From positions 95,802,416 through 95,866,415 of the forward strand of contig NC_134840.1 in NCBI RefSeq assembly GCF_965363235.1: a stretch of 64,000 nt of DNA, written 5' to 3'. The stretch comes from Mytilus galloprovincialis (lineage: Eukaryota; Mollusca; Bivalvia; Mytilida; Mytilidae). This document shows, one piece after another, positions 1 to 64,000 of this stretch. The translations under genes were made by a program, and so were the position numbers. The notes below the pieces were generated by a model that worked only from the letters and a program-made list of their open reading frames with translations, searched no databases and was not told where the DNA came from. Numbering within the stretch: the stretch's first letter is position 1; each line of letters opens with the position of its first letter.

Positions 1-890
1 CAAATAAACAAGTTGTCGACTTAATCAATTAACAAGTTGAATTCAACATGCCGGCTTCTTATTACTATGTCATTATATTTATATCAGCAAGTCGACATTG
101 TAAAACAATTTTTCTACATCATTCCGACAACTTGACTTCAACTTGATGATAAGATTCCAGCTTATAACACACAACTTGACTAATAATTCCGACTTATTAG
201 CAACAAAATAACTTTACAAGGGGTGTACCATATGCGCTTCCATACATTTGGGATCAAACCCCCCAAAAATAACTTTTTTTTAAATTTTAAGTCCGATTTT
301 CACCAAGAGTGGACACATTGAAGTCTCGCCTGTACTAGTGTTCATAATATAATTTATATTGAAGAATACAAAACTAGGTTATACCACAAGCACTACATTT
401 AAATAAAAATATAACATTTAAATGACAAATGTATGGTGGCATACAGCTGCCATCGAATTGACCTGCCCAGATAATTATAACGGCAAATTGATATATAATC
501 ACGATAAGTCGATATATCATCTCGACATGTCGACTTAATTATCTCAACAAGTCGACATAATGGAAACATTAAATCGACCTCCTTTTACGGCTAAAACTGT
601 ACCACTTTTACTATGAAGTTTTGAAAAAAATTTTATCCTAGAATTGAAAGTTCATATGCACCACATTTTTTTCAAAGGTCAAAATATAGGGCTGTGCGGC
701 ATATTTTCAACGTTTATATGCCCTGAACTTCCCAGAGTTTAAAATTACTCTAATTTTCTTAACTACCCCTACCTCGAATAAAAGGTTCCCACAGATTTTA
801 ATGTAAACAATATGCACAGGTTTATTTCCTGGTAACATTCCCAAGTTATGTCTCTGTGAGATGGAACACAGAGAGCATAACTTGGAACCA
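1..890. repeat. AT-rich interspersed repeat with GTCGAC motifs
   Basis: No coding signal is visible. The stretch carries several copies of the hexamer GTCGAC in phrases such as aagtcgacataa and aacaagttgtcgac (near 15, 92, 528 and 552). This suggests remnants of one dispersed mollusc repeat. No terminal inverted repeats or target-site duplications could be defined. Confidence 0.35.
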
Positions 891-1850
891 GTATGTAAAC
901 AAAATTAATTTTCTATGAATATTCAAGATCTCCCAAAAAGAGGCGTGTTTTGAGAAACAGCTGTATTTACAAAGCGCAACCTATAGTTATAGACTTGATA
1001 AAGTTGTTGAGGTACGAGACTCCAAAGATAATTAGGAGCTTGATCGTGAAACATTTCGTATAATTTGATAACTTTATGTCTGGATCTTCTTTCACTCAGA
1101 GATACCCAACCAGTATCATTATAAAGTTTAGATTAAGAGCAAAGTTTAGTGGCACCTGTGACTATACGAGCCGCTTCTATTTGAATGCTCTCTATTTTGT
1201 CCTTTGAATAAATTGGTATGTTATCCCACACAGTATCTGTAGCTTGTCCTTTAAATAAATTGGTATGTTATCCCACACAGTATCTCTAGCTGGTCCTTTA
1301 AATAAATTGGTATGTTATCCCACACAGTATCTCTAGCTTGTCCTTTAAATAAATTGGTATGTTATCCCACACAGTATCTCTAGCTTGTCCTTTAAATAAA
1401 TTGGTATGTTATCCCACACAGTATCTCTAGCTTGTCCTTTAAATAAATTGGTATGTTATCCCACACAGTATCTCTAGCTTGTCCTTTAAATAAATTGGTA
1501 TGTTATCCCACACAGTATCTCTAGCTTGTCCTTTAAATAAATTGGTATGTTATCCCACACAGTATCTCTAGCTTGTCCTTTAAATAAATTGGTATGTTAT
1601 CCCACACAGTGTCCGCATATTCGAGAATAGGCCTGATGAAGCTGATATATATAACTTGTAGATTTTTACGCAATAACTTAAACTTTAAACTCCTCATAAG
1701 ATCTAAGCGCGGCGTAGCTTTATCAATAATATAGTTATCATGACTTTCCCCAACAATCCTTTTCTTGAAAAAATTAACCCTAAATGTTTATGTTCTTCAA
1801 CCTCTTGTATCAGTGTACAGTTTTTTGTGGACAAGGCCAAGTAAGACATT
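890..1850 (-). mobile_element. LINE ORF2 3' fragment (reverse transcriptase C-terminal region)
   Basis: Read on the minus strand from about 1850 down, this translates into a familiar non-LTR reverse transcriptase C-terminal region. In order: VEEHKHLGLIFSRKG, then YIIDKATPRLDLMRSLK, then ISFIRPILEYADTVWDNIP, then KIESIQIEAARIVTGATKLC, then YNDTGWVSLSERR, and finally a stretch ending near NTPLFGRS. These are the thumb-side motifs typical of jockey/CR1-like and related LINEs. An in-frame stop follows KLCS, and a 47-bp tandem expansion (1201-1610) breaks the frame, so the copy is dead. Endonuclease and the main catalytic RT motifs are absent, making it a 5'-truncated copy. The clade is uncertain. 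Confidence 0.8.
1201..1610. repeat. 47-bp tandem array, nine units
   Basis: Units start at 1201, 1248, 1295, 1342, 1389, 1436, 1483, 1530 and 1577; the last is partial. Each begins cctttaaataaattggtatg and units are nearly identical. The unit is the LINE coding segment that reads TVWDNIPIYSKD on the minus strand, so the array grew inside a reverse transcriptase gene. Because 47 is not a multiple of three, the expansion destroys the frame. Confidence 0.95.
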
Positions 1851-3330
1851 AACACCTCAAAGGAGCACAAATAGAACCATATAAATATAACATACTTGCA
1901 TGTTTTTGGATGCCATGTCGCATATTAGAGTCACATCATGCAGAAATGCACCTGAAAATGTGATCCTCGTCTTATTTTGCGCGTTTCCTGCTATGCGAAA
2001 TAAAAATTGTGGAACATTTTTTCGGAATCATGTAGTAATACATGCAATCTTAACGTAAATCTCTGCAAAGTTGGAGCCCACTCAGTTAGCTTACATGATC
2101 ATTGTTAATAACTTGAAATGTTAATGTATTCAAAAAGAAGTTATTCCAAATGAAATTCCCGAATGGAAAGTTTTAAATTCACAAAATTTGATTACAGGAA
2201 CGTACATATTATTTACACGAACATGACGAAGCAGTCATAGTTTTTAAGCTGCAGCCCAAAAGACAGATTTGAAACTGATGATCATGCGAACATTTTATTT
2301 TGATTCTGTGTTCCTATGCAAACCAATCTACAATCAAGACACCAGCACTTGTTGTAAAATAATCTATATATTAATATCAGGTAATAAATATCCAGGCAAC
2401 CAATCCTTGAAAGACATTGGTGCTGGTAGTGTGATAGACAGAAAAACAGAAACATCACAAAAATAAGAAGCCCTTGTTTGCAGATCGTCAATGTGTCTTA
2501 TCCATTTGTACATGGTATCAATTATGTGAAATGAACCGGTTCTCTTAAGAATTACCTTAACACCCCATAACACCACCATTGACAAATTTGGTAAAGACGA
2601 TGGAAATGTGGAGAGTTGACAGATAGACGGGCAGACCGACGGAAGCAAAGTGAGACAAGACAGATCACATCAGCTCACATGACCAATACTAGATACTAGT
2701 ATTAGATTTTGCAAACGAAAATTTCTACATTTCGCCGTGATTTTCAATTGTCCTTTCTTAATATCTGTTTTTACTTTTTTGTTTTCGGAGGTCGTGCCAG
2801 ACTTTATATATACTGTGTTCGCCACAAACCACTAAAATTAGAATGAGATGCATTTACGAAGTTTATGTTGTGAGGATCCCGGCCATGCATGTAATACGGT
2901 ACATAATTCGGCACTTCGAATATCAAAGAAATTGATTATAAAAACGGCAAATACTTTAACTGCTAAAAACTTATTTTATTTTTCATCAAACGCAGCTCTG
3001 CGTTTGACACCTTCCTTTGAAGTATATAATATTTATAAAACTTAAATAAATCGTAGGTCAGTTGATTAGTTACACGTTGATTATGTTACTAAGTTACTTT
3101 GTATAGAAAGTCCCTGGTTAAACTGTCTGTTTTATATACTTTGAATGTGAAGAACGGAATGGTCTCTTCTGATACTCAAACAAGTTGAAGACAACCCATG
3201 CTTTGCAAATTTTAGGGTGGCGCACGCCCGCCACGCCCCCGCCTAAATCCGTCCCTGGAATAAATGACACTGCTAGTTAAGTGTTGTCAAACATCTATGT
3301 ATACTATCCACACTGATATGTGTCCACACT
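1850..3330. other. No gene seen
   Basis: AT-rich sequence with only short overlapping open frames on both strands (2269-2648, 2848-3045). None has a recognisable domain, and they overlap in opposite frames as expected by chance. No tandem repeat or hairpin stood out. Confidence 0.4.
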
Positions 3331-3922
3331 TGTAAGAGGGTGGTAAAGGGTTATTTTCGTGCAACGTTTTCGGCCTTTTCATTTTACGTGTTTTCGTGAT
3401 TTTGTGTTTTATTCCTCGTTTTCTCGTGTTTGGTTCGATGTGCGTGCTTCGTATTTCCCCTTATTTATGTTCCGTGTTTCGTGTCGGTGCTCTTAATTTC
3501 TCGTTCTTGCATTGTTCCGCATTTGATTAAAAAGTGAATTGGAAGTAACTCAAAGTCAGTGAGTTACAGTACCTTTTGAAACTTGTGTAATATAATAGAA
3601 ATTGATGTATATTTTTACCATTCTACTTTCTATTGTATATATATGCTATACATGTAATAAAGTCCATCATAATAATATTTTTTCAAATCAGATGCAAGTA
3701 GCATACGCTAAAAGGTGACCACAAGGTCTTGATGTCCACTAACAATGTCTACATGATCTCCAAGAACGGCTGTGTAATAACTTCTGGTACTTTTTTTCTT
3801 AATATTTACGATTTTATTTCTCGTGCTTCGTTTTTCCCGATTTTTATTTTTCGTGTTACGTTTTTGCGATTTTTATTTCACGTGTTTCCGTGTTCCGTAC
3901 CCCCCTTTACCACCCTCTTGTA
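3331..3922. mobile_element. TIR element (MITE-like), ends TGTAAGAGGGTGGTAAAGGG
   Basis: The left end tgtaagagggtggtaaaggg and the right end ccctttaccaccctcttgta are inverted copies with about one mismatch over 20 bp. Both halves inside are T-rich on the plus strand, with repeated cgtgtttcgtg phrases, so the interior is not a palindrome. There is no coding capacity. A target-site duplication could not be defined. Confidence 0.6.
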
Positions 3923-4211
3923 ATAAAAACAAAAACTATATTTCTTTTCCGGATCTAGTCCGAGATTGATTTTAACTTTAATTTCATATGACCTGGTTTC
4001 AGAATATTTCTTTGTTTTCTTGTGGTTATATTTATCACGACACAGTAACCTGTAGAAGATCTGGAATCCTATCTCAGTAAGGTAGACAAATAGGGACGAG
4101 TAATATGAGAGGTAAATGATGTCTCTAGAACATCAACATACACATGCACAAAACACAAGGGATCGGTTACTATTCAAAATGTAATCATATCTCCTAATCA
4201 TAGGACTCTTA

Positions 4212-5035
4212 TCATGCTGGTATCCGGTCGTTCCGGTCCCAAACCGATCCGGCCCCAAGTCAATCCGGCTCAAAGTCGATCCGGCCCAAGTCGATCCGGC
4301 CCACGTCGATCCGTCCCCAAGTCGATCCGGCCCCATGATAAAATATGAATTAACTATATTGATTTTGGAGGAATTTGTCACAAATTTTAACAGTATATAT
4401 TTGAAAAAAGTGTCCGATCGATGTATGACTATGTAACTATTTGTTATTACATGTTACACAAGATGAAAGACTTGTTAGGATCACAATACACCTTATCGCT
4501 ATTTGTCCGCCATTACTGGATATCACACAGGTTCCTGTAATATTTTGACGTCATAAAACAAAATATCTGACGCCACAATGAACAAGTGATTGTTGTTGAC
4601 GTCAAAAGTTCAAGCGGCCGGGTCAGCCGGGATTAGCGATAAGGTGTATTGAAAGAAAATGCTAATTACTGCTGATTAATTTTGATGTCTGAATTCTATT
4701 ATATAGGTTTTCATATAATTATACCCAATAATCTTGAAAACTTGTAATAAAGACATAATCAACCTAGTCGTTTTATACTCATTTAAGGAAAATATTTTTC
4801 AAAGGTCGTTTTTAATTTGTTTACCGTATACCTTTAACATTATAATAAAAATAATAAACATTTATGAATTACAATTAATATATATTTATTTTTATTCCTT
4901 AGAAATATTTTTTTTCATTGGGGCCGGATCGACTTTCCATATGTGCCGGATCGACGTGGGGCGGGATCGACGTGGGACAGATCAACTTGGGCCGGATCGA
5001 CGTGGGGCCGGATCGACCCGAAAGCATCATGCTTA
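4212..5035. mobile_element. Foldback-type element A: inverted ends made of GGCCGGATCGAC-type tandem motifs
   Basis: The left end (about 4212-4335) is a run of ~17-20 bp units resembling aagtcgatccggcccc. The right end (about 4918-5035) is the same in inverse orientation, ggccggatcgacgtgg. The sequences just outside, catgctggtatccgg and the inverse of ccgaaagcatcatg, also match loosely. The ends are GC-rich in an AT-rich surround. The middle is non-coding and holds a younger 162-168 bp MITE. Both terminal runs give short open frames that are by-products of the repeats. Confidence 0.75.
4484..4651. mobile_element. Small MITE with 18-bp perfect TIRs, probably TA-flanked
   Basis: The left terminus caatacaccttatcgcta (4484-4501) and right terminus tagcgataaggtgtattg (4634-4651) are perfect inverted copies. 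If the element starts at CACCTTATCG, it is bounded by TA on both sides, as in Tc1/mariner-type elements. It sits inside foldback element A and is therefore younger than it. It is non-coding. Confidence 0.75.
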
Positions 5036-5520
5036 TCCATATCAGCCTTTTTGTTGATTTTGCAAATATCGCAGTATTTACAAATTATATTATTATTATA
5101 ATTTTTGTCTTAGGGCGTAGATAAAACTTTGCACTTTTAAAAAAATAAATAATTTAAGAGCCAAAGTACAGTAAATTTTCAGACGGGATTGTAGCTACAT
5201 GTATAATCTGACACCTCGTAATATATTATAGAAAAAAGTAATATCAATAGAACTTTTATACATTTTAACTAAACTAATGATGTGTATTGTCCCTTTGAAA
5301 CATGTAACATACATATGTTACCACAGTTCTTTGATTTTTTAGTCCACAATAACAAATGTATGTTATTTTCCTGTAATAACCCTATAGAGTTATATCCCTG
5401 ACTGGTCTTGAAACTGTCACTCATTTTTTACTGTGATTAAAAAATATGAACATGATGAAAGGGAGCTTTGAAATTTATGAAAATAAAATTATGTAAGGAT
5501 GCGTTTATAAATATATATAC
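5036..5520. other. No gene seen
   Basis: AT-rich filler between two repeat elements. No open frame of note and no clear repeat. Confidence 0.3.
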
Positions 5521-5524
5521 TATC

Positions 5525-6845
5525 GACCATACACACATGGTCCGACCGTACGCGTATGGTCGGGGTTATTAACACTCTGTTACAGTTTACTTTTTACAGA
5601 GTGCCAATGAGACAACTCTCCATCCAACAGTCAGAGCTCAGACATAATGTGCACTACACAATCTTGAATTTTGTATCCCAGGCTCATATAATGAAATTAT
5701 TCATAAACTTGAGAATGATCACAAACTTTCTTTAACATGTTTAATTTATAAGACAATGTTACTTGAATCGGTGAGTAAAAAAATCTCAATTCTTTTGGAT
5801 TAAAGTGCTCTAGATTAAGGCAAATATTATATATTTATAATATTTTATAGAACTATTGAGTCTCAAATCCACTCTTTTTTTCCTAACGCTATTGCAGTAT
5901 TATTAGTATATCATGTATATTTATGTATTTCAGGCTTACTTTCCTAAACTGGCTAAATTATCAAGAGTTTACATGTACTTTTGCAAACATTGTAAGAATA
6001 TAACATAAGTAAAATTGTGCAAAAATTGTACATAAAATGTAGAAGATAAAAATTATTCAAATAAGGACAAAATACCTTTACAAACTTTGACAAACATGAC
6101 AAAGTAGGGATTAGAGAAAACCCCCCCAAAAATCCAAATCTTAAAACATGTAAAAAGATGAAAAAGTATGCAAAAAGTGCACTACACCAGTCAGAGCTCA
6201 GACATAAATAAGTCTGAATCTGCTTTTGACTTATAGATGTCTAAATTTGTAAGTTTTAGGATTTGTCTCCCTTTAATGCAAGACAAAATACGACTTAAAT
6301 AAGTCAAATATTGTTAAGCAAGAAATGATTGACCAGAATCAAAAAGTTGCAAATATCAACTCCTACAAGTCGATAAGTTACCAAAATTGGTCAACTTCAA
6401 GACCCACGCATACTTATAAAAAGGTCATGCATCTAAATCAAATAATGACAACATTGAAAGCCAATGCCTTGTCTTCTAAAGAAAAATATGAATGAGAGTC
6501 TGAAAAATCGGGGATCATGTTAATTAACCTTGCAATGCAACCACCTGGATCCACACTTAATGAGGTAAAACATCTGTGTTTAGTAAGGATGTTCAATTAG
6601 ATAATTAAATATAGATAGATCAAGTCCTTGTGAACTCTCAGACAGGTTTTTACTGTCAAAGGTGGTGTAGTTTGGCCACCAAGTCAAGTTAAGTTTTTTC
6701 ATCAACATAAATAGACCTAAACAAGTCTGTCATTTTGTGACTTAGATAAGTCTAAAATTGAAAACACATTTTTATAAAGAATACATGTTTTGACTTCTTT
6801 AAGTCAAAAACAGAAATAGACTTGTTTATGTCTGAGCTCTGACTG
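5525..6845. mobile_element. TIR element copy A (ends CAGTCAGAGCTCAGACATAA) with an inserted 540-bp segment
   Basis: The flank 5525-5627 matches 8815-8917 (palindromic ccgtacgcgtatggtcgg motif, then gccaatgagacaactctcc). The element's left TIR cagtcagagctcagacataa is at 5628-5647 and is repeated at 6188-6207. From there the element runs to the right TIR ending gctctgactg at 6845. Its body, with many aagtc/gactt motifs, matches 9661-10263 closely; copy B lacks about 60 bp of it. The segment 5648-6187 is absent from copy B. Confidence 0.75.
5648..6187. repeat. 540-bp insert flanked by a 20-bp direct repeat
   Basis: The insert lies between two copies of cagtcagagctcagacataa (5628-5647, 6188-6207). 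It begins tgtgcactacac and ends gtgcactacac, giving an 11-bp direct repeat at its own ends. Its 5' part (5662-5830) is nearly identical to 8075-8243. No open frame is seen. It could be a retroposon with a long target-site duplication or a product of template switching. Confidence 0.6.
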
Positions 6846-8074
6846 TACACATTAATGACATAATTAATCAATTGACACACATGTTGTTAATGCATCCATC
6901 TGATTATGGCTAATCCTTATCTGTGGTTAATCCTCAAATTTATCCTCCTGTGTGAGGGATCGCACATAATTTAACCAGAATGTAGGACTTATAAAAGTAA
7001 ACCACTGAGAAATTTCAAAACCAATGAAAACCATTGATTTCATGCTGATTTTCACAATATTCATTCGACGAAGAAGTTTGTCTTGATATCATACAGGTAT
7101 GCCAATGTTCCATTAAAATGAGATGGTCAGAGAAATTTAATGCATGGAATAAATTTGGTTATTTTTTTTTTGCTGCGTTTATTTTTTTTAGGTTTTATAC
7201 AGCAATGTACAGAATACGTTTACAGAAAAGGCAAAACAGTTAAACATACAGAATAAATCAATGGGTTGTATACATTAGATACAAGATAAAATATCTAGCA
7301 AGAGCAAACACAACACGTGAACAGAGCTACATTGTAGATACAGTGCTATATTCAGGATATATATGCACTCGATTTCATCATATATTTCATATTGTATTTA
7401 TCGTGTGAAAATGCAATGTCTTGTTTTGCGTCGTAAAAAAGGATTCTTGCCAGATTGTGCTGGTCAAATTTTAGGTCAACATAACAGTTTTAATGAATAC
7501 ATGTAACATTTTCCCTAGTAAAATACATGTTCTTTGATCGGTGCATGTCTGTACTTATTTATTATTTGTCCCTTCTTCCGAAATATAAGAAAACAAAACC
7601 GCACACAACCTGAGAACTTAGTGAACAATTATAAATTTTAAATAAAAATCACAGTGACTGATTATTGTACGGTTGTCAAAAATTAATGAACACATTGTTT
7701 TTTCCCATTTAGGGACAATAGAAATTTCATATACAAAAGAACTCTGACAATGTTAGATCTGGTCTTCATTTTATACAATTAATCAATTGGTGACATTTCC
7801 AAACATGCCAAAGATCATATAATAAAAAATCGTGCTACTCTTAGGGTCTGGCATATGCATGGTCATGATGGTGTAACAAACAACCAACATTTGTAAAAAT
7901 TAGTGATTCGAAAAGAAGAGATTGTTCTGCATGTTCTGTACGAAATGTAAGAAATGGTAAGAAAAGGTCTAAACATGAAGTTGTTCATAAATCATGTAAT
8001 TAAATACGATGAAATATAAGAAACCGGCTCAGCAGACGATGTAACAATATCTTTCTTGAAAAACTTTTATATTG
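6846..8074. other. No gene seen
   Basis: AT-rich sequence without a convincing open frame, inverted repeat or tandem repeat. The stretch 6900-7100 has repeated attaatc/ggttaatcc phrases that may be old repeat sequence. Confidence 0.3.
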
Positions 8075-8243
8075 AATCTTGAATTTTGTATCCCAGGCTC
8101 ATATAATGAAATTATTCATAAACTTGAGAATGATCACAAACTTTCTTTAACATGTTTAATTTATAAGACAATGTTACTTGAATCAGTGAGTAAAAAAATC
8201 TCAATTCTTTTGGATTAAAGTGCTCTAGATTAAGGCAAATATT
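8075..8243. repeat. 169-bp second copy of 5662-5830
   Basis: Starts aatcttgaattttgtatccc and ends aaggcaaatatta. It differs from 5662-5830 at only one or two positions, so the duplication is recent. In both places the flanks diverge abruptly. Confidence 0.85.
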
Positions 8244-8600
8244 AGCCGTTTCAGTATTAGGGACGACATAAAAAATCAATAAAGGATAAAAAGCTTAATT
8301 CAAATAGTTTGGGGGTGGGGTGGGGGAAGGGAGTCAACATTGCTACAAGCTTTGGTAAATGATAATGATTTTATATATCCTTATTGGTCAATCAATTTTT
8401 CCCAAATTAAGTTAAGAGGGGAATGTAGAAGGGGGAGGGGAGGTCAGGGAAAAAACTATATGAACTAAGTTTTTATACGACCGCAAAAATTTGTTGTTTA
8501 TAGGTATTACGTTGTCGTCATTGTCGTCACCGTCATTTGAAGACAGATGGTTTCCGATAATCATGATAATGACTTAAGTATAAGTAAATAGAAATCAATG
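8244..8600. repeat. Dispersed repeat with the tttttatacgaccgcaaaaa motif
   Basis: Contains G-rich runs (8310-8330, 8430-8450) and the phrase tttttatacgaccgcaaaaatt followed by gttgtcgtcattgtcgtcacc. I recognise this from memory as a very common mollusc dispersed repeat. No coding sequence. Confidence 0.5.
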
Positions 8601-8729
8601 AACATTGTGTTAAAACTATATTGATTTCTAAGTTTAAGTTTAAACAATATTCTAATCTAGCTCAATTTATTTGAATAGAATATTGTTTAAACTTAAACTT
8701 AGAAATCAATAAAATTTTAACGCAATGTT
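8601..8729. repeat. Long hairpin: 35-bp perfect arms inside ~54-bp arms
   Basis: Arms 8620-8654 and 8676-8710 are perfect reverse complements (attgatttctaagtttaagt and onward) around a 21-nt loop. With a few mismatches the pairing extends outward to 8601 and 8729. It is AT-rich, non-coding, and next to the outer terminus of element copy B. Confidence 0.9.
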
Positions 8730-8917
8730 TATAACTGTTCCGGACCATATGAGTATTTGGACCATACGCGTATGGTCATGACCATATGGGTATACATGTA
8801 TACTCACATGGTTCGACCATACGCACATGGTCCGACCGTACGCGTATGGTCGGGGTAATTAACACTCTGTTACAGTTTACTTTTTACAGAGTGCCAATGA
8901 GACAACTCTCCATCCAA

Positions 8918-10263
8918 CAGTCAGAGCTCAGACATAAGGTAGCACAATACAAAGATTTTTTTACTTCCAATCACAAACCTTTGAAATGCTGTAACTTTCT
9001 TATTAATGCATAGAAAATAATAAAAGAGGTATATATAGATAGATAAAAGATTAATCTTTTAAATTTATGCAATATATTTATTATGCAATCATTATGTAAT
9101 CAATTATTATGTAATTAGTGGCAAAACCTAGGTAAGTTCACTTGAATGAATTTAGCTCTATCATCTCTTTAACTATACAGAAAATTTTAACGGAATCTTA
9201 ATCAACACATCATGGGCTTCAAAAGGGTGTCTCAGATTGTCTCTATTGTGTTCCATTCTCTCATAAATCTCTAATGAGTGTAAACATCCTAACCACATAA
9301 AAGAAGATAATGTTCAATTAGGTGTAAAATTTTTTCTATACATTCTATCTGAAATCTGAGACACCCTTTTGTAGATGATGGCCATAGGAACAACATATAA
9401 TAAAATCAACCCTCTAGGGATACCTATGCAGAAGCTAATTTCATTTGAAAGTGGAAATTTGGTAAAAAATATTTTAGACACAGTTAACATTATAATTGGT
9501 TATATAATTGTTGCATAATACTAACATTGCATTAATTTCAAAGAGTAATCTGTTAGCTATCCAAAACTACCACTTTTATAAATTTTCAAGCATTATTAAG
9601 AAAGTTACAGTATTTTAAAACTTGGGAGTTGGAGTTATAAAATCTTTGTATTGTGCTACCATAAATAAGTCTGAATCTGCTTTTGACTCATAGAGGTCTA
9701 AATTTGTAAGTTTTAGGATTTGTCTACCTTTAATGCAAGACAAAATACGACTTTAATAAGTCCTACAAGTCGATAAGTTATCAAAATTGGTTAACTTCAA
9801 GACCCATGCATATTTATAAAAAGGTCATGCATCTAAATCAAATAATGACAACATTGAAAGACAATGCTTTGTCTTCTAAAGAAAAATATGAATGAGAGTC
9901 TAAAAAATCGGAGATAATGTTAATTAACTTTACAATGCAACCAACTGGAACCACACTTAATGAGGTAAAACATCTGTGTTTAGTAAGGATGTTCAATTAG
10001 ATAATTAAATATAGATGGCTCAAGTCCTTGTGAACTCTCAAACAGGTTTTTGCTGTCATAGGTTGTGTACTTTGGCCACCAAGTAAAATTAAGTTTTTTC
10101 ATCAACATAAACATGATAAATAGACCTAAACAAATCTGTCATTTTCTGACTTAGATAAGTCTAAAATTGAAAACACATTTTTCTAATAAATACATGTTTT
10201 GACTTCTTTAAGTCATGTAAGTCAAAAACAAAAATCGACTTGTTTATGTCTGAGCTCTGACTG
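8918..10263. mobile_element. TIR element copy B (CAGTCAGAGC...GCTCTGACTG) with 5-bp TSD TCCAA
   Basis: The left TIR cagtcagagctcagacataa starts at 8918 and the right TIR ends gctctgactg at 10263. It is flanked by tccaa (8913-8917 and 10264-10268). The uninterrupted target phrase catccaaataacaattt is present at 30163-30180, so the duplication is read directly. CAG ends and a 5-bp duplication suggest a hAT-like group, but this is not certain. Non-coding. Confidence 0.8.
8938..9660. mobile_element. 723-bp palindromic TIR element, ends GGTAGCACAATAC, 4-bp TSD ATAA
   Basis: The ends ggtagcacaatacaaagatt and its inverse are perfect, and looser pairing continues for about 75 bp. An inner pair, aaaagggtgtctcagat (9218 region) and atctgagacaccctttt (9352 region), is also inverted, so the whole element is a degenerate palindrome. 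ATAA flanks it (8934-8937, 9661-9664). Copy A shows the intact target cagacataaataag, which fixes the duplication at four bases. No transposase is present and the superfamily is unassigned. Confidence 0.8.
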
Positions 10264-10326
10264 TCCAAATAACAATTTATGAAATGAAATATGGTCCAAA
10301 TAGTGAATACTCATATGGTCCGGAAC

Positions 10327-10599
10327 ATAACCACAACAGGAAGGTTGTAATTGATTTTTGGGGTTATGGTCCCAAAGGTTTAGGAATTAGGGGCCAAAAA
10401 AGGGCCCACATGAGCCTTTTTGTAGTTTCGAGTCAATTAATTGTGTTAAAGTGTATAAATCTCTCTGAAATTATACCACAAGTTTCCATACTACAAAGGG
10501 ATGGTCATGGGGGGTTTTGGCTCCAATCATTAAGCGATTAGGGGCAAAAAAGGGGGAAAACAAGGGTTTTCTGGTTAAAGGACAATTTCGACAATTTAA
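10327..10599. repeat. Dispersed repeat (ggaaggttgtaattgattttt family)
   Basis: Phrases such as aggaaggttgtaattgatttt, ggttatggtcccaaaggttt and ttaagcgattaggggcaaaa match a common mussel dispersed repeat from memory. The 85-codon open frame here belongs to the repeat and has no domain. Confidence 0.5.
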
Positions 10600-10688
10600 A
10601 AGCAGTGTAAGGGAGGTAATGCAATTAAAATTCAAAGAATACTGTTATATATATGTTTGATTACTTGATTACCTCCCTAACACTGCTT
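10600..10688. mobile_element. 89-bp MITE with 21-bp TIRs
   Basis: aagcagtgtaagggaggtaa (from 10600) and the inverse of ttacctccctaacactgctt (to 10688) differ at one position. The interior is only 47 bp, so transcripts would fold into a hairpin. Non-coding. Confidence 0.7.
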
Positions 10689-11409
10689 GTTTTCAAAAGT
10701 TAAAAGAAGAAATCTTCAATTGCACAGTATCATGAGTATTGTGCAATAGATTTGTTAGATCTTTGACAACATTTATATTGTGACAAAAACCTATATTATA
10801 TCTAAAATTTGATCACAATCCAAATTCAGACATTATCAAGCTTAAATATTGTGACCAAATTTGCCACAACTGTTCAGGGTTTGACCACTGCGGTCGTATA
10901 AAGCTGTGCCCTGCAGAGCACCTGGTCAGGGTCCCAACCAAGGATTATATTGTCTAAAAGTTTTGACAACTTTTGATGTCTTACCATGCTTACAGTGGAG
11001 ATGGTGGACAAGTATTTAGATACACACCACTTTGATAAACATGATAAAAAATGTTGGGTAAGATTTGGGCGAGGTAAAAACGAAGGTTTTTGGGATTTGT
11101 AATTTTAAGGACCATAGACATGATAGTAGAAGACAAGTTTACGGGAAGGACACGTTTAATTAAGTTACATATATATTCTTCACAATAAATTTTCAGATGA
11201 TATTCCAACATCTTTTTGCAATAATTCTTGGGTTCTGTGTCAAGTGCAATTTTCTGACTTTGCTTTTGAATCCCTTAGACATGTTATACCATAAAAAAAG
11301 CCTTCTAATTAACCACTCTTCAGACTTGTGGCATTTGCACTTAATTATATCCCCATTTTTATCATCTTAATTGTTACATGTGTTATATATATATTTCTTT
11401 TGTTTTCAG
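10689..11409 (+). other. Upstream region and probable 5' intron of the dystroglycan-like gene
   Basis: No separate gene is seen. The first coding exon is preceded by a pyrimidine-rich tract and ttttcag at 11402-11409, so a 5' untranslated exon should lie further upstream. I could not place it. Confidence 0.4.
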
Positions 11410-11603
11410 GTGCAATGTCTTCAGAGTTAGCTGTAATGACAATGATTGTGGTGTGTCTAATGGTAGGAGTAAGATGCTCAGAAAACAAGAAATTTGATTG
11501 TTTGATAGGACTTGATGAAAGAACAGTATTATATTGGACAGCAGGAGAACCACTGGTTTGCCAGATAGAAAAATTGAAGTCAGATGTTTACACTGTTAAT
11601 ATA
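11410..11603 (+). CDS. Dystroglycan-like gene, coding exon 1
   Basis: Acceptor ttttcag ends at 11409, the ATG is at 11415 and the donor gtaagt is at 11604. The exon encodes residues 1-63: a hydrophobic signal sequence (VMTMIVVCLMVGVRC) and the start of the extracellular region. The first in-frame ATG after the acceptor gives a good signal peptide, so I chose it over the longer open frame that begins in the intron. Confidence 0.8.
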
Positions 11604-14600
11604 GTAAGTTAAACTATGCATTCTATGTATAAATAGAGACTGTCCAAGGAAAAGAGAAAATATTTAGTACTCATAATAAAATGAACACTTAGACATGTTA
11701 GAGCAAATCTGACATGGGGTAAAATGCTCATGAAGTCAAATTCTATTAACCCTGATCTTTTCAGATGAATCTAACAACCCTTTGTTGGGTTGCTGCAACT
11801 AAATTGGTAATTGTAAGGAAATTTTGCATTTGTTGGTTATTAATATTTTGAATATACATTTAGTATTTTAGATTTATATAAAGACTTGAAAGATAAACTG
11901 TAAACAGCAAAAATGATCTACTAACATGACAAATAATTTGTCAATTGACCCTTTATTAACGGAGTTATTGTCCTCTAACATATCTAAAGACAACTTGTTC
12001 ATCTAGTGCATTTCTAGTGTGCTTACTTTACAAAAAAATGGTATCCTTTGAAACAATTACTGAATCAATTTCAGCCAAACTTGGGCAAAATAACTTTCAG
12101 AGTACATGTATGTAGTATAAATTAAATTTTGTGTATTTAATTTCCATGTATGTCGAGAAACATAGCCACTATGGTTAAAATGGAACATACATGGCGTATG
12201 ACAAATGTAGGAGTAAAATGGAACATACATGACATATGACAAATGTAGGAGTAAAATGAAACATAAATGAAATATAAAATGGAACATACATGGCGTATGA
12301 CAAATGTAGGAGTAAAATGGAACATACATGACATATGACAAATGTAGGAGTAAAATGAAACATACATGAAATATAAAATGGAACATACATGACATATGAC
12401 AAATGTAGGAGTAAAATGAAACATACATGAAATATAAAATGGAACATACATAACATATGACAAATGTAGGAGTAAAATGGAACATACATGACATATGCAG
12501 GGGTTTATCTGGGTATTTTGGGAAAAAGGACCGTGGCCACTTTTGGGAATTTTTTTACCCGATTTATATAGAAATTGGGAAAATTACAAATAAACCAGAA
12601 GTCAGTTTTAGTATGTATCATACTATAATTCATTAGAAATTTTTTTTTTGTGAAAATAAAGAAAAACTACAATACATGATTCATTGTCATTTATAATTTT
12701 ATTTTTCTGTCCTTTTTGTTTTTAAATGTCTCAAGAAGACGATTTTTCAGATGACTGCTGGTGTTTATTGCTCATCTCATGTTTTTGTAATTGTCTTGTA
12801 GGATGATCCCCTAAAATTACCCCCTTACTACTAAAGTCAGTACTACCAAACGGAAATAACTCACAATATTTGCAGACGTATCCCTCTAAGGATTCATTAT
12901 AGTATAACCATTTATATGTCATTTCATACCTCCTTGCATCAAAAAGTCTTCTGTCTGATACATTATATACTTTTAATTTATCATTAAGAGCAGTTTTACT
13001 GTCAGTACTACCCAACACAGTCATGACTTTACTACTACATGTACTAGGTTTCATTGGTATTTCATTATTTGGTTTACAGATTTCAGTTTGAGTTTGGAAT
13101 TTACAAGCTTGGTCCTCAGGTTGTATCAGTAGCGAATCGGTATTGGTTTGACTTTGATCATCATTTGAAATTAAATTGTCATTGGAAGAAACATCAACAA
13201 CATCGGTAACATTTTCAATTGATTCAGTCTCAGATAACGCTGCCTCTGACTCATTACATGCAGTTGCGGCATCGTCAATTACAGCTCTTGGTTTGAAAAA
13301 AGATAAGATTTTATGGGATTTGTTGCCGTCGGTGTTTTTCAATTTCTTCACATAGTATTTACTATTGTGAGACGACATGTTTACAAAAGGAAAGAAGTTA
13401 AAAAATATTTTATTTTATTATCAAAATGCGGGCTTCTTAAAGCGCACATGTGATAAGGATTTCCCGCTTTTTTTACCTTTAAAGTGAAGAGCGTAGTTTT
13501 GGAAAGGTTAAATTGCGGATTTCAATTCAGACTTTTTGACTACGTTTGGGAATTTTTACACCTGAAATTGGGAAAAATATAGGGGTTTTGCCATTGGGAA
13601 TGGGTCCGAATACCGGACTCAGTGGAATGCTAGAAAAATCCATGATATGACAAATGTAGGAGTAAAATGGAACATACATGACATATGACAAATGTAGGAG
13701 TAAAATGGAACATACATGAAATATGACAAATGAAGGAGTAAAATGGAACATACATGAAATATAAAATAGAACATACATGACATAATTTTTTATGACAAAT
13801 GTAGGAGTAAAATGGAACATACATGACATATGACAAATGTAGGAAAAAAATGGAACATACATGACATATGACAAATGTAGGAGTGAAATGGAACATATGT
13901 GACATGACAAATGAAGGAGTAAAATGGAACATACATGACATATGACAAATGTAGGAGTAAAATGGAACTGACATGAAATATGACAAATGTAGGAGTAAAA
14001 TGGAACATACATGACATATGACAAATGTAGGATTTAAATGGAACATACATGAAATATAAAATGGAACATACATGACATATGACAAATGTAGGTGTAGAAT
14101 GGAACATACATGACGTATGACAAATGTATGAGTAAAATGGAACATACATGACATATGACAAATGTAGGAAAAAAATGGAACATACATCACATATGACAAA
14201 TGTAGGAGTAAAATGGAACATACGTGACATGTCAAATGAAGGAGTAAAATGGAACATATGTGAAATATAAAATAGAATATACATGACATAATTTTTTATG
14301 ACAAATGTAGGAGTAAAATGGAGCATACATGACATATGACAAATGTAGGAGTAAAATGGAACATACATGACATATGACAAATGTGGGAAAAAAATGGAAC
14401 ATACATGACATGACAAATGAAGGAGTAAAATGGAACATACGTGACATATGACAAATGTAGGAGTAAAATGGAACATACATGACATATGACAAATGTAGGA
14501 GTAAAATGGAACATACGTGACATGACAAATGAAGGAGTAAAATGGAACATACGTGACATATGACAAATGTAGTAGTAAAATAGAACATACATGACATATG

Positions 14601-17600
14601 ACAAATGTAGGAGTAAAATGGAACATATATGAAATATGACAAATTTAGGAGTAAAATAGAACATACATGACATATGACAAATGTAGGAGTAAAATGGAAC
14701 ATACATGACATATGACAAATATAGGAGTAGAATGGAACATACATGACGTATGACAAATGTAGGAGTAAAATGGAACATACGTGACATATGACTAATGTAG
14801 GAGTAAAATAGAACATACATGAAATATAAAATGAAACATACATGATATATGACAATTGTAGGAGTAAAATAGAACATACATGACATATGACAAATGTAGG
14901 AGTTAAATGGAACATACATGAAATATAAAATAGAACATACATGACATATGACAAATGTAGGAAAAAAATGGAACATACATCACATATGACAAATGTAGGA
15001 GTAAAATGGAACATACGTGACATGACAAATGAAGGAGTAAAATGGAACATACGTGAAATATAAAATAGAATATACATGACATAATTTTTTATGACAAATG
15101 TAGGAGTAAAATGGAGCATACATGACATATGACAAATGTAGGAGTAAAATGGAACATACATGACATATGACAAATGTGGGAAAAAAATGGAACATACATG
15201 ACATGACAAATGAAGGAGTAAAATGGAACTTACGTGACATATGACAAATGTAGGAGTAAAATGGAACATACATGACATATGACAAATGTAGGAGTAAAAT
15301 GGAACATACGTGACATGACAAATGAAGGAGTAAAATGGAACATACGTGACATATGACAAATGTAGGAGTAAAATAGAACATACATGACATATGACAAATG
15401 TAGGAGTAAAATGGAACATATATGAAATATGACAAATTTAGGAGTAAAATAGAACATACATGACATATGACAAATGTAGGAGTAAAATGGAACATACATG
15501 ACATATGACAAATATAGGAGTAGAATGGAACATACATGACGTATGACAAATGTAGGAGTAAAATGGAACATACGTGACATATGACTAATGTAGGAGTAAA
15601 ATAGAACATACATGAAATATAAAATGAAACTTACATGACATATGACAATTGTAGGAGTAAAATAGAACATACATGACATATGACAAATGTAGGAGTTAAA
15701 TGGAACATACATGAAATATAAAATAGAACATACATGACATATGACAAATGTAGGAGTTAAATGGAAAATACATGAAATATAAAATAGAACATACATGACA
15801 TATGACAAATGTAGGAGTTAAATGGAACATACATGAAATATAAAATGGAACATACATGACATATGACAAATGTAGGAGTAGAATGGAACATACATGACGT
15901 ATGACAAATGTATGAGTAAAATGGAACATACATGACATATGACAAATGTAGGAGTAAAATAGAACATACATGAAATATGAAAAATGAAGGAGTAAAATGA
16001 CCTTTTGTTTTTAAAAAATTGTGTTTTAAAGAAAATAAGACATTTATAAACAACATGAACAAAGATCATTTAAATGGCATTTTTAAGCCACTTATTAATC
16101 ATGGTAATACAAATGTATATATTGAAAAGAAAAAATAATCATTGATGACATATTAAAGTATTTTATGAGCTTTTTGTTTGTGATCTTTACTCTTTGTAGC
16201 TTGCTGTTCAGCCAATGCTCCGTGTTGAAGGTTTATCTTTGACCTATAATGGTCTGGTTTTGCAAATTGTGACATGGATGGAGAGTTGTCTCATTGACAC
16301 ACATATCACATCTTCTTGTATCTATATATAGTCATGATAGTTTGTAAATATTGATGTTATATTTGTTGATTATTACAGGATAGGAATGGTACAGACTGGT
16401 TGGAATATAAAAGCACAGATCAGCTGATTGTTGGTGCTCCTCAAAAGGAGGATGTAGGCAGCTCTAGTATATTTATCACAGTTAGATCTAAACATTGTAC
16501 ATCAACTGTTCCCTGGAGAGTGGCAGTAACATTTGTTATAGAATTTCCCCAACAGATTTCCACAGCAGGTATATATAGATTTGTTACATGTTTGTCAGTC
16601 ATCTGTGATAAAGCTTTCCTACATGTATGTCAGTCTTATGTGATAAAGCTTTCCTACATGTATGTCAGTCTTATGTGATAAAGCTTTCCTACATGTATGT
16701 CAGTCCTGGGTGATAAAGCTTCCCTACATGTATGTCAGTCTTATGTGATAAAGCTTCCCTACATGTATGTCAGTCCTGGGTTATAAAGCTTCCCTACATG
16801 TATGTCAGTCCTCTGTGATAAAGCTTCCCTACATGTATGTCAGTCCTCTGATAAAGCATCCCTACATGTATGTCAGTCCTCTGTGATAAAGCATCCCTAC
16901 ATGTATGTCACTCCTGTGATAAACCTTCCCTACATGTATGTCAGTCCTCTGTGATAAAGCATCCCTACATGTATGTCAGTCCTGGGTGATAAAGCTTCCC
17001 TACATGTATGTCAGTCCTGGGTGATAAAGCTTCCCTACATGTATGTCAGTCCTGGGTGTTAAAGCTTCCCTACATGTATGTCAGTCCTTTGTGATAAAGC
17101 TTCCCTTCATGTATGTCAGTCCTGGGTGATAAAGCTTCCCTACATGTAAGTCAGTCCTGGGTGATAAAGCTTCCCTACATATATGTCAATCATCATTGGT
17201 GATAAAGCTTCCCTACGTGTATGTCAGTTCTCTGTGATTAAACTTCCCTACATGTATGTCAGTCCTGGGTGATAAAGCTTCCCTACATATATGTATGTCA
17301 GTCCTGGGTGATTAAGCTTCTCTACATGCATGTCAGTCCTGGGTGATAAATTTCCCTACATGTATGTCAGTCCTGGGTGATTAAGCTTCTCTAGATGTAT
17401 GTCAGTCCTTGGTGATAAAGTTTCCCTAAATGTATGTCAGTCCTGGGTGATACAGCTTCCCTATATATATGTCAGTCCTGGGTGATTAAACTTCCCTACA
17501 TGTATGTCAGTCCTCTAAGATTAAGCTTAGATCTAAACATTGTACATCAACTGTTCCCTGGAGAGTGGCAGTAACATTTGTTATAGAATTTCCCCAACAC

Positions 17601-20600
17601 ATTTCCACAGCAGGTATATATAGATTTGTAACATGTTTGTCAGTCATCTGTGATAAAGCTTTCCTACATGTATGTCAGTCTTATGTGATAAAGCTTTCCT
17701 ACATGTATGTCAGTCTTATGTGATAAAGCTTTCCTACATGTATGTCAGTCCTGGGTGATAAAGCTTCCCTACATGTATGTCAGTCTTATGTGATAAAGCT
17801 TCCCTACATGTATGTCAGTCCTGGGTTATAAAGCTTCCCTACATGTATGTCAGTCCTCTGTGATAAAGCTTCCCTACATGTATGTCAGTCCTCTGATAAA
17901 GCATCCCTACATGTATGTCAGTCCTCTGTGATTAAACTTCCCTACATGTATGTCAGTCCTGGGTGATAAAGCTTCCCTACATATATGTATGTCAGTCCTG
18001 GGTGATTAAGCTTCTCTACATGCATGTCAGTCCTGGGTGATAAATTTTCCTACATGTATGTCAGTCCTGGGTGATTAAGCTTCTCTAGATGTATGTCAGT
18101 CCTTGGTGATAAAGTTTCCCTAAATGTATGTCAGTCCTGGGTGATACAGCTTCCCTACATATATGTCAGTCCTGGGTGATTAAGCTTCCCTACATGTATG
18201 TCAGTCCTCTATGATTAAGCTTCCCTACATGTATGTCAGTCCTGGGTGATAAAGGCAGATTTTACAGTATTGTGTTCTGTCTCCTACTTTCATGTTGCTA
18301 ACGTGACAGAGACAAAAATGAGTAACGTTAGCGACATTTGGACATGTCACATGAGCAACAACATCTTTAAAAGTTAAAATGTATGCACACAGTGATGTTT
18401 AATATATGCCTGGAGTAATAAAATAGTACAGTCTGGTTTAGAATTTCTAAATATACAGAATGTCATTTGCAGGTGTACTTTATATCAAATGAATACACAA
18501 GAAACCAAAAAATGAGTAACGTTAGCGACATTTGGACATGTCACATGAGCAACAACATCTTTAAAAGTTAAAATGTATGCACACAGTGATGTTTAATATA
18601 CGCCTGGAGTAATAAAATTGTACAGTCTGGTTTAGAATTTCTAAATATACAGAATGTCATTTGCAGGTGTACTTTATATCAAATGAATACACAAGAAACC
18701 AATTCGTAATAGTAACATTAGCAACATCTACTATCATGACATTACGTTTTGTTGCGAACGTCTTTTTGGTGGACGGAATACATTTAAGGTCCTCTTGTAA
18801 CGATATTACATATAACTTACCATCTTTGCTTCCCCATCATGTGAAGGAACTGACTCCGAATCTATTTCTGCAAAGGGCAATATCGTAACTCCTATACAGG
18901 TGAGTTACAGATCTAAATATATGTTGCTCACGTGACACTGATTTGGACGGAAACGTCGAGAGTAACGTTCGCAAAAAATAAAACAGCCAATGATATTGAT
19001 TCCTCAAGTCCTTTGAACCCCTTACGTCATCCAAATTTAATATGATTGCTATTTTCAATTATTTATAAAACCCGGGATAAAAATAACTACAATGGGCTAT
19101 CTGAGAACCATCAAGAAAATTGCGATCGTGACATACCACAATGGACGGAAAAGACGTGACGTTAGCAACAATATTATTAAATTACCTTTTTTAGCCTTTA
19201 CCAATAAAAATCTGCCTTAAAGTTATGATTAAAACACAAAAGAAGACTTTTTATTAAAATATAAGTCCATGTTATTAGGCTCCACTTATAAATAATACTT
19301 CAAAATTCCACTCCAAATAAGCTGGATGTCAGTAAAGTAGGTCATGATGTCTATTCCATGTCCAATATTTTGAAATTGAAAACCCTCTAATTCTAACAAA
19401 AAACACAAACACAGAGTAATTTTTATTTTTATTTACTCAGAAAGACACATTTTATTCAATAACATAATGCATTACTCCATTACACAGTCTGTTTCACAGT
19501 TTCAGCAACTGCTTTTTTGATGGATACAAAAAAACAATATTTCCTTCTTATTGTAAAATCTGCCTAAAGCTTCCCTACATATATGTCAGTCCTGGGTGAT
19601 AAAGCTTTCCTACATGTATGTCAGTCCTCTGTGATAAAGTTTCCCTACATGTTATTCATTTATGTCATTCCTCTGCAGGGTTGGCAAAGTATTACCCGCC
19701 CGGGTTTTACTGGGCGGGAAAACCCGGGTTTTCCCGTGCTGGGCAATACTCCCTGAAACGGGGAATACTGGGTAATACTGGGTAATACTGGGCAATATGA
19801 TTTTTTAAGCTTATTTCAACATAAAATAGTAAAGACTTGTTGTAGTCTTATAGTATTGTAGCTAAATATATACATTTTATACAGATAACCATTGAGAGTC
19901 ATCAAAAATTCAATTTCATTCTCTTCTCCACATAATTTTATGTAGGCAAAATACAATATTTGCACAATTTAGGACTCCTCATTAATTTCCAAGCATTGTT
20001 TCAATAATCTTAACACTTTATTGCAGTGTTTAAGTGAATTGTAAAGTAAATTGCTATACATGTATACACAATCATGATTGCTAAATAAACACCCTACATG
20101 GTCTTGTCATTAATAACTCTTATAGAAATGAAAAGACTGATTATTGTTATATAAACATATCTGTGTTCTAATCTGAATAATTACTTATTAATTAGTTTTG
20201 TACATTTGTACATATATAAATTATTTCAAAGTATTTTTTCTTACACATTTACATGTACATGTAATCCTTAAATTCTTTATACTAGTTATATATTTGAAAA
20301 AATATTTTTTTATCAGAGTTGTTAGAATAATTCTTTCTCAGATGTATACTCTTGTACTTTTGTACATGTATGTATCATAAGACTCTCAAACAAGTAAACT
20401 TATTTATAAATAAAAATAGGTTTACATATATCTTAAATGTATTGCATTTGTGTTTGATTACTGAATCCTCTTTGAAATTCAGGCCAGAAACGTATATTAC
20501 CCAGTATTGCCCAATATTACCCAGTAAAACCCAGTAAAACCCGGGTTTTCCCAGTATTTCCCACTGGGCTGGGCAACACTCATAAAACCTGGGTTTTTGC

Positions 20601-23600
20601 CAACCCTGCTCCTCTGTGATAAAGTTTCCCTACATGTATGTCACTCCTCTGTGATAAATCTTTCCTACATGTATGTCACTCCTCTGTGATAAAGCTTCTC
20701 TACATGCATGTCAGTCCTGGGTGATAAAGCTTCCCTACATATATGTCAGTCCTGGGTGATAAATCATCCCTACATGCATGTCAGTCCTGGGTGATAAATC
20801 ATTCCTACATGTATCATGTGTATGTCAGGCCTTAGTGATCAAGCTTCTTTTTATGTAAATCAGTCCTTGGTGATATACTAGTAGTTCCCCAAAATGTATG
20901 TCGGATTCCTGTTTGATTTAAGTAATGCAGTGACCACAATATCAATAACAAACATTATGGAACGTATATAAACCACCTGGAAAATCGTTTTTTTCTCAAG
21001 TTTTTGCTTATTGTAATCTATAGTCGGCACCCCTGTCTGGCATGATCAATTTTTTGAGAATAAAATGGCAGACTATACAGGCCTTTTCAGGGTATACATG
21101 GAAAATGTTCAATGTTTGGGTTTTTGTCGAGCCTGCAACTTTTGTTGCAGAAAGCTCGACATAGGGATAGTGATCCGGCGGCTACAGCGGCGGCGGCGGC
21201 GGTGTTAGCTTACTTCTTAAAAGCTTCATAATTCAGAAGGTGGAAGACCTGGATGCTTCATACTGTGTATTTAGATGCTTCATGTTACAAAGTTTCCGTC
21301 AGTCACATGTCCAATGTCTTTGACCTCATTTTCATGGTTCAGTGACCACTTGAAAAAAAGTTCAAATTTTTTGTAATGTTGAATTCTCTCTTATTATAAG
21401 TAATAGGATAACTATATTTAGTATGTGCCTACCTTGCAAGGTCCTCATGTCTGTCAGACAGTTTTCACTTGACCCTGACCTCATTTCATGGATCAGTGAT
21501 CAAGGTTAAGTTTTGGTGGTCAAGTCCATATCTCAGATACTATAAGCAATAGGGCTAGTATATTCGGTGTATGGAAGGACTGTAAGGTGTACATGTCCAA
21601 CTGGCAGGTGTCATCTGACCTTGACCTCATTTTCATGGTTCAGTGGTTATAGTTAAATTTTTGTGTTTTGGTCTGTTTTTCTCATACTATATGCAATAGG
21701 TCTACTATATTTGTTGTATGGAATGATGATAAGGTGTACATGTCTAGCGGGCAGATGTCATGTGACCTTGACCTCTTTTTCATGGTTCAGTGGTCAAAGT
21801 TAAGTTTTTGAGTTTTGGTCTTTTTATCTAATACTGTATGCCATAGGTCAACTATATTTGGTGTATGGAAATATTTTATGATCTTTATGTCAGTCGCGCA
21901 GGTTTTATTTGACGGTGACCTCATTTTCACGGTTCATTGCACAGTGTTAAGTTTTTGTGTTTTGGTCTATTTTTCTTAAACTATAAGTAATGGGTCAACT
22001 ATATATGTTGTATAGAAGCATTGTTAGCTGTACATGTCTGCCTGGCATGGTTCATCTGACCTTGACCTCATTTTCAAGGTTCATTGGTCTTTGTTTAGTT
22101 ATCTTGGTTAATGTTAAGTTTATGAAACAGTTGTAATAAAACTAAGCTTTATACTTAGGACTATCAACATAATATCAATGATTAGTATAGAAGGCGAGAC
22201 ATTTCAGCGTGTGCACTCTTGTTTATTTTTGTTAAAGTCATATGAACATGATGAAAGGAGTTTCTTGAAATAAGAATGTAAAATAAAATGATTGAATGAA
22301 TGCATGTAATAGACTATATATTTAACTCATCTATGCATGATCTTTGTCCCACTGTTAGGGTTGCTGCAGTGATGTTAACTTTTTGTTTATAAGGTTTATA
22401 TTTCAAAAGGTAGAATACCTGGATGCTTTAGGTCTTACATATGTCCATTGTCCTTTTCCTTATTTTCATGGTTCATTGACTGCTTGTAAAAAAGATCTCA
22501 GGGGAACCGTAATGATTATTGGTAGATCAATTATATATAGTATGCACTTAAATACGGTTGGCACATCTCATTTCCATAGGTATTATTTTATTTGGTCTTC
22601 ACAGTCATGGTCTATTGACTTTGAAACCTTTGCTTAGTACCAATGGTTTACTTTATGATTAGGTCAGTTTAAGGGGAACCATTTAGTTGTAGATCATATA
22701 GATCAACTATATTTTCTATCCAGATTATTAGCATTAGCACATTTCATTTCCATGGAGATTATTTTGCCTCAGCCATGGTCTTATTACTTTGAATGTTATG
22801 CATAGTTTACATGTAAATGTTATTGGGTATATCAGTTCAAGGTAAAATACTTATGTTAAGCTAATGATACATGTGATATGGTACACAGTTGCAAGTCTGA
22901 ATTTCCTGGGAATTATATGGCCCCACCTCTTGATCACAGTTCTTCAACTTTTAAACTTTCTTAAGGTTTACAAGGATAAGTTTGTTTGAATATTGAGATT
23001 TTTATTTCAACATTTGTTAGCTTATACTATCAGAATTATAAAGCGTGAGACATCTATGTAACAACAGTTTATTTTAATTTTCAATTCAATTCTACATGTT
23101 AATTAAACATAAATGTCATACATACAAGGCTCCTTGTTGAAGGCCATACTTTGACCTATAATGCTTTACCTTTATAAAATTGTGACTTGGATGGATATTT
23201 GTCTCATTGGCATTCATACCTGACTATATCTATATATGACATATATATGATAACAGAGAAGACAGATGTTAAATGAATTGGTGTTACGTCAACCTGTTTC
23301 CATTCTTGCTTGTTTATGTGTTGTGCTTAATATATGTACATTAACATAGACATGATAGAGATTTAAAGGGCATGATTCTTTTTTCAGAAATTTCTTGTTG
23401 TATTTTGAATGAAGCATGATAAATAGAATATTGATAGATATAGAAGCATGCTGAGTGTTACAGAATGAGAATGCAGTGCAGTCACTACTGGTATGTAGGT
23501 ATGTGTTCATACAGTATAGCATTTGTTGTAAAGAATACTTTTATTATGAATGATTCAAGTATAATTATAAACACATACACAAATAGGATTCAGAAACAAG

Positions 23601-26062
23601 CAACAAGTGCTTATATTAATTAGTAAAACATTTAATTCATCAAACAAAAAAGTTATATTCAAATCAGCCACAAATGGTATTCTTATCATGATAATGGAGA
23701 CTAATTGTGCCATTCTTTTAGTATACTGTGAAAGTACTTTAATTCGTGGGTATCAATTTTCGTGGTTTGAGCAATATTTACATGTTCGTGGGTTTTTAAA
23801 TTCGTGGATTTTAGTTTTCTAAAAAAAATAAAATTGAAAAATTGAAGCCTTTAGAAACGAGGGTTACAAATAGTGTAGATTGAAGGAAATTGCAAAGTAA
23901 ACATTGACCCGTGTAAATCGTAGTGACAACACTAATTAACCCATGATAAAGTGATCAACAGATTAAAGACCATCAAAGGTGTTAATTAGGCCATTAACAT
24001 GTCACCTAAAGAAAACAGTAACATAAACAAATGCTATGAATTGTCAAATAATTCTTATCAAAATCAAGACCAGCATAATTTTTTTATTGCTTATATGTAC
24101 GAGAACTATGAGGATATAAAATGAACACTTTATCATACTAGCATATCAATACCGGAAATCTGACTTTCATTGATCAAAAACAAAAGTTGTACATTTTAGG
24201 TTATTAAAGATTAAATGGGTATAATCCTGCATGCGGTTGTAGTTCTGTGACTGCTATTAAAGTATTCTCAGAGTTGGTGCTATTCAATATCTTCTCTTAG
24301 ACTAGATCATACATGTCATATCAGTAGTCAAACCTACCGATTGGGATCTTTCCAGGTCTTGATTTAGACAATGGTTATTTTATTTCGTTGGACACTTAAA
24401 TTCGTGGATAAAGTCATCCACGAAAACCACGAAAATTGGTACCCCACGAATAAAAGTACTTTCACAGTACTTGTTTCCTTAACTGGTATGAATCATAGTC
24501 TATTGCTTAACCTCTGGAAACTCTTAGTTCTAGAGGTAATCAAATGTTTATATCTTCCTACTTCCATGACTTCAAGGGAAATGAAAATTATCCACTGCCT
24601 AAAGACTAACCTTTGTTTTTGGCATAAAAATATAGTATATGCCAATACACATAATTAACAGCACCTGGTGATGTTACATAGTGTGACCGTTTTTTAGATC
24701 TAACTTGTCTTTTACTTTCTGAACATAATACATGTAATATTATTTTACATAATATGATATACATATACTTAAAATGGGGGTTTCTTACAGACAAATTATA
24801 TGTAGAATTTGGATGGTCTAGGAACATGATTATATACAGCCTTTTTCCATCACTCAGTTTTTACTGATGAAAGCTATGATACCATACCAAATGTATAACG
24901 ATCTTTTCATACACTTGACAAACAAGTTACTATATGATACCATACCAAATGTATAAAGATCTTTTCATACACTTGACAAACATGTTACTATTTTTCAGAT
25001 TCATGTGACAGTCCTCCAGAAGTTTTCAATCCAGTAAACCACATTCAGACTACAGTTGGTGATGTTTTCAAGCTTGACCTTAACCCTCTGACCTTTGTTG
25101 ACAAAGAGGATGGAAATGCCAGACACCTACAGATTACTTTGAAGGCATTATTCAACTTTGATTTGGAAGATAATTTTTGGTTAAAACTGGATAAAACAGG
25201 ATTGTTCCTTTATGGAATTCCCTTAAACAATGATAATGTGTATGTTGTCAGTCTCGTTGCCATGGATACATGTCAACAAAGTGTTGTTGATTCCATTAGG
25301 TTAGAAGTGAAGGAAAATTCCCAAACCTACAGCCATGAATTTACTATTTATTTTGGAGATGATCATGATGATAGTCCTTCTAGTTTTGATGTTTACAAAT
25401 TTATTACTGGACTTAGTCAATGGTTAGAGTTCACAGATTCCACTCAGATGTATGTCTCAAATGTGGATCCAGAACTTCGTATTATATCTTGGATAGACAA
25501 ATCCTTATCCACTGATTTCTGTGAAAGAAGTCAAATTTTAGACACATACTACAAAATGGCAGATGTAAATGGTACAATCTTGGATGAATTCAGTTGTTAT
25601 TTTTCACCGTTTTTCAATGTCACTGGAGTATTTGTTGATTTCAAAGATGTCTGTAATATGACAGACCTGTTGTGGACATCAACAAATTCAAACACTGAAT
25701 CCTACAATGATGAAATGTATTTGTTCTATATTTTGATCCCTGTTGCAGTTTTAACAATTGTAATATTAGTGATCATTATTATAATGCTAGTTAGAAAATG
25801 TACCAAACGTAACAAGTATGTAATGCACTCTGAGAAACCTGTTTATCTTACAGATCGACAACCTGTCATATTTCAGAATGAATACAATGAAGAAGAAACA
25901 TCTCTCCGACCACAGATTCCAATCATTATTGACAACTTTGACACTGGACTTTTATCATCTAGTGGGAGAAGTGTAACGAGTCCCCCATCTTATATCCCTC
26001 CTGAACATTCAGACCCCCCTCAGTATAGGCTACCACCACCATACAGTATGTCAAACATATGA
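11415..26062 (+). CDS. Dystroglycan-like transmembrane protein (3 coding exons, 480 aa)
   Basis: Coding exons are 11415-11603, 16379-16568 and 24999-26062. Junction phases (0, then 1) join exactly and all introns are GT-AG. The predicted protein has a signal peptide (1-21), a partial cadherin-like segment (to ~126) with the phrase WLEYKSTDQLIVGAP, and a complete dystroglycan-type cadherin-like domain (~128-230; FWLKLDKTGLFLYGIP). A SEA-like/S72 domain follows (~239-345, ending CNMT), then one membrane span (~367-391) and a cytoplasmic tail (392-480). The tail has KPVYLTDRQPVIFQNEY, which resembles the vertebrate dystroglycan juxtamembrane region, and three PPxY motifs (455-458, 466-469, 472-475) of the kind bound by the dystrophin WW domain. 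Dystroglycan links basement membrane to the actin cytoskeleton. At 480 aa it is about half the vertebrate length: the N-terminal alpha domain and mucin stretch are missing. The GS autocleavage dipeptide expected before the last SEA strand is not seen (NVTGVFVDFKDVC). It is probably a compact paralogue. Confidence 0.85.
11604..12177 (+). other. Intron 1, 5' part, nothing recognisable
   Basis: Unique-looking AT-rich intron sequence between the exon 1 donor and the 39-bp satellite. Confidence 0.4.
12178..12497. repeat. 39-bp satellite array, left part (intron 1)
   Basis: About eight units of the type tgacatatgacaaatgtagg/agtaaaatggaacatacat, some shortened by deletion. This is the left part of an array interrupted by a transposon at 12498-13644 and resumed at 13645. 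Confidence 0.95.
12498..13644 (-). mobile_element. hAT-like element with 5-bp TSD ATATG inside the 39-bp array
   Basis: The left end caggggtttatctgg (12498) and the inverse of the right end, catggatttttctag (13644), are imperfect TIRs starting CA(G/T)GG. atatg flanks both sides (12493-12497, 13645-13649). Array units elsewhere show the intact target catgacatatgacaaatg, so the duplication is certain. The element carries one open frame (12731-13378, minus) for the N-terminal part of a transposase. The catalytic part is absent. Confidence 0.8.
12731..13378 (-). CDS. Truncated hAT/ZMYM-type transposase N-terminus with TTF-type zinc finger (215 aa)
   Basis: The protein starts MSSHNSKYYVKK, has a Lys-rich segment with FFKPR (~27-31), and then a Ser/Asp/Asn-rich low-complexity linker (~35-130). 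It ends in a TTF-type zinc finger: RRYEMTYKWLYYNESLEGYV, CKYC at about 167-170, then HEMSNKH as the histidine pair near 198-204. Such fingers sit at the N-terminus of hAT transposases and ZMYM-related proteins and bind DNA. The DDE/RNase H-like catalytic domain and the C-terminal hAT dimerisation region are missing; the frame stops just after the finger (SSEKSSS). It lies within a transposon, on the antisense strand of a dystroglycan intron. It could be a leftover or a DNA-binding repressor-like product; nothing here decides which. Confidence 0.7.
   Translation of the reverse strand: MSSHNSKYYVKKLKNTDGNKSHKILSFFKPRAVIDDAATACNESEAALSETESIENVTDVVDVSSNDNLISNDDQSQTNTDSLLIQPEDQACKFQTQTEICKPNNEIPMKPSTCSSKVMTVLGSTDSKTALNDKLKVYNVSDRRLFDARRYEMTYKWLYYNESLEGYVCKYCELFPFGSTDFSSKGVILGDHPTRQLQKHEMSNKHQQSSEKSSS
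13645..15985. repeat. 39-bp satellite array, right part, with higher-order structure
   Basis: About 60 units of 39 bp, with variant units (cgtgacatg shortened forms, gaaatataaaatggaac junctions). A longer block bearing cataattttttatgac recurs at ~13778, ~14287 and ~15081. The blocks starting at 14287 and 15081 (spacing ~794 bp) are nearly identical over most of their length. Because 39 bp is 13 codons and the unit lacks stops on the minus strand in all three frames, long antisense open frames (up to 395 codons) run through it. These are by-products of the repeat. Confidence 0.95.
15986..16378 (+). repeat. Intron 1, 3' part, with a SINE-like fragment
   Basis: The stretch 16190-16325 (agcttgctgttcagccaatg, then gtgttgaaggtttatctttg and gagttgtctcattgacacac) is a diverged copy of the SINE-like family seen at 30112 and 60200. 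The acceptor ttattacag of exon 2 follows at 16370-16378. Confidence 0.6.
16379..16568 (+). CDS. Dystroglycan-like gene, coding exon 2
   Basis: 190 nt encoding residues 64-126 plus one base. It includes WLEYKSTDQLIVGAP, a signature of dystroglycan-type cadherin-like domains, and VPWRVAVTFVIEFPQQ. Acceptor ttacag at 16373-16378, donor gtatat at 16569. Its last 85 nt are duplicated at 17529-17613. Confidence 0.8.
16575..18253. repeat. 35-bp satellite array (intron 2), segment 1
   Basis: Units of about 35 bp with core ctacatgtatgtcagtcctg then ggtgataaagcttcc, starting directly behind exon 2. A block of the array plus the end of exon 2 (16484 onward) was duplicated to 17529 (offset 1045). The copy then joins sequence matching ~17226-17510, showing unequal exchange. 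The array is cut at 18253 by a transposon. Confidence 0.95.
17529..17613 (+). pseudogene. Duplicated 3' fragment of exon 2 inside intron 2
   Basis: 85 nt identical to 16484-16568 except for one G-to-C change that would turn Gln into His, followed by the same donor gtatatatag. It lacks the real acceptor; only a weak ag (gattaagcttag) precedes it. It is therefore probably a silent pseudo-exon, but its intact donor could interfere with splicing. Confidence 0.85.
18254..19564. mobile_element. 1311-bp TIR element, ends GGCAGATTTTACA, 4-bp TSD TAAA
   Basis: ggcagattttaca (18254) and tgtaaaatctgcc (to 19564) are perfect inverted ends. TAAA flanks both sides (18250-18253, 19565-19568) and the array unit gtgataaagcttcc gives the intact target. 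The interior has a ~193-bp tandem duplication (~18318-18510 and ~18511-18703) and repeated phrases like taacgttagcgacat and tggacggaa. A 75-codon open frame at 18661 has no recognisable domain. Non-autonomous; superfamily not assigned. Confidence 0.8.
19565..19675. repeat. 35-bp satellite array, segment 2
   Basis: Three array units left between two transposon insertions. They show that segments 16575-18253, 19565-19675 and 20609-20900 were once one array. Confidence 0.9.
19676..20608. mobile_element. hAT-type MITE (933 bp), ends CAGGGTTGGCAAA, 8-bp TSD
   Basis: cagggttggcaaa (19676) and tttgccaaccctg (to 20608) are perfect 13-bp inverted ends. Flanks ttcctctg (19668-19675) and ctcctctg (20609-20616) are an 8-bp duplication with one mismatch, as expected for hAT. 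Subterminal regions at both ends are packed with ctgggtaatactggg and cccgggttttccc motifs, probable transposase-binding repeats. Non-coding. Confidence 0.85.
20609..20900. repeat. 35-bp satellite array, segment 3
   Basis: Continues the intron 2 array with diverged units (atcattcctacatgtat, agcttctttttatgtaaatc) and fades out near 20900. Confidence 0.85.
20901..21125 (+). other. Intron 2, nothing recognisable
   Basis: AT-rich intron sequence between the satellite and a pearl-like element; no open frame or structure noted. Confidence 0.3.
21126..22213. mobile_element. Pearl/BIV160-like element (putative non-autonomous Helitron relative)
   Basis: Starts with a hairpin (gtcgagcctgcaac / gttgcagaaagctcgac, 21126-21160) and a short ggc microsatellite (21189-21201). 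About five tandem ~160-bp units then follow, each with tgaccttgacctcattttca, tggttcagtggtcaaagtta and ggtcaactatatttggtgta. From memory these units resemble the core repeats of bivalve pearl elements and the old BIV160 satellite, which have been linked to Helitrons. No protein is encoded. Confidence 0.65.
22330..22870. repeat. Second diverged block of ~170-bp pearl-like units
   Basis: Three weakly conserved units with aaggggaaccatttagttgtag, tagatcaactatatt and cacatttcatttccatggag. Related in plan to 21126-22213 but with its own sequence. Confidence 0.5.
22871..23723 (+). repeat. Intron 2 filler with a SINE-like fragment
   Basis: 23125-23230 (ctccttgttgaaggccatac, ttgacctataatgctttacc, tttgtctcattggcattcat) is a diverged copy of the SINE-like family. 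The rest is AT-rich without recognised content. Confidence 0.5.
23724..24469. mobile_element. TA-flanked MITE, ends CTGTGAAAGTACTT
   Basis: tactgtgaaagtactttaat (23724) and its inverse ending ctttcacagta (24469) are matching ends flanked by TA, with subterminal attcgtgggt / acccacgaa repeats. It is related to the smaller element at 53580-53790. Non-coding. Confidence 0.75.
24470..24998 (+). other. Intron 2, 3' end
   Basis: Contains a ~70-bp direct duplication (ctatgataccataccaaatg at 24872 and again near 24930) just before the exon 3 acceptor tttttcag (24991-24998). No gene. Confidence 0.6.
24999..26062 (+). CDS. Dystroglycan-like gene, coding exon 3 (terminal)
   Basis: Encodes residues 127-480: cadherin-like domain, SEA-like domain, membrane span and tail. 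The acidic DDHDDSP segment links the two extracellular domains. Cys at about 300, 326 and 345 could support the SEA fold. The stop is TGA at 26060-26062, and a polyadenylation-type AATAAA lies at 26269-26274. Confidence 0.85.
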
Positions 26063-26740
26063 GATGTAAGGATTTTATTTCCATAAAAGTACTGAAAATT
26101 CTAAAAAATTGCAATGTTTTTTATAATGGGAGTTATGTGAGTGTGTGGTAATTGCAATACTAAGAACTCATTTTTTGATATATGATACCAGATTTTTCAG
26201 AAAATTTATAATAATTAAACTCACAGTTTTGTCAATTTTTCAAAATTACATGTAGCATTAATTTTTATAATAAATGCATTCAATAATTTGTGAATTAACA
26301 GTATATCAGGGAGTTCATTGTTTTTGTTTTGCTAGTTTTTATGTTGTTTTTAGTGTTTTGTTTTTTGGGAGTTCTTGCATTTAAATAACAGTATTTACCA
26401 AAACAGCTTTTTTGTTCTACACTATTAATGAATCTGCAGTATATCTACATGTCTACCAACTTGTACTTCTTTTATAGTTATAGGGTTTTATTTAAAAAGG
26501 GGATTTTCCAGTTTTGGAAAATAACTCAAAGCAGTTTTCATGAAATTTTGGTGAATTGTTAATACAATCTCAATGGGAGCTATATCTGAGTTAGGGGGTT
26601 TTATTCATAAAAAAGGGAGGATTTTCCAGTTTTTAGACAATAACTCAAAAGTTCTCTGAGCAGTTTTCATGAATCTTTGCAGTGGTTACTGGAATATATC
26701 TATGAAAGTAACCTCCCTTTGGTTTTTTATAAACTTCTGA
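26063..26740 (+). other. 3' untranslated region of the dystroglycan-like gene and flank
   Basis: AT-rich. The AATAAA at 26269 is the likely poly(A) signal. From about 26470 two ~100-bp near-repeats (aaaaggggattttccagttt, ataactcaaagcagttttca) begin another dispersed repeat. Confidence 0.5.
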
Positions 26741-27850
26741 TATGACATTGAGAAGTTTTGGAACTGTATTTTTTGAAAATGCATTTGGCGTATCATGCTC
26801 TCATGGCACAGATTTTTTTTATTGGTTAACCTCATTTCACAGATCAGCGATCAAGGTTAAAGTTTGTTTAGGTGGTGAAGTCTGTATCTCATATACTATT
26901 ATAAACAACAGGTCAACTATATGTGGCATGTGGATCGATTGTAAGATGTACATGTCCAAATGACGGGTTTCATCTGACCTTGACCTCATTTTTATGGTTC
27001 ATTGGTCAAAGTTAATTTATTGTGCTTTGGTCTATTTCTTAGATACTATTAGTAGGAGATCAGCTGTATCTGGAATGATTGTAAGATGTACTTGTCTGTC
27101 AGGCTGGTTGTTCTTTACCCATTTAATAAATGATTGTAAGATGTACTTGTCTGTCTGGCTTGTAACATGTACTTGTCTGTCTGGCTGGTTGTTCTTTACC
27201 CATTTAAGAAATGATTGTAAGATGTACTTGTCTGTCTGGCTGGTTGTTCTTTACCCATTTAAGAAATGATTGTAAGATGTACTTGTCTGTCTGGCTTGTA
27301 ACATGTACTTGTCTGTCTGGCTGGTTGTTTTTTACCCATTTAAGAAATGATTGTAAGATGTACTTGTCTGTCTGGCTGGTTGTTCTTTACCCATTTAAGA
27401 AATGATTGTAAGATGTACTCGTCTGTCTGGCTTGTAAGATGTACTTGTCTGTCTGGCTGGTTGTTCTTTACTCATTTAAGAAATGATTGTAAGATGTACT
27501 TGTCTCTCTGGCTTGTTGTTCTTTACCATTTTCATGGTGCATGTTGGACAATGTTAGTTTTTTTCCTGTTTATGTTCTATATTTATTTCTCAGGTACTGT
27601 AAGCGTGATAAGTAATAAGGCCATTATTTTTGGTGAATTGAATTATTGTAATGTTTACATGTCTGTCAGTCATGTCAGTGGGCAGATTTCATCTGAACTT
27701 GACCTTAGTTTTAGTCAAAGTTAAATTTTCATGGTTATGTCTGTTATCTGATATTATAAGCAATAGGTCAACGTAATTTGGTGTACAACATGATTGTTGG
27801 ATGAACATGTCTGTCTGACAGTGTTGTCTGACATTAACCCTTTTCATGGT
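26741..27850. repeat. Pearl/BIV160-like units with an internal satellite
   Basis: Units with catctgaccttgacctcatt and aggtcaactatatgtggcat match 21126-22213 in plan. Inside one unit (27075-27530) a shorter array has expanded. Confidence 0.65.
27075..27530. repeat. Array of ~58-bp and ~28-bp units within a pearl-like repeat
   Basis: Alternating long units (atgattgtaagatgtacttg, tctgtctggctggttgttct, ttacccatttaagaa) and short ones lacking the ttgttctttaccc part. The short open frames here repeat LSVWLVVLYPF-type strings and are by-products. Confidence 0.9.
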
Positions 27851-28084
27851 TCATTAGTCAATGTAAATTTTAGTAATAATTATTTTTCTGATTTTATATT
27901 AGATTTTTATTATTCAATGTTGTGATTGTATTGATACAATTATCATGATTATGTAAAATGTATAAACATATTTATAAAAGCATGTAATATTAAAACACTA
28001 TTCATAAGACTCTTATAAACAGATCTCTTCTATAATAGTAGTCTTCCATTTCTATAATACTATATCAGCAAAGGGTTAGGTTAA
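27851..28084. other. No gene seen
   Basis: AT-rich spacer between two arrays. Confidence 0.3.
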
Positions 28085-28735
28085 TATCAGTGGAAAACGA
28101 GGTTTACCATACCACAGTCATACAGGTAGAAAGTTAAGCTCACTCTTAAACTAGGTTTAACACACCTCTGTCATACAAAATGAAAGTTAAGCTCACTCTT
28201 AAACGAGGTTTAACACACCTCTGTCATACAAGTGGAAAATTAAGCTCACTCTTAAACTAGGTTTAACACACCTATGTCATACAAGTGGAAAATTAAGCTC
28301 ACTCTTAAACTAGGTTAATCACACACCTGTCATACAAGTGGAAAGTTCAGCTCACTGTTCATCTAGGGTTAACACACCTCTGTCATACAAGAGGAATGTT
28401 AAGCTCACTCTTAAACGAGGTTTAACACACCTCTGTCATACAAGTGGAAAATTAAGCTCACTCTTAAACTAGGTTTAACACACCTATGTCATACAAGTAG
28501 ACTAGAAAATTAAGCTCACTCTTAAACTAGGTTAAACACACACCTGTCATACAAGTGGAAAGTTAAGCTCACTGTTCATCTAGGTTTAACACACCTCTGT
28601 CATACAACAGGAAAGTTAACTTCACTCTTAAACGAGGTTTAACACACCTCTGTCATACAAGTGGAAAGTTAAGCTCACTGTTAAACTTGATTTTAACACA
28701 GCTCTGTCATACAAGTAGAAAGTTAAGCTTACTGT
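28085..28735. repeat. 53-bp tandem array, about 12 units
   Basis: Unit: ctcactcttaaactaggttt, aacacacctctgtcatacaa, gtggaaagttaag. Units vary by a few substitutions, and a longer block of several units is itself repeated (compare 28193-28345 with 28395-28560). Confidence 0.95.
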
Positions 28736-28804
28736 ACAACAGATATTTTCATAAAAAAAAGACTACCAAGATTACCAAGTTAAAAACAAGTTGAAAATAG
28801 TCTT

Positions 28805-30105
28805 TTCCTAGTTGTGTGGGTTAGTAAGGTTATTTGAAATGTCAGACTGCCAGTACATATGTTCAAACTCTTTAATGTCATTTTTTAGGAGCATTAAACA
28901 AAAGAACTTTGTCAATTGGACATGCTTTGTTACTATATATGCGCTTGAATTTTTACTTGATAACATTTTTGTTCACTTTGGAGATTCTGTATATCGTCAA
29001 GTTATTGGAATTCCAATGGGGACTAACTGTGCATCACTTATTGTGGACCTGGTTTTTTTTTTTTGTATTGTTGTGAGTTACAAATTATGACTAAAATTAG
29101 CAAAGACCCATCCAAACAACATTTGATACAAAAATTTAACAATACTTTTAGATATTTAGATGATATATTGGCTCTCAATAATGACGACTTCAGTATGTAT
29201 ACTAAAGAAATTTATCCTTTTGAACTTACTTTAATTAAAGCTAATACTAACAATGACCACTGCCCTTTCCTCGATCTTGATATCTATATCATTAACGGGA
29301 AGCTTAATACAAAAATTTATGATATAAGAGACGATTTTTCATTTCCTATTGTTAATTATCCATTTTTAGATGGTGACGTTCCCTTGTCACCATCTTATGG
29401 TGTTTATATATCTCAACTTGTACCATTCGCTTGTGTATGTAACAGCGTATTAGATTTTAGCTAGAGAAATTTATGTATTACTGAAAAATTACATTGTATT
29501 ACACCAGGGTTTTCGATTTCACAAACTAGTCAAAACATTTACTAAATTTTATCATCGGTATAAGGAAATAATTCGTAAATATAACTCGACATGCAGACAT
29601 CTTATACGTTCAGGTATTTCACATCCAATCTTTTATGGTAATATTCTTTACAAAGGGCAAAAATGTCAGTATTCACCTCAAAAGCTTTTAAGAAGGGATA
29701 TAGTTATGATACTGTTGTCAGGTCATTAAAGATTGCATATTTTGGCTTTAATATTGATTAACTTATAGGGTCTTTGCATCGGAACTAAAACACATTTATT
29801 TAAAAAAAGACAGTTGTTGGCAAACAAAAAATAGTATGATACTAAACCCCTAACAGGAGGGATTGTGCCTGATATTCATATGATGAAGACATAATCTTTC
29901 AATCAGTTTAACTGAGGTCTGGAGCTGGCATGTCAGTTAACTGCTAGTAGTCTGTTGTTTTTTATGTGTTATTGTCATTTTATTTATTTTCTTTTGTTAC
30001 ATCTTCTGACATCAGACTCAGACTTCTCTTGAACTGAATTTTAATGTGAGTATTGTTATGCGTTTAGTTTTCTATATTGGCTAGAGGTTTAGAGGGAGGG
30101 TTGAG
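28805..30105 (+). mobile_element. Penelope-like retroelement remnant (reverse transcriptase and 3' tail)
   Basis: Peptides recognisable in order are VNWTCFVTIYALEFLLDN, QVIGIPMGTNCAS (RT palm motif), TFRYLDDILALNN (the YLDD catalytic box) and DHCPFLDLDIYI. DDFSFPIVNYPFLDGD, YGVYISQLVPFAC and SGISHPIFYGNILY follow, then a non-coding tail. This RT type recurs in mollusc genomes; I assign it to Penelope-like elements with moderate certainty. It is a fossil, broken in several places, 5' truncated, with no intact protein. Confidence 0.7.
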
Positions 30106-30111
30106 ATCTCA

Positions 30112-30320
30112 TAATAGATATAGGAAGATGTGGTGTGAGTGCCAATGAGACAACTCTCCATCCAAATAACAATTTAAAAAAGTAAACCATTATAGGTCAA
30201 TGTACGGCCTTCAACACGGAGCCTTGGCTCACACCGAACAACAAGCCATAAAGGGCCCCAAAATTACTAGTGTAAAACCTTTCAAACGGGAAAACCAACA
30301 GTCTAATCAATATAAAAAAA
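30112..30320 (+). mobile_element. SINE-like repeat (gagacaactctccatcc family)
   Basis: gtgtgagtgccaatgagaca, actctccatccaaataacaa, tataggtcaatgtacggcct, tcaacacggagccttggctc. Inverse copies occur at 60200-60408, 16190-16325, 23125-23230 and 37640-37806; related copies at 39965-40105, 40555-40690 and 40995-41135. It may belong to a mollusc V-SINE such as RUDI, which I did not verify. The 64-codon frame inside it is not a gene. Confidence 0.7.
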
Positions 30321-30591
30321 CGAGAAACATTATGTTTTCTGGTCTGTGCGTCCGTCCGTCTGTTCGTTCGTTCGTCTGTCCCGCTTCAGGTTAAAGTTTT
30401 TGGTCGAGGTAGTTTTTGATGAAGTTGAAGTCCAATCAACCTGAAACTTAGTATACATGTTCCTTATGATATGATCTTTCTAATTTTAATGCCAAATTAG
30501 AGTTTTGACCCCCAATTTCACGGTCCACTGAACATAGAAAATGATAGTGCGAGTGGGGCATCCGTGTACTGGGGACACATTCTTGTTAATT

Positions 30592-31232
30592 TTAGTTTCT
30601 TGTGTATAATTCGGAGTTCAGCTGTCCCCTTAATAAAATGTATACTAGTATGGCGTCCATTATCACTGTACTAGTATACATTTTATTAAGGGGCCAGCTG
30701 AAGGACTTCTCCAGTTGCGGGAGTTTCTCGCTACATTGAAGACCCATTGGTGGTCTTTGGCTGCTGTTGTCTGCTCTGTGGTCGGGTTGTTGTCGTTTTG
30801 ACACATTCCCCATTTCCTTTCTCAATTTCATTAATCTCTTTTGTCAGTTTTTGTGAAATTTACCTTTTTCTTTTTACCTTGGGGTTATTCTTTTTGTTAA
30901 TTCCTTTTTCACTTCAAATATTTTTCAATATTCTGTGAGTAAAGTAACAGTTATTCTTGGCATTCCTGACTTTCAGTTCAAGTTGTATATGGTGTCGAGT
31001 TATTTTCAGTATTAAAAATCTTGGTCAACATGAAATTCACATTAACAAAAAATATTTGTTTAGGGGCCAGCTGAAGGACGCCTCTTGTTGTGAGAGTTTC
31101 TCGCTGCATAAAAGACCTATTGGTAACCTTCTGCTGTTGTCTGTTATATGGTCGGCTTGGTGTCTCTTAGACACATTCACCATATCCATTCTCACTTTTA
31201 TTACACAATGGTTTGATACCACAGTCACATAA
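30592..31232. repeat. Two copies of a dispersed repeat, the first with an inverted duplication
   Basis: 30595-30835 and 30990-31200 share ggccagctgaaggac, gagtttctcgct and cattggtggtctttggctgc / tttgacacattccc. Inverse copies are at 37945-38090 and 40315-40450 (ggggaatgtgtcaaagagac). Small open frames reading VSKRQQPDHRADNS-like strings belong to this family and are not genes. Confidence 0.7.
30619..30700. repeat. Hairpin: 25-bp perfect arms, 18-nt loop
   Basis: Arms 30626-30650 (ccccttaataaaatgtatac and onward) and 30669-30693 are perfect reverse complements. The pairing extends to cagctg on both sides with one unpaired base. It looks like a fold-back duplication of part of the dispersed repeat. 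Confidence 0.9.
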
Positions 31233-31555
31233 TGAAATGAAATATACCTATACATATTTTTAATATATCTATTACAGGTTACACGAACCATATGACCATA
31301 AAACAAAAAAAATCTGTTTAGCTAAGGGAGCTACCATTTGATTTTTAGTTAAAGATTGCATGCTATGCAATCAAAACCTTATAGTACTGACTTGATATCT
31401 AAATCTTCCAAGGCTGATCACTACATTTTTTGATACACAAAATATAGTGCATTGATCATAACATTCTTAGACTTTACATACTATCCATGAACATTTCCAG
31501 AAATTTATCGATGTAATATATGCTAAGATACAATCTAATTAATTTGCTCGGTTCC
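31233..31555 (-). other. Probable 3' untranslated region of the nuclease-like gene
   Basis: No other gene. The nearest AATAAA on the minus strand is at 31202-31197, inside the adjoining dispersed repeat, so that repeat may supply the poly(A) site. Confidence 0.35.
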
Positions 31556-31646
31556 TCAATCTATTGATTTTGTTATAATAATAACTGTTAGAACAGCAAT
31601 GATGGCTACAAACACTGGAACTATTAATGTCTTCACATTCTGGAAT
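31556..31646 (-). CDS. Nuclease-like gene, exon 2 (membrane anchor)
   Basis: 91 nt with a long T-tract acceptor. It encodes FQNVKTLIVPVFVAIIAVLT and then VIIITKSID and stop. A single hydrophobic span within nine residues of the C-terminus suggests post-translational membrane insertion. Confidence 0.6.
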
Positions 31647-34248
31647 CTAAAAAAAAAATGGTATTGATAAAAAAAATATATGCAAATTAATACAACTGAA
31701 CAATTGTGTAAATATATCTGACACGCTGAAATTTGTGGAACAAGTTATTGCATATATATACTAACAGAAATAAAAAAAAAAACAACATATTTTACATATA
31801 TCGAGATTTGTATATTACAAACCCTTGGGTTTATCGACTTTTATAAAAAGAAACTTGTGACACGTGCGGCTAGATGTCAGTAACCTTTTGGTACACCTTT
31901 TGTCATCGGGCTCTGGTTTTATTGTCTTTCGGTGAACTGCAGTACTCATTTAATAACATGTACGTATGTTAATTGCTGTGGAACATTGACTAGAAATGGA
32001 AGACTACAACTTGTTATTAAACAAACTTAATTGCTGCAGCTACAGTTTTGTGGCACGTTTAACAACTATGTACAACTGTGGAAATGTGAGTCGATTATAA
32101 CATTCACGAAAACGGTTAACCAGAGCACATAATCAAGTGTAATTTAAAAGTCTCAAGATTAATAACGAACAATTGAATTTTTTAGACTACATTTATTTTA
32201 CAATATTTGAATATAATGTTTATATCTGCAATTTTGGCAAATGTGATGCCGACGTAAAAGAAACCAGTGTTATGTGCAGTTCATGTCTGCAGTGGCAGCT
32301 AAATGTTGAACGTTACTTTTTATTTCAAAACTAATAAGATATACACAGACAAAATTGGCTCAACTGAATTTCACATGAATCTCACATGAAATTCACATGA
32401 AAAATTTTACGCGAGATTCACCTCAAACAAGCTTATACATGAAACTCGCGTACAAATTTTCGTGTGACTATCATGTGAATTGAGATTCACATGAATCTGA
32501 TGTGAAATTTTTCATATGAATTTCACGTGAAATTTACAAAAAAGAATTTGATATTTTTCATGATATTAATTAAATTTGGAAATTTAGATGTTATTTGAAT
32601 TACTCTATTTCAAAAATTCATGTGAATTTCAAATGAAAAACATTTACGTGGTTTGCATGTGAAATTCGCACGAGTTTCACAGGAGATTCACGTGAAACTC
32701 ACAAAAACCGATTTTACGTGAGTTTCACGTATAAGCTCGTTTGAGGAGAAATTCACGTGTATTTCACGTGCTATTGATGTGAGTGAAATTTGCCTGTGTA
32801 CATGTATTTATAATAAGTATAAGTTTTAGTTATTATGTCGATTGTTTATAAGGTTTTGTACACATTGCTTAATGGGTATCTTTTTTTTTAAACATACTTC
32901 TTATTAAACCAAAAATAACGATTTTAATACTCATGCTTTGTACAAAATGTTTTTTAAAAGACTTTATTATAGTAAAGAATAAAATAGCCTATAAGAGTTT
33001 TTTTGCTGCAGCCGGCAAAATAGCTACTGCCTTTCCCTTATAATAAATAATAAATACATTGTAAAAAGGAGATTGTGTGCTGCTGCCCGCAGACGCTGAA
33101 CGATTATAGAAAAAATCTTACCAGAAAAAAGAATATTCTATCTTATTTGTGAGCACATACTTGCATTGTTATATTGGTGCTTCACCATTGGTTCCAGTAT
33201 ACACTAAAACATATCTTCATATGTATCAACGACATATAATATAAACATACCCAACATGGACAGACGTTAACTCATCGATAATTTCGTCGTCATCTGTAAA
33301 CTCCTCGCCATTTTCATTGTCATCAGTGTAGATCTTCACACGTTTTGTTGTTATCTTCCTGTAAACAGTTTTGACTTCGTCGGGATATGTCGTCTTTTTG
33401 TAAACAGTTTTGACCTCGTCGGGAGCTGTCGTCTTTTTGTAAACAGTTTTGACTTCATCGGGAGCTGTCGTCTCTTTTTTGGGACCCGTCTTACGAGGCT
33501 GCGTTTGATTCCTCGTAGCTTTGTTTCTTGTGAGCTTCTTTAAAATATCATTTACTAAATGTTCCTGTTTATGAATATCTGATTTATATAACACTGCCTC
33601 TGCCGTTTTGCTATAGAAAACGAGAACCATCAGCTGTAATGTTAATGGATCCAAATCAAGAGCGAGGGAGTAGATGAGAACTTGTATTACAGCATGAACT
33701 AAATAATCCTCTTCGTATTTCTCTTTCTTCATTGTTGAGTATTTGATATCACAGACCACACTCGGCGATGATGTTACAAATACATCAGCTTCTAACTTCT
33801 TTGTTAAGAACGGGAAAATGTCGTAGTTTTTAATATGATGTCCGAATGAGTAAGTTGTGGTTTTACTTTTCCGGCCGTATAACTTTTTTACATTTGTGTT
33901 AAGAATTTCCCATGCAGCGTCTCCAGCTTTTTCCATAAAGAGGCTGTATTGTTTCTTCTCTTTCGGTTTGATATTTGGGTATAACTCTTTGAACTTTTTC
34001 CAAGGGTCATCCTTCTGTGACGTATGTCCAGCAGCCTGTTGTACTGCGTATTCAAATAAATCTCCATGAATAAATTTCTGAATCGGCGATTGGCTACTTG
34101 GAATAGGAATACTTGCAATGTCGGCAGTCAATACGCTTCTAGAAATTTCCTGAAAATGGCGATAGTGTTTAAGGTTTCCGTTTACATCATCTTTTAGCTG
34201 TTTAATGAACTGATGAACGGAAAATAGGGGTTCTCCTGAGTTTGTCAT
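31556..34248 (-). CDS. Tail-anchored PD-(D/E)XK nuclease-like protein (2 exons, 362 aa predicted)
   Basis: Exon 1 is 34248-33251, donor GG|GTATGT; exon 2 is 31646-31556, acceptor ttttttag. The split codon GG|A joins in frame and exon 2 ends in TGA. The N-terminal domain shows the four RecB/Cas4-type PD-(D/E)XK landmarks in order: Glu66 in GDLFE, Asp155 in EADVF, Asp167-x-Lys169 in VVCDIKYS, and Gln189-xxx-Tyr193 in QVLIYSLAL. Three 13-residue repeats TTAPDEVKTVYKK follow (260-298), then an acidic stretch (309-326). Exon 2 adds a 19-residue hydrophobic segment (~339-357) and a 5-residue tail, the layout of a tail-anchored membrane protein facing the cytosol. There is no signal peptide. I do not recognise the family. 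It could be a nuclease, a catalytically dead relative, or a domesticated mobile-element gene. Exon 1 is very probably coding; the exon 2 join rests on phase, splice sites and the membrane segment. Confidence 0.7.
31647..32341 (-). other. Intron of the nuclease-like gene, 3' part
   Basis: AT-rich, nothing recognised. Confidence 0.3.
32342..32800. mobile_element. TA-flanked MITE dense in TTCACGTGAA-type palindromes (in the intron)
   Basis: The ends tacacagacaaaattggctc and, inverse, tacacaggcaaatttcactc match imperfectly and are bounded by TA. The interior holds more than a dozen phrases such as gaatttcacatgaat, atttcacgtgaaattta and ctcacatgaaattcacatg, all variants of a 10-bp palindrome with a CACGTG/CACATG core. 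Non-coding, in the intron of the nuclease-like gene. Confidence 0.65.
32801..33250 (-). other. Intron of the nuclease-like gene, 5' part
   Basis: AT-rich, nothing recognised beyond the donor at 33250-33245. Confidence 0.3.
33251..34248 (-). CDS. Nuclease-like gene, exon 1
   Basis: 998 nt, residues 1-332 plus two bases of codon 333. The frame stays open to 33226, but the good donor gtatgt at 33250 and the exon 2 join make the shorter version more likely. Codons 260-298 are a 39-bp DNA repeat in three copies (33361-33480 region). The ATG at 34248 is the first in the frame. Confidence 0.75.
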
Positions 34249-34616
34249 TGTTAAAATGGAAGGAAATAGTTGATGATTTTAAAATGTGCTGAAACATGTT
34301 TATTATTGTAACAGGTCAGTATTTATTAAATTATCATTAAACTTTACCTATCTATCATGTAGTGTTTACTTTCCACTTGTACGTGTATACATTATAAGTT
34401 TATTACTCCGACAATAATTCACGCTGTATATTAAAGGAATTTCTAGTATCTACAGTTTCATTTTATCAAACTTTTCATTTTTAGATATATTCAATGCGTT
34501 TATTTTTATTGAGCTTGCGACAAAAGTTTTAATACTAGATAGGACAATTGTTTTCATGTGTACATGTCTATAATACTAGATAGGACATCTGTTTCCATGT
34601 GTATATACATACACAT
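34249..34616 (-). other. Upstream region of the nuclease-like gene
   Basis: Presumed 5' untranslated and promoter region. No clear core promoter motif could be picked by eye. The phrase atactagataggacaattgt is duplicated (34531 and 34571). Confidence 0.3.
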
Positions 34617-35776
34617 GTAGGACTGTTAAGTGCGATGGTCACGCTAAAGTGCGATGGTCTACGCTAAAGTGCGATGGTCTACGCTAAAGTGCGATGGTCT
34701 ACGCTAAAGTACGATGGTGTATCACGCTTTTGTATCACGCTATTTAAGTGCGATGGTTGTTTGTTTGCTAAAGTACGATGGAATATCACGCTTAAGTGCG
34801 ATGGACCATGCAGAGGGGTAATGTTAAATGGTTTAATTAAAACGTTAATTTCAATAAACAGTCTCTTTTGCAAAAGCTTGTATGCTAAGGTTTAAAAGCA
34901 TATGTGATAGGCTTTACAATTACCGGTAGGCTAAAGTGATTGTTTCTTAATTTAAAAGTAAGACCACGTGATATTTGCTAAAATGGTCATTTATGTGTGA
35001 CAAAAATCTATATATCCTGTATATGATTTTTTATTTAAATTCGGGCGTATCAAATAAGTATTTGGATAATTGGCGTAACTTGCCGTTCACACAGTATAAA
35101 TATATATCACTAATGTCAACATCTTCCTTACAGCCGTCATTGTAAATTACAAATACACAAATTGTTCATCGTGTAACTTTTATTGGTTTAGTTCTTAATT
35201 TTTAACGAGAAAGAAATGCAATGTTCTCCGACCTTTTTCCTTTTTTGCAGCAAGTACAAATACATCGTAATACAATGTACAAACTAATAGCTGACAATTC
35301 ATATTATACGCATAAAAATATGGACCTTTATTTACCGACTTTTAAAATCGACAATATGTTAACTGGGACCACAAAGTAAACTGCAACATAAACAGTGATT
35401 TCAATGTATCCGTTAGCTTCTAATAGAAACAAGATAAAGGATACTTATGCGTATACTTTTGTATCTGTATAGTAAAATGGTCGACTGCAGGATACAAGTC
35501 CTTCTTCCAGCACTCGAGAAAAGAAAAGAAAAACGTATTTGCCTAAGCCAACAAAGCACGATTAGGTTTAAATAAAGTAAGTCATTACAATTTGGTTAAA
35601 AGTTGTTAATCAAACATTTCACATTTATCTTTCGGCATGTTCATTTCTTTGTTTGTATAAAAGACTGTTCGCCTCATAATTCATAGTACGTTTATTACGT
35701 CTATACTTTCGCGGACCGTCGCACTTTAGCGAAGACCATCGCACTTTAGCGTCCCCATCGCACTTTAGAGTCCTAC
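34617..35776. mobile_element. Foldback-type element B: inverted ends made of CTAAAGTGCGATGGTCTACG units
   Basis: The left end starts gtaggactgttaagtgcgat and continues with ~20-bp units ctaaagtgcgatggtctacg to about 34820. The right end (about 35700-35776) carries the inverse tcgcactttagcgaagacca and finishes agtcctac. The interior is AT-rich and non-coding. It lies directly upstream of the nuclease-like gene. No target-site duplication could be fixed. Confidence 0.8.
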
Positions 35777-37020
35777 ATATATATACTACTAGAAACCCTT
35801 CTTACTATAAAGTACCGAGATGCAGTATTTGGCATATAAAAAAAAAAAAAAAAAAAAAATTCACTACCTCAATTCGTGCAAATGCATGGATTTTTTTGCC
35901 GTTAGTAATCGTCTCCAAATTTCAAAAATACAATCCAGGATAATGGCATTTCACTTGCGATACCTGTATATTACCTTATTGGAAATAGGATATAAATATA
36001 TGGCATACAGAATTATGACACAGATGTAGTCCGTTAAAAGCTGATTTAAACAGAATCAACGTAGTAAATGAAGCAAATTATGGATGTGGATGTCCATTAG
36101 AAGATTCGAATCATTTTTTTCTTAGAATATCCGCTCTACATAATTTTAGAAATCCGCTTTTTGAAAATGTCTTGGTTTCTTTTTCCATAAAATATATTTT
36201 ATTTGGAACAAACCAGATTAGTTTTGAAGAAAACACAATCCTTATCAGACATACACACTTCATTACACCATACTGATAGGTCACTTTGATCTTCTTCAGA
36301 CCGACAGCTAAACCCTTGCTGGATGTACGAGTTGTACAAGTAAAAAAATTCTGTTCTAAAAATTATCGAATACACCCCCTTTTCTAGTCTCGATCACCCA
36401 GACACATTATGAATATAGCGTCTGGATTTTTGTGTCTTCGGATTTCGTTCATAGATGGCGTTTTAAAATTTGGTATTGACCTTGTGGTCATGTTCCCTGA
36501 AGGTAAAAACTTTAGGAGTATGGACAAAAACATGCGGCAGTTGTTGACCAGAGTTGTGAGTTTCAGTGTAAAATGAAACGTTTAAACAGCATGGAAACTA
36601 GACAATTAACTTATCAAGGTTCATGTTTACGAATGTGTCTTTTAATAGGATATTAATAGGATTTAATAGGATAGGGAAAAGGTAGTTTTTGACACCTAAC
36701 TCAGAAAGGAGGGTTGTTGTTATTGCAAACTAAATTAATCCTTGGTTGTTACAACCTACTGTTTTTGTACACCTTTTTGTTACAAAAACAGTAGGTTGTA
36801 AAATTGCAAAATCCTTGTAACAACTAGTATCATAAAATAAAATGTTTGACAGTTTGTATAAGGTATGTAGTTTTAAATATTTTACCTCATGCATCAATCA
36901 CTGAAATCTTAGACTAACTATAATAAAACAGAAGTCTCAGCTTAAATCTCAATATAAAAAAAAATCACACAGTTGACTCTTGAGTCTCGAGGTATACTGC
37001 AAATCACAAGGATACTTAAT
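35777..37020. other. No gene seen; poly(A) run and hairpin
   Basis: Holds an A-rich tract at 35840-35859, a fragment with the phrase tctcgatcacccagac that recurs inverted near 44525-44540, and the hairpin at 36749-36801. No coding region recognised. Confidence 0.35.
36749..36801. repeat. Hairpin: 21-bp perfect arms, 11-nt loop
   Basis: Arms 36749-36769 and 36781-36801 are perfect reverse complements, beginning ttacaacctactgtttttgt. Possibly a minimal MITE or a fold-back duplication. Confidence 0.9.
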
Positions 37021-37143
37021 CAGGGGCGGATCCAGCCATTTTAAAAAGGGGGGTTCCAACTATATGTCCCCATTCAAATGCATTGATCGACCAAAAAAAG
37101 GGGGGTTCCAACCCCCGGAACCCCCCCTCTGGATCCGCTACTG
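37021..37143. mobile_element. hAT-like MITE (CAGGGGCGGATCCAG), 5-bp TSD TTAAT
   Basis: The left end caggggcggatccag and the inverse right end cagtagcggatccag are near-identical. ttaat flanks both sides (37016-37020, 37144-37148). Interior has G and C runs. 123 bp. Confidence 0.85.
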
Positions 37144-37639
37144 TTAATAAAAGATATTTAATATGAATAATCAGCAGTAAGCACCAAGAATTGATGCTTA
37201 AAGGTAAGTCCCTTCTTGTACTAAATGCAGATGAGTCAAACTCCTAAATTATTTAAAATATATTTTAAAAGCATATTTTTAAAGATAATAGATTCTGTGT
37301 CCAGCCAGCAAAGATCATCAAGAGACGGTACAAGAGAATATGAAATTCTTCTTACAATAAGACAATTTATCCTCATGCTATATAAATTATGCCATTTATA
37401 ATGCACTTAATGAAACTAACAATTAAACAAATACAGGATTACTGTTGTAACAATTGTTGATTGCCATAAAAGGCTGATTAGTATTGAGAATGAAATAATA
37501 AAATATGTCCAACAGAATACAGAATTATAACTATCTATAATCTATGTACATTGTAATCTATGTATAAAGTATCTGCATTGAGTTGCATCTGAAATAGTAA
37601 AATACTGACATATTATATAAATAAGGCCGTTAGTTTTCT
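37144..37639. other. No gene seen
   Basis: AT-rich. A short stretch near 37285-37327 (after ttttaaag, before gtacaag) could be an exon of a + strand gene but cannot be supported. Confidence 0.25.
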
Positions 37640-38100
37640 CGTTTGAATTGTTTTACATTGTCTTATCTGGGCCTTTTATAGCTGACTATGCGGTATGGGC
37701 TTTGCTCATTGTTGAAGGCCGTATGGTGACCTATAGTTGTTAATGTCTGTCATTTTGGTCTTTTGTGGATAGTTGTCTCATTGGCAATCATACCACATCT
37801 TCTTTTTTATATATTATATCTTTTCCAGGTCAATTATCTGTATTGAATGGCTGGAGAATACAAACCTAGTACAAATGTATACAGAGAAATGAAGTGGCCT
37901 CACATATAACTGACTGTCATTGGGTAATTTTATTATTAATAAAAAATTGAGAATGGAAATGGGGAATGTGTCAAAGAGACAACAACCTGACCAAAGAGCA
38001 GAAAACAGCCAAAGACCACCAATAGATCTACAACACACTGAGAAAATCACGCACACAGAGGCATGCTTCAGCTGCCACCTAAACAAAAATGTGTACTACT
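37640..38100. repeat. SINE-like copy followed by a copy of the 30592 dispersed repeat
   Basis: 37640-37806 (gctcattgttgaaggccgta, gttgtctcattggcaatcat) is inverse to 30112. 37945-38090 (ggggaatgtgtcaaagagac, aacaacctgaccaaagagca) is inverse to 30700-30835. Confidence 0.65.
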
Positions 38101-38815
38101 CCTAGTAACATGGGGTCTAGGTGATAATGAATGTTATACTATACTACAAAATATATAAATGAACTAAAATTAAAAATCATACAAGACTAACAAAGGCAAG
38201 AGGCTCCTGACTTGGGACATGCGCAAAAATGCGTAGGGGTTAAACATGTTTTGCAAGATCTTAACGTATCCAGCTAGTCATTGTAGAAAAACAAAAACAA
38301 TAGGCACAGTAAATCTCAGTTTTGAGAAGTCATGTTTAGTCCTATGTCAGAATAGGAAACAAAACAAACTAAGCAAAATTATGATACATAAATTTACAAA
38401 GGACTACTAGCAGTTACTGACATGTTCCTCAGACATACAAATGTATGTGAACTTAACTAAATGTCATACATTATTACACTATATATGTTTTTCACTTTTT
38501 GACTTTTTTTTTTTAGCATATGAAATATATCTTGAATATATTGTACCAATGGTTTTTTTAAGAATATTTTTTTTTGTACCCTAATACCGATAGGACATGA
38601 ATTACCAATAAGAAAAATAATTTCTTTGATTTTATTCCAATACAGATACATGAAGTCAGACTAAATGTTTTTGAACCCTGCATATCTACTTGAACTTGTT
38701 TCTTAGTTTTGCAAAATTACTTTATTCAGTAAAATTTCTAAACAAATGTATAGTTTTGTAGACATTGGTCTCATACAAATTGCATTTTATTAAACTAGGG
38801 CAAATTATATTTCAG
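38101..38815. other. No gene seen
   Basis: Dispersed repeat remnants: 38200-38260, ttgggacatgcgcaaaaatgc, recalls the tail of Penelope-like elements. No coding region recognised. Confidence 0.3.
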
Positions 38816-39236
38816 CAAAAGGCTTTGCCATCCAATACATGTATTTCATCTCGGAAGAAAAAGAACAACAGTCCTGATGATGGTGACAGGTCAAATTAAT
38901 CTAACAGGTAACACATACATAACATATTGTTTTAAGGCTTTTCCATTTAAACATACATGCATGCATATTGGGACCAGGGAAGAGACTTAGAGATCCAAAG
39001 TTACAATGTGGGGTGGGATTAATTGCAATGAAAATGTTAGTGAAATTCTCAATTGGCTTCTATCAGTTGATTATTGATCGACTTTATTAACTTAATATTT
39101 CTGTAACAATTGTAAATGTAATAAAAATAAGCCATTTCATGATATCCATTACCAAAAATGTTGTGTAGCCTGATTATAACCACAGAATTTACATTGCTTT
39201 TCAGATACTAGTGAAGAAATCGAGAAAGAAGAGTAG
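38816..39236 (+). CDS. Candidate terminal exons of an unidentified + strand gene
   Basis: Exon-like segments 38816-38907 (acceptor atttcag, donor gtaaca) and 39205-39236 (acceptor gcttttcag, stop TAG at 39234) fit together in one frame that would end NLTDTSEEIEKEE. A frame within the first segment alone ends early with a hydrophilic RKKKNNSPDDGDRSN. No domain is recognised and no upstream exon could be placed. AATAAA at about 39374 could be the poly(A) signal. Weak: splice-like sites alone are common by chance. Confidence 0.25.
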
Positions 39237-39595
39237 ACACCATTTGACCAACTGTGCTTACAATACCTCTGAAATAGTTGTAATTGATGTCCATACTACA
39301 TTGTAGTATCATATGTTAATACATTACAGCATCCACAGAATTATCATCTTGGTTGTCAATGCCTCTTATTTCTTAATAAATTGCATTTGTTATTTTGATT
39401 GTATGATTTTCTAAAAAGACTTGTTTGTTATTAATGGAGTAGAATGTTGAAAAAAAAATGACAAAGATCATTATTGAATGAAGTGCAAGTACCTTTTTAA
39501 AGTTTTAAATAGACAATTGGTATGGTGTTTGAGCGATGTAAAATAGATATTTCTTATTTGTTTCCAGTACATTAATAAGCACTTTATCAGACAAT
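39237..39595. other. No gene seen
   Basis: Possible 3' untranslated sequence of the candidate above, then AT-rich filler. Confidence 0.25.
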
Positions 39596-39752
39596 CAGTG
39601 GCAGATCCAGAAATTTTCATAAGTTGGGGCCCACTGAATGTCTAAGAGGGGGTCTGGCCCACTCCAGTCATGCTTCAGTGATTCCCTATATAATCAACCA
39701 TAATTTTTTTCCAGAAAAGGGGAGGCCTGGGCCCCCTCTAAATCCACCTATG
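39596..39752. mobile_element. hAT-like MITE (CAGTGGCAGATCCAG), 5-bp TSD ACAAT
   Basis: Left end cagtggcagatccag, inverse right end cataggtggatttag. acaat flanks both sides (39591-39595, 39753-39757). Same family plan as 37021-37143. Confidence 0.8.
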
Positions 39753-41140
39753 ACAATACCATGAAAATAAATTTGCTGTAGCTATTTGTTGTATTTCGTT
39801 TTGTTTATTTCTGACATAAAACCCCCTTAAAAAAATACATTTTGAAACTAGAAACACTTATCCTAAAAATTGCATTTTAATATGAGAATGAAGAAAGAGC
39901 ACTATCAAGTGTACCTTAATATGATTCTAAAAAATAATCATTACATTGAATGCTTATAATTATCAGAATAATGAGATGGTATGATTGCCACTGAGATTTA
40001 TATCCAACAGAGTTCAAATATTGTGCATTCAATTTGTAGTTCACCTTTCAACCTTCAACAATGAGCAAAATCCATAGCCTATAGTAAGCTTTAAAAGGCT
40101 CTTAACATGGTAAAAAAAACATTGTTTATCTAACTGATATTTCTAAATTACTGAATGTTCAATTGTTATGATGGAGAAAATAAGTGGCATTACACTGTCA
40201 GTTTATCATCTTTCTGTCATGGACACTAAAGACCATCTAGGAGTTTTCCAAATGCCTACTTTGGACATTCAAACAACAAGTAGGAATTAAAGAATCTACT
40301 TTAGTGTTGAATATATTAAATTGAGAATAGAGATGGGGAATGTGTCAAAGAGACCACTAAGGAGAAGAAAACAGCAAAAGGACAACAATGCGTCTACATC
40401 ACAGCGAAGAATATCCAGCTCACACAGGCAGGCTTTAGCTGGACTCTAAACTAAATGTGTACTAGTTCAGTGAAAATAAATGTCATACAAAACTTCAAAA
40501 CATATAAATGAACTAAAATTGAAAATCCTACAAGGCTACATAACAAGTATAAAAATAAGAAGATGAGTATAAAAAAGATGTATAATTTCCAATGAGACAA
40601 CTCTCCACAAGAGACCGAAATGATGCAGAAAATAAACGACTATAGGTTACTGTACAACCTTCAACAATGAGCAAAACCCATACAACGTAATACCAATATA
40701 CAGTTGTATAAAGATGAAGGAAAAACAAACATCAACAAACGACAACCACTGAATTAGAGGCTGTTGCCTTGGGACAGGCACATACATACATACATACAGA
40801 AAGTGGTTGGGTTAAACATGTTAGCGGTATCCAAACCCTCCCCCTAACCTAGGACAGTGGTGTAACAGTACAAAATAAGAACGAACTATAAAAAATCAGT
40901 TGAAAAAGGCTGAAGTCATCAGCTGGATACAAAAAGGAATACTACATAGAGTGGACGTGGCCGAGTACTTGTATATATTTATCCCAACAACAAAGGTACA
41001 TTTGAGTATGATTGCCAATGAGACAACTCAATCAAAGTTCAAATAAAGTGGGTGTTAGCAATTATAGGCAACTGTACAGTCTTCAACAATGAGTAAAATC
41101 CATATCATATAGTCTGCTGTTAAAGGCCCAGACATAAATT
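39753..41140. repeat. Cluster of SINE-like and dispersed repeats
   Basis: SINE-like copies at about 39965-40105, 40555-40690 and 40995-41135 (caatgagacaactc, ataggcaactgtacagtctt, caacaatgagtaaaatccat). A copy of the 30592 repeat lies at 40315-40450 (ggggaatgtgtcaaagagac). A cata microsatellite is at 40781-40797. No gene. Confidence 0.6.
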
Positions 41141-42410
41141 ATATGAACAATTCAAATGAGAAACTGATGGCCTAATTTATTACAAAACAAAAATATCGAA
41201 AATTAAAAACCAACAACAACCACTGAACTAAAGCTTAAGGCATAAGACTGGACAAGGGTTAAATAATACTATTAATTTGAAAGAATACCTTTTATGGCTT
41301 TATTTGTAAATACTCAGCTATCTATCTAATTGCCAATCGTGGAAATTGTAATATTTCATAAAAGGTTATCAGGAACTATGATACTGAAAATATATGTGAA
41401 AACACTTGACCAAACAAACAACTGACTCCTCAGAAAATACACAATAAAGGAGCCCCTGAGATGAACCCTGGTTTTTTGGTAGGGTTTGTGCTGCTTTCTT
41501 TAGTTTTGTTGTTGTGTTGTGTCCTTCTTTATGACTATAAATACTAGGAAAAAGAAATAACCTAGTAAACTGAATTAGTAAGTCTATCAAGCCTCTAATC
41601 CTTGTTGTTCATGTTGTAGTATTTTTAAGACTTAGTAAAGTTAAAATAAAATTGCAATGAATAACAATACAGTGGAAAGTAGGTCAACAAGTACTATCTC
41701 GTATGATGTGGCTATATATGTACATGTATGTAGATTTATTTAATTCATTTGTGTAAATAAAATAATCAGATTTTCCTGTTCTTTTAGTTAAAACCATTCA
41801 CAGCTAAAAAATCTGGTGAAATTCTGTTGATTGATGTGCAACTCAGTATATTATATAAAGGCATACGACTACAATTCACACATATGCACAGTACAATGTA
41901 CATAAAATCACGAGTTACTTTATCTTAATCCTGCAAAAATCCATAGAAGAATATTGACAGCAATCGATCAATGCAATACTGCTTTGCTCTACAAAATAAA
42001 ACAAATGCATTAATATACATTAAATACTGAATCACCTGTGTAAAAAATTGTCTATAATAAAAGTCTGAGGTCTGACACAATCAAATAAGACCTTTAACAG
42101 CTGTTGTATACTTGCAGTGTTTTATTCATATTATAAACAATTTCCAGGGTAACAAAGAAATACAATATTAAAGACTTCAAATCAAAGAGGACTGACAGAA
42201 GACCAAATAAGGTACACAAGATCCATACAAATTTAAAAAAGAATGTTTAGAGAAGGAAGGCATCACAGAAAAAAATAAAATAGCCTTTCAAGACGTCATG
42301 ATTATTTGGACTAGCCTCGTCCTATAATTTTTGCATCAAAGCAAAAAATATAAAAAAGTCCTTCAAAGTGTCAAAATTATTTGGACTACATGTATTGTAC
42401 TGGGAAGCAG
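41141..42410. other. No gene seen
   Basis: AT-rich. Short open frames at 41369 and 42322 have no recognisable domain. Confidence 0.3.
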
Positions 42411-43218
42411 GACAAGTCGCCCCACTGGCAAGTCGCCCCACACCTAATCGCCCCACTTTTTCACCAACTCGCCCCACTTTAAAAAAAACCGCCCCAACCT
42501 GGATCACCAACTCGCCCCACTTTTAAAAAAATCGCCCCACATGTGAAATTGGTTAAATCATGTTTAATATTACTCCTGCCAACTCGCCCCACTTAATGGA
42601 AAACGGTAATATTTAGATTAATATAAAATTAAAAATTAAAACTCGACCCACTTAAATGAAAACTAATCTACACAGAATACAAACAAACCGAAAAAAGCCA
42701 ACACACATTTCAGTTTAATTATTTTATTCGTAAGCGGGGCTAGTTGGTAGCCTTCAACTCTATTCATACATGTACTATTCATAAGTGGGGCTTGTTGACA
42801 TTCACGTTACCGAAATATTAATACTCACTTCTTACTGCTATATTAAAAAAAAAAGGAATAATATAAGAAGTTTCTATAACATGTATAAGGTTTTCAATGG
42901 GATAACATCCGTTTCCATAAGTGGGGCGAGTTGGCCGGAGTAATATTCACGGAATTTAAGTTATATACAACGGGATAATATCTGTAGGGCGAGTTGGCTT
43001 TACTAAATTCATCCTGGTTAATAATATGTTAATCTAGATTTTATCGTTTTCCATTCAGTGGGGCGAGTTTTCAGGAGTAATATTAACGGGATTTAACACA
43101 TTTCACAAGTGGGGCGATTTTTTAAAAAGTGGAGCGATTTGGTAATCCAGGTTGGGGCGTTTTTTTTTTAAAGTGGGGCGATTAGGTGTGGGGCGATTTG
43201 CCAGTGGGGCGACTTGTC
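42411..43218. mobile_element. Foldback-type element C: long inverted ends packed with TCGCCCCACTT motifs
   Basis: The left end gacaagtcgccccactggca and the inverse right end gacaagtcgccccactggca are identical over 20 bp. The match continues with small gaps for at least 200 bp through repeated tcgccccact, ccgccccaacctggat and aatattactcctg phrases. Between them is a short AT-rich centre with further ggggcgagttgg motifs. Non-coding. Same plan as elements A and B but with unrelated motif sequence. Confidence 0.85.
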
Positions 43219-43556
43219 ATGAATTCTTGTACTGCATGTTGGGAAGAACCCTCCAAATGAGGGCAAGGGGTCATTTTACTGTTGAAGAAAAGAAAAAAAG
43301 AAAATTAAGATTTTTAACTTAAGAGGGGAAACATTCATTATATTTGATAATAACAACAAAAGATATAAATCCAAGCCTATTATAAAACTTGTGCCAGTCG
43401 TGGACATGTTTTGAACTTACAACACCAGATAGATGTATAAAATAGTTCTTACAATGCCAATGGGAAACATTTCTTCAAGTATTAAATATAAATATATGCT
43501 CATTTGACATAAATTTTGTACTAAAAAGTGTCTTATACAACAAAAACAATATTCAT

Positions 43557-43594
<38 letters not shown>

Positions 43595-43971
43595 TTATAG
43601 TTCCCAATGTATTTATAGCACTCTTAACTAATAATTATAAGTAAATTTAATTTGAGACCATTTTAATTCTTATTTGTAAACATATGCAGTTGTCTCTTAA
43701 AATTTTCTTACAACCCAGCATATATGAATTATTATATATCTTTTAAAACTTTATGATGACAATCCTATGAATTAATTATGATATTTGTCATTTAGTGATT
43801 ATTATAACCAAATTCAGTCATCTGTATATAATTATTTGTTTCCTTATGTTTTAAGGTGTACATAGTTGCTAAAACTATACCCTTTGGGTAGTGCTCCACA
43901 ATTAATGGGGGAATATACAAGAAACTGAACTGAAATCACTTGAAATGTATTAATCATAAAAGGGATAGTCA
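43219..43971. other. No gene seen; 31-nt poly(A) run
   Basis: AT-rich. The A tract at about 43558-43589 could be a retroposon tail, but no matching body is recognised. Confidence 0.3.
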
Positions 43972-44125
43972 CATAGGCGGATCCAGGGTGGGGGGCGCCC
44001 CCCCCCTTTTGTGGGAAAAATTTGGTTGATTATATAGGGAATCATTGAAGCATGACTGGAACGGGCCCCCCTTAGGTCAGTCAGCGCCCCCCCCCCCCTT
44101 ATGAAAAGTTCTGGATCCGACACTG
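43972..44125. mobile_element. hAT-like MITE (CATAGGCGGATCCAG), 5-bp TSD AGTCA
   Basis: Left end cataggcggatccag, inverse right end cagtgtcggatccag. agtca flanks both sides (43967-43971, 44126-44130). Interior has long C runs. Third copy of the family seen at 37021 and 39596. Confidence 0.85.
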
Positions 44126-44130
44126 AGTCA

Positions 44131-45242
44131 TGCAAATTATTGACCCTGTGCTCAGATGTTCAACTTCAATAAATTTATGTTGCGCGACTCTACTGTTTTT
44201 GTTTAAACCTATATCAACTTGTAATGATAACCTTCTATTTACCTACTGCCTTTTGACAACACATTAATTACACCATGACCCTTTAACACGTATATGCTAG
44301 CTGCATGTTGATGTTCTTTCAATGGTTGAAGTCGATAAAAAATACAAGCACTCATGGAGGCTGCCATTTTGGATGTTGTGGGTCAAAATATTATTTCGGA
44401 TACTATCGTTACTTTTCATAGAGTCTACGAAAAATCCAAAATGTTTCGAGTCTCTGACAGAAATCTGACATAAGAATTTTTACCATTGCGAAAACCCAGA
44501 CGTTTGATTTGTAAAATTCAAGCGTCTGGGTGATCGAGACTTCCCCTTTTCTAGTGCCATTAAAAAAATTCCCGACCTTTATCCCGGACGGCCTCTATTA
44601 AAAAGATACCTATTGTATTTCAAATCAGTGTGTTTTCGCCATGAACATGAATGAAGTATTTGTCCCTGGACATTAAGCAACCACTTATCAATTAACCATT
44701 ATATGATAATTATATGATATAGACAGTAATAAGTGGCTGAAAGTATGTATATAGCATGTCAAATAAGGAGAAAATGTACATGCGTTTGCTTTGTGTCTTG
44801 TACAGTATTATATCAATAATGAATAATGATTGTTCTGTATTTAATCATGATCCAGATTTTATATCAATTAGACTTTGACTTTGTTGATTTTTGTAATTGT
44901 AAAACTTTCCTACACTTTAAATCGATATGATTGTTTGTCATTTATTTCTTCGTTTACATGTGATACATATACATGCAAGTAAAATGTATTTAATGGCACA
45001 TGCACCTGTACGGAAATCTATACTAGCGCCACACAATTTTTTTTCTATATTTCTTCCAATATGTTTGCGTTATAACATACTCATAGTAGATCATAGTAGT
45101 GGAGTGACCAAGCTAACATTTTTTCATCTTTAATGGACCACCATACCTGCAGGTTAAAATATGACATTTTGGAAAGAGAAATGTTTATTCTTTAATTTTT
45201 GCCTGGTCGTAGAATTGAAACATGGTGCAATTTTTTGCAGAG
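44131..45242. other. No gene seen
   Basis: AT-rich. The phrase gcgtctgggtgatcgagact (44525) marks a dispersed repeat shared, inverted, with 36385. Confidence 0.3.
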
Positions 45243-45248
45243 GTTAGG

Positions 45249-46985
45249 AGTAGTAGGGACGGTTCAGTTTGATGCACCCCCAAAACACAGGGCGCTAGGG
45301 CGCTGACGTCATATGCGTATGCCCCGCCCCCAATATTATATATGGGCATATACTAGCCCTAATGACGTCAGCGGAAGTAAGGAAGATGAGTCACGACGGA
45401 TGGACGCAGGACCATATATGGACAGCAGGTCACGTGATCGTATCGAGGAACGTTAACTCTGGTACAGAATAAAGGGAAGCAACTCTGTATATATATATAT
45501 CTCGTGGAGTGACAATTCAACGAGGCAAGGTCACGTGATCGTATCGAGGAACTCTGATACAAAAAAGGGAAGCAACTCTTCATGATGTGAACATCAATCA
45601 CCGATTAATCGTATCGTGTTCGGGGCAAATAGAAAAAATACCAACGCAGATGTCAGTTTCATATATATTTATTACATTCATTCGTACAATGCAAGCAGTT
45701 TGTCGTCGTTACTCATCAAGTCTCTAGACGAAAAATCTTTCACAATGTCTTCCATGCTAATGTTTCTATATCTCATCTTCACGAAATGTACACAATAGAG
45801 TCCGCACGTATCGGATGATCCCGGTTGCACTTGAGTCGTACTGAATCTGTATTGAGGTCCATTGGCGATGAGCACGTTCCTGAAGCGACGAAGGTAATAC
45901 TCCGGAGAACGTCCGAACGAATCGAAAAATTCGACGGGTCCCTCTCGCGGGAAGTGGAACGCCACCCAGTGAATGCCCTTGCCGTCGCAGTCGTCCGTGT
46001 TGACGACGAAACTGCGGGGCCTGTTCGAGACTTCATCCGGCAGTTCATCGGCACAACACACGGTCGCCGGCAGGTCTTCGAGATAACACTCCAGTTCGTA
46101 TCCGTAGGTTCCCTCCACGCCGTCGTCTTCCGTTCTGCATCGTTTGACGGATGGTTCTTCGCCACAGTCCCTCTCTTGATGGATCTCGAGTCCCCGGGCG
46201 TGCGCAAATACCAGTCCGCATGCGCGGCAAGCCATCAGGTCCGATTCGCTTCCGACGTCTTCTTCTCCGAATTCCATGGTGTCCGATTCGCTTCCGGTGA
46301 AATCGACGTCTTCGTCCTCGGTTTCGGCGTCGTCCTCGCCTCCGCCCAAGACGTCGCTACGTAATCTCAAGTGTTCGGGTGTAGCGGCCTTCAGATCCAC
46401 CTGAAGGTATCCGAAGGGTCTCCTCGTGGCCTCTCGGAACGTTTGCATCAAGAGGTGTCTCTGACTCGGATACATCTGTCTACCTAGCGTGGCGACGGGC
46501 TGGCGATCGACTGGATTGTCGAAGAGGACCAGGTAGTGACAGTTTCTCCTCTGAGTCGGATCCTTCCCGAAATACAGGTTCTGATTCACAGCTACCACCG
46601 ACAGGTTACGATGATGCGATCCTTCCGTGAACAAGTCGTTGATGCGACGGTCTTTAGCCGAGGTCGACATCAGGTCGTCCAGCACGAGTAAGTTTCTGGT
46701 CCGTGCATCGAAGAAGTGATCGGCTTCCAACTCGGTCGGGATACCGCCAACGAATTCCACGGTGGGCACCACCGTCTTTCGAATCTCGTCGTAGAGGGGT
46801 TGCCATCGTCGGTACAGCCAGACGATCCTCTCCGGTACCGGGTTGCACGTGGATCTTCGCAATGCTTTCTTCACGAAAAACGTCTTGCCGCAGGAGGTCG
46901 GACCGGAGACGATCATGGTGAACGGGTGTTGAAAACGAAAACTTTCTTGCGTCGCATTTTGCGGTGGCGGCGGCGGCGGCGGCGA
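45249..46985 (-). repeat. Left inverted arm of the Polinton-type element
   Basis: Near-identical inverse of 47573-49309. Includes the terminal ~430 bp non-coding part (gcgctgacgtcatatgcgta, a ta run, duplicated aggtcacgtgatcgtatcga) and most of the ATPase-protease gene. Confidence 0.95.
45678..46916 (-). CDS. Polinton-type packaging ATPase/cysteine protease fusion, left-arm copy (412 aa)
   Basis: Begins MIVSGPTSCGKTFFVK, a Walker A motif; LLVLDDLMS is the Walker B-like strand and VVAVNQNLYF follows, as in the FtsK/HerA-type ATPases that package Polinton and related viral genomes. After an acidic linker and a CRACGLVFAHARGLEIHQER zinc-finger-like segment, the C-terminal part carries the adenain-type protease set: IHWVAFHF (His), EFFDSFG (Asp), DTCGLYCVHF (Cys). 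The two activities are fused. This copy starts inside the gene relative to the right-arm copy because the arm ends there. Fossil element. Confidence 0.85.
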   Translation of the reverse strand: MIVSGPTSCGKTFFVKKALRRSTCNPVPERIVWLYRRWQPLYDEIRKTVVPTVEFVGGIPTELEADHFFDARTRNLLVLDDLMSTSAKDRRINDLFTEGSHHRNLSVVAVNQNLYFGKDPTQRRNCHYLVLFDNPVDRQPVATLGRQMYPSQRHLLMQTFREATRRPFGYLQVDLKAATPEHLRLRSDVLGGGEDDAETEDEDVDFTGSESDTMEFGEEDVGSESDLMACRACGLVFAHARGLEIHQERDCGEEPSVKRCRTEDDGVEGTYGYELECYLEDLPATVCCADELPDEVSNRPRSFVVNTDDCDGKGIHWVAFHFPREGPVEFFDSFGRSPEYYLRRFRNVLIANGPQYRFSTTQVQPGSSDTCGLYCVHFVKMRYRNISMEDIVKDFSSRDLMSNDDKLLALYE

Positions 46986-47025
46986 TGGTTATAAGAGGAA
47001 GAGGATCGAATGCTTAATCAAAACC

Positions 47026-47448
47026 ATGGACGAGTTTTACTTATTCGTCAATAGTGGAGACTCGCTCCAACTTTTCCCCCAGAATAGGGGAGGACAGTTC
47101 AGAATACGTTTACCTAGATCACACTTAATGAAAGGAACGTGGGAGTGTGTTCTGTTGGAGATGACCTTTGTACCGGCTTTTGAAACGTCTACGCAGAGAA
47201 TGTACGTGTGTTGCGATCTGGTAAGGGATGAATCTTACGTCAGAGACACTTACCTGCCACTGCTTCAATCCGTAGCCATCAGAAAAGAAGAGACCACGGA
47301 GATAATTTTCGAGAGACCTCTCTACCTCGCGTCGAGGGGAGGCGAGATGGAAATATTAGAAATCACCTTGAGAGACGATCGACTTCGCGTGTGCCGTTGC
47401 AAAGATGATCACGTGTTCTGCTTGCTTCATTTCCGACAAAAGTTATAA
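47026..47448 (+). CDS. Polinton-type minor capsid (penton-like) protein, 140 aa
   Basis: Unique to the centre of the element. Starts MDEFYLFVNSGDSLQLFPQN and continues QFRIRLPRSHLMKGTWECVL and LEMTFVP. This opening, with a Phe/Pro-rich strand and a W-x-V-x-L-x-E strand, is the pattern I associate with the single jelly-roll minor capsid proteins of Polintons. It ends just inside the start of the following ATPase gene. Assignment is by pattern only and the protein is short, so moderate confidence. Fossil element. Confidence 0.6.
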   Translation: MDEFYLFVNSGDSLQLFPQNRGGQFRIRLPRSHLMKGTWECVLLEMTFVPAFETSTQRMYVCCDLVRDESYVRDTYLPLLQSVAIRKEETTEIIFERPLYLASRGGEMEILEITLRDDRLRVCRCKDDHVFCLLHFRQKL

Positions 47449-48880
47449 GAGGGAAAGTTCCACCCTCGAAGTGAGGATGGAGTGTCCTAGCTGTCAAAGA
47501 ATGTTTTCGAGAAGAGACGTCATGTTGAGGCATCATCGAAATAAGCATGGTACTGGCGTACCACCACCGCCACCGCCGCCGCCGCCACCGCCACCGCAAA
47601 ATGCGACGCAAGAAAGTTTTCGTTTTCAACACCCGTTCACCATGATCGTCTCCGGTCCGACCTCCTGCGGCAAGACGTTTTTCGTGAAGGAAGCATTGCG
47701 AAGATCCACGTGCAACCCGGTACCGGAGAGGATCGTCTGGCTGTACCGACGATGGCAACCCCTCTACGACGAGATTCGAAAGATGGTGGTGCCCACCGTG
47801 GAATTCGTTCGCGGTATCCCGACCGAGTTGGAAGCCGATCACTTCTTCGATGCACGGACCAGAAACTTACTCGTGCTGGACGACCTGATGTCGACCTCGG
47901 CTAAAGACCGTCGCATCAACGACTTGTTCACGGAAGGATCGCATCATCGTAACCTGTCGGTGGTAGCTGTGAATCAGAACCTGTATTTCGGGAAGGATCC
48001 GACTCAGAGGAGAAACTATCACTACCTGGTCCTCTTCGACAATCCAGTCGATCGCCAGCCCGTCGCCACGCTAGGTAGACAGATGTATCCGAGTCAGAGA
48101 CACCTCTTGATGCAAACGTTCCGAGAGGCCACGAGGAGACCCTTCGGATACCTTCAGGTGGATCTGAAGGCCGCTACACCCGAACACTTGAGATTACGTA
48201 GCGACGTCTTGGGCGGAGGCGAGGACGACGCCGAAGCCGAGGACGAAGACGTCGATTTCACCGGAAGCGAATCGGACACCATGGAATTCGGAGAAGAAGA
48301 CGTCGGAAGCGAATCGGACCTGATGGCTTGCCGCGCATGCGGACTGGTATTTGCGCACGCCCGGGGACTCGAGATCCATCAAGAGAGGGACTGTGGCGAA
48401 GAACCATCCGCCAAACGATGCAGAACGGAAGACGACGGCGTGGAGGGAACCTACGGATACGAACTGGAGTGTTATCTCGAAGACCTGCCGGCGACCGTGT
48501 GTTGTGCCGATGAACTGCCGGATGAAGTCTCGAACAGGCCCCGCAGTTTCGTCGTCAACACGGACGACTGCGACGGCAAGGGCATTCACTGGGTGGCGTT
48601 CCACTTCCCGCGAGAGGGACCCGTCGAATTTTTCGATTCGTTCGGACGTTCTCCGGAGTATTACCTTCGTCGCTTCAGGAACGTGCTCATCGCCAATGGA
48701 CCTCAATACAGATTCAGTACGACTCAAGTGCAACCGGGATCATCCGATACGTGCGGACTCTATTGTGTACATTTCGTGAAGATGAGATATAGAAACATTA
48801 GCATGGAAGACATTGTGAAAGATTTTTCGTCTAGAGACTTGATGAGTAACGACGACAAACTGCTTGCATTGTACGAATGA
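47405..48880 (+). CDS. Polinton-type zinc finger/packaging ATPase/cysteine protease, right-arm copy (up to 491 aa)
   Basis: The frame opens at 47405, but the ATG at 47477 (MECPSCQRMFSRRD) is the likelier start: it begins a C2H2 finger (CPSC, then HHRNKH) and avoids most of the overlap with the preceding gene. A run of about 12 prolines follows, then the ATPase (Walker A GPTSCGKT, LLVLDDLM), an acidic linker, a second Cys/His-rich motif (CRACGLVF) and the adenain-like protease (IHWVAFHF, FDSFG, DTCGLYCVHF). Such proteins package DNA and mature capsids in Polintons and related viruses. It ends with VKDFSSRDLMSNDDKLLALY and a stop at 48880. Fossil element. Confidence 0.85.
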   Translation: MITCSACFISDKSYKRESSTLEVRMECPSCQRMFSRRDVMLRHHRNKHGTGVPPPPPPPPPPPPQNATQESFRFQHPFTMIVSGPTSCGKTFFVKEALRRSTCNPVPERIVWLYRRWQPLYDEIRKMVVPTVEFVRGIPTELEADHFFDARTRNLLVLDDLMSTSAKDRRINDLFTEGSHHRNLSVVAVNQNLYFGKDPTQRRNYHYLVLFDNPVDRQPVATLGRQMYPSQRHLLMQTFREATRRPFGYLQVDLKAATPEHLRLRSDVLGGGEDDAEAEDEDVDFTGSESDTMEFGEEDVGSESDLMACRACGLVFAHARGLEIHQERDCGEEPSAKRCRTEDDGVEGTYGYELECYLEDLPATVCCADELPDEVSNRPRSFVVNTDDCDGKGIHWVAFHFPREGPVEFFDSFGRSPEYYLRRFRNVLIANGPQYRFSTTQVQPGSSDTCGLYCVHFVKMRYRNISMEDIVKDFSSRDLMSNDDKLLALYE

Positions 48881-49309
48881 ATGTAATAAATATATATGAA
48901 ACTGACATCTGCGTTGGTATTTTTTCTATTTGCCCCGAACACGATACGATTAATCGGTGATTGATGTTCACATCATGAAGAGTTGCTTCCCTTTTTTGTA
49001 TCAGAGTTCCTCGATACGATCACGTGACCTTGCCTCGTTGAATTGTCACTCCACGAGATATATATATATACAGAGTTGCTTCCCTTTATTCTGTACCAGA
49101 GTTAACGTTCCTCGATACGATCACGTGACCTGCTGTCCATATATGGTCCTGCGTCCATCCGTCGTGACTCATCTTCCTTACTTCCGCTGACGTCATTAGG
49201 GCTAGTATATGCCCATATATAATATTGGGGGCGGGGCATACGCATATGACGTCAGCGCCCTAGCGCCCTGTGTTTTGGGGGTGCATCAAACTGAACCGTC
49301 CCTACTACT
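47573..49309 (+). repeat. Right inverted arm of the Polinton-type element
   Basis: Inverse copy of the left arm; the boundary falls in the proline-coding ccaccgccgcc run at about 47560-47597. Confidence 0.95.
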
Positions 49310-49315
49310 GTTAGG

Positions 49316-49830
49316 GATTGAGTTTTTCACTATTGTCAATTTATTTCACAAGAGGTTATAAAAAGTCTCCAAATATCTGAATTGATACTAAACAAGAAAT
49401 TCATAATGAAATAAACTGTAATACTTCATTTTCAACTTTATTAGAAAAAAATGAAACCACCAAATGCACATTTTATAGGGAAATCAGACTAGCAACAAAA
49501 TGGAAGATGGAACAACCGAATCTCAATTAATTTTTTTTCACATTGCATGTACTTCTAAAGATATATTTCTGAATTTTACGGCATTCATAAAAAGAATCCA
49601 TTCATAAAAAGTCAATTTGTTTTTTCTTGCTTTGATGTAAATTTATTGCCAGTCACAAATATTTCACAAGGCACTGATTAAATCAAATGAGTTTAATGAT
49701 GGACTAAAGTTTCAGCGTTTATTCTAGCTCTATGAATTATTTAGGTTTTATGTGCCTTTGCACACATGGACCACTTAGAAAGAGTGGTTGTATGGGTTAA
49801 CAAACAAAGGGCATGACAACTTTCAAAAAC
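49316..49830. other. No gene seen
   Basis: AT-rich flank of the Polinton-type element. Confidence 0.3.
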
Positions 49831-49836
49831 TTGACA

Positions 49837-50345
49837 TCAGTCGTCGTTTTCATCGTCGTCTTCTTCCAATATTGCTCGGTAAGTTAAATAATTTCTACAA
49901 CCATCAGACCCTTCACATGAAGAAATATTGATATACGCGGATTTCTGTTGGTTGCATACACATGTAGTTGTTATTGCAAGCTGTTTTCCTTTGTCCGTAT
50001 ACGTACAAACAACGTCTTGAAGGGACTCTACTGACATAGGTCCCCCAAAGAAAACCGAGAGCAAACCGTGTTCACCCTCTTACCAATCAGAATCTTTGGA
50101 AGTATGCTCACTGGTTTAGCAATATGAGAGTTTATCTAAACTTGCGTGTAGGATGTGCTGTAAAAACCGTGTTTTCACCTGGATGAATTTTCACAAGACT
50201 GGCATCCTTTGTGGCGGCAAACTCCACCCTTAGCTTGTTTAGATCATCGTGAAGATACCTGTACTTTCCCTTCGGATCATACAATGAGGCGATAAATGCA
50301 TTTCCAGTGTTAACGGCGATTCCTTATCTCCCGTTTGGAAACTTA
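49837..50345 (-). pseudogene. Decayed coding remnant, product not recognised
   Basis: On the minus strand two protein-like stretches lie close together: VNTGNAFIASLYDPKGKYRY, followed by RVEFAATKDASLVKIHPGEN (about 50310-50110), and a 75-codon frame with FFGGPMSVESLQDVVCTYTD, CVCNQQKSAYINISSCEG and the acidic end EEDDDENDD (50064-49837). Composition and codon pattern look like real protein, but they lie in different frames and no single open frame joins them. It is a broken relic of something I cannot name. A host gene or an old element are both possible. Confidence 0.45.
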
Positions 50346-50510
50346 TCGGATTTGGCACAACTTTTTTGAATTTTTGTCCCCAATGCTCTTCAACTTTATA
50401 CTTGTTTGGCTTTCCAACTATTTTGATCTGAGCGTCACTGATGAGTCTTAAGTAGACGAAACGTGCCTCTGGCGTATCAAGTTATAAGCTTTGTATACCT
50501 TTGATAAATA
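50340..50510 (+). mobile_element. Hammerhead-bearing retroelement fragment
   Basis: cggatttggcacaacttttt, ccccaatgctcttcaacttt, then the hammerhead at 50432-50475, then tttgtatacctttgataaat. The same order is seen, more decayed, at 50955-51090. From memory this repeat is common in mussels and linked with Penelope-like elements. Confidence 0.65.
50432..50475 (+). ncRNA. Type I hammerhead ribozyme motif (stem III weakened)
   Basis: Stem I GCGTCA (50432-50437) pairs fully with TGGCGT (50470-50475), with two G-U pairs. Core CTGATGA is at 50438-50444, stem II GTCT/AGAC at 50445-50448 and 50454-50457, GAA at 50458-50460. The A461-T468 pair closes a very short stem III and the predicted cleavage base is C50469. 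Stem III has lost one pair relative to the palindromic form expected. Tiny stem III hammerheads of this kind are known from Penelope-like elements and metazoan retrozymes. Confidence 0.75.
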
Positions 50511-50954
50511 TTGTCATTTACAAAATTCAATTATGTGTCACAAAAGTCAATTTTGTCAACACAAAATAAACACAAAACTGAATTTTGTCATGACAAAAAT
50601 GAATTTTTAAAATCAATCCAAATTCTATCTTACTTTTGAGATATAGTTTTTCAAATGTGACATCATTTTTGTGATGTTTCAGAAATTCATGTGACGTAAT
50701 TTTTGCACCTTTTCACCATTCGTATGTGACGTCATTTTTTATAATTTTTTGCGTTGAGGCCTGGACTAAGTCGGGTGTGTCTATTTTTCTGTGTTGGTCT
50801 TTGCATTATGCATTCGGGTTTTGTTTTCTGTAATTAGTTAATAACTTCAGTTTCATTATGTATATCTTTTATATTCATTTGATAAAATTTACTGTTTGCA
50901 TAGCATAAATTGTTCTAAATAATAAGGATGTTCTTATCCCAAGCATAAAAACAT
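50511..50954. repeat. AT-rich repeat with AAAATTCAATTTTG palindromes
   Basis: 50512-50610 and 51660-51845 share acaaaattcaattttgtg and gacaaaaat phrases that are variants of one palindrome. They probably belong to one element interrupted by the ribozyme-bearing element at 50955-51659. Confidence 0.5.
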
Positions 50955-51659
50955 AGCCGTATTTGACACAACCTTTTTCAACTTTTGATCTTCAGTGCTG
51001 TACAACTTTGTACTTTTTTTCACTTTCGATCTTTTATATCTGGGCGTCACTGGTGCGTCTTGTGTGGAAGAGGCGCGTTTTTGGCGTATTGAATTTTAAA
51101 CCTGATGCCTTTTGTTATCTATCAATCATGTGTTTCTTTGTCTAATACGTTCTCCTATTTATTTGTATTGTAGTCCTGTAATATTATGTTGTCATTTCAA
51201 AGTTATATTTAACATTGCTATTAAAGTGCGAGGTTTGGCATACCATAAAACCAGGTTCAACCCACCATATTTTTATCTTTAAAAATGTCCTGTACAAAGT
51301 CAGGAAAATGGCCATTGTTATATTATAGTTCGTTTGTTGTGTGTGTAACATTTTAACGTTGTGTTTCCGTTGTGTCGTTTGTTTTCTCTTATATTTGAGT
51401 GTGAATTCACATTACTATAAGACGTGTCACGGTACTTTTCTATCCCCAATTCATGTATTTGGTTTTGGTGTTATATTTTTTATTCTCATCGGATTTTGTC
51501 TAATGCTTAGTTCGTTTATGTTTGTGTTACATTTTAATGTTGTGTCGTTGTTCTCCTCTTATATTTAATGCGTTTCCCTCAGTTTTAGTTTGTTATCCCA
51601 ATTTTGTTTTTTGTCCATAGATTTACGAGATTTGAACAGCGGAATACTGCTGTTGCCTT
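50955..51659 (+). mobile_element. Hammerhead-headed short retroelement (decayed ribozyme plus tail)
   Basis: Begins with gacacaacctttttcaactt, has a decayed hammerhead at 51044-51087 (gcgtcactggtgcg ... ttggcgta), then a ~570-bp tail. The tail includes gcgaggtttggcataccata, aaaccaggttcaacccacca and the end gaacagcggaatactgctgt, tgcctttatt. The tail matches 61408-61953 and, inverse, 57603-57950. Encodes no protein. Confidence 0.65.
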
Positions 51660-51950
51660 TATTTGTCATTACAAAATTCAATTTTGTGTTTATTTTGTGA
51701 CAAAAATAACTTTTGTCCACTGAAAGATAATTTTGTATGACAAAATTTTAAATGGTATGCTACAAATTTTGTTAAACTGAACTCATTTTTGGTGAACAAA
51801 ACTCACTTTTGTCCATACAAAATTGAATTTCGAGTACAAAACCACAAGAGTCCCATTCGGTGCCCCGTAGTTGCCACGTTCAAGAAATTTTAGGAAGAGA
51901 ATCATGAACATTTATTTAGGCTTTATTTCTGTAGAAATACTAGTATTTAT
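51660..51950. repeat. Second half of the AAAATTCAATTTTG repeat
   Basis: Dense in tacaaaattcaattttgtg, gacaaaattttaaat and acaaaattgaatttcg variants; see 50511-50954. Confidence 0.5.
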
Positions 51951-51956
51951 CAATGA

Positions 51957-53515
51957 TTAAGGATGATCAGCAACGTTAAATGGATCGGTCATATTCGAAT
52001 GCATATACCCTATCAAATCAGAGACATTCTTCTCGTCTCGTGTCATTGTCGTTGGCTTGTTTTCTTCGTGTTCAAATGATGCATCTGTGGCTAATCCCGA
52101 TCTGGATGTGTCTTGTAAGCATCGATCCAAGTACAGCGGTTTTGTCCTTGTCAGTTCTATATGATACATCTACAAAAGAGGGACGAAAGATACCAAAGGG
52201 ACAGTCAAACTCATACAACCTTCAGAATATTTGATACTAGTTTTCTCTGTAGCCATATGACTTCAAATACTATTTAAGGCTCCATGTTTATGTCTTATTG
52301 AAAACTCACCTGACATAAAGACATATTTTACCGTTTCAGACAGATTCAACATATCCAATATGTAGGCTGGAGTCCACCTAGCATAGTTCGTCCAATTGAT
52401 AATGAATAAGCATCACAACATTACAGCTACCATTTTCAAGTGTAAAAGCCACTACCCAGCCCTAATGTTCTGTAACAAATTCTCAACTGCACGAAGAAAC
52501 ATATCACAAAATGCGAAGGTTGGTGATAGGTTACAAGACTGTATACTGAATTCTCCAAACAATGGCAACCTATGCTCTTTAAAATTAGAAAAAAAACCAG
52601 TGCAATACCTTCAGCGCTTTTGGGTAATTCAGCAAATGGACTTTGACATACATTTGGTTTAATATTAATTAATGATTTTTTGTTTTAGCCTCATATACCA
52701 AAGTTCATCCTCGAACCCGTCTGGAATAGACCATTTTACATTTGGACAACAGCATAAAATTGTCAAATGTTTGCACAGCATATTGTTGACCAACACGTTT
52801 TGACATATTAAAACATTGTTTCATAAAAAAGTTGTAAAATCTATTGACATGTCGAGGCTTGACATCTATAACCGGAGCATAGGCTTCAGACGAATTGTCA
52901 GATTTAGCTTTTTTGTAAGAACCGGTCCAAAATAGAACAATTTGTTCACTGCTTTCTGCAGAAAATTGAATCGAATCTAAGTTTTGTCTCGAAAGAAGTC
53001 GCAGAAATACCAAAGACAGGACATATATATATATATGTCAGAACATATATAATATGTATATATATATATCGGTTTTTGATGAAACAAGACACATTATTCC
53101 AATAAACATGAACTAGGAGGTTCATACCGTTCTGTTGGCTGTCAAAAGGTAAGCATGCCATAAGATTGGTTTTCGAATCATTCAACGTCAAAGATCTTTC
53201 TAGTCCCCGTTTAACCTTTATGGAACTCATGTGAGCGTTTGATGATTTGTTTTGATACTGAAATTCAACTCAAGCCATGAAGTGAAATGTATTTTTAGCA
53301 TCGATTGTTTCAGCATTTAAGTCATTATTTTCTGCTCCCTCCTGTATAATACGACCACTTTTTCTAAGTACATCAATACCATTAGGTACATAAGACATGT
53401 CTTGGATTCTGTCTATTTCCAAATTTGCTAGTCCGATATCTACGTACTTCAGAATAGGATGCATAAAAACAATGATAGTTTGGATTTTCAATAAAAATTT
53501 AAGAGCCAAACTCAA
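51957..53515 (-). pseudogene. Decayed multi-part coding region, product not recognised
   Basis: Minus-strand peptides in order: LKYVDIGLANLEIDRIQDMS and DVLRKSGRIIQEGAENNDLN (53515-53270), then KVKRGLERSLTLNDSKTNLM and ACLPF (53230-53130). AESSEQIVLFWTGSYKKAKS and APVIDVKPRHVNRFYNFFMK follow (53013-52705), then NVSDLIGYMHSNMTDPFNVA (52169-51957). The last resembles, from memory, a widespread invertebrate family with an xxMTNPFxxxxxxxLVNIxTG motif, possibly linked to mobile elements. It is broken in several places and interrupted by repeats; a ta microsatellite lies at about 53025-53070. Probably a dead copy. Confidence 0.4.
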
Positions 53516-53579
53516 TGGTGTAATTGTAATGCCAAAGCAATATGAAATGGGATAAACAGGTTTATATGTTTAAAGCAAG

Positions 53580-53790
53580 TACTGTGGATTCATTATTATT
53601 CGTTGGAAACCTATATTCGTGGGTTTCGTGGGTACAGGTGAACCAGGAATTTAAATGTTCAACGAAAAACAAATTTCTATAAAGTTGTATCCAGACTTTG
53701 GCAGAACCACGAAATCAAATATCCACAAATATTTAAGGTTTCCGCAATCCACGAAAATTGGTACCAACAAAAATAAAGTAACCCACAGTA
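53580..53790. mobile_element. TA-flanked MITE related to 23724-24469
   Basis: Ends tactgtggattcattattat and inverse tactgtgggttactttattt, with attcgtgggt / cacgaaaattggtacc subterminal phrases as in 23724-24469. 211 bp, non-coding. Confidence 0.7.
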
Positions 53791-54814
53791 TGCATTCTGG
53801 TATTGCCAAGACTTTTCGCAGTTTGTCGAAAGGAAGTTTAGAAACATTACTACAATATTTCAATGAGCGTCAGAATAACGAGGAGGTCCATATCATATTC
53901 ATTGAACTATAATGCAAAGTTAAAAATCCTCATTAAAGTTATTATATAAGATGACTTGGAATAAATTCGAAACTTTACAATAGGAAGTTTAAAACATTTA
54001 ATTCGGAAAATCATACAATTATCAATGTCATTTAAATTTAGAAAGGTTGTAACCACTTCTTTAAAATCATACAGAGTGTGCTTTCACTAAACTTAGTGAA
54101 AATGGACAAAATTTAGAAAAAAATAAGGAATTCTAGTTTACATTATGAATAAATAATTAAACTCTGTATAAAACGCAAATCATATGTCAAAGGACAAAAA
54201 AAAAGTAAAAAATGTTTTCTTTCCTTTTTATAAAAAAAACTGCACCGCATGAAATGCCTACGACCGGGCGAAAAGGGTAGCTTAAGGTATTGGCTTTGCA
54301 AAATAATCGGTTTTGGCCTTCAGGTATGCCGGTCCATTAAAGTCGTAAAATAAGCAACTTTTCTTGATCTGTCACTCCACTATAGGAAGACATATACCAT
54401 ATATCAAATATGCAAGTGAAGTTGGTATAATTTGCGGTTAAGGTGGGGGAAATTTATCATTTAAAATCAAAATCGTCTCGTTTGTCATAGATTCTGGTAC
54501 TGAGATGACCTCTTACATTTGTATATGTAAAGTTTGACTTATGTATATGTCAAGTTTGACTAAGAAGTAAAAAAAAATAAGGCAACGAAAACCGTGTCTG
54601 TCATTTCTTTGATTTTTATTTCTGGAGGGTATGGTAATAGAACCCAACCTAGTTTGTATTGTTAGTGAAAAGAACAACATCAATTCATCTAAATATGAAA
54701 TTAAATGATCTGTGTAATTTTGAATATATATATAATTTTCTGGATATTGGAGTGGAAATAATTCACTGTCATTGTAAAGTTAAACAGCAACTTTCAAGAG
54801 ATAGAACCTGCTTC
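53791..54814. other. No gene seen
   Basis: AT-rich flank downstream of the membrane-anchor exon. Short open frames only. Confidence 0.3.
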
Positions 54815-54898
54815 TTTATTCCTGTAATCTATTCGTTTTGACTTGGTTTGTGTATCTGTTGTTATAAACAAGTCTGTTAAATTATTGTCAATTTATCA

Positions 54899-55065
54899 TT
54901 ATGTTGGCTCTACTCTGTATCTATTGGACACGGTAGGTAGGTTGATAGATGACGGCATATTTGGTTTGTAAAATGCTGCAACCAATAAAGTGATGATAAC
55001 ACTCATAGAGACAATAGAACTCAATAATATCACAATCATCAACGAGTAAGTGGTTTTGTTAGACT
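54899..55065 (-). CDS. Membrane-anchor exon
   Basis: Acceptor cattttctttttcag, 54 codons plus the split Glu codon, then TAA. One ~23-residue hydrophobic span and a short basic cytoplasmic tail with a Tyr (NRYRVEPT). No upstream open frame is needed because the phase fits the glycosylated-stalk exon exactly. Confidence 0.7.
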
Positions 55066-58000
55066 CTGAAAAAGAAAATGTTAAACTTAATTCAGTGGTA
55101 AGATATCAGCAAGTCCCATGTCTTGCGCATGTGTGTAGAAACTGCGAGCATTCTTTAATCTAAATAAGTAATGTTTATTATTATTGTGTTTCTATTTTTT
55201 GAACGAACAGTGATTTTGCAAACACAAACAATTAGGATTATCTGTATTGTCCCGTCACCTGTTAAGTTGTAAACTGTTAGATATAAAAAGATGTATAATA
55301 AAATTAACGGTACCAATTTTCTTGCACCAGATGTAAATGTGTTTTTGATACTTTTCCCCATTGGCTTGTTTCCTCAGTAACGTTTATTCTAGTTTAAACA
55401 GTGTTTGTTAATGAAAATTACAACAATAAAGTAGTACAACGCTACATAAAATTCAAATATATGATTCGGAAACAAGGTGGTACAATCCTTCCCACAATTT
55501 ACCCTTCATCCCCTATTATAATCTATTCAAAATATGTTTCACAGATTGGTTTAGACAAATAACGCAACTGTATAGGTTTGCAATAAAAAAAACTACTTTA
55601 ATCCATAACGATTAGCAATGATAATGTTTTGACTCTTTTAAGATTGATTGGTTGGTGTTTAAGGTCATATTCGGCAAGGTTGACTATTTTGTGGCGGACA
55701 GTTTGCATTGGTTATAGAAGCCGGAGTGCAAGGGGCCGTCGACCTTATCGATCTTAAGTCCATAAATAATTCACTTGGTAAATCAGATATTAAAGTACCA
55801 GTACCAAATGCTTGATATAATAAGTCGTATTTCAATTAACTTTACTTTATATATTCATAAACGTCGCTAAATGGTTACCTCTAACGGAAATTCGATAGTC
55901 TGTGAAGACAAGCATGGTGTGTTACGTAACAAAAAGTATGTGAAAAAAGAAGGGCAAAAGATACCAGAGGGACGTTTAAACTCATTTATCAAAAATAAAC
56001 AGACAACGCCATGTCTTAAAAAGAAAACGACAAACAGACAAATCCGTAGCTCATGTTAGAACAAACCCCGTTACAAGTCGAATTCGGTAGGTCACATTCG
56101 TGAAAATTGGACTAGATCGTAAATATGACATTAGGAAGTTTCAAATATCCACTATCATCTGTGAAACGGATATTCCATAAAGGTCATATTATTCGTGATG
56201 ACGTCCGGACAATTTCCTTAAGCTTGGGTCATCCATTCCCGATTAAAATTTGTCAAAAGGTGGATGAAAATTCAAACTTCAATTACAATTTGTAAAACAA
56301 ATAATTTAATCACGACAACAATCAGATATTGTTCAGGAAGCGTCGATGTTCAACCGTTTCAAGCGAATTTATCCCGATAATCCCGTTCTCAATCAGCTTC
56401 TAATCCCAATTTGTATCTTTCGCCAGGTAAAATTCGACCGAGTATGTTACGACTGCGTACCGATTCTACCGAATGTTATCCGACAGTGATCAGACAGTGA
56501 CCAGGCATTGAACCGACGCTGACGGAAGTTATCCGTTCAAAAACTGTCGGAATAATCGGGATGAGCAGGTGCTGTCGGAACGTTATCCTATTAAGGTCCG
56601 CTCTATCGCATTGCAAACGGCTTTGTCTGGTCTCAGTCGTATTGTATTCTGTAATTGTTGGGACTCTGACGTGGGTATTATTGACGAATTTCGTATTAAT
56701 AACGGGACAGTTCCGGAACGGTTTCGGCAATAACGGTTCGCAATCCTCACAAGATCTGGATGCAATCTGGACTCAATCGGCAGAAAAACAGCAATGAAAA
56801 ATTTCTCCAGATCATTCCCGTTCCACAGGACAACGATGCAGAATACACAGAACATTATTAGGATTTTGATCCGATACAGCAGATTCTGTCACGAGATAGG
56901 CATGATTGTAGTCTGACTAGACTAAATCGGCTGAGTTTTCCCGAATGCGCATCTGGTGAAAGAAAATTGGTACCGTTAATTTTATTACTACCACTGGGTC
57001 GATGCCTCTGCTGGTGGGCTATTAGTCCCCGAGGGTATCACCAGCCCAGTAGCTAGTACTTCGGTACTGGCATGAAAATACGGATTTTTTGTGTTATTAA
57101 AATTTGCTGTTACAAAATGATAGAAATTATTATAAATTAAGGAATGTATCTCCCTCATGCAAAGCTCTGATTCCTTTCACTGATTTGGCTATACTTTTTG
57201 GACCTTTTGGATTATAGCTCTTCATCTTTTATATAAGCTTTGGATTTCAAATATTTTGGCCACGAGCATCACTGAAGAGACATGTATTGTCGAAATGCGC
57301 ATCTCGTGCAAGAAAATTGGTACCTTTAATTTTATTACGGGACGCACCGAACTGTCGGGGTGCTTCGCCGAACTATTCGGACAATTCTCGACCCGTAGGA
57401 ATCTGTTACGAAATTAAACGACTGCGTTCAGACAATGATAGGATATTCTTGATAATTGAGGATAGTAATCCGACTTTTTCACTTTTCGTTTCGTATCGCT
57501 GTCTGATCTCAAACGGGAGCAATTATCGGCAATGTATGAACCCCGCATTTACGGTAATTTTAACTTAATCATTTGGAAATCTTGGTTTAATAGCTTCCTT
57601 GTGTGGAGAATAAAGGCAACAGTAGAATGCCGCTGTTCAAAACTCATAAATCGATAGAAGGAAAAAACAAATCCGGGTTACGAACTAAAACTTAGGGAAA
57701 CGCATTAAATATAAGAGAACACGACACAACATTAAAATGTAACACACACAGAAACGAACTAAGCATTAGACAAAATCCGATGAGAACAACAAAATAACAT
57801 AAAAACTAAATACATGAATTTGGGAAAGAAAACTACCGTGACACGTCTTATAATTAGGTGAATTCACACTCAAATATAACAGGAAACAAACGACACAAGG
57901 ATATCATGATAGGAAATACAAGCCTGTGAATATCGTATTAATTGTGAGATATATATATATACTCCATATGCAGGCGCTGCTGAAATGTTGCTACATAGAA

Positions 58001-59297
58001 GTGAAAAGTTCACAATTAATTGGAAAGCTGAAATCATCTGTTTTGTCGTAAAGTTTTGTTTTCAACCGACCCTCATTGTTAATTTGTAGATGTAAGTCAA
58101 GATATGAGGCAAACTTAACGATATCTGTTGTGTCCTTTATCGTAATTTCGATCGATTGGATAGATGCGTTCAACATAGTCACCAAAATATTTCCGATAAT
58201 TATAGTACTCTTTTTTGTGGTTAATAAGCTTCCAATGAAATTCAAGATAACATGTTCATGGGCAATATGGTCTGAGGGAACAAGTTTTTTAAAACTATAA
58301 ATAACTATAAATTTCCGTCATTTCACTTTTGCTTTCTTCATATTCTTCGCATCTACTTTTCTCAATTTTCTTTGAAAATTTTACCACTTTATGATCTTCC
58401 TCTATACATTTATTTTTGTTAAGGAATAAAGAGAAGATATCAATCGGACAAACAATTCGAAAGATACCATGAGCAGAAGACGAACTATTAAACAACAAGC
58501 ACACAAGAATATCAAACATTTGAGCAAAAACAAAAACGGATGGTAAAATGAGGTGCTCCGAAAGGGTCACCAGTTCCAATGTCATTATACGTAGTTATCA
58601 ATCAGTTACTTACCTTCACTGTTTTTATCGTTTGTACAGTCGACCTGACTAGGATTGTGTGAACAGTTGGTTCTATCTAATTTTATATCACATTCCGTCT
58701 TGTTTAACATTGAAGTACAATTAGTGTTGTTTGTTTGTAGAGTAGAACAGTTTATATCGTCAGAACTTCCGGTACAATTACTAGAGTTGAATCCTCCTCG
58801 ATTATAATCTGTAATATTGTGAATATCGGTGTAGTTATTATGCATGCATTCTAGATTTGTGTCGGTCGAGTTGTTGGTACAGTTAGTAGGGCTTGTTTTA
58901 TTCACTCCATCTAGAGTTGTACCATTATTATCGTTAGTGTAGTTACTGGAGCTTGTTTTATTCACTCCATTTAGAGTTGTACCGTTATTATCGTTAGTGT
59001 AGTTACTCTGATTTATTTCTGGATCACAAACGATGCTAGAAAAGTTGTTAGTGCAATTTCTGGTGTTTATTCCCTCTTCAAAGTCTGTACTGTTATAATA
59101 ATCAGTAGCGTTATTGTACTTTATTTCATCTTGTTCACAGTCTGTCACATTTGAATCGCCATTGCAGTCAGATTGAGTTTTCTTATGTTTACAGTTTGCA
59201 CCTGTATAGTCTGCAGTGCAATTACAACTATAGCTGTAAAACACTGACATGCACTTTCCGTTGTTTTCACAAGGTGTACTCGAACACTGATCAAAAT
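54899..59297 (-). CDS. EGF domain, N-glycosylated stalk and membrane anchor: 3' exons of a cell-surface gene (partial)
   Basis: Exon 59297-58614 (acceptor cttgtttcag, donor GAAG|GTAAGT) starts with an EGF-like domain: FDQCSSTPCENNGKCMSVFY, then six cysteines ending at GANCKHK. About 190 residues rich in Asn, Thr, Ser and Asp follow, with more than 20 N-x-S/T sequons and repeats such as SNYTNDNNGTTLDGVNKTS. It joins in phase (GA... = Glu) to exon 55065-54899, which encodes NKTTYS, a membrane span (LMIVILLSSIVSMSVIITLL) and a 25-residue tail ending RYRVEPT and stop TAA. AATAAA lies at 54820-54815. The first exon needs an upstream exon ending in phase 1. The convertase exons just upstream on the same strand are candidates, through an alternative donor. 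Otherwise this is a separate gene. Confidence 0.65.
55066..56340 (-). repeat. Intron with dispersed repeat fragments
   Basis: 55290-55350 (inverse of catctggtgcaagaaaattg, gtaccgttaattttatta) is an inverted fragment of the hammerhead element at 56953-57347. 55640-55745 (ggttggtgtttaaggtcata, aagccggagtgcaaggggcc) recalls another common mussel repeat. No coding exon recognised. Confidence 0.5.
56341..56952. repeat. CCGA/TCGG-rich repeat region
   Basis: Dense in short tccgacagtga, gtcggaac, atccgatac phrases; 57348-57560 has the same character. The hammerhead-flanked unit 56953-57347 seems inserted into it. Overlapping open frames on both strands show no domain. Confidence 0.5.
56953..57347 (+). 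mobile_element. Retrozyme-like unit: ~345 bp between direct repeats carrying hammerhead sequence
   Basis: gaatgcgcatctggtg, then aagaaaattggtaccgttaa, ttttattac (56951-56991) recur as gaaatgcgcatctcgtgcaa, gaaaattggtacctttaatt (57292-57341). The second copy has a complete hammerhead; the first keeps only its 3' part. Between them is a non-coding 345-bp stretch including the hairpin-forming ggtgggctattagtccccga. This is the plan of a retrozyme or of a Penelope-like terminal repeat. Confidence 0.65.
57266..57309 (+). ncRNA. Type I hammerhead ribozyme motif, second subfamily
   Basis: Stem I GCATCA (57266-57271) pairs with TCGTGC (57304-57309) with one mismatch. Core CTGAAGA (57272-57278) is allowed because position 7 is variable. 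Stem II GACA/TGTC is at 57279-57282 and 57288-57291, GAA at 57292-57294. Stem III is the self-complementary ATGCGCAT (57295-57302), and the cleavage base is C57303. The loopless stem III implies activity as a dimer. Confidence 0.75.
57603..57950 (-). repeat. Inverse copy of the hammerhead-element tail
   Basis: On the minus strand ttgagtgtgaattcac, aagacgtgtcacggta, cgatttatgagttttgaaca, gcggcattctactgttgcct match 51400-51655 and 61690-61950. Follows the reverse transcriptase fragment 57955-58245 on the same strand, as expected for its 3' tail. Confidence 0.65.
57955..58245 (-). mobile_element. Penelope-like reverse transcriptase C-terminal fragment
   Basis: DTTDIVKFASYLDLHLQINN, GRLKTKLYDKTDDFSFPI: the same RT region as DHCPFLDLDIYI to DDFSFPIVNYPF in the 28805-30105 remnant, but a different subfamily. 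Fossil, truncated, broken at its end. Confidence 0.65.
58614..59297 (-). CDS. EGF-like and N-glycosylated stalk exon
   Basis: 684 nt. EGF cysteines in C-x5-C-x5-C pattern, then CxC and C. The stalk repeats SNYTNDNNGTTL(N/D)GVNKTS twice in tandem, a 25-residue unit that is also a 75-bp DNA repeat (58880-59005). Regular Cys within the sequon-rich part (NCT, DCE, ECM) suggests either disulfides or a compact glycosylated module. Confidence 0.75.
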
Positions 59298-60195
59298 CTG
59301 AAACAAGCTTAGGTATCATATTATCATTATCATTAGTGATGCAATGTATTAACATACACACGACACACTACATTATGTGACGTATGTAAAATACTAGTAA
59401 TTTTTCTCTAAAATCTAGCTTTTGTATGGCTCTCATAAGCTTTCGAATCGTACTCAACCTTACATATAAACACAATCAATTATCAGCTAATTACAGTTTG
59501 TAGTATTTTAGACCTGATAACGAGCTGACTGCATGTAAACTAACTTTTATGGCTTCTATCAGCAAATACACAATTTAAAGAAATGTTGTACAAATTGATC
59601 ATAGTATGAAAGTCCTCAATTTTAATAAAGTAAATTGACTTTAAATTGACTACGAGCTACATAATCAAACTTCACCAACACAGTTAGACATGAATGCAAA
59701 TGAACTAATGTATCTTGAATCTTTTTAGTTGGGTTGCTGTCTTTGTTCATGTATACCCATCCTCTAATGTTTCATATTTAGCAGGTAGTGATCTTTTAAA
59801 ATCATACATATATTTAAAAACAAAATGGGGAACAAAATCAAATAGACACAAGCATTTCCGTTCTCAATTTTATGTATTTTGTAAATATCTTGGCTTACAA
59901 ATATCCGGTTTTGACTGTTTCTGAGGACAGTAAATCAAGAAAAGCAATTCGGACACATACACTTACAGACTCGGGCGCAGGTAATTTATGTTATTTTAGT
60001 TACATAAACAAAACTGTAGAACGTGTAGTCAATCGAAACAGATATTCATTCGGTGCGTTCTATCATAAGATGAATTTAACGATAAACATGGTAGTCTTTT
60101 CTCATCATGTACATCCAGTTCATACCAAACTTAAAATGTTGTATTTTTGTAAACTTAAGACCCAACAGTGAAAAAAGATGTACAGATAATATTTT
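59298..60195 (-). other. No exon recognised
   Basis: AT-rich. The + strand open frames at 59715-60171 include FRSQFYVFCKYLGLQISGFD-like strings without a known domain and overlap each other. Confidence 0.3.
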
Positions 60196-60408
60196 TTTAT
60201 ATAGATTAGACCGTTGGTTTTCCCGTTTGAATGGTTTTACACTAGTAATTTTGGGACCCTTTATAGCTTGTTGTTCGGTGTGAGCCAAAGCTCCGTGTTG
60301 AAGGCCGTACATTGACCTATAATGGTTTACCTTGTTTTTAAATTGTTATTTGGATAGAGAGTTGTCTCATTGGCACTCACACCACATCTTCCTATATCTA
60401 TCAGATTC
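60196..60408 (-). mobile_element. SINE-like repeat, inverse copy of 30112-30320
   Basis: ccgttggttttcccgtttga, gtgtgagccaaagctccgtg, ttgaaggccgtacattgacc, gagttgtctcattggcactc. Over 200 bp it is about 90% similar to the inverse of 30112-30320 by eye. Confidence 0.75.
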
Positions 60409-61344
60409 TTTCAAAGTTCAAGACAATTGCACAGTATTTTATAATAGCAAGAGTTAAATTCATGCTCGTGTTTCTCTTTTTAGCATTTCGAATACAATGT
60501 TCGTAACTAGCGTAATATGTATAGATTAATACATTGCATTTTTCATATGCAACTAACTTAAAGCACCAAATATAGAATTCACACCCTTTTTACGCGTTTG
60601 TCATACTGTAAAAATTATATATAAGGATATGATAAATTCTAATATACCTACGTGCTAAAGGATTTGTACGAGTTCCATATAATGTAAGAAACCAGGAGTC
60701 CAATGTAACTTAAATGGAAAGTTACAATATTTTTTTTCAATGTTAAATGTTCTGAACATGTTTTATTACATCATCAACAAATATTTAGTATACATGAGCA
60801 CAAATGTTCAAAGTATAGTGGAAATGTCACTCCTTTGTTTTGACATCATTGAATGTTAATTATAACAAGATACCACGAGTAACATAAGTGATGCCACTTG
60901 AGAAGTAGGATGACCTGTTTACCTTCCGGAGCACCTGTAAGTTCATCTGTACCGGAACATCTCAGTTCAGCTCCGATAATGCGTGTTTCTCTATCTCTTA
61001 TTTTTTGTTATGGATTTTATCGACTGGTAATTTATCTTTTGCCTTCTTTCTTTTGATCAGGGTTGTCTGTCTCCACTCAACATGATATTTTCTTACTTTG
61101 TTTTGTAAGTACTTGAATTTTAAAAAACAATTGTCTCTAAACGTAATTTTCCCTCTGAAATGGGTATTTATACCGGCATTGGTAACAGGTATTGATTTAA
61201 GCTATAATGGTTCCAATGTTTTTATGCATAACCTCAAACTACAGTTGTTGTCTGAATATAAGATATCATCAAACACTGAATTTCATTTCGTTAAATAATT
61301 TTCAGTAACTATTCTTTATTAAATTGTAATATACAAATGCCAAT
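60409..61344. other. No gene seen
   Basis: AT-rich. A 66-codon frame at 61098 has no domain. Confidence 0.3.
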
Positions 61345-61953
61345 TTAATAGATTTAATCTGGGCGTCACACGTAGGTCTTGTGTGGACAAAATACACTTC
61401 TGGCGTATTAAAATTTTGAACTTGTTGCCTTTTGTTGGCTGTTGTTCGTGTGATTCTTTGTCAATTGTGTTCTCCAATTTATTTATATTGTAGTCCTGTG
61501 TTGTCATTTTGATGTTATATTTCACATGGCCATACAAGTGCGAGGTTTGGCATGCCACAAAACCAGGTTCAACCCACCATTTTTTCCTTTAAAAATGCCC
61601 TGTACCAAGTCAGGAATATGGCCATTGTTATATTATAGTTCGTTTCTGTGTGTATTACATTATAACGTTGTGTCGTTTGTTTTCTTTTATTTTTGAGTGT
61701 AAATTCACATTGCGATAAGACGTGTCACGGTACTTGTCTATCCCAAATTCATGTATTTGGTTTTGATGTTATATTTATATGTTATATTTGTTATTCTCGT
61801 GGGATTTTGTCTATGTGTGTTACATTTTAGTGTTATGTCGTTGTTCTCCTCTTATATTTAATGCGTTTCCCTCGGTTTTAGTTTGTTACCCCGATTTTGT
61901 TTTTGTCCATAGATTTATGAGTTTTGAACAGCGGTATACTACTGTTGCCTTTA
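61345..61953 (+). mobile_element. Hammerhead-headed short retroelement, second + strand copy
   Basis: Decayed hammerhead at 61363-61407 (gcgtcacacgtaggtctt ... tggcgta), then the same tail as 51090-51659: gcgaggtttggcatgccaca, aaaccaggttcaacccacca, tgaacagcggtatactactg, ttgcctttatt. It ends about 15 bp from the stop codon of the convertase exon on the opposite strand. Confidence 0.7.
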
Positions 61954-61967
61954 TTTAATAGTCGTTA

Positions 61968-62319
61968 CTATTTATGTGCCTTTTCAAAGGTCAAATAATT
62001 TATTATACCCCTTGTAAATCCTTTATGTGATCGGACCTGCAATGTCCAATTACCAATAGGATTTTCTCCCCAATAATGCACCGACATAAAAGTCCATGTA
62101 AGATTTCCTGCTTCTTGGTACTTAACAGCATCTTTCCCACGATTAGTTAAAAGATGACTTTCAGTACCACTGGGCGACACCAGGAAAATCTCAGTCAAGC
62201 CTCGGTATCGATCATATGAAAATGAGACCGTAGCTGTCACATGTTCTATGTACGACAATGAACACATTGTGGATTTTATAAGTGTTTTAGCAACTGACGT
62301 TTCATTTGCCGTCGTCATA
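61968..62319 (-). CDS. Convertase exon: P domain
   Basis: 352 nt, acceptor tttatag, stop TAG. Whole P domain by length and motifs. The exon ends 15 bp from the hammerhead-headed retroelement (61345-61953), so the original 3' end of the gene may have been altered by that insertion. Confidence 0.8.
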
Positions 62320-63905
62320 CTATAAAATAGAATTACTTTATCAATAGGCTATTTTATAATTCACAAAAAAAAACTGGTTTCTAACATCATCCTATTAAGA
62401 AAACACTTAATTGACAACACTATATATATTACAAGTAAACGCATATTATACAACACACATTTGATTTGCCTGTTTCCATGCAAAAATAAATCAAAAATAT
62501 ATATCAATATTAAATTGATTCACATAAAAAATATTAAAAACGCATAACATTACTGATTCAACAGCCCATGAATACTTGTATGTCGCTTAAAAGCTGAATA
62601 GAGCGTATATCGTGCCCTTATCATATCTTTGTAAACCATGTAGACTCTAAATAAAACTTAAAAAGCTAAACTGTATTTTAAGGCAGCATTATATCTATAA
62701 AAACTTTGCATTCTCATTTATGCATCACACACACATGCATATATAAATTGCTTGCTATTGTGAATAAAAATCATTTTTTTACTTACATCTTGGGAAAATG
62801 TGTGTTTGTGACACAGTATAACTGTTCCGGGACATTTGTCCAGTGCTGTGCATAGAAAACCATATCAGCTGCATTCATTAGCCCAAATCCAAGGACTTGA
62901 CTAACTATTAACAAAATAACAATCATCAAATATCCATTTTGCTAAAAGCATAGCTCAACATAATATGGCCTCAAATAACAGAATTATGACTTTGTGTAAC
63001 TATAATGCAATTCAAATTTTCAAAAATGTTCTCTTTTTATAAAATTATAAGGTTGATATAGAAATAAGACGACGTGGTATGTATACATTATCTAATTTGT
63101 CGTACGAGTATAAGTTTTTGCAATTTTGTCTCTTGTTCAAACTGTAATACATACAAAAATTTATTTACAAACTCTAACATGTAAACTATTCAAAAGTTTC
63201 AAAGTCAATTGACCATAACTGAAGCCTCTTTCATAAAATAGGTCCATATAATATTCATGTAAATAGGATGATATAACCGCATACTATATGTCATACTACT
63301 TTGACCTACCATTAGTGGCCCACTTACTCTGGCCTTATCAAACGCTTATACATTTTTGACGACGCCTCTGGAAATAGCACGACTTAGTAACGCTTTTTTT
63401 TGACTTCGTAGAGGCGACACAAAGATCAGAAGTTGCAGATAACAAAATAAAAACATCATGAAAAAAGCTCAAATATATTCGTCAGGTTACTACACAAAAA
63501 GTTAAAGACCACCAAACGAACCCCGTCCAGATCCAAGTATGATCTCATGTGTTTTTGAAGGGTAGGTAGATCCAAAAATATCTTTGGACGTCAAACATCG
63601 ATCAACAACGTATCTATCATTAGTAGTATTGAACATTCGACATCTTATCCAAGGATAGTCTTGTGACCATCCATACATAACTATGTGTTTAAGGGGCTTT
63701 AATTCTGTAACATTGTATCTCCGATTCACCCCAAGTTGTAACATTGCTTTGGATTTTAAAACACTGTAATCCTGATTAAGATTGTAAGCTTGTACCTTGT
63801 TTATAAGCTCCATTTGTTTGCCACGAGGAATATGTATCATTCAAGTCATATCTGTCAGACGATAAGACGATTATGTATTGTACATCTCTCCATGTTAGAT
63901 TAGTA
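61968..63905 (-). CDS. Proprotein convertase (kexin/furin-type, S8B), C-terminal exons, partial
   Basis: Three exons in phase: 63905-63796 (TNLTWRDVQYIIVLSS, WQTNGAYKQ), 62904-62787 (VSQVLGFGLMNAADMVFYAQ, HWTNVP) and 62319-61968 (P domain). These align with the furin stretch LTWRDMQHLVV ... VSHSYGYGLLDAGAMVALAQ NWTTV, then the P domain with [54 protein letters not shown]. The enzyme cleaves precursor proteins at basic sites in the secretory pathway; the P domain stabilises the catalytic domain. The catalytic Asp, His and Ser exons lie beyond 64000. The frame stops (TAG at 61968) directly after the P domain, without a Cys-rich region. A donor-like gtataa inside the last P-domain strand would instead join in phase to the EGF exon at 59297. 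Family assignment is strong; the 3' structure is open. Confidence 0.85.
62320..62786 (-). other. Convertase intron
   Basis: AT-rich, nothing recognised. Confidence 0.4.
62787..62904 (-). CDS. Convertase exon: catalytic domain C-terminus to P domain
   Basis: 118 nt, acceptor gttaatag, donor AGAT|GTAAGT. GLMNAADMV is the conserved GLLDA-type helix that follows the catalytic Ser region in this family. Confidence 0.85.
62905..63795 (-). other. Convertase intron with an unexplained open frame
   Basis: 63780-63502 on the minus strand stays open and reads KHIVMYGWSQDYPWIRCRMF, DRYVVDRCLTSKDIFG, HEIILGSGRGSFGGL. Composition looks protein-like, but it has no splice acceptor and no domain I recognise. 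May be a coding relic or an alternative exon. The rest is AT-rich. Confidence 0.35.
63796..63905 (-). CDS. Convertase exon: end of catalytic domain
   Basis: 110 nt, acceptor ttattccag at 63914-63906, donor CAAG|GTACAA. 36 codons plus one base each side. A second open frame runs through this exon into the intron (63840-63502) but is not the convertase frame. Confidence 0.8.
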
Positions 63906-64000
63906 CTGGAATAAGTAAAAACAAATATACACTGACTTTTCATTGAAATGGTATAATGTTAATGATAGACCATGAGAAATAAAAGTTTTGAAACGAAAAC

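Follow-up and report, generated by a model that had tools for sequence, protein, structure and literature searches.

Does the window, a 64,000-nucleotide stretch of Mytilus galloprovincialis DNA, encode a nuclease of the PD-(D/E)XK fold that is tethered to a membrane by its C-terminus, and does this protein belong to a family that has escaped description? Families of this fold usually evade sequence searches, according to an earlier paper (PMC1913061). The first-pass annotation of the locus proposed such a protein from four RecB-type landmarks, a 13-residue repeat and a spliced membrane tail. Our analysis supports a coding exon that belongs to a small family and carries a PD-(D/E)XK-like signal, it moves one of the proposed active-site residues, and on present evidence it leaves the probable membrane tail with a single member.

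Gene structure and related loci

The features discussed below, in window coordinates, are as follows.

33251..34248, minus strand: exon 1, with the ATG at 34248; 998 nt, or 332 codons plus 2 nt
31647..33250, minus strand: proposed phase-2 GT-AG intron, 1604 nt
31556..31646, minus strand: exon 2, 91 nt including the stop; hydrophobic span at about residues 339-358, a four-residue tail (KSID), then the stop
34051..34071, minus strand: motif Ia-like IHGDLFE, residues 60-66; His61 is the proposed metal ligand by comparison with the RecE family and MGME1
33784..33786, minus strand: Asp155, motif II, invariant in 4/4 aligned copies
33742..33750, minus strand: Asp167-Ile-Lys169, motif III, (D/E)xK; Lys169 is invariant (4/4), and L004 and L005 carry Glu at 167
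33670..33684, minus strand: Gln189-Val-Leu-Ile-Tyr193, motif IV, QhxxY, kept in L003
33355..33471, minus strand: three in-frame 39-nt (13-aa) repeats, TT(A/Y)PDEVKTVY(K/R)K, residues 260-298

The coordinates, reading frame and GT-AG junction first annotated were reproduced as written. The donor reads GG/GTATGT after 33251 and the acceptor is a T-run followed by AG/A before 31646; Gly333 is the codon joined across the junction, and the predicted spliced product is 362 aa long. Exon 1 encodes a nuclease-like domain (about residues 1-240), a basic repeat region (241-300) and an acidic linker (about 301-332). The 13-residue repeat was recovered as three in-frame copies, and both the acidic linker and the single C-terminal hydrophobic span described earlier are present in the 362-aa product. 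A high-copy inverted-repeat element sits inside the proposed intron.

In its own genome (1.385 Gb), exon 1 has only one 100% DNA match and exon 2 a single match. Four loci related to exon 1, two of them intact, were found within 250 kb of another contig (C6), and they mark exon 1 as a real gene. The nearer of the two intact paralogs, L003 (C6:20756986), is an open frame of 258 aa with ~36% identity to the window protein. Over 254 aligned codons, the window gene and L003 differ at codon positions 1/2/3 by 0.575/0.390/0.634, and this pattern, seen against so distant a paralog, argues that exon 1 is coding. L005 is a broken copy, and its comparison with L004, the other intact paralog, gave a dN of 0.058, a dS of 0.302 and a dN/dS of ~0.19 over 235 codons, L005 itself being broken. 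A reverse-transcriptase-like frame lies ~10 kb from L004. On the reading that we prefer, the gene in the window is an intact host gene.

Active-site residues

All four RecB-type landmarks listed in the first-pass annotation (E66, D155, D167-x-K169 and Q189xxxY193) are present in exon 1. In an alignment of four copies, 37 of the 183 columns with a letter in every row are invariant, and only eight of these hold D, E, K, R, H, N or Q, including His61, Asp155 and Lys169. The superfamily trait is thus seen in every aligned copy, with D155 and K169 in 4/4 and residue 167 either Asp or Glu, and the motif Ia histidine of the RecB-type subgroup is likewise found as His61 in 4/4. That subgroup comprises RecB, AddA and MGME1, and MGME1 carries motifs Ia, I, II, III and IV with a histidine in Ia and a QhXXY in IV, as described in an excerpt of the MGME1 literature (PMC6237815). 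Motif IV, another RecB-type trait, reads QVLIY in the window gene and L003; L004 and L005 have Lys and His in place of its Q and Y.

Glu66 had been proposed as the motif I residue, and this assignment we correct. Where the window gene has Glu66, the intact paralog L004 has Lys, and the 13 rows of the RecE family divide into eight with Glu, four with Gly and one with Lys. The invariant His61, five residues upstream, fits motif Ia of RecE and MGME1; in the RecE family the corresponding column is His in 12/13 rows, while the Q and Y of motif IV occur in 12/13 and 13/13, respectively. From the alignments, His61 is therefore the most likely metal ligand in the first helix, and Asp155, Asp167-x-Lys169 and Gln189hxxTyr193 fit motifs II to IV.

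A conserved motif I glutamate preceding motif II was not found. Among the four aligned copies no Glu is conserved within residues 130-154, and the best candidate, column 143, holds D in the window gene, E in L003 and A in the other two, with Glu in 13/13 RecE rows. Such a gap could mean a catalytically dead nuclease fold, kept on a membrane as a scaffold or to bind nucleic acids, a reading also in keeping with the L004 type, which lost the Q and Y of motif IV and yet shows the low dN/dS given above. We nevertheless consider it improbable, as the His, the Asp, the DxK and both the Q and the Y align between the window gene and L003; the window protein is probably competent for catalysis. L004 cannot readily be called an obviously dead paralog either, since it retains the His, the Asp and an ExK and the L004/L005 ratio points to constraint.

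The motif taken alone was rejected as proof of the fold, for a loose version of it (E..D..[DE]xK..QxxxY) turned up in 5.0% of 5000 shuffles of the window protein and in 3.9% of 5000 shuffles of the paralog. Because of this weakness against shuffles, we place the weight on residue conservation and on the fold search.

Fold predictions

The AF2 models, built on an alignment only four sequences deep, were poor, with mean pLDDT values of 47.6 for the window protein and 53.6 for the paralog. The window model contains a helix at 55-73, a strand at 163-171 bearing the DxK, a helix at 175-196 bearing the Q, strands at 204-212 and 217-223, and a helix at 229-241; the paralog model has its elements in the same order. 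This order fits a PD-(D/E)XK core from the DxK strand onward, the earlier core strands being weak or missing: the strand expected to bear Asp155 is absent from the window model and three residues long in the paralog model.

Foldseek returned no match at E <= 0.001 (PDB for both models, BFVD for the paralog model). With the window model, 41 of the best 50 of 186 PDB matches were nucleases that we take to be PD-(D/E)XK from their titles and the known nature of the proteins, and two more are possible. These 41 comprise 20 entries of one enzyme, HincII, 13 viral cap-snatching endonucleases, five of human MGME1, and one each of BstEII, RecE and a Cas4-family protein. With the paralog model, MGME1 filled rows 1-3; by the same presumed classification, eight of the best 50 rows were clearly PD-(D/E)XK (seven MGME1, one RecE), three more may be, and 39 were neither. 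Confidence in the fold is tempered accordingly, since most of the paralog's list consists of unrelated proteins. In the BFVD search with the paralog model, 21 of the best 50 were named PDDEXK, exonuclease 8, RecB, Cas4 or exonuclease, 21 were nameless and eight were other proteins.

A profile comparison by hhalign used E. coli RecE and 12 of at least 30 RecE-like matches, 80 RecE loci 98-100% identical to the query having been left out. The score against this 13-member alignment was 15.9, which was reached in 27/200 column shuffles and stood beside 14.1 for the reversed control, and the match was rejected as proof. The best local alignment does pair D155 and D167-x-K169 with the D and DxK of RecE, within an overall score that is not significant.

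Could the landmarks be coincidental, in a protein of some other fold? The frequency of the motif among shuffles, the insignificant RecE profile test and the low-confidence models lacking a significant fold match would all allow it. However, the models of two sequences only ~36% identical both rank a PD-(D/E)XK structure first, and viral exonucleases named as PD-(D/E)XK turn up with the paralog model as well, which makes coincidence an improbable explanation. The fold lists, from models of low pLDDT, give a PD-(D/E)XK-like signal to be read with the conserved motifs, and taking all of this together we consider it likely that the N-terminal domain has the PD-(D/E)XK nuclease fold.

Searches for relatives

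Profiles of Pfam, PHROGs, NCBIfam and PADLOC gave no match to the family that reached a curated cut-off or a convincing E-value, the best being DUF7198 for L004 (E 0.0068; 16.3 bits, cut-off 27) and DUF1266 for L003 (E 0.066). The suspicion of an undescribed family therefore stands to the extent that this small, constrained animal family lies outside the libraries scanned. A PD-(D/E)XK family of bivalves or molluscs is named in none of the literature matches listed, which is not proof that the family is undescribed. A PDB sequence search gave no match to MGME1.

The contig scans were seeded by short peptide patterns, a design that misses distant relatives, and within that reach no relative was found in IMG/VR (four scans: P0001, the 3-row alignment, P0002 and P0003), in prokaryote contigs, in phages (P0002, P0004) or in plasmids, the sole match being a phage DNA-polymerase fragment at E 4. 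A second phage exonuclease used as profile seed found no relatives. These results bear on whether the gene derives from a virus or mobile element, as a domesticated nuclease (such as a herpesvirus- or phage-like exonuclease) now fixed in the host genome. Four herpesviruses of fish or frogs do contribute proteins to the BFVD list for the paralog model (best Esocid herpesvirus 1, E 0.02, prob 0.77), and an excerpt on SalHV-1 describes ORF45 as a D-(D/E)-X-K nuclease conserved in sequenced alloherpesviruses (PMC13030845). The pattern-seeded IMG/VR, phage and plasmid scans, which gave no relative, speak against this origin, as does the lack of any viral gene recognised by eye in the 100 kb around the C6 copies, although the reverse-transcriptase-like frame near L004 lies there, and we judge it unlikely.

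The membrane tail

The hydrophobic span at about residues 339-358 of 362 reaches a Kyte-Doolittle (KD) maximum of 3.1 over 19 residues, against at most 1.52 elsewhere in the protein. The tail test asked for a phase-matched acceptor, a pyrimidine tract of at least 70% and a tail KD of at least 2.5, thresholds chosen after exon 2 had been seen; under it, a tail of KD >=2.5 arose in 4, 0 and 0 of 300 dinucleotide shuffles (2, 3 and 5 kb downstream) and one of KD >=3.0 in 0/900. The rarity of comparable tails among shuffles indicates that the membrane tail is probably real, and to this degree the sequence case for the tail anchor holds.

Real DNA was less sparing: of 82 half-overlapping 3-kb pieces from both window strands, four held a tail of >=2.5 and two a tail of >=3.0, the window gene counted, and this higher frequency tempers our confidence in the anchor. 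No membrane span was seen in the open frames of L003 and L004 (by computation for L004 and residues 1-231 of L003, by visual reading for the 27 residues that end L003). On present evidence the anchor is therefore a feature of the window gene alone, and the tail anchor falls as a family trait.

The gene might instead end in exon 1 by read-through of the donor, as a soluble nuclease like its paralogs, with the membrane exon a chance occurrence or a minor splice form. Left unspliced, the frame runs eight codons past residue 332 to a stop at 33226-33228, giving a soluble protein of 340 aa; L003 and L004 each consist of one open frame that ends without a span; and the 4/82 real pieces bring chance within reach. 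The shuffles oppose this, and so does the count across the window, where 283 qualifying acceptors yield just two tails of KD >=2.5, exon 2 being one of them. We regard a soluble product as rather unlikely, and from these features it seems reasonably likely that the tail anchor is used.

Proposed function

In the anchored form that we prefer, the N-terminal ~240 residues would fold as a metal-dependent nuclease with a site made of His61 (Ia), Asp155 (II), Asp167-x-Lys169 (III) and Gln189hxxTyr193 (IV). Beyond the basic 13-residue repeat tract and the acidic linker, exon 2 would supply one C-terminal hydrophobic span; this would make the product a tail-anchored protein, one that enters its membrane post-translationally and faces the cytosol. 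As a rule of thumb, a very hydrophobic span followed by a short tail without net charge marks an ER rather than a mitochondrial tail anchor. The span is very hydrophobic and its short tail has zero net charge, so the ER is the more likely membrane. The most likely job would be to trim or degrade nucleic acid arriving at the cytosolic side of that membrane, DNA more probably than RNA, in the mode of TREX1 with an unrelated fold. Viral or organelle DNA, suggested as targets in the first-pass annotation, may be among the substrates.

In the PDB the paralog model matches MGME1 best, and one could imagine an MGME1-like nuclease of organelle DNA anchored on the mitochondrial outer membrane. With such an anchor, however, the domain would not lie inside the organelle, and no mitochondrial targeting sequence or arginine-rich presequence is apparent by eye at the N-terminus, so that we hold this to be very improbable.

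On balance, we lean slightly towards an uncharacterised family of RecB/RecE-type PD-(D/E)XK nucleases with one tail-anchored member, perhaps in a TREX1-like role. That role of the window protein, drawn from analogy, is in itself doubtful. The fullest form of the proposal is more speculative still, namely a new RecE/MGME1-type animal family in which one member is an ER tail-anchored cytosolic DNase, convergent with vertebrate TREX1 on a different fold, that would clear or trim DNA, whether cytosolic or viral, before cGAS-like/STING signalling sets in. Two partial STING-domain matches in this genome pass the cut-off, one of them interrupted by a stop in its reading frame, and count in favour of the preferred reading; with a dystroglycan-domain match they also fit an animal genome.

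Comparison with known systems

The RecE/exonuclease VIII family of the E. coli Rac prophage and its phage relatives shares with the window family the order of a first-helix-motif His, D ... D-x-K and QxxxY, and both models retrieve the RecE structure 3h4r in the fold searches. It differs in giving no significant profile match and in having a Glu before motif II in 13/13 rows, where the window family has no conserved Glu. RecE is also not known to carry a membrane tail.

MGME1 (mitochondrial genome maintenance exonuclease 1) has the RecB-type motif set, including the Ia His and QhXXY, that is also seen in the window family, as far as the excerpt goes (PMC6237815). It heads the fold list of the paralog model, and the window protein differs from it in a putative C-terminal tail anchor and in showing no apparent mitochondrial targeting sequence. 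The same genome encodes a PDDEXK_1 protein at C5:55837160, presumably EXO5, with a Cys-containing tail and 22.1 bits against the PF12705 cut-off of 22 (E 0.059). It shares the PD-(D/E)XK superfamily; the window family is not found by the PF12705 model.

TREX1 belongs to the DEDDh exonucleases. In the window protein, no exonuclease family that would mark a DEDDh domain is matched in Pfam up to E 10, and the motif set is PD-(D/E)XK-like. According to an excerpt on TREX1, its N-terminal DNase domain faces the cytosol and a single C-terminal anchor holds it in the ER (PMC11904002). The likeness is therefore one of architecture, a comparison of how the two might work, and the folds differ. Should the anchored member prove to be an active DNase, it would represent a second, independent solution to the problem solved by TREX1, with the layout of nuclease plus C-terminal membrane anchor that vertebrates use against stray intracellular DNA reached through an unrelated enzyme.

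Gene structure and protein layout

The window spans C3:95802416-95866415. The window gene, here called W, is opened by an ATG at 34248 on the minus strand, giving a frame of 340 codons when read unspliced. A donor (GG/GTATGT) after 33251 can be joined to a T-rich acceptor before 31646 with the frame kept, and the splicing swaps the last 8 codons of the open frame for 30 residues that include one strongly hydrophobic span and end in a stop, for a product of 362 residues. The residues named in the first-pass annotation were each found at their given positions in the translated frame, and the sequence agrees with the GT-AG, in-frame join (33251/31646) proposed there to add a single C-terminal membrane span.

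Layout of W, from the translated sequence unless stated otherwise
34248-33251, minus strand: exon 1
31646-31556, minus strand: proposed exon 2
about 240 residues: nuclease-like domain, predicted from sequence
residues 260-298: three 13-residue repeats, inside a basic tract
between the repeat tract and the hydrophobic span: acidic linker
residues ~339-358: hydrophobic span, then KSID

Ahead of the ATG by ~400-580 nt, at 34641-34827, stand 20-nt tandem units (ACGCTAAAGTGCGATGGTCT) with degenerate neighbours.

Paralogs and coding constraint

A search of the whole 1.385-Gb genome returned five loci, W and four inside 20.51-20.76 Mb of another contig (C6). The nearer intact paralog, L003, has a frame of 258 aa with about 36% identity to W, and L004 (C6:20509842-20510552) an intact frame of 237 aa; L005 (C6:20680628) and L006 (C6:20565834) are of the L004 type and are both interrupted by stops, L006 also by frame changes. 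W and L003 differ at codon positions 1, 2 and 3 by 0.575, 0.390 and 0.634 (254 codons), as is typical of sequence under coding constraint; the synonymous sites of this pair are saturated. Between L004 and the broken copy L005, dN was 0.058 and dS 0.302 (dN/dS ~0.19, 235 codons). L005 and L006 seem to derive from the duplication of one already broken copy, since a stop stands directly before the same block in both and they differ little (dS 0.03, 113 codons). A reverse-transcriptase-like frame, judged by eye, lies ~10 kb from L004 (C6:20498494-20499999).

Active-site residues

In an alignment of E. coli RecE with 12 RecE-like proteins, the motif-Ia column holds His in 12 of 13 rows (Lys in the row L117), and the place five residues further on is taken by Glu (8 rows), Gly (4 rows) or Lys (1 row). 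The motif I Glu, the motif II Asp, DxK and the Tyr of motif IV are each present in 13/13, and the motif IV Gln in 12/13. In MGME1, as described in PMC6237815, metal is bound by His180 (motif Ia), Asp238 and Asp251, water is oriented by Lys253, and motif IV reads QhXXY. The corresponding motif-Ia-like stretch of W is IHGDLFE. All four aligned copies share its His61; of their 183 four-letter columns 37 are invariant, and just 8 of those 37 carry D/E/K/R/H/N/Q. Because this His is invariant and matches motif Ia of RecE and MGME1, and because Glu66 is Lys in L004, the natural metal ligand of W is most likely His61; Glu66, one of the RecB-type landmarks of the first-pass annotation, was rejected as ligand and replaced. 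Two more landmarks named there, D155 and K169, are likewise invariant in the four copies and fit motifs II and III.

No conservation of the motif-I Glu was seen among the four aligned copies (column 143 is D, E, A, A), the acidic residue being present in the same two copies, W and L003, that retain motif IV. L004 no longer has the motif IV Gln and Tyr but retains His, Asp and ExK; its dN/dS of ~0.19 against L005 hints that it is under constraint for some role that does not need motif IV. W itself may be a dead nuclease.

Family and fold searches

No match to W or its paralogs in Pfam, PHROGs, NCBIfam or PADLOC reached a curated cut-off, the best E-values being 0.0068 (DUF7198 with L004, 16.3 bits where the cut-off is 27) and 0.066 (DUF1266 with L003). 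The PDB sequence search gave no match to the W protein up to E 10 and a best E of 0.12 for the family profile. A search of the same genome with PF12705 did not retrieve the W family and found one other protein just above cut-off, which we take to be EXO5. The family profile did not match the 13 RecE-like proteins significantly, 27 of 200 shuffles being equally good; its best alignment with RecE pairs D155 and D167-x-K169 with RecE's D and DxK.

AlphaFold2 models built on a four-sequence alignment were poor (pLDDT 47.6 for W, 53.6 for L003). They fit part of the PD-(D/E)XK proposal: the element order of the superfamily is present from the DxK strand onward, and the strand expected to hold Asp155 is missing or very short. 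Among the 50 rows shown of 186 matches to the W model, 41 were PD-(D/E)XK nucleases, judged by title and known family, 2 were possible and 7 were not, a single enzyme, HincII, making up 20 of the 41. For the paralog model, MGME1 filled rows 1-3 of the 50 shown, of which 8 were clearly PD-(D/E)XK, 3 maybe (AdnAB, CidA-CidB, 3l0a) and 39 not. In a viral structure library, 21 of the 50 rows shown for this model were named PDDEXK, exonuclease 8, RecB, Cas4 or exonuclease, 21 had no name and 8 had other names. None of these three fold searches gave a match at E <= 0.001.

The family may be a captured viral nuclease: herpesvirus entries stand among the 50 viral-library rows shown, and ORF45 of SalHV-1 is reported in PMC13030845 to be a D-(D/E)-X-K nuclease. 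Against this, no viral sequence relative was found in the scans made, and IMG/VR, prokaryote contigs, phages and plasmids yielded no relative of the W family. We regard W and its paralogs as a real family of proteins that resemble RecB-type nucleases and are not covered by the scanned libraries; one member is probably tail-anchored.

The membrane tail

On both strands of the window there are 283 qualifying acceptors, of which 2, W's own included, lead to a span of Kyte-Doolittle hydropathy (KD) of at least 2.5 in the needed phase. Shuffling the downstream 2, 3 and 5 kb gave a tail of at least 2.5 in 4/300, 0/300 and 0/300 cases and one of at least 3.0 in 0/900. Among 82 half-overlapping real 3-kb pieces, W included, 11 had a tail of at least 2.0, 4 of at least 2.5 and 2 of at least 3.0. 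Exon 2 has no second copy in its own genome. The proposed intron holds an inverted-repeat-rich element at 32340-32800, likely a MITE, with 39 others at 86-90% identity among 40 scored of 670 first-look candidates; such a high-copy element between the exons is compatible with an intron and is not proof of one. No hydrophobic span was found in the open frames of the paralogs, and W may also exist as a soluble form without the anchor. On balance we favor, with some reserve, the anchored form as a real product.

Other features of the window

In the stretch 45678-48880 a long frame occurs twice, in inverted orientation, and its end matches an adenovirus-type protease (Peptidase_C5); one copy alone has a weak Pox_A32 and a C2H2 finger, both below the Pfam cut-off, and G+C rises to 0.46 over 44001-48000. 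The pair resembles an integrated element of the Maverick/adintovirus type. At 12057-16062 (minus strand), long frames of YVPFYSYICHMSCMFHF-like repeats run in several frames simultaneously with strong strand skew, and are probably satellite rather than genes. A frame at 25139-26062 (plus strand) matches dystroglycan (DAG1, E 1.7e-10) and has a hydrophobic stretch and PPPY near its end. The frames within 58606-63840 (minus strand) include a match to the proprotein convertase P-domain (E 9.5e-21) and, apart from it, an EGF domain together with an Asn/Thr-rich stretch.

Proposed function

If W is both catalytic and anchored, it would face the cytosol from the ER membrane and have DNA as its substrate at that site. 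The two features that would make the family striking, the anchor and the nuclease activity, are both putative. The same genome has two partial STING-domain matches; a link between the proposed DNA action of W and STING, drawn by analogy with TREX1, whose fold differs from the one predicted for W, is conceivable and rather unlikely. PMC11904002 describes TREX1 as a cytosol-facing DNase with a C-terminal ER anchor, the same layout as that proposed for W.
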